From positions 153,598-176,996 of the IMG/VR virus record IMGVR_UViG_3300043313_001192: a stretch of 23,399 nt of DNA; one strand, 5' to 3'. The notes under the pieces were generated by a model, which searched no databases, was not told the DNA's origin, and saw only the letters and a list, made by a program, of their open reading frames with translations. A program made the position numbers and the translations under genes. Origin of the DNA: a virus. Positions 1 to 23,399 of the stretch are shown here, piece by piece (the stretch's first letter is position 1; every line of letters starts with the position of its first letter).

Positions 1-265
1 GGCCGCTGCACTGGGTGGTCTCCAGGGGCACCTCCGCGGTGCCGAGGAACATCTGCTGGATCGCCAGCACCATCTGTTCGCAGTCGTGCGCGGTTGAGCC
101 AGTGGTCCAGTAGCGACGCGCCGGGAGCGGTACGTTGACCTTGGTCTCGTAGTGCTCGACGATGTCGCGCATCGCTTGATCGACGAACACCGGGATCCGG
201 AAGTCCGCTGCTTCGGGAGGCCACTCAGGGCGCCAGTCGGGAGGCGGCTCTTCAATGATGGTCAT
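1..265 (-). CDS. Neck or tail-completion type protein, 5' part only
   Basis: 88 codons are visible before the window ends. The ATG at 265 has GGAG seven bases upstream (TGGAGTGAGCCC). The N-terminus is Pro/Glu/Trp-rich (IIEEPPPDWRPEWPP), followed by a helix (FVDQAMRDIVEHYETKV) and the segment LPARRYWTTGSTAHDCEQM, then VLAIQQMFLGTAEVPLETTQC. The pattern L-P-x-R-x-Y-x-T-x-G-x-x-x-x-D-C-E-Q is one I recognise from actinophage genes downstream of the head-to-tail adaptor, usually left as hypothetical or given as a tail terminator or completion protein. Its place fits that series. The C-terminal part and any cysteine pairing are outside the window. Confidence 0.65.
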   Translation of the reverse strand, partial: MTIIEEPPPDWRPEWPPEAADFRIPVFVDQAMRDIVEHYETKVNVPLPARRYWTTGSTAHDCEQMVLAIQQMFLGTAEVPLETTQCSG

Positions 266-269
266 GGGC

Positions 270-704
270 TCACTCCAGGACCTTCTTCAGCTCGCCAGTC
301 AGCCCGTGGCGCGGCCGGTCATCGGCCTGTTCCTTGTCCAGGGCAGCCTGGGCGCGCTTCTTGTCACCGCCGACCCAGCGCAGGATCTCAGCAGTCGTCC
401 CGTCCGGTACGGGCTCGGCGTCATCGGAGGAATCGTCGTCCTCGTCCTCGTCTCCGTCCGAGGTCTGCTGCTCGTCGGAAGTCTGCTCGTTGGTCTGCGC
501 CGGAGGCTGCCCGGACTCCTGCCCCGACTGCTGAGCACTGGTCTGCTGCCTCGCTGCCTGCTCTGAGGACTGATCCTTGGCCGACTTGTGCTGGGTCTGG
601 CTGTCCTTGGCGTGTACGACCTCCACGTCGTCTCCTTCCGTGGTCTCCTGCGTGCTCTCCTGCTTGCTCTTCTTGCCCTTCTTGTCCTTGTTCCTGAAGC
701 TCAT
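270..704 (-). CDS. Disordered phage protein with conserved C-terminal helical motif (144 aa)
   Basis: The start is ATG 704, where GGAGAG lies upstream at good spacing. A longer in-frame reading from 806 would run into the adaptor gene and is rejected. Residues 1-15 are Lys-rich (MSFRNKDKKGKKSK), 35-80 are Gln/Ser/Thr/Ala-rich, and 82-97 are almost entirely acidic (GDEDEDDDSSDDAEP). Only the last about 45 residues look folded: VPDGTTAEILRWVGGDKKRAQAALDKEQ. This motif (P-D-G-T-x-x-E-[IV]-L-x-W-V-G-x-D) recurs at the C-terminus of small proteins between head and tail genes in actinophages. The exact role is unknown to me. It ends 4 bp before the next start, so the two are probably coupled. It is possibly a neck or capsid-associated factor. 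Confidence 0.7.
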   Translation of the reverse strand: MSFRNKDKKGKKSKQESTQETTEGDDVEVVHAKDSQTQHKSAKDQSSEQAARQQTSAQQSGQESGQPPAQTNEQTSDEQQTSDGDEDEDDDSSDDAEPVPDGTTAEILRWVGGDKKRAQAALDKEQADDRPRHGLTGELKKVLE

Positions 705-741
705 GGTGCTCTCCGTTCGAGTAGGTGGCTGGTCCTGGACT

Positions 742-1509
742 TCATCCGCGTCGTGTGCGCGCACGAGGGATGTCTGGGCTGAACACGCGCGGTCGCAACC
801 GGGCACCGTCCGGGTTGACCGCAGCCAGGAACAGGTCGACCTGGTAGATCCCGGTGCGTCCCTTGTCCAGGAACTCCTGCGGGTCCAGCAACGTCCAGGA
901 CACGCCCTGGCGGGAGACCTGGGTGACCCGCTGGGGCAGCTCGCACTCCTCGCTGTCGGTCATCGCCAAGACGTACTGGTCGGCCAGTGCCTTGGCCGCC
1001 ATCTGGCCCATCACCGGCGCAGCCGTTCCGTAGCGGTAGGTCACCTCGACGTCGTCGCAGGTGTTCCAGCACTCGTTCGGCGAGGCGATGAAGCTGGTGT
1101 CGTAGATGGCGTACGCGTCCGATCCCAGCTCACCGCCACCAACCTTGACCGAGGTCACCTCCAGCACCGGGGCACCGCGCAGCCGCAGCAGGTGGGTGCA
1201 GCCGCAGGTGCTGCACATTCCCCCGATCCGGTTGGTGATCACCCCGTGGCGCAGTTCGGGATACATGATCGAGTAGCCGCTGGGGCCGGGCAGCGGTGGG
1301 CGCTGGTGCGGACCGTAGTAGCTGCTCAGCCCGATCTGGTCGAGGCCGACTTGGCAGTACTCCTCGGTGGTGGTGCGCACGCCGCCGTACTTCCGGCCGG
1401 ACAGGTGAAAGAGCACGAACGACGCTGCGTCGATCGCGTCCTGGGCGAGGATGGGGTCGAGCGTGGCGCCATCATGCAGCTGATCAGTGGTGATCCACGC
1501 GGCGACCAT
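742..1509 (-). CDS. Head-to-tail adaptor (neck) protein (255 aa)
   Basis: This protein would attach below the portal to form the neck that receives the tail. The C-terminal third is the diagnostic part in actinophage adaptors: VTYRYGTAAPVMGQMAAKALADQYV, a CELPQRVTQVSRQGVSW strand, LLDPQEFLDKGRTGIYQVDLFL and VNPDGARLRPRVFSPDIPRA (in pieces). The N-terminus is a helix bundle (DQLHDGATLDPILAQDAIDAASFVLFHLSGR). The central domain carries C99-x2-C102-G-C104-T-H106, which could bind metal or form disulfides, and C147, C151 and C189 follow. The start is ATG 1509 with GGAGAGG upstream. A GC hairpin lies in the gap before it. It is followed 37 bp later by the 144-aa gene. The identity is by family resemblance. 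Confidence 0.82.
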   Translation of the reverse strand: MVAAWITTDQLHDGATLDPILAQDAIDAASFVLFHLSGRKYGGVRTTTEEYCQVGLDQIGLSSYYGPHQRPPLPGPSGYSIMYPELRHGVITNRIGGMCSTCGCTHLLRLRGAPVLEVTSVKVGGGELGSDAYAIYDTSFIASPNECWNTCDDVEVTYRYGTAAPVMGQMAAKALADQYVLAMTDSEECELPQRVTQVSRQGVSWTLLDPQEFLDKGRTGIYQVDLFLAAVNPDGARLRPRVFSPDIPRARTRRG

Positions 1510-1532
1510 GCTCTCATCCTCTCCCTTGACCT

Positions 1533-1567
1533 CGTGGGGCGGCGGCTACGCTCACGCCGCCCCCACG
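1533..1567 (-). terminator. Intergenic G/C hairpin, possible terminator or processing site
   Basis: In the 71-bp gap before the adaptor gene, arms of 12 and 13 nt (1533-1544 and 1555-1567, CGTGGGGCGGCG against CGCCGCCCCCACG) pair with one bulged base around a 10-nt loop. No U-tract follows on the transcribed strand, so intrinsic termination is uncertain. An attenuator or mRNA processing element that adjusts expression of the downstream neck genes is an alternative. Confidence 0.4.
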
Positions 1568-1580
1568 AAGTTGACGAGGA

Positions 1581-2336
1581 CTACGGCGTCGTGTCCTCGG
1601 CGATGATGTCGTCCGAGTCACCTGCCGCGTCGGAGAAGGGCACCGCCGTCGGAGTTCCGGTGGTCCAGTTCCACATGCCGCGCGCCACGTCGGGGAACCC
1701 ATCGGTGCGTGCGTACATGTAGGGACGGTCGGTGACCGAAGGCCACGACCACTGGGTGTTCGGCGTGGTGGAACCAGACGTGTCCGGCCCTTCGCCGAAC
1801 GCAGCGTTGCCGACGCCGAATCCCTCGTAGGTGTTGGCCAGCAGCCCGTTCTCGATCACCCGGTCACCACTGAGGCGGGTCTTCACGTAGGGGAAGACCC
1901 AGTGGAAGTACGGGTTCGGGTTGGCGGGCTTGCCTGCCACGATCGCCCGGCTCCAGACCTCGACGGCAACACCGTCACCGGACGGGTCCTCACCGACCTG
2001 GGCCGAGGCCCAGCCGAGTGGCTCCGTGTTCGGTGCGGTACCCCCGGCGAGCACTACACCACCGGAGAGCATCTGGGACAGGATGGGGTCGGGGTCACAG
2101 ACCGCGACCTCCATCGTGACGCGCTTCAGGGTGTCGGGTGCCTTGAAGGTGACGCAGACGGTGCCGTCTGCGTTCTTCTCGGTGATCTCGTCGCCCTCTT
2201 CGTACTCAGGGGTGAACGAGACGCGGATGAACGACTTCGAGGTGTAGGACTCAGCTGCTACGAGTCCGCCCGTGTTGTTCAGCTTGGTAACGCGAATGGC
2301 CACACCCTGCACTGATGCGGCGTAGTCCTCTGCCAT
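1581..2336 (-). CDS. Tail-tube-like (putative major tail) protein (251 aa)
   Basis: The sequence follows the pattern of actinophage major tail proteins: an opening IRVTKLNNTGGLV strand, SFIRVSFTPEYEEGDEI, a KNADGTVCVTFKAPDTLKRV segment, a VCDPDPILSQMLSGG helix, a GVAVEVWSRA strand, YFHWVFPYVKTRLSGD and an IENGLLANTYEGFGVGNAAFGEGP stretch in pieces. These are beta-rich tube proteins that polymerise into the inner tail tube. The C-terminal 60 residues are acidic and Thr/Pro/Ser-rich. GAGGAG precedes the ATG by seven bases. The gene lies 15 bp after the neighbouring virion gene. It is odd for a tail tube gene to lie between the capsid and the head-to-tail adaptor, so a head-associated relative with a similar fold is the main alternative. 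No membrane or signal segment is visible. Confidence 0.7.
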   Translation of the reverse strand: MAEDYAASVQGVAIRVTKLNNTGGLVAAESYTSKSFIRVSFTPEYEEGDEITEKNADGTVCVTFKAPDTLKRVTMEVAVCDPDPILSQMLSGGVVLAGGTAPNTEPLGWASAQVGEDPSGDGVAVEVWSRAIVAGKPANPNPYFHWVFPYVKTRLSGDRVIENGLLANTYEGFGVGNAAFGEGPDTSGSTTPNTQWSWPSVTDRPYMYARTDGFPDVARGMWNWTTGTPTAVPFSDAAGDSDDIIAEDTTP

Positions 2337-2351
2337 TTTCTAGCTCCTCAG

Positions 2352-3221
2352 CTATGTCAGTGAGACCGTGGCTCCGACGTGGCAACAGCCGTCGAACGTG
2401 ACTGCCACCAGTCGCTCGGCTCGCAGGTGGAACTCGTTGCGTTGGACGTTGGCCATCTGGGCAAGTTCGTCGGTGATCATCGACGTCGGACCGAGATGCA
2501 CCACCACCGGACCAGTGCCGTAGATCGCCGACTCGGTGGGGTCACTCGACTGCCCCGCATAACCCGCACCGACCACGACGCGCGAGCCTGCGAACGTCCA
2601 CAGCTCGCCGTTGACGTCTTGCAGGCTGGAGTCGAGCAGAGACGCCACCGCGGGTGCGATGTGGATCGTCCCCTGGACGCCCGGCAGACAAGCCGCCATC
2701 GCGTCTTCGACCATCCCCAGTGCCGCCTTGGCAGGCACACCCTGGTTGCCCGTCACCATTTCGGCGTCTCGGTTCAGTGCCTTGGAATCCTGGTTCGAGC
2801 CGCCGACCCACAGCTCCCGCTCGGCACCCTTGATGGAGAGGAACTCCAGGACGTCGAGCAGGTGCTGCTTGGACTCTGGCCGCTTGGCGTGCAGCGTGTT
2901 CGTGCACGTGTCTTCGGCCTGCACCAGGAATGGGTAGACCTGCTCCCAGCGGTCGGCCATATCCTCCTGGCCGTCAGTCAGCTCGGTGACGCCCTGCTGG
3001 GCGTCGGAGTCGACTGGTGCTGGAGGCTGCCCGTTGGCGTTGGCCACGATCCCGCACCACACCCAGGTCTCACCCCGGATGCCACACAGCCCGTTCTCCT
3101 GCTCGAACCCGGCACCCCAGGTCTGCTCGTTCTCGCCGTGCCGGATGACCGTGGCCCCAGCCTCCAAGCCGTAGCGAGGCGCGACGAGATCCACTGCGGG
3201 CATTACTCCGGTGAACGCCAT
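2352..3221 (-). CDS. Conserved actinophage virion protein next to capsid gene (289 aa)
   Basis: I recognise the type from actinophage head modules but no precise function. The N-terminus contains APRYGLEAGATVIRH and two Trp/Cys-rich strands (NGLCGIRGETWVWCGIV). The middle is helical, with MADRWEQVYPFLVQAEDTC and a segment rich in helix formers (KQHLLDVLEFLSIKGAERELW). The last third carries the most conserved part: GTIHIAPAVASLL, SRVVVGAGYAG, and AIYGTGPVVVHLG. Related proteins sit directly after major capsid genes and are probably structural (head decoration, minor capsid or head-completion). ATG 3221 is preferred over the GTG at 3224 because GGGAGG lies four bases before the ATG and only one before the GTG. 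It begins 50 bp after the capsid stop. Assignment to head rather than tail is by position. Confidence 0.75.
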   Translation of the reverse strand: MAFTGVMPAVDLVAPRYGLEAGATVIRHGENEQTWGAGFEQENGLCGIRGETWVWCGIVANANGQPPAPVDSDAQQGVTELTDGQEDMADRWEQVYPFLVQAEDTCTNTLHAKRPESKQHLLDVLEFLSIKGAERELWVGGSNQDSKALNRDAEMVTGNQGVPAKAALGMVEDAMAACLPGVQGTIHIAPAVASLLDSSLQDVNGELWTFAGSRVVVGAGYAGQSSDPTESAIYGTGPVVVHLGPTSMITDELAQMANVQRNEFHLRAERLVAVTFDGCCHVGATVSLT

Positions 3222-3271
3222 CACGCCTCCCTTCGACTTCCTCGACTTGTCACGTCAGCTCGCAGCGCGGG

Positions 3272-5320
3272 CTACGGCGTGACCTCGGTCAGGTCGGACG
3301 CCGATCCGGTCGGGACCAGGTTGGAGGTGATGTGCACCGACTCCCCGCCGACGTGCGCGAGGTTGTAGAACGACTCGGTGAACTCGCAGTAGGTGTTGTT
3401 CGCGACGTGAGCGCTGTCGCGAATGACACCGAGATCGAGCGTGCCGCCGTCCAGCACCAGCCAGGTGCCCTCGGCGAACATGTCCCACTCGACCGTCTCG
3501 GGGAACCCGGTCGTGGTCTCCAGGACCCAGTCGTTGCCTGCGCCTCCGGCGTTGCTGTCCTCCCAGTCAGGGAAGGGCGAGCCCCACGCGGCCTCCATCG
3601 ACCAGGTGATGTTGATGTTGCGCGCGCTGAACCACTGGTTCAGTCGCGCGTCGGTCAGCGCCATCACCTCGTTGAGTCCGTCGCCAGGCATCTGGTAGGA
3701 GATGTCGGCGCGGATCAGGTCGTGGATCCAGTACGGCATGACCACGCGGAAGGACTGCGTGGGCGAGATCCGGTTGCGGTACCGCAGCACCGACGCGACC
3801 TTGTCGACCTGGCCGAGGATCTCCCGAGCAGCGCCGAGCGTCTGGTTGGCGGTGACCGTCTGGGTCGCGCCCGCCTTCAGCTTGGACAGGAAGAACTGCT
3901 CGGTGGACCGGGCGTGCTGCACCAGGGCCAGCTCGTTGTGCGCCTTGACCAGCTCGGGGAAGACCCGGCCGGTGAGGTTGTCGAAGCACAGGCAGACCGA
4001 GACCGCTTCGAGCACGGCCTCCTCGAACGGCAGGCACTGGACCGGGAGACAGGGCTTCTCGCCTCGCGGGTTGGAGCCGTCCAGGTCGGTGACGTTGCTG
4101 GCCGGGTCACCCAGGGGGTCCCAGACACCGATGGCGCCGTCGTAGTCGGCCTCGGGAAGCAGCGGGCTCGGGTAGAACCGGATGCCACCTCGGTCGGCGG
4201 TGAACCGGGGGAGAGAGTCCTGCACCGGGGTGTCGGTGGAACCGATGCCGTCGATGTCGTAGCGGATCTCCAGCGGGATGCAGGCCCCAGCGGCGGCCGT
4301 GATGGCCTCGATACCGGCGACCTTCTGGATCTTGTCCCAGTTGCCTTCGGTGTCGCCGGGGTTGAGTACCCGGTCCTCGGGGTAGCTCGCCGTGAGCGTC
4401 GCAACGGTGTACTGCTGACCGTTGGGAGACGAGACACGGGAGAGGTTCTGCAGACGCTTCATGAAAGCGTTGGTGACCTGCGAAGAGCTGGTCAGCTCGG
4501 TACCGGCACTGATGCCGGGGATGTCAGCCCCTGCCGTGATGGCCACGCTCGCGTGTTCGCGCGGAACAGGCCGGTTCTCGGCGGGCGGCGTGACGACCAC
4601 GTCGGATGCGGAGGCTGCCACTGGGATCTCCTCGGGTAGGGCAGGTGGGTTGGTGGACTCTGCTGCGGGCTCGGCGGGCACCTCGGCCGGAGGTGCTTCC
4701 GTGCTCACTTCGGCCGTGACCTCGTTGCTCGGAGGGTCAGGCACGTTCTCGGGGCCGGTCGGCTCGTTCTCTGGCGTCGACGGCTCGTTGTCGGGCGTCG
4801 GGTCAGATGCGGGCGCGGGCGTGGGAGTCGAGTCCTCGACCTCGGCGAAGGTTCCAGCCGGTACGGCCTTCTTCTTCTTCTCCTCCTCGGTCTCCTCCGG
4901 AGCCTCGCCCGCGGGATCGGGATCGGGGGTAGGTGGAGCGCCCTCGGGGGGCGGGACGTCCGTGGGTGCCTCGGCCGGAACATCGGAGGGATCCGCGGTC
5001 GGCTCGGCGTCGACGGGGGCGCTGTCATCGGCAGGCGGGTTCTCCCCGTCGGCGGGGTCCTCGTCCTGCTTGGGCTTGACGCGGGAGGCGGCCTCGGCGG
5101 CACGCTGCTCCAGGTCCTTCGCTGCGGCGACCCTGTTGTGCTGCTCGCCTCGTACTGCGTCGAGGGCGTCAGCCAGAGCCGTCATGGAATCGACTACCTG
5201 AGCCGTTGGCTCCTGCTTCTCGACCGTCTCGAACTCGGAGATGATCTTGCTTTCCAGATCGGAAAGCTGTCCCTCGTCGAGGTCGGAGAGCCGGTCGAGC
5301 ATCTCCTTGATGCCATCCAC
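3272..5320 (-). CDS. Major capsid protein, HK97-like, with long scaffold-like N-terminal extension (682 aa)
   Basis: This is the shell subunit of the icosahedral head. The C-terminal part from about residue 260 (HASVAITAGADIPGISAGTEL) resembles actinophage HK97-fold capsid proteins. It includes the KPCLPVQC segment, the VFPELVKAHNELALVQHA helix, RVVMPYWIHDLIRAD, and a TYCEFTESFYN strand near the end. Residues about 1-80 are predicted coiled coil (delta-domain or internal scaffold type). Residues about 82-250 are low complexity, rich in Pro, Glu, Asp and Ala, with degenerate NEP/TPENEP units. Cleavage by the upstream protease near the end of this linker is expected from the family; the exact site is not visible. 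The start is GTG at 5320 with GGAG six bases upstream. An ATG at 5302 lacks a site. A small hairpin overlaps the ribosome binding site. The core has seven Cys, more than typical for a capsid. Confidence 0.88.
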   Translation of the reverse strand: MDGIKEMLDRLSDLDEGQLSDLESKIISEFETVEKQEPTAQVVDSMTALADALDAVRGEQHNRVAAAKDLEQRAAEAASRVKPKQDEDPADGENPPADDSAPVDAEPTADPSDVPAEAPTDVPPPEGAPPTPDPDPAGEAPEETEEEKKKKAVPAGTFAEVEDSTPTPAPASDPTPDNEPSTPENEPTGPENVPDPPSNEVTAEVSTEAPPAEVPAEPAAESTNPPALPEEIPVAASASDVVVTPPAENRPVPREHASVAITAGADIPGISAGTELTSSSQVTNAFMKRLQNLSRVSSPNGQQYTVATLTASYPEDRVLNPGDTEGNWDKIQKVAGIEAITAAAGACIPLEIRYDIDGIGSTDTPVQDSLPRFTADRGGIRFYPSPLLPEADYDGAIGVWDPLGDPASNVTDLDGSNPRGEKPCLPVQCLPFEEAVLEAVSVCLCFDNLTGRVFPELVKAHNELALVQHARSTEQFFLSKLKAGATQTVTANQTLGAAREILGQVDKVASVLRYRNRISPTQSFRVVMPYWIHDLIRADISYQMPGDGLNEVMALTDARLNQWFSARNINITWSMEAAWGSPFPDWEDSNAGGAGNDWVLETTTGFPETVEWDMFAEGTWLVLDGGTLDLGVIRDSAHVANNTYCEFTESFYNLAHVGGESVHITSNLVPTGSASDLTEVTP

Positions 5321-5322
5321 TG

Positions 5323-5338
5323 CTGACTCCAGGGTCAG
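5323..5338 (-). promoter_or_regulatory. Small hairpin over the capsid gene ribosome binding site
   Basis: On the transcript CTGAC and GTCAG pair as a 5-bp stem around the loop CCTGGA, so the GGA of the Shine-Dalgarno lies in the loop and its last G in the stem, just before the GTG start. The structure is seen in the sequence. A regulatory effect is inferred and may be weak given the short stem. Confidence 0.35.
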
Positions 5339-5408
5339 ATGGGGACTCTCATGACGGTCGTGCGACGTGGGCTCTCAACCGGCCCCAGTGGGTGTTGGGA
5401 CTGTACCA

Positions 5409-5573
5409 CTAAACACCGGGCGTGCCGCTGGGTGGCGGAGACTCCTGTGCAGCAGGGGGATTCGGCTGAACGGTGCCCATGTTCCGCAGTCCACGCATCC
5501 TGATCCAGGCGATCGAGATGGTGGAGATGGTCGTGATCGCCAGGATCAGCACTTCTCTGGTGTTGTCGTCCAT
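5409..5573 (-). CDS. Single-TM small protein (54 aa)
   Basis: The ATG at 5573 overlaps the stop of the four-helix membrane protein by one base (TGATG). The sequence starts MDDNTREVLILAITTIST, continues through ISIAWIRMRGLRNMG, and ends in a Pro-rich tail (QPNPPAAQESPPPSGTPGV, TAG stop). One hydrophobic helix (about residues 7-24) with an acidic N-terminus and basic residues after it predicts an N-out, C-in single-span protein. AAGGAG lies 11 nt upstream inside the preceding gene, somewhat far, so translation probably relies on coupling. Function is unknown. The tight pairing suggests that it acts with the preceding membrane protein. Confidence 0.65.
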   Translation of the reverse strand: MDDNTREVLILAITTISTISIAWIRMRGLRNMGTVQPNPPAAQESPPPSGTPGV

Positions 5574-5932
5574 CAGCGTCGCCGCTCCTTGGTCTGGTCC
5601 TGGACCAGGAACGCGCCGTAGCCGGTGAACATCCCGGCCAGCAGGAACAGCGCGATCCCCGCGCGTCGAGTCGGATCGTCGGCGGTGTCGACCAGGTAGA
5701 ACAGCAGCGTCGTGAACCCGGCCCAGCCGACGAGCAGGAAGGCGAACTCCTCACCAGGAACCTTCACGCTCGGCACGCTGTAGATGATCAGGCCGAGTAT
5801 CGCGAGGCCCGCGACAACCACCACGAACCACTCGCCCCATTGGATGGTGTCAGTCGGGTACACGGCGAAGAAGATGATCCCGACGCAGTAGAGGAAGGAC
5901 GCAACCGTCAGCACCGTCCGCCACCTGGTCAT
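5573..5932 (-). CDS. Small membrane protein with four predicted TM segments (119 aa)
   Basis: Four hydrophobic stretches fit transmembrane helices: about residues 7-26 (VLTVASFLYCVGIIFFAVY), 35-53 (WFVVVVAGLAILGLIIYSV), 63-81 (FAFLLVGWAGFTTLLFYLV) and 90-109 (AGIALFLLAGMFTGYGAFLV). Short loops separate them and the C-terminus is basic (KERRR). The ATG has GGGGAGCAGGC directly upstream. The gene starts 21 bp after the protease stop, and its stop shares one base with the next start (TGATG), so the two membrane proteins are probably coupled. There is no lysis gene nearby, so holin is only one possibility. A membrane-bound assembly or virion component, or a superinfection factor, is equally open. 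Charge distribution does not fix topology firmly. Confidence 0.75.
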   Translation of the reverse strand: MTRWRTVLTVASFLYCVGIIFFAVYPTDTIQWGEWFVVVVAGLAILGLIIYSVPSVKVPGEEFAFLLVGWAGFTTLLFYLVDTADDPTRRAGIALFLLAGMFTGYGAFLVQDQTKERRR

Positions 5933-5953
5933 GCCTGCTCCCCTACCCGTCGA

Positions 5954-8900
5954 CTAGATCAAGAACCGCAGAATGCGCGACAGCTCGGCCGAGATCTGGG
6001 GCTGGGAGAGGACGTCACCTCCGGCCATGAACTCAGAGATCTTGCCCCCGGCTTCGGCTAGATGCTCAGGGTCGAGACGCTGCTCGGCGCGCTTGTACAA
6101 GTCCTGCATCAGGCCCTGGAGGTCGGGGGGCAGGTCGGAGAACTTGTACTTCTCGTTGAGGTCACCGAAGACCAGCGGCAGGTTGGCCACCGCCTCAGCC
6201 AGGTTGCCGTAGCCCTCGCGCAGAGTCTTGACCGCACCCTCGTCCTCGGTGTTCTTCGCGATCTGGTCGACCAGGTCGAGCACACCCTTGGCTGCCTGCT
6301 GGGCGGCCTCGGTGTCACCCTGGTTGGCCGCCTGCTGGACCTCGTCGAGTCCTTCGACCGCTTGCTGGGTCCCGGCCTCACCCTGCAGATCCTTCTTCAG
6401 CTCGGCGATCACCATCCGGAACCGACCCTTCTCATCGCGCGGGTGGTTGCCGGGGTCCCACGGCGAGCCGTCGGGGTAACGGCCACCGGCGGCGAGCAGA
6501 CTGATCCCGTCCAGGGTCTCGTCCGAGGCGCGCAGGATCAGCGGGATGCAGGCCCCACCGGCGATCAGCGCCATCCGTGCGGCGAGATCCTCGACCTCAC
6601 CGGCCACGTCCTGGACCGGGGTGCTCAGCGCGGCCCACGACTCCGGGATCAGGTCGGTCTTGCCGAGCGCGCGGGCGCGCTTCTTGATGTGGCGGCGGAC
6701 CTTGGCCTTGTCGCCCTCCTTGGCCCGGCCGTAGGCACGGATGGCGTTCTTCAGGTCGCCCACCGTGGCGATCGGGTAAGAGCCGTCCGGCAGCGCCTGG
6801 CCCTTCTTGGACATCTCCTTGCGCTTGTCGGTGCCGATGTCGCGGAACAGCTCCTCCCCACCGCTCATCAGTGCTGCCATCCGCTCGCGTGCGGCAGCAG
6901 CCTCCGGCGAGCGCAGCGTGACGAACTTGTTCAGCGCCGCCGCGCGAGCCGCGTCCAGCCGGGCCTGGTACTCCGCACGGACCGGGTCCATCCGGGCCAG
7001 CGCGGCGGCGCGGGCCTGAGACAGTGCTTCGCGCTGCGGGGTCTCCAAGGCGTCGACCCGCTCGATCAACCTGTCCAGCGGCGCCGCGTCGGCATCGCTG
7101 CGGATCCGGGCCAACACCGACGTGCCCGCCGCGACCAACGCGTAGACATGTCCGGAGGCCACCCGAGCACGCACGGTGGGGAAGCCGGGCACGTTGACCT
7201 GGCAGATCGCGACCATCTCCAACCGCCCGTTGATTGGACGCCAGTCTCCGGACGGCGCCGCGGCGCGGACCGCCCGGACCTGCTCGGCGTTGATGCTGGG
7301 GCGCATCGCACCGGCCACCCAGATGCCGTAGGCGTCCTCACCGGCGTGCACGTCGCAGAACGCCGAGGCGGTGTCGTCGTAGTGCTTGACCGCCATCGCC
7401 GCGTCGGACTCCAGCGGAGCGTGTCCACCGGCCAGGGTGATCTGCCCGACCGGGACGTCCTTGCCCTCCTCGGTGCGCAGTAGCCCGGTGTGGAAGTAGG
7501 CGTAGTTCGACCGGCTCCGGGGCGGCCGGGTGGAGAACGGGAGCCCGATGTGCTCGGTGTCCCAGGTCGCCACGTGTCCGTAGACCCGACCGTCGTCGAG
7601 CACGGTCAGCGGCGTCTCCTGCTTCAGTCCCGGATCCTCGAACCACTCCTGGGGCGGGTGAATGGGGATGCCCGCTGCGGTCAACGCCGAGCGAACCATC
7701 TCCTCGGTCTCGGCCTCCGTGACGGGAGTTCCGATGTAGGTTCCGTCGGCAACCATGGGCTCTTCCTCCTCCTGGCCTTCCTCTAGCTCGATGCGTACTT
7801 CCTGGAATGCGGGCTTGGCGACGAGCGTCGCGCCCATCACCCGCCCATTGGTGACAGTCATGTCGTCGGCGACGATCCGCACGATGTCGGGGCTCTCGCC
7901 CTCGCCCGGCTCACGCTCGACCGACTCAGGGCTGCGAGCCTCGGCCTCGAAGTTGTCGAGGTCCACCGAGACGCCGCGCAGGAACTTGTGCCGGACCAGC
8001 CGCTCGGCCTCCTGGCCGTACGGCCCGACGTCGAAGACACCACGGGCGTTGACCAGCGAACCGTCCTCGGAGCGCTCCATCGAGTCGATCCGGCCGACGA
8101 TCACCGAGTCGTCGTGGCCCTCGGCGGTCTTGATCTGCCACATCAGCGGCAGCGGCAGGTCGCGAGTGGTCAGCGAGAGCGGTGCGAAGCTGCGCCCGTC
8201 GCCAGACTTGATCCCGATCGGGGCCAGCACCGGGATCACGAACGGCGAGCCGGACAGCTCGGTGGGGACCTGGTCGGCCCGCTCGGGTGCCTCGACACCG
8301 GCGATCAGCGTGTTCGCACCGGCCAACAGCGCCGAGTAGGCGATCACCTCGTCAGTGCTCAGCAGGTGCACGTCGAAGAGCTGGCTGCGCTCGGACGCCG
8401 AGCCGCGCCGCCCGACGTTGCGCCGGTCACCGGGCCACTCGCCGGTCATCAGGTGGTGCAGGCTGGCGCAGTAGCCCTCGCTCATTCCTGGCTTGGGCAT
8501 GTACTTCTTCAGGTGCCGGTTGCACCGGGTCCAGTCGCCAGGGGTGTTCCAGCGGACCTTGGCGGTACCGCCGGTGCCGACCGTCCAGTACTTCTTCAGC
8601 CGGTCCACGTTGGCGACATCGTTGGGGGTGTCGGCGATGCCGGGGATGCCTGCGGCGAGGATCTCGACGACTTCGCCGTACTCGCCCCAGATGGCGGCGG
8701 CCGACGCGGCCACTGACGCTGCGGCGTCCTTGGCCTCCTGCTCGGCCTCGGCCTTGCCCTCGGGCGTCTGGTAGAACGCCTGCACCTGCGTCATCGTGTC
8801 GTTGAAGGTGGCCTCGTCGAGGGAGACGATCGCGGGTGGTGAGCTGGACTGCAGCTGACGCAGCACCTTGGGATCGTTGACCCAGCCGGTCGCGGTGTAG

Positions 8901-11422
8901 CGCAGCACCTGGGCCTGGTTGCCGGTGGTGCTGGCCGGGATCATCGCCAGCAGCTCCAGCACCGCTTCCTGGTTGGCCTCATCCACCTCGGCCATGTAGA
9001 CCGGCGCGACGTCGGACTGGGCAGGGTCTGTGATGGGCTGACCAGTGCCTCCTGCGTCCGGCAGCACCGGCACCTCGGCCGGTTCGTCCTTCTTCTTCCG
9101 GGCCGCAGCGGTCAGCGAGCCGCGCTTGTAGCCAGGCAGGATCTTGCGGTAGATCCGGTCGATGGCGTCGCGCGCGCTCTTGCCACCGGCATGGATCTTC
9201 TCCAGCCGACGCTTGTAGTCGGCATCGGCCTTGGCCTGCTCACGCTCCCACCGCGCCTTGGACTCCTTGTCGAGCGCCTTCTGGGCCTGGTCACGCGCCT
9301 TCTTCCCGGCGCGCTCTTTCTCGATGAAGTTGGGGTAGTTCGCGATGACCGCCTTGATCGCCTCGGCGTCCATCGGTGGCAGCAGCGACTTCAGCAGCGC
9401 CTTGGGCGTGTGCGCAGTAGCGCGCGGAATGGCCTGGATCTTGTCGAGGTCGACCACACCCGGCTGCACCCTGGTGCTCTTGGCCGGGACCCACTCGGAG
9501 GATCCGTCGTCGTCGTAGGTGACCTGGACCTTCTGGGTGGCCGGGTCGATCTTGGCCACGGTGCCGGTCCGGGCCTGCGGACCGACGGCGATCTTGGAGC
9601 CGGACCTGGCGAACCGGCCGCCAGCGTCACGGACCTGCTTCTTGGCGTTGGCCGCGCGCTCCTCAGGGGTGTAGCCGTCGTCCTCGGCGAAGACCTGGGG
9701 GCGGTAGTCGAAGGTGACCCCGGAGGCGGTGACCACCGCGACCCGGTTCAGCATCTCGTTGTCGAGACCAGGGATGGCCTCGGCCATCACCAGAGCCTCA
9801 CCAGGGTCGACCTCGCGCAGGTCGACCGGCTGGTCGGGAAAGATCGACTGTGCCCGGACCACTTCGCGGGCGGTGTCATCGTCCAGCTCGATGATCTGGG
9901 CAGGGGAGCCGAGGTGGGTCTGCTCCCAGGTTCGGGTGCTCGGCTCGAAGCGGTAGAACATCGCGCCGTCACTGACGTAGAGCTGGTCCACGGTCAGCGA
10001 GTCGTCGCCGGTGTAGGCGGCGTAGTAGGTCAGCGGGTCGTCTTCCTCGGTGCCGCGCCGCTCCCAGAACGCCGTCTTGAGGTCGTCGTCCGCGATCAGC
10101 TCCTCCAGCGGGTCGCTGAGGTCGAACTCCTCCCAGTCGACACCGTGGATCTCAGCTGCTGCCTGGACCGGGGACGGGGGCGCCTCGCCGCCGTCGGCGA
10201 CCTGGGCGTCCCAGTACTGCTTGGTCTCCGCGATCTTGGCGTCGATCTCGGTCTTGTTCGCGTAGTAGTCGGCCAGCGCCGCCTGCTTGTGCAGGGTGTC
10301 GTCGACGGCCTTGCCGCAGATCTCGCACGTGTCCGGGTCATCGACGGTCTCGGAGAAGTAGTGCGCGTCGTCGGGCGTGATGTCGGCCTGGTCGTAGTCG
10401 ACGGCGTCGGGCTGGTGCCGCTCGTCCATCTCGCCGGTGCCGCAGTAGGTGCAGACCTCAGGGTTGCTGGTCACCGGGGAGTACACGTGCGGAGCCTCAC
10501 CGTCGAAGCTCTCTCCCTCGGGAACCTCCTCTTCCTCGACGTCCACGTTGGCGTCGGGGTCGTAGCCCGCGGCGACCAGCGCTTCCGCCTCCACCCGACG
10601 GATGGTCCGGGTGGCCCAGTCACGTCCGGCGTCACCGCCTAGTGCTGAGTAGGTCAGGGCGCGCGCCGAGGGGTACCGAGCCGAGGACTTCGAGCCGCCA
10701 CAGCTGCACGACCCGTTGCCGTCGCACTCGGAGGTGTGCGGGCCGTTGATCACCGAGAACGCGCGTGGCAGCAGCCGCAGCGTGTCGTAGTCGACCTCCT
10801 CGTCCTCGGCCAGCTTCTGCCCGATCGTGGTCGCGGCGGTCGTCGAGTCCTGGGTCTCGGTGGCCTGGGCGACCTTGGCGGCCCAGACCTTCCCGGCGTC
10901 ACCGCCCCAGGAGGCCCAGACCGTGGGGTCGACCTTCTCCTTGGGGTGCCGAGAGAAGTAGGTGTGCATCTGCTGGACGACCTGCGGGTGGATGGCAGCA
11001 CCGCTGGCCAGGTGCTCAGCACGGGCAATGTCGGTGCGGTCGAGGTCAGCCTCGACGCTGCTGCGTGCTGCCTCTCGCACCGTGGCCGGTGGCACCAGGC
11101 TGGTTCCGGCGGCGATCACCGGCAGTTCGATCTCACGCTGGTAGGTGGTGGTCCAGCGCAGTGCCTGTCGGGCGCTGGCCCGGACCGGCTCGGGGACGGT
11201 GAAGGTGCGCAGCGGATCGACGTCGACCGCCAGCGCCGAGCGAGCGAGCAGGGTGGCGCGGCGCTCTTCGGTGCTGCGCCCGGAAGGGACGAAGCCGCCA
11301 TGGCTGGTCAGCTCAGCAGCGCTGAAGACGTCGGTGACGTCACCACTCTTGAGATCGACGGCGACTGCTGACCCGGCGTGCTCGAAGAACATCCAGCCAC
11401 TGCTCGCACCCAGCGTTCGCAT
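5954..11422 (-). CDS. Giant capsid maturation (prohead) protease polyprotein, 1822 aa
   Basis: The protease core is about residues 1050-1200: H1103 in AEGHDDSVIVGRI and S1152 in LRGVSVDLD, 49 residues apart as in HK97-type serine proteases, then MGATLVAKPAF. Such proteases cleave capsid and scaffold inside the procapsid. N-terminal to it are helical modules ending in W172-GGDAGKVWA and LGGDAGRDWA (about 261-270), two H-x11-C-x2-C-x8-H motifs (312-336 and 354-378), an RDAGGRF tag plus SH3-like segment (about 600-660), Lys/Ala-rich helices, and a domain with RWNTPGDWTRCNRHLKKY and GYCASLHH (about 945-1010). C-terminal are an actinophage domain with DGRVYGHVATW, HYDDT and GIWVAGAMRP (about 1240-1430), the LPDGSYPIATVGDLKNAIRA domain, an HPRDEKGRF tag (1660-1668), and about 150 mostly helical scaffold-like residues. 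Free prohead proteases are usually far smaller. TAA lies four codons before the ATG, fixing the earliest start. No Shine-Dalgarno is visible. Confidence 0.88.
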   Translation of the reverse strand: MRTLGASSGWMFFEHAGSAVAVDLKSGDVTDVFSAAELTSHGGFVPSGRSTEERRATLLARSALAVDVDPLRTFTVPEPVRASARQALRWTTTYQREIELPVIAAGTSLVPPATVREAARSSVEADLDRTDIARAEHLASGAAIHPQVVQQMHTYFSRHPKEKVDPTVWASWGGDAGKVWAAKVAQATETQDSTTAATTIGQKLAEDEEVDYDTLRLLPRAFSVINGPHTSECDGNGSCSCGGSKSSARYPSARALTYSALGGDAGRDWATRTIRRVEAEALVAAGYDPDANVDVEEEEVPEGESFDGEAPHVYSPVTSNPEVCTYCGTGEMDERHQPDAVDYDQADITPDDAHYFSETVDDPDTCEICGKAVDDTLHKQAALADYYANKTEIDAKIAETKQYWDAQVADGGEAPPSPVQAAAEIHGVDWEEFDLSDPLEELIADDDLKTAFWERRGTEEDDPLTYYAAYTGDDSLTVDQLYVSDGAMFYRFEPSTRTWEQTHLGSPAQIIELDDDTAREVVRAQSIFPDQPVDLREVDPGEALVMAEAIPGLDNEMLNRVAVVTASGVTFDYRPQVFAEDDGYTPEERAANAKKQVRDAGGRFARSGSKIAVGPQARTGTVAKIDPATQKVQVTYDDDGSSEWVPAKSTRVQPGVVDLDKIQAIPRATAHTPKALLKSLLPPMDAEAIKAVIANYPNFIEKERAGKKARDQAQKALDKESKARWEREQAKADADYKRRLEKIHAGGKSARDAIDRIYRKILPGYKRGSLTAAARKKKDEPAEVPVLPDAGGTGQPITDPAQSDVAPVYMAEVDEANQEAVLELLAMIPASTTGNQAQVLRYTATGWVNDPKVLRQLQSSSPPAIVSLDEATFNDTMTQVQAFYQTPEGKAEAEQEAKDAAASVAASAAAIWGEYGEVVEILAAGIPGIADTPNDVANVDRLKKYWTVGTGGTAKVRWNTPGDWTRCNRHLKKYMPKPGMSEGYCASLHHLMTGEWPGDRRNVGRRGSASERSQLFDVHLLSTDEVIAYSALLAGANTLIAGVEAPERADQVPTELSGSPFVIPVLAPIGIKSGDGRSFAPLSLTTRDLPLPLMWQIKTAEGHDDSVIVGRIDSMERSEDGSLVNARGVFDVGPYGQEAERLVRHKFLRGVSVDLDNFEAEARSPESVEREPGEGESPDIVRIVADDMTVTNGRVMGATLVAKPAFQEVRIELEEGQEEEEPMVADGTYIGTPVTEAETEEMVRSALTAAGIPIHPPQEWFEDPGLKQETPLTVLDDGRVYGHVATWDTEHIGLPFSTRPPRSRSNYAYFHTGLLRTEEGKDVPVGQITLAGGHAPLESDAAMAVKHYDDTASAFCDVHAGEDAYGIWVAGAMRPSINAEQVRAVRAAAPSGDWRPINGRLEMVAICQVNVPGFPTVRARVASGHVYALVAAGTSVLARIRSDADAAPLDRLIERVDALETPQREALSQARAAALARMDPVRAEYQARLDAARAAALNKFVTLRSPEAAAARERMAALMSGGEELFRDIGTDKRKEMSKKGQALPDGSYPIATVGDLKNAIRAYGRAKEGDKAKVRRHIKKRARALGKTDLIPESWAALSTPVQDVAGEVEDLAARMALIAGGACIPLILRASDETLDGISLLAAGGRYPDGSPWDPGNHPRDEKGRFRMVIAELKKDLQGEAGTQQAVEGLDEVQQAANQGDTEAAQQAAKGVLDLVDQIAKNTEDEGAVKTLREGYGNLAEAVANLPLVFGDLNEKYKFSDLPPDLQGLMQDLYKRAEQRLDPEHLAEAGGKISEFMAGGDVLSQPQISAELSRILRFLI

Positions 11423-11442
11423 GCCAGCAGTTTAGGTGTACA

Positions 11443-11613
11443 TCAGGCCGAAGGAGCGGGCTCCTTCGGCTCGGTGCCTGCGGTTTCGTCAGTAGGCGCC
11501 GCGGCAGCGCCCGTGGACTCGCCGAAGAACGAGGTCACCTGCCCGGAGACACGGGCGGCGAACTGTTCGGGTGACTCACCAGGCTTCTGCGTCATGGTCA
11601 GCACTTGTGGCAT
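11443..11613 (-). CDS. Small hypothetical protein (56 aa)
   Basis: I do not recognise the family. ATG 11613 is chosen because GGAG lies 7 nt upstream. Earlier in-frame starts (11658, 11634) lack a ribosome binding site and would lengthen the overlap. The product begins MPQVLTMTQKPGES, has a short amphipathic stretch (PEQFAARVSGQVTSFFGES), and ends in a disordered Ala/Thr/Glu/Pro-rich tail. It overlaps the preceding gene by 38 bp and ends 20 bp before the protease gene. A role as a small accessory factor of the head module is a guess from position only. The shortness lowers confidence. Confidence 0.55.
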   Translation of the reverse strand: MPQVLTMTQKPGESPEQFAARVSGQVTSFFGESTGAAAAPTDETAGTEPKEPAPSA

Positions 11614-11893
11614 GAGGAATCTCCAATCCTGCATAGTCGAAGTAGGGCAGCAGGTCATCGAGGAACCGGCCGTACTGGGGGTCGCCGGGCGGGACCACGG
11701 ACAGGTCCCCGACCTTGGCCACCGCGGGCAGCAGGTCGTGCGGCACCCAGGTCAGGTAGATGGTGCCGTCGGTCTCGCGCCACGAGTCCGGCGACGCTCC
11801 GGCCAGATAGGTCAGGTAGGAGGCGTAGCCCTCCTGGGTCAGGTGCTGCGGGCAGGGCAGGTCAGTCCGTGGGGGCGGCGGTGGGTGCGGCAT
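11576..11893 (-). CDS. Small hypothetical protein, second of two tandem paralogues (105 aa)
   Basis: Function unknown. The start is set at ATG 11893 rather than the upstream in-frame start at 11953. It is preceded by GGGAGGTGCC at good spacing, and the product then begins MPHPPPPPRTDL, which aligns with the Pro-rich head of the preceding paralogue. The folded part contains YASYLTYLAGASPDSWRET, DGTIYLTWVP, and DPQYGRFLDDLLPYFDYAG. Two Gly/Pro segments differ in length from the paralogue. The gene lies 32 bp inside its neighbour and its own 3' end overlaps the next start by 38 bp. Retention of the WR-x-x-DGTIYL core in both copies suggests both are under selection. Confidence 0.7.
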   Translation of the reverse strand: MPHPPPPPRTDLPCPQHLTQEGYASYLTYLAGASPDSWRETDGTIYLTWVPHDLLPAVAKVGDLSVVPPGDPQYGRFLDDLLPYFDYAGLEIPHATSADHDAEAW

Positions 11894-12242
11894 CGGGCAC
11901 CTCCCTGGTCGGGCGTGGCTCGGGTGCCACCGGCGTCGGCTCCATGAAGTCATACTCCGGCACGACGTGGTTCAGCCAGCGCGCGTAGGTCGGGCTGTCC
12001 TGGGTGATGTAGGTGGGTGAGTCCACCATCCCCACGTCGGGCGCCATCGAGGCAGGCATCCGGCTCAGGTAGATCGTCCCGTCCTGGTCACGCCAGGCAT
12101 CGACCGGGTCCGCGGCCAGGAACTCCAGCCATTCGGCGTGCTCCTCCGGGGTCCCACCCTCGGGCGGCTGCAGGTCAGACCGGGGCTTCGGTGGCGGCGG
12201 GATCTTGGTCGGCGGCTGGGGCTGCTGGGGCTGCTCCGTCAT
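11862..12242 (-). CDS. Small hypothetical protein, first of two tandem paralogues (126 aa)
   Basis: Function unknown. A Pro/Gln-rich N-terminus of about 25 residues (PPTKIPPPPKPRSDLQPP) precedes a short folded domain with AEWLEFLAADPVDAWRDQD, DGTIYLSRMP and SPTYARWLNHVVPEYDF. It ends in a Pro/Ala-rich tail (PTREVPDAAPTAAPTD). The domain is clearly related to that of the next gene, which has WRETDGTIYLTWVP and PQYGRFLDDLLPYFDY in the same order. The ATG at 12242 follows a strong Shine-Dalgarno (GAGGAGGTGCC) that lies inside the 3' end of the 76-aa gene. The stop overlaps the next start by 32 bp. The compact overlapping layout supports translation as part of the head operon. No catalytic or membrane motif is visible. 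Confidence 0.7.
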   Translation of the reverse strand: MTEQPQQPQPPTKIPPPPKPRSDLQPPEGGTPEEHAEWLEFLAADPVDAWRDQDGTIYLSRMPASMAPDVGMVDSPTYITQDSPTYARWLNHVVPEYDFMEPTPVAPEPRPTREVPDAAPTAAPTD

Positions 12243-12405
12243 CTGGCACCTCCTCGGTACTCACGACTGCGCTGGGGAACATGGCGCGCCATTCCTCGGG
12301 CGTCATCCTGATCTTGTCGAACGCCGGGTCGTTGGGCGGGTTGCCCTCGTAGTTCAGCATCATCAAGAACTCGACCGCAGTCAGCGACTCCACATCGACA
12401 GCCAT
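12175..12405 (-). CDS. Small hypothetical phage protein (76 aa)
   Basis: I do not recognise the family. The N-terminal half is compact and amphipathic (SLTAVEFLMMLNYEG, then DPAFDKIRMTPEEWRAMFP). The C-terminal third is disordered and Ala/Pro/Asp-rich and begins with EEVPDDGAAP. The gene starts at ATG 12405, sharing one base with the stop of the giant gene (TGATG). The GTG at 12408 is an in-frame alternative. GAGG lies 7 nt before the ATG. The 3' end overlaps the next gene by 68 bp, so the EEVPD codons double as the Shine-Dalgarno and start of that gene. The same arrangement recurs at the next junction. Its position between giant head proteins suggests a head-associated or accessory role, which cannot be refined from sequence. 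Confidence 0.65.
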   Translation of the reverse strand: MAVDVESLTAVEFLMMLNYEGNPPNDPAFDKIRMTPEEWRAMFPSAVVSTEEVPDDGAAPAAPAADQDPAATEAPV

Positions 12406-15400
12406 CACTCATCCTCATCTCCAGGAGGGATTGCACCAGGGGGCAGTGGCGGCGGCGGAGCCTCCGGGGACACTCCCGCCCACTCGAACGAGTCGTAGAA
12501 CTCATCGCGCTCCCGTACGGCCTCGGCGCTGTAGTCGATCTGCTCCGGGCGAGAGACGAGGTCAGGCTCGGTCTCGTCGACCACGTCGGCGGCAGCGGCG
12601 ATCGGGGCAGCAGGAGCAGGAGGCAGCGTGGGGCCAGGGTGCTCGGGGACGCCGGTGTACTCGACCAGCTCGTCGAAGGAGTGCGGCAGGTCCAGCTCGT
12701 TCTCCAGGTCCCACCAGACCGAGGGCGAGACGTAGTGGTCCCTGGCGGTGCCCCACCCGTCGTTGATGCGCTGGCCCGCCGCCTTCCAGACGCTGATCTT
12801 GAACTTGTCGAACTCCGCCTGGCTCATGCCCTTCTTCGGACGCACCGGGCGGGTGCCCTTGCTGCTCTTCTTCTTGTAGGCCACCAGCGTGCCCAGGAAC
12901 TGCCGCGCCGCGTTGGTGGCCACGTAGGTGCGCAGGTCGTGGTTGATCAGGTCGGGGATGCCCGTCGACTCACGCAGGTAGTTGATCGACTGGTCGGCGG
13001 TGACGTCGCCGAAGATGAACTCGTTGCGCCCCTTGCCCTTGCTCCACTTCTCCAACGCCGCCTGCAGCCGGGGCTCCTTGATCGTGTAGTCGTTGTCGAT
13101 CCCGGACTTGCCCATGAAGTCGAACCGCACCGAGTTCTGGTTGAACCGCAGGTGCTTGGGCATCAGCGACGTCCCGCCGATCACCTGCTCCAGCTTCTTG
13201 CGCTTCTGGCTCTTGGTGCGGTTCTTCCCCTTCGCGTTGTCCACCCGCATGCCGGTCTCGATCAGGGTGGCCACCAGCGCCGCGACCGGGTCGTCCATCG
13301 CCTCGTTCAGCGCCTTCTCGCGCAGATCCGCGTGCACCTTGTGCAGCGCCTTCTCGCGCTGGAACTTCTGGGCGTTGCCGGTCTTGCTGTGCTTGTAGTC
13401 GTAGATGTTCGTGGGTGTGTCGTTGCCCGGCATGATGACCTTCATCAGCAGGGTGCCGTCCTGAGAGGCCCAGTTGCGGTTGTACCAGACCCCGATGGCG
13501 TCCTTGGACGGGCCGGTGAAGTCGGGGTTCGCCTCCTTCATCGCCGCCATCACCGAGTCCCAGTTCTGGTCGCCCGGTCTGATCTCGGTCATGTCGAGCT
13601 GGCCGTGGGCCTCGCTCTTGTGCTTGCTGGCCCGCTCGATCTGAACCACGTTCGGCAGCGGCTGCTCCTGCTTGGGTGCTGGTGCTCCCAGCGCCGAGGA
13701 GATCTGGTTCTGGACAGGTACCCGCTTCTTGACGACGACCGGGCTCTTCATCATCTCGGGCAGCGTGTGGTTCTCGAAGTTGTCGAAGAACTCGAAGATC
13801 GCCTGCCCGGCTTCGGTCTTCCTGTCTCCCATTTCCCGCAGCGTGATCCCGTCAGCACGAGCCGGACCCCAGTGCCCGTGCAGCAGGGCGCTTCCACCCT
13901 TGGTGTAGACAGACTGCTTCCAGTTCTCCCCGTCGCGCCCCTCCTCGGGCTCCGCCAGCATCCGGCGCATCGCGGCGTACGCGGCGTACCCCTGTGCCCA
14001 CATCTCGGTGGTCCCGGCAGCGCCGTTGTGGGTAGTTGCCCCCTCGTCCTGGTTGCGGTAGTACCAGTTCAGCAAGGTCGCGTCCGGGGCATCACCGTAG
14101 GAGGCGATCTCCTGCAGCTTGGCGCGCAGCGCCAGGAACTCAGGGTCGCCGTCGCTGTAGAACCCGCGCCTGCCCTGGGAAACAGAGACCTCACCGATCA
14201 TCGAGTCCAGCGCGTGACCCAGCTCGTGGCTGACCACGTTGGTGACGCCGTCACCCCACTGGAAGGTCGAGTCGGCGACCACGACGTTGTTCTCGTGAGG
14301 GATGTAGTGCCCGGTGGTCTGCTCAGGTGTGCGGTCGTCAGCTCCATCGTGAGGAGGGTTGACCCAATCTGGCGACGTCACGATCGAGGCGTAGTTCGTG
14401 CTGGCCTCGGTGACGTTGCTGCGCGTGCGGTGGATCCCGCCGCCGTAGGCGGCGTACATCGAGTTCAGCGCAGCGGCGACGTTGGGGGTGATCTCCGAGA
14501 CGCCTTCGTTGAACGCCATGTCGGCCACGACCGTCTGGTCGGTGCCCTCACCAGTGCGATCGTCGACAGTCAGGTTGGACGAGAGCGTGTTCTCCCCATC
14601 CCAGGTGAGCAGAGTCTTCTTGCCGCCGGTCAGGTCGGAGACCAGCTCGGCGTCCCCGTTCTTGACCGCCTCGTCAAGATCCAGGTCAGTCAGGGTGCTG
14701 TTCAGGAACCCGAAGCGATCCTGGTCTGAAGCCGCGCGGATCGCGTCAGCGAGTGCGGGGGAGACGCCGCCGTGTGCACGCTGGTACTCCGCAGCCTGGT
14801 TGACGATGTGGGCGTAGACACCGTGCCCGGCGGCACTGCTGCTGTTCGCCAGCTGGAGGGCGATCTGGTCGACCAGTGCGATCGACTCTTTCTCAGCAGG
14901 CTTGCCGGTGTCCTGAACCAGACGGAAGTCCATCATCGACTTGTCGGCCTTCTGCCGCATCTCGACCGGTGGATAGGCGTCCATGCTGAGCAGGTCGCCC
15001 ATCTCGTGCTTGTCGAGCTGCTCACGCAGCACGTCTTCCAGAGGTGCTGGGTCGAGGCCCGCACTGCGGAGCTGGTCGAACATCGTCTTGGCTGCGGTGA
15101 TGTCGTCGGTCAGCCGCCGAGCGGACTCGGTGGCCGCCACCACCTCGAAGTCGTGCATCTTGCTGCGGACCTCCGGGTCGCGCAGTGACATCGCATGCTC
15201 CGCGGTCGAGGCGACCTCGGGCATCATGTCGATGAACTCGTCGGTGTTCTCGATCGTGTTGCCCGGACGCATCGCGCGTTCAAGGTTGCTGCCCTGGATC
15301 TTGGCTGATCCGGCACGCTCCATGGGTGTGGACAACCAGTCGCTGGCGTAGAGCTTGTCCACCTCGGCCTTGCCCTCGGAGGCGGCCGAGACGACCTGCT

Positions 15401-18400
15401 CACCGAGGATCTGGTTGATGTCACCGCTGGCCAGATCCGGGTCCACCTGGGCGTCGAAGTTGGCCCACAGATCGAGCACGTCCTGGACGGCCTCGTCGTT
15501 GTAGCGACCCAGCACCGTGCTGACGTGCTCGGGTGTGAGCTGGTCGAAGCCGCCACGCCTCATCGAGAACATCATCCGGGTCTCGTCGGCGAACTTCGTC
15601 TCGGCTTCCAGCAACCGGTTGTTGAGCAGCTGGTCAGCGATGCTGCCCTTCTCGACGTTCTTGGAGAGCTTCTCGTTGATCTGGTGCAGCGACTCGAAGT
15701 AGTCGGTGATGGCCTGACTGCGCTTGTCCTGGAACTCGGGGCTGACTACCAGGTCGCGGATGGCAGCGGGGTCGGAGGCACTGAGGCGAAAGGGCGCGTC
15801 GCCACCACCTGCCTCTCCAGGGGTCTCACCCTGTGACGGGCCTTGCCCGCCGTCCAGCTCGTCAGCCACTCGACGCAGTTCGTCGACGGCCGAGCTGGGA
15901 TCGCTGAGTCCGAAGTTGCCTTCGAGGTAGTCGGCCAGCCTGCGCAGATCCTCCGACAGCTCGGTGTAGGGACCCTCGCTGGTGATCCGGCCGCGGATCA
16001 GGCCGAGCTGGGCGTTGGCCTCGTCGGTCAGCTCGGTCCAGCCGACCGGGCCGTTGTCGCCCTCGGTCTCGTTCTCGGTCTCGATCGCGCTCTCCACGTC
16101 GGAGAGAGCGCTCTGGACCTCGGCTACTTGGGCGGCTTCTGGCCCGCTGCCTGCTGGCCCTTCGGGCGCTTGCTCTTCGGGAGGAACACCGGGTTCGGCT
16201 TCTCCACCTTCCGGGCTTGGGCTCTCCAGTCGCCTGGCCCCCGGAACTCCTTCTTCTGGTCCTGTGCCACCGGCTTGCTCCTCTGCCACGTGTGGGGGCC
16301 AGTATCCCAGCCCGTCCTTGAAGTTGTACGCGCCACCCTCGGATCCGGAGTACGCACCGACCGCCTCGACGTCGTCGAGGTTGTCGAAGACCAGCACCGG
16401 GTCGATCTCGTAGTTGCCGGTGTCGTCGTTGCGGAACACGCCGAGGTGGGCCTGCTCCGCCCACAGGGGGCTGTCCTCGTCGGCGCCGAACTGGGCCAGC
16501 GCCTGCTCCATGCCAGCGTCGAAGTCCTCCTGGCTGGACCCGATCGGGACATTGACGGTGTCAGTACCGGGCGGGCGGAAGGTGATCGCGTAGGCGTCCT
16601 CGTCGCCGGTGATCGCCTGCCCGGTGTGGGCGTCGATGGTGACGCCGCCCCACTCCTCCTGGACCGAGTCCCAGGCGGTGCTCTTGACCTCGTCCCAGGT
16701 CTGGCCCTGCAGCGCGTCGGGTGCTGCGGTGTTCTCCAGGATGCCGTCCAACCGGTCGCGGCCCTTGAGCGCCAGCGCGGTGTACTCCTCCGGGGAGACC
16801 TCGCGGGTACGCGGGGTCTCGGGGTTGGAGAACTGGCTCGGGGTGAGCGGCTCCACCTCGGGCATCCCGGCAGCGTCCAGTGCCTCACGCGCGGTGCCCG
16901 CTCCCTGCTGCGGAGCCTCCGCGACGGCAGGAGCCTGCTCGGGTGCTCCCTCGGGAGCCGTGGCCGGACCGGTGACACCACCCATGGCGTCGAGCCGGTC
17001 GGCGTGCTCGCGGGCTCGGGCGGAGGGAGCGTCGGTGGGTGTGTCGGCCCCGTCGTAGGCGTCCGCGGCGTCGCGGAACTTCTGCGCCGCGGCGGCGTTG
17101 TCGCCGTTCTTGATGTCGGCGCGGGCGCCGTCGACCAGGCTGCGGACCTCGTCGCTGCGGGACAGACCGCTCAGGAGGTTGCCGACGTCACTGGTCCGGC
17201 GGAGCGCAGTGTTCTGGCTGGAGTAGCCGCGCGCGCCCTCTTCCCCGGCGGCGCGTGCGAGTCGGTGCGCCATCTGGCTGGCGACACCCTTGTCCGAAGG
17301 CTTCTCGAACTGGTCTGCTCCCAGGCCATCGACGTGGTCCGCCAGCCGTGAGGCGTCCGCACCATTGATCTCCTCGCCGTTCTTGACCGCCTCGGTGATC
17401 CGGCTGATCTCCGGGTCGGCCCCTTCGACTCCCGCCACGTGGTCGAGCATCTTCTTCTGCTTCGACGTCGAGCGGGCAGCGACCCTGCCGGTCCCGGCAG
17501 TGCGGACTGCGCGCTCCTCGGAGCGGGGGTCCTCGACCGCCTCGGCGGGCATGTCCTTGTCACTGTCGAGCGCGACGTTCATCATCGCGCCGTCGGCGAC
17601 GTTCACGTACTGGTTGGTGCCTGCGGTCCTCGCCGCGTCGCTGGCGTCCTGCTCCTCGTCGAAGACACCGACCCGCGCCATCCGGTAGCGGCCGTCGTCC
17701 TCGTCGTGCCAGATCGAGACGCCGTCGAAGCTGCTGCCCTCGGTCTCGGCCAGGAAGTCGGTGATCTCCTCGGCAGTGGGCTCGGCGTCATACTCCGAGA
17801 CGGTGGCGTGGTCCACCACGTAGAAGCCCTCGTCCACCTGCTGGTCACCCTGCATCACCAGCGCCGAGCCGTCATCAGCCTGGACCGCATCGGAGACCGC
17901 GTCGTCGACCTTGTCGACCACCGGGTCCACACCTTCCGGCGTCACGTCCGGAGCGCCCTCGGGACGCTCCTGGCGGGAGACCGGCTGCGACGCGCCACCG
18001 AAGAGGTCAGTGCCCGCGTCGACCTTGGCCTGCAGCACCTGCAGCAACGGTGGCCTGTTCTGGCCACGCCCACCCTGGGGGTTGATGCCGGTGAGCATCG
18101 CGTGCAGCTTGCTGCCCTTCAGGTTCGCGTTGACGTTGGTGTTGACGACCCTGGACAGCTCGCCCACCGCGCTGAGCAGTGCCTGGGCGTCCTCGGCCTC
18201 TACTGCGGCGGTGACACCGTCCAGGTACTTGCGCAGCTGCCTGCGCTGGGTGGGGTCCTTGGCCGCAGCCATCGCCTCCTCGCCGAACCCCTGCAGGATC
18301 TTGTTCATCTGCTGTGCTTCGGACACCGCGGCAGGCGTCTCTTCAGGCGGCACCTCAGCCCCCTGCTCCGGGCCGGTCCCGGTCTCCTGAACGGCCTGCT

Positions 18401-20576
18401 CGACGGCCTGGGTGTCGTTGGAGGGGATCGGGTCCTCGGTGTTGTCGTTGACGATGGTCTGGCCGTCCTCCTCACGGACGGTGGCTCCCTCGGGCGTGAT
18501 CTTCTCGCTCGGATTGTCCGGGTTCTGCGGTGCCTCGCCGCCCATCTCCGGATCCGGTGTGGGTGCCTCGGGCGGCTCGGGTGCCGGGTCGCTGGGCTCG
18601 CGGAAGTACCCGGCCGAGGCCATGAACAGCTGGTCCCGCTTGTCCAGCAGGTCCTGGTCCTCGGCACTGAGTTCCTGCCCGGCGGCCCTGGTCTGGTCGC
18701 GCTTGTTGTAGAGCGCGTCGATGTCGAACAGCTGGTCCTGGAAGGCGGCGTCGGTGGACATCGCGGCCTGGATGGCGTTCGCGTCGCCGTCGTCGCGGAT
18801 CACCTGGGAGACCGAGGTGGCGCCCATCTCATCGGTGAGCAGGGCGGCCTGCTCGCGGGTCGGCACGTAGTTGTTGGTGTTGGACTCCGACTCACCGGGA
18901 TAGACCTCGCTGGTCGGGCCGTGGTGACGCCTCAGCTTGTTCGCGGTGACGCGGGAGGACTTGCCGTTGTACCAGTACACCTTGGTGGTGTTCGCGTTCG
19001 GCTCCATGTAGGAGATGTAGCCCTCTTCGCCGTTGGGTCCCTGCACGGCGTCGCCGATCCCCAGCCTCTGGCCGTTGGCGTCCTTCTTCTGGCGCAGGTG
19101 GATGGGGACGACGTCGAAGAGCCCGGCCCCGCCACCGGTCCGCGAGCGCCTCAGCGCTCCTGGGGTGGCGTACCGCTCGCGCACGGCGGTGATGTACTCC
19201 TCGGTGAACGACTTCACCAAGGACTTGCTGGCCTCGTCCTGCCCCTCCAGCGCGAGCCGCTGGAACAGTGTGCTCTGCTGGTCCTCGCTGGCCATCTCGA
19301 TCGACTTGGCGTCCACCGGATGGTCGTAGTAGGGGACCGGGACCTTGCTCTTGGTCCCGTCGGCGTTCTTGACGGTCTTGGTGTAACCCTTCTCCATCAG
19401 CGGGTCGAGGTCGCGGACGTAGATGTGCTTCTTCTGGGCGCTGTCGGTGTAGAGACGGACGATCGGACCGGTGAACGCGGCCCGTCCCCTCTTGGTCGCG
19501 TCGACGTCCACGATGTGGCCGACCCGGACCACGGTCTCCCCGGTCTTGTCGACGTGGTGTCGGTCACCGGGAGCGACCTGCTGGGCCTGCTTGGAGCCGA
19601 CCAGTCGATCCCGTGCAGCGCCGAGCTTCGCGTAGGCCGAGCGCCAGTACTCGGGCAGCCCTTCGGTCTGGGGCTCGGCGACGGTGTCGCGGACCTCGGC
19701 CTTGACCGGCTGCTCCAGCTGGCCCTCGACCAGCGAGCCGGAGGTGATGTCCCAGACCTTGGCGTCCTCGGCGTAGCTCTTGGCCAGCTCGTTCTGCGCC
19801 GCCTCCTCACGGACCTCGGGCTGGTTGCCCTGCATCCGCCCCTGACTGGTCTCGATGTCCTCGACGGTCTTGTCCCCGAGGGAGTGCCGGGCGGTGTAGC
19901 TGTTCTTGATGACGTCGTCGAGGTTCGCCAGCCGGGTGGCCTCCTCCTTGGGCAGGTTGGCCTTGGCCTCCTCGTAGTCCTCACCGTCGGCGAACCCCTT
20001 GCCGCGCTCGTCCCCGACTGCCTCGCCGACCTCGCGGAACAGGTCGATCGCCTTCTGCTTGTCGGCGACCGACTTCGGGTCGCGCGGGTTGGGCGGCAGC
20101 ATCGCCAGCCGCTGGGCCTCGGCCATCTTCTTGGCCTCTTTGCCCATGCCCATCTTCTTCAGGGAGTTGATGGCGGTGGTGACACCGACGTTCTCCTGGT
20201 TCTGCAAGATGCCGACGTGGCTGCCCTTGCCCGCGAGCTGAGCCTTGACGGTGCGGACCTGGACCTTGTCGTGGGGCACCTTGACGTAGCCGTTCGCGTC
20301 GACCCGTGGGTCAGCACCAGGGGTGGTGCCTTGGATCTTGACCAGCAGGTTGCCGTCCCGGTCGATGCCCGCGACCCGGCCCGACGCAGTCCCGCCACCG
20401 GGCAGGTCGAAGGTGACGAAGGAGAAGGTCCGGATGAACCGCCCGTTCTCGTCGCGGGGGTGCTTGAGCGGGTTCCACTTCCGGCCCATGGAGTCGATGA
20501 CGACGATGAACTCGTCGCGGTGCCCCAGGTTCATGAACTCGGTGTTGGCGTACCGAAAGATCTGCGGGGTGGTCAT
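12405..20576 (-). CDS. Giant 2723-aa virion-type protein with HELGH metalloprotease-like and topoisomerase IB-like domains
   Basis: The frame is unbroken. Domains in order: a W34-N-P-x-x-HPRDENGRF tag (to residue 47) followed by an SH3-like beta segment (about 47-115); helical stretches; two more SH3-like segments (about 350-390 and 505-550); an acidic Pro-rich linker (about 660-750); a repeated domain of the YxV...W/F-x-D-D/E-x-G-x-Y type (about 917-995 and 1306-1425); a second linker (about 1424-1490); a long helical region. Next is a zincin-like domain with H2117-E-L-G-H2121 and a candidate third ligand, E2191, in TTEMWAQGYAAY. Last is a type IB topoisomerase-like core (about 2340-2640) with R2444 (ETGMRVDN), K2490 (MGKSG), R2549 (HDLRTY) and Y2615 (ARDHYVSPSV). 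The tail is PPPPLPPGAIPPGDEDE. The ATG overlaps the upstream stop by 4 nt and has only a weak Shine-Dalgarno. Position between portal and maturation protease suggests a packaged protein. That role is inferred. Domain calls rest on motifs and are firmest for the topoisomerase. Confidence 0.85.
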   Translation of the reverse strand: MTTPQIFRYANTEFMNLGHRDEFIVVIDSMGRKWNPLKHPRDENGRFIRTFSFVTFDLPGGGTASGRVAGIDRDGNLLVKIQGTTPGADPRVDANGYVKVPHDKVQVRTVKAQLAGKGSHVGILQNQENVGVTTAINSLKKMGMGKEAKKMAEAQRLAMLPPNPRDPKSVADKQKAIDLFREVGEAVGDERGKGFADGEDYEEAKANLPKEEATRLANLDDVIKNSYTARHSLGDKTVEDIETSQGRMQGNQPEVREEAAQNELAKSYAEDAKVWDITSGSLVEGQLEQPVKAEVRDTVAEPQTEGLPEYWRSAYAKLGAARDRLVGSKQAQQVAPGDRHHVDKTGETVVRVGHIVDVDATKRGRAAFTGPIVRLYTDSAQKKHIYVRDLDPLMEKGYTKTVKNADGTKSKVPVPYYDHPVDAKSIEMASEDQQSTLFQRLALEGQDEASKSLVKSFTEEYITAVRERYATPGALRRSRTGGGAGLFDVVPIHLRQKKDANGQRLGIGDAVQGPNGEEGYISYMEPNANTTKVYWYNGKSSRVTANKLRRHHGPTSEVYPGESESNTNNYVPTREQAALLTDEMGATSVSQVIRDDGDANAIQAAMSTDAAFQDQLFDIDALYNKRDQTRAAGQELSAEDQDLLDKRDQLFMASAGYFREPSDPAPEPPEAPTPDPEMGGEAPQNPDNPSEKITPEGATVREEDGQTIVNDNTEDPIPSNDTQAVEQAVQETGTGPEQGAEVPPEETPAAVSEAQQMNKILQGFGEEAMAAAKDPTQRRQLRKYLDGVTAAVEAEDAQALLSAVGELSRVVNTNVNANLKGSKLHAMLTGINPQGGRGQNRPPLLQVLQAKVDAGTDLFGGASQPVSRQERPEGAPDVTPEGVDPVVDKVDDAVSDAVQADDGSALVMQGDQQVDEGFYVVDHATVSEYDAEPTAEEITDFLAETEGSSFDGVSIWHDEDDGRYRMARVGVFDEEQDASDAARTAGTNQYVNVADGAMMNVALDSDKDMPAEAVEDPRSEERAVRTAGTGRVAARSTSKQKKMLDHVAGVEGADPEISRITEAVKNGEEINGADASRLADHVDGLGADQFEKPSDKGVASQMAHRLARAAGEEGARGYSSQNTALRRTSDVGNLLSGLSRSDEVRSLVDGARADIKNGDNAAAAQKFRDAADAYDGADTPTDAPSARAREHADRLDAMGGVTGPATAPEGAPEQAPAVAEAPQQGAGTAREALDAAGMPEVEPLTPSQFSNPETPRTREVSPEEYTALALKGRDRLDGILENTAAPDALQGQTWDEVKSTAWDSVQEEWGGVTIDAHTGQAITGDEDAYAITFRPPGTDTVNVPIGSSQEDFDAGMEQALAQFGADEDSPLWAEQAHLGVFRNDDTGNYEIDPVLVFDNLDDVEAVGAYSGSEGGAYNFKDGLGYWPPHVAEEQAGGTGPEEGVPGARRLESPSPEGGEAEPGVPPEEQAPEGPAGSGPEAAQVAEVQSALSDVESAIETENETEGDNGPVGWTELTDEANAQLGLIRGRITSEGPYTELSEDLRRLADYLEGNFGLSDPSSAVDELRRVADELDGGQGPSQGETPGEAGGGDAPFRLSASDPAAIRDLVVSPEFQDKRSQAITDYFESLHQINEKLSKNVEKGSIADQLLNNRLLEAETKFADETRMMFSMRRGGFDQLTPEHVSTVLGRYNDEAVQDVLDLWANFDAQVDPDLASGDINQILGEQVVSAASEGKAEVDKLYASDWLSTPMERAGSAKIQGSNLERAMRPGNTIENTDEFIDMMPEVASTAEHAMSLRDPEVRSKMHDFEVVAATESARRLTDDITAAKTMFDQLRSAGLDPAPLEDVLREQLDKHEMGDLLSMDAYPPVEMRQKADKSMMDFRLVQDTGKPAEKESIALVDQIALQLANSSSAAGHGVYAHIVNQAAEYQRAHGGVSPALADAIRAASDQDRFGFLNSTLTDLDLDEAVKNGDAELVSDLTGGKKTLLTWDGENTLSSNLTVDDRTGEGTDQTVVADMAFNEGVSEITPNVAAALNSMYAAYGGGIHRTRSNVTEASTNYASIVTSPDWVNPPHDGADDRTPEQTTGHYIPHENNVVVADSTFQWGDGVTNVVSHELGHALDSMIGEVSVSQGRRGFYSDGDPEFLALRAKLQEIASYGDAPDATLLNWYYRNQDEGATTHNGAAGTTEMWAQGYAAYAAMRRMLAEPEEGRDGENWKQSVYTKGGSALLHGHWGPARADGITLREMGDRKTEAGQAIFEFFDNFENHTLPEMMKSPVVVKKRVPVQNQISSALGAPAPKQEQPLPNVVQIERASKHKSEAHGQLDMTEIRPGDQNWDSVMAAMKEANPDFTGPSKDAIGVWYNRNWASQDGTLLMKVIMPGNDTPTNIYDYKHSKTGNAQKFQREKALHKVHADLREKALNEAMDDPVAALVATLIETGMRVDNAKGKNRTKSQKRKKLEQVIGGTSLMPKHLRFNQNSVRFDFMGKSGIDNDYTIKEPRLQAALEKWSKGKGRNEFIFGDVTADQSINYLRESTGIPDLINHDLRTYVATNAARQFLGTLVAYKKKSSKGTRPVRPKKGMSQAEFDKFKISVWKAAGQRINDGWGTARDHYVSPSVWWDLENELDLPHSFDELVEYTGVPEHPGPTLPPAPAAPIAAAADVVDETEPDLVSRPEQIDYSAEAVRERDEFYDSFEWAGVSPEAPPPPLPPGAIPPGDEDE

Positions 20577-22162
20577 GGCAGCAGGTCCCGGTCGTCGGTG
20601 CGCGCGGAGAGGTCGCCCTGGGCCAGCCGGATCAGGCTGTTCACCCGCGCCTGGGCGATCAGGTCGCGCGGCAAGGGTGGGCGGCTCTGCGGCGCGGTCA
20701 TGGTGTACTCCCTGACCCCGCGCACATAGGCCGCGCGCAGGGCGGTGTCGGAGATGGTGGAGAGCTGGGTCTTGAGGGCGAAGAGGTCCGGAACGTCATT
20801 GCCGTTCTGGGCTGGGACCGCAGTGACGTCTTGAGCTGGCGCAGCTGCCTGAGCTGCCTGCGCAGCTGTGGCCGATGTCGACTGACGCAGCCAGTGCTGC
20901 GGGATCATGTGCTGCAGGCTCAGCTCGCGGGCGCGCTTGGCCAGCCGACGCCGGGTGAAGACCCGCGACAACTCGGCTTCGATCTGGTCGGCGGCCTCGC
21001 AGGCGGTGGCCAGCGACTCAGCATCGTCGACGGCGAGCCGAGGCGCGGTGCCGAAGACGTCGATGAGCAGGTGGTCGCCCTCCAGCGGAGGGTCCTCGAT
21101 CGCCTCGGTCATCGCCTTGGTGAGTGCGGCCACAAACTCCGCGTCGAGTCCCATGTCATCGCCGGTGAGCAGGTTGGGCTCGGTACCAGACGCTGGCCCA
21201 GTCACCAGGTAGCCGAAGTGCGCGGAACCATCGCCGTTGAGCTCGATTATCGGAGCGTCGGCGTCGTCGGTCGCGTGAGACATGATCGAAGCGTCGGAGT
21301 CGATGTTCGCGTGGGACCGTGCCTTCTTCTCCTCCCACTCAGCTACCGCGGCGCACGCTTTGGCTCGTGATCCCGCGTTCTCGTGCTGAACGCCAGGGAA
21401 GTTCAGGTCACCGGTCGCGCACGCCTTCTTCACGGCGTTGACTGCCGTGGCGATCGCGTGTCCTTGCTTCATGCCCTTCTCTTGGAGGTGCTTGGCGATC
21501 CGCTTGATGTACTTGGGCAGACCGCCGACCTTCTCGACCCAGTTGAACTCGTTGTCGTCGATGGCCATGACGTCAGAGAACTCGACGTCGGGAAGGTCTT
21601 CGTCCGAGTCAGGACCCTCGGGGATGGTCGACTCGGCGGACGGTCCGAGCGGGTACTCGGTGTGCTCCTCACCGTCCCAGACCGCGAGTCGGTCGAAGAT
21701 GACCTCCTCGGGGAGGTCGTCGTCGGGGACCGGCTCCTCCAGGTCGTAGCCGAGGGTGACGTGCGGGGTGTAGCCGGGGAACTGCTGGACGGCCCCGGTG
21801 CCCTCGCGCAACTCCGGGGCCGCCAGCAGGTTCTCGCGGAGGGCAGGCAGCTCGTCACCGCCGAGGTGCACCACCTGGGCGTTCTCGTCGCCGAGCAGCC
21901 CCTGGGACTCGACCTGGCTGGTGACCGGCCCCGTGCTGCTCTCCGCTACGCCGCGCACTGCGTCCTGGACCGCCTCCATGTCCAGAGCCGGGTTCTCCTC
22001 AGGCTTGCCCAGCCAGAGCACCGTGGCGTGCTTGGGCTCGGAGACGTCCCCGATGTGGTGGATCGGCTCGGTGGCGGTGGGGATCGCCACGATGCAGCGC
22101 CCGGAGTTCTTGCGCTCCTCGAAGTCGTCGGGCTCATCAGGAGTGATCGGGATCTCGGTCAT
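20573..22162 (-). CDS. Head-module protein with N-terminal 2H phosphoesterase domain
   Basis: The 529-aa product has at least three parts. Residues about 22-172 look like a 2H phosphoesterase (LigT/CPDase fold): the two diagnostic motifs are H45-A-T47 in PKHATVLWLG and H134-V-T136 in YTPHVTLGY, about 89 residues apart, followed by FDRLAVWDGEEHTEYPL, the usual closing strand. Residues about 208-283 (WVEKVGGLPKYIKRIAKHL through SRAKACAAVAEWEEKK) match a small helical domain that recurs in actinophage head genes. Residues about 290-529 are unrecognised, mostly helical with an Ala/Gln-rich linker. Known 2H enzymes act on 2',3'-cyclic or 2'-5' phosphodiesters and on cyclic nucleotides, and the substrate here is unknown. 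In related phages similar 2H domains sit inside the maturation protease gene. Here the domain is on its own gene between portal and the giant protein, with 4-nt ATGA overlaps at both ends. Catalysis is inferred from the motifs only. Confidence 0.75.
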   Translation of the reverse strand: MTEIPITPDEPDDFEERKNSGRCIVAIPTATEPIHHIGDVSEPKHATVLWLGKPEENPALDMEAVQDAVRGVAESSTGPVTSQVESQGLLGDENAQVVHLGGDELPALRENLLAAPELREGTGAVQQFPGYTPHVTLGYDLEEPVPDDDLPEEVIFDRLAVWDGEEHTEYPLGPSAESTIPEGPDSDEDLPDVEFSDVMAIDDNEFNWVEKVGGLPKYIKRIAKHLQEKGMKQGHAIATAVNAVKKACATGDLNFPGVQHENAGSRAKACAAVAEWEEKKARSHANIDSDASIMSHATDDADAPIIELNGDGSAHFGYLVTGPASGTEPNLLTGDDMGLDAEFVAALTKAMTEAIEDPPLEGDHLLIDVFGTAPRLAVDDAESLATACEAADQIEAELSRVFTRRRLAKRARELSLQHMIPQHWLRQSTSATAAQAAQAAAPAQDVTAVPAQNGNDVPDLFALKTQLSTISDTALRAAYVRGVREYTMTAPQSRPPLPRDLIAQARVNSLIRLAQGDLSARTDDRDLLP

Positions 22163-23399
22163 GCGGTGGCCTGTTCAGGGGCAGGAGGAGGTGCAGCACC
22201 AGGCTCGGGCGGCGCGGCTGGCGGAGGTGTGGCGGGTGACGACGACGGAAGTCCGCCACCGGGGGGCGGGGGTGGTGCGGCGTCGCTGGGTGGTACCCCG
22301 AGGGCCTGCTGCACCTCGGGCGGCAGCGGGGACCCGGTCTGCTCCTGGTGGACGGCGCGCATGGTGCCGAACAGCTCGGGGGCGACCTGCTGCAGCACTG
22401 CCTCGGTCAGCTCGGGGGAGAGCACGCCCTTCTCGATGACCATCCGGCGGGCCAGTTCCTCGCCCTCGGGCTTGTCGTCCTCGGTGAAGCCGTGCGCGCG
22501 ACGCCAGGCGGCGGCCGAGATCAGGTTCCGGTCGAAGCCGTCGTCGGCCAGCGTCTCGGGGTCGGCCTGGATGACGATGTCGGAGGGGTCGTACCAGATC
22601 GTGGTCTTGCGGATCAGCTCCTCGTCCTGGCCCATCGCGAGCAGCGCCTGGCGGAAGTAGACCATCGTCATGGCGTCGACGATCATCAGCAGCAGCGGCT
22701 CGACGTGCGCCTTGTAGAGGCTCTTGTCGATCTGCACCGCGTTGGAGTACTTCACGTTCGCCAGCCCGGTGACGACGTCCTTGGGGACGTCGATGCCCTG
22801 CATGATCCGATCCAGGGCGCGGTCGGCCCGCTCGGCGAGGGCGGGGTCGAAGGAACGCTCAAACTTGAAGAGCTTAATCGCCTCACCCAGCTCTTTGGGA
22901 CCCCTGATCAGCAACGGGACGACGGCAGCGGCGGAGTCCTGGTCGGAGATGGGAGTAGTCATCGCCGCGATCAGTTCTTCCTCGAACTCGTCGTGGTCCT
23001 CGATCGGGGGCTCGGGTTCACCCAGGGGCAGAGCTGGGTCGGGCTCGGCGGGCATCGCCGAGGCGGAGAGCCCGTCGGGGATGAACATGGCGCCTGCGTT
23101 CAGCCGGGACTGGGCCGTAGCTCGTGCGGCGTGGCTGAACAGCAGCAGGTCTTCGCAGGGCTGCAGCACGCCGATCATCGAGGAGTCGGCCTGCAGGCTC
23201 CAGCGCGGGTGGCTGCGCCAGATCCGGCCGACGAACGCGGTGGGCGGCAGCTCGATGTACTCGTGCTGGCGCGCGTCCATCCGCTGCTTGAGCCGGACCT
23301 TGCCGTCCGGGGAGACGATGACCTCGTCGACGCTCTTGATGTCCCAGGTTTCCGGCTCCCCACTGCCGAGCCGCTCGGGTACCTGGACCAAGTAGCACT
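22159..23399 (-). CDS. Phage portal protein (5' end outside window)
   Basis: Portal proteins form the dodecameric ring at one capsid vertex through which DNA is packaged and ejected. The visible 413 codons are the middle and C-terminal part. The frame stays open to the window edge (codons for Cys-Tyr precede the TTG at 23391), so that TTG is probably internal. The portal call rests on an actinophage-type core with FVGRIWRSHPRWSLQADS, a helical SRLNAGAMFIPDGL stretch and a later segment with IWYDPSDIVIQADPE. This is followed by a helical region (RMVIEKGVLSPELTEAVLQQVAPELFG in pieces) and a Pro/Gly/Ala-rich disordered tail of about 60 residues that ends in PAPEQATA. The stop overlaps the start of the next gene by 4 nt (ATGA), which suggests translational coupling. 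The family call is by sequence resemblance only. The terminase expected upstream is not in the window. Confidence 0.8.
   Translation of the reverse strand, partial: CYLVQVPERLGSGEPETWDIKSVDEVIVSPDGKVRLKQRMDARQHEYIELPPTAFVGRIWRSHPRWSLQADSSMIGVLQPCEDLLLFSHAARATAQSRLNAGAMFIPDGLSASAMPAEPDPALPLGEPEPPIEDHDEFEEELIAAMTTPISDQDSAAAVVPLLIRGPKELGEAIKLFKFERSFDPALAERADRALDRIMQGIDVPKDVVTGLANVKYSNAVQIDKSLYKAHVEPLLLMIVDAMTMVYFRQALLAMGQDEELIRKTTIWYDPSDIVIQADPETLADDGFDRNLISAAAWRRAHGFTEDDKPEGEELARRMVIEKGVLSPELTEAVLQQVAPELFGTMRAVHQEQTGSPLPPEVQQALGVPPSDAAPPPPPGGGLPSSSPATPPPAAPPEPGAAPPPAPEQATA

Follow-up and report, generated by a model that had tools for sequence, protein, structure and literature searches.

Why would a large actinobacterial virus encode a type IB topoisomerase inside a giant protein among its head genes? 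The question arises from the terminal 23.4 kb of IMG/VR virus record IMGVR_UViG_3300043313_001192, which is 176,996 bases long; this 23,399-nucleotide stretch, analysed here in full, is referred to as the window. A preliminary description had read in it a single uninterrupted frame of 2,723 aa, translationally coupled to the gene before it and lying between the portal and maturation-protease genes. It had assigned to the product an HPRDENGRF tag, an HELGH zincin-like domain and a complete topoisomerase IB core, and had proposed a capsid-internal protein of a kind not previously described. We asked which of these features stand, what surrounds them in related phages, and which role they best suit. 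Coordinates are those of the window, and all features described lie on its minus strand.

Results

The giant frame (12405..20576) runs from 20576 to 12405 through 2,723 codons with zero internal stops. A second phage, contig IMGVR_UViG_3300043313_003968 (hereafter G002), encodes a full-length homologue of 2,719 aa (L012:1982-10138), also in an intact frame. Across the whole frame, third-codon-position GC amounts to 0.89, and in the topoisomerase part to 0.98; the overall value and the intact 2,719-codon frame of the relative together exclude a chance open reading frame. The uninterrupted frame is thus real, and we annotate it, from its integrity and its full-length homologue, as the gene of a giant polyvalent-type protein.

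Its immediate predecessor is the gene of a 2H-phosphoesterase-domain protein of 529 aa (20573..22162; phrog_24711, E 1.2e-15; PF13563, E 7.9e-6, just below cut-off). The two genes are joined by an ATGA overlap (stop 20573-20575, start 20576), as the claim of translational coupling had it. Only before the 2H gene comes the portal gene (22159..23397; phrog_776, E 5.7e-71), truncated by the record end. On the other side, two small frames are followed by a 1,822-aa maturation-protease protein (5954..11422; phrog_859, E 9.8e-97; phrog_18402, E 2.9e-57), in which the N-terminal motif of the giant protein occurs twice (residues 598 and 1662). The portal-protease interval therefore holds, with the refinement that the 2H protein, and not the portal, directly precedes the giant gene. 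Gordonia phage GMA2 has a related portal (41% identity) with the 2H-containing gp10 directly behind it; gp10 is annotated as a “putative structural protein” in a study employing virion mass spectrometry (PMC4524720).

The C-terminus of the giant protein is a predicted topoisomerase IB domain (residues 2311–2640; 12657..13646), which would relax supercoiled DNA without ATP. Pfam family PF01028 (Topoisom_I) matched residues 2401–2568 with an E-value of 1.5e-12 and a score of 47.8 bits, well over its cut-off of 23.7, and a two-sequence profile of the domain matched solved topoisomerases IB in the PDB (6z01, E 5.6e-9; 2f4q, E 6.7e-6; 2b9s, E 1.4e-5). The AlphaFold model of the domain is poor (pLDDT 51, pTM 0.44), but every one of the 22 structures that Foldseek matched to it at E ≤ 1e-3 is a topoisomerase IB. 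The structure models of this domain and of the zincin are too weak to be taken by themselves. We also considered a tyrosine recombinase (integrase), and rejected it: PF00589 had no match across the whole record, and the best recombinase fold, 5jk0, reached only E 0.93. A search of the whole 177-kb record for a phage type II topoisomerase found none.

We aligned the giant protein with its G002 homologue and with the topoisomerases IB of phages PaBG and BS162P1. Invariant in this alignment were Arg2444 (first catalytic Arg; 13245..13247), Lys2490 (catalytic Lys, in GKSG; 13107..13109), Arg2549 (second catalytic Arg, in DLRT; 12930..12932) and Tyr2615, the predicted nucleophile (12732..12734). 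The place of the fifth residue, usually His or Asn, is taken by Asn2605-Asp2606 (12759..12764), which is kept in G002; Asp2606, nine residues before the tyrosine, occupies the aligned position and Asn2605 adjoins it. Asn may occupy the fifth catalytic position in bacterial topoisomerases IB. The core that had been called complete is thus present in four residues, with a fifth position at which the customary His or Asn cannot be clearly assigned.

Preceding the topoisomerase is a predicted zincin-like metallopeptidase domain (residues 1980–2290; 13707..14639), which matched phrog_4415, “peptidase,” with E 2.5e-7. An alignment of four sequences showed H2117, E2118 and H2121 of the HELGH motif (residues 2117–2121; 14214..14228) to be invariant, together with Glu2191 (14004..14006), the predicted third zinc ligand. 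The HELGH motif was therefore correctly recognised, and the domain has both the HExxH and the downstream Glu expected of zincin metallopeptidases. The AlphaFold model of this domain is weak (pLDDT 58.5, pTM 0.69). Its best Foldseek matches were lethal-factor-type zincins, at an E-value of 4.7e-3 that is not significant at 0.001, and the profile match to lethal-factor-type zincins in the PDB was also weak (E 0.23). Among NCBIfam families, only M6 matched the giant protein, below threshold. Smaller zincin relatives occur at two further loci (L095 and L096), alongside portal-like genes.

The HPRDENGRF motif is present as described, at residues 39–47 (20436..20462), and its conservation, enrichment and genome-wide restriction make it a candidate capsid-targeting signal. 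In an alignment of 25 giant proteins, R41 and G45 were the sole invariant columns, and its residues R, D and G were nearly invariant in 18 further giant proteins. Across 588 frames we counted 65 occurrences of the pattern RD..G[RK][FW], where shuffled sequences would be expected to yield 0.35. Among all frames of 80 aa or more in the 177-kb record, the motif is restricted to the giant protein, with one copy, and the protease protein, with two; a looser R[DG] pattern gave three extra matches there, chance-like in appearance. Every motif match in phages DSL-LC01 and Phendrix falls within head-module proteins, and Mimi and Big4 have a few chance-like matches outside the head module. Because the motif is confined in the window’s record to the giant and maturation-protease proteins, it suggests a capsid-targeting signal, the simplest reading being recruitment to the procapsid. 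Searches of main texts available without subscription found no description of the motif. Capsid-targeting sequences are carried by the internal proteins of phage T4 and are comparable in idea. The segment behind the motif (residues 48–110; 20247..20435) is possibly SH3- or barrel-like. Pfam BPL_C matched it weakly at residues 54–80, below its cut-off, and we do not read kinship with biotin ligases into this match.

Comparison with G002 revealed a sharp boundary within the giant protein. The portals of the two phages are 97% identical, the protease proteins 86% and the major capsid proteins 92% (the capsid frame being inferred from position), and the giant proteins 52% overall. By region, identity is ∼79% at residues 1–100 and 88% at residues 1501–1600, falls to 26% at residues 1601–1700, and stays at 24–49% per 100-residue window from residue 1601 to the end. 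DNA homology is reduced to short scraps from ∼15786 to 11881, between flanks that are 78–87% identical. The drop in DNA and protein identity delimits a divergent allelic block (11881..15788) that covers residues ∼1597–2723 and the small gene or genes behind. The topoisomerase domain is 38% identical to that of G002, its catalytic residues unchanged, and the core catalytic four, HELGH and Glu2191 are all kept across 38–44% identity. The dN/dS values (NG86), which are crude pairwise estimates from two sequences only, were 0.13/0.41 for the N-terminus and 0.66/0.55, near 1, for the topoisomerase; the latter fits relaxed constraint too. The pattern as a whole fits an effector block that is exchanged or fast-changing, with catalysis still under selection. 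In sequence, the zincin-topoisomerase half looks like a fast-changing yet functional cargo block amid conserved head genes.

Relatives of the locus were reached solely through portal alignment. Searches of annotated phages by tblastn gave no match for the whole protein or the zincin domain, and single-sequence scans of IMG/VR with the giant protein and each domain gave none. The two-sequence alignment of the topoisomerase domain found no additional topoisomerase fusion, and that of the zincin domain found two additional zincin relatives. We surveyed the slot behind the portal in 84 distinct IMG/VR portal relatives, each with at least 3 kb downstream. The frame in the slot is at least 700 aa in 75 of the 84, at least 1,500 aa in 45 and at least 2,500 aa in 25, and an R-D-x-x-G-R-F/W motif follows the portal in 76. 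Every annotated phage whose portal is related encodes a giant protein in the portal-protease interval: DSL-LC01 (3,289 aa), Atuin (3,113 aa), Mimi (2,709 aa), Pumpernickel (2,235 aa), Big4 (1,756 aa) and Phendrix (1,479 aa).

Pfam searches of 43 slot proteins recognised an RNase_T/DnaQ exonuclease in nine, a UvrD helicase in seven, topoisomerase IB in two and a DnaG primase in one; at one locus (L031), primase, exonuclease and helicase are predicted in one protein. Kinase-like domains and ADP-ribosyltransferase are also among the cargo. Topoisomerase IB turned up in 2 of the 124 records searched, many of them fragments. At the level of predicted proteins, these data show that cargo generally occupies the portal-adjacent slot and changes fast there, in a phage group that is large and mostly uncultured. 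Many giant proteins of the relatives contained no recognised enzyme, so a purely structural role is possible for part of the class.

Discussion

We think it probable that the giant protein is a polyvalent protein, packaged and injected, and that its topoisomerase relaxes the entering genome at an early stage of infection, with the zincin as a processing enzyme or an effector. We infer packaging and injection, as well as the role of the zincin and the activity and target of the topoisomerase. The shared N-terminal motif probably brings the giant protein, together with the maturation-protease protein, to the procapsid; the giant protein would then be packaged along with the genome and accompany it into the cell. 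Its C-terminal half would be an exchangeable effector block, in which the zincin probably cleaves the polypeptide, freeing its neighbour, or cleaves a host protein. The topoisomerase IB would relax supercoils; its most likely substrate is the phage genome as it enters, when transcription and replication begin, and this action should need neither ATP nor phage gene expression. Sequence, portal-protease position, motif sharing and comparative genomics all favour the capsid-internal zincin-topoisomerase protein of the preliminary description. Its suggestion of relaxation during packaging is less likely, because the helicase, primase, exonuclease and ADP-ribosyltransferase found in the same slot of relatives point to a function after entry into the new host.

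A role confined to head assembly, in which the topoisomerase relieves torsion during DNA packaging, the zincin contributes to proteolytic maturation and nothing is injected, would explain the portal-protease position and the motif that the giant and protease proteins have in common. However, a general packaging function would be conserved, whereas topoisomerase IB is rare among the records and the slot cargo varied, and maturation is already supplied by the protease protein; we regard such a role as very improbable. Nearly as doubtful is a C-terminal half that is decaying or inactive, which would leave the giant protein as structural filler. Low identity, a dN/dS near 1 and a non-canonical fifth catalytic position are what decay would produce, but the frame is intact, the core catalytic four, HELGH and Glu2191 survive the divergence from G002, and the third-position GC of the topoisomerase part is the 0.98 given above.

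Unlikely, though deserving more weight than either of these, is an effector of host takeover, whose topoisomerase would lower the supercoiling of the host chromosome or form lesions in it while the zincin cleaves a protein of the host. Diversifying conflict is expected to make an effector half diverge as sharply as this one does amid conserved head genes, the same slot also holds ADP-ribosyltransferase and kinase-like domains, and the nearest solved folds of the zincin, weak as the matches are, belong to host-attacking peptidases. On the other hand, the recognisable cargo is mostly replication and repair machinery, which suits action on an incoming genome. Moreover, topoisomerase IB reseals the breaks it makes and would be a poor poison. 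We therefore prefer an injected protein acting on the phage’s own genome.

More tentatively, and with slightly less than even confidence, we propose that Q/H-x-R-D-x-x-G-R-F/W is a common capsid-targeting signal in a large group of actinobacterial phages and loads one giant, exchangeable DNA-enzyme protein into the head. If this is true, each phage imports its own starter set (topoisomerase IB, helicase, primase, exonuclease) into the cell. With the giant protein, topoisomerase IB, apparently a new enzyme type in this setting, joins the proteins thought to be delivered with the phage genome. The packaging signal and delivery are testable in cultured relatives: Arthrobacter phages Mimi and Atuin, Microbacterium phages Big4 and Pumpernickel, and Gordonia phage Phendrix.

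Judged on the features that could be compared in sequence, the giant protein is best filed among the polyvalent proteins of phages and conjugative elements, a class already described, which includes large proteins that carry a zincin and are produced along with virion genes (Iyer et al. 2017, PMC5512222). It shares with them, as the main text of that account presents them, a very large single polypeptide, unrelated enzymatic domains, the zincin as a common hub and a virion-gene setting. At least two disparate enzymatic domains, a predicted topoisomerase IB and a zincin-like peptidase, lie on its 2,723 aa, and its gene is located among virion genes, between the portal/2H genes and the maturation protease, likewise in relatives. 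The same text also describes 2H domains fused to portal or MuF domains, and the zincins of the class fall into 12 clades. In contrast, it names no topoisomerase domain (the word occurs once, in a reference title), and we found no description of the N-terminal motif there. Searches of main texts available without subscription found no packaged phage topoisomerase IB. Of the earlier statement that no packaged topoisomerase IB-zincin fusion had been described, the topoisomerase IB part survives, this domain being the apparent novelty within the polyvalent class; zincin-bearing giants of virion-gene neighbourhoods had already been described.

Topoisomerases IB themselves have precedents in viruses. 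The stand-alone enzymes of the jumbo phages PaBG and Motura (PMC7824862) are of the same family and their catalytic residues align, but they are separate genes (that of PaBG, about 562 aa, lies near thymidylate kinase), without zincin fusion and outside any portal-protease interval. Vaccinia topoisomerase I (H6R) is listed among known virion enzymes, though undetected by the mass spectrometry of the same study (PMC1540416); it is a separate enzyme of an unrelated eukaryotic virus. Closer in arrangement are Mimi gp77 and Atuin gp71, giant proteins that carry the same N-terminal motif and immediately follow the portal. A terminal HEFGH motif in Mimi gp77 resembles the zincin of the window. In place of topoisomerase IB both carry a UvrD helicase (annotated “DNA helicase”), and Atuin gp71 an ADP-ribosyltransferase in addition. 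The virion RNA polymerase of phage N4 is likewise a giant virion protein that combines a nucleic-acid enzyme with a lethal-factor-like zincin, as the main text of PMC5512222 describes it; in N4 the RNA polymerase precedes the zincin, whereas here the zincin precedes the topoisomerase IB.

Results

The motif R-D-x-x-G-R-F occurs as a single copy in the giant protein that carries the zincin-like and topoisomerase IB domains (window 20436–20462, minus strand), and as two copies, at residues 598 and 1662, in the maturation-protease protein (window 5954–11422, minus strand). Across the whole 177-kb record, a search of every frame 80 aa or longer found the motif in no protein other than these two. 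The stretch following the C-terminal copy in the maturation-protease protein is resembled by one in Big4 and DSL-LC01, phages with related portals.

Immediately downstream of the giant gene, where the block that diverges from the close relative G002 ends, lie two small frames alike in sequence (window 11862–12242 and 11576–11953, both minus strand); one or two small genes lie at the same place in relatives, too. Conceivably, these frames encode a partner, chaperone or inhibitor. The 2H-phosphoesterase protein (window 20573–22162, minus strand) shares 49% identity with G002 over the first 282 residues at its N-terminus and 81% over the remainder, which makes it a second fast-changing block. Its match to anti-CBASS Acb1 was sub-threshold (E = 6e-4). 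Elsewhere in the record, G000:C1:80001–92219 (minus strand) holds a long frame that is truncated by the edge of the analysed stretch and measures 4,073 aa or more.

Relatives of the giant's zincin domain exist as stand-alone proteins of ~437 aa each (L095:2287–3597 and L096:5577–6890), at loci of other actinophage-like contigs which also hold portal-like genes. Other phages have giants of their own. At L031:5855–14497, behind a portal, a giant protein whose frame is 2,881 aa or longer unites a CHC2 zinc finger, DnaG core, Toprim, DnaQ exonuclease and UvrD helicase. Arthrobacter phage Atuin gp71 (L092:1693–11034; 3,113 aa), annotated solely as a DNA helicase, combines a UvrD helicase with an ADP-ribosyltransferase domain (PF03496, above cut-off).
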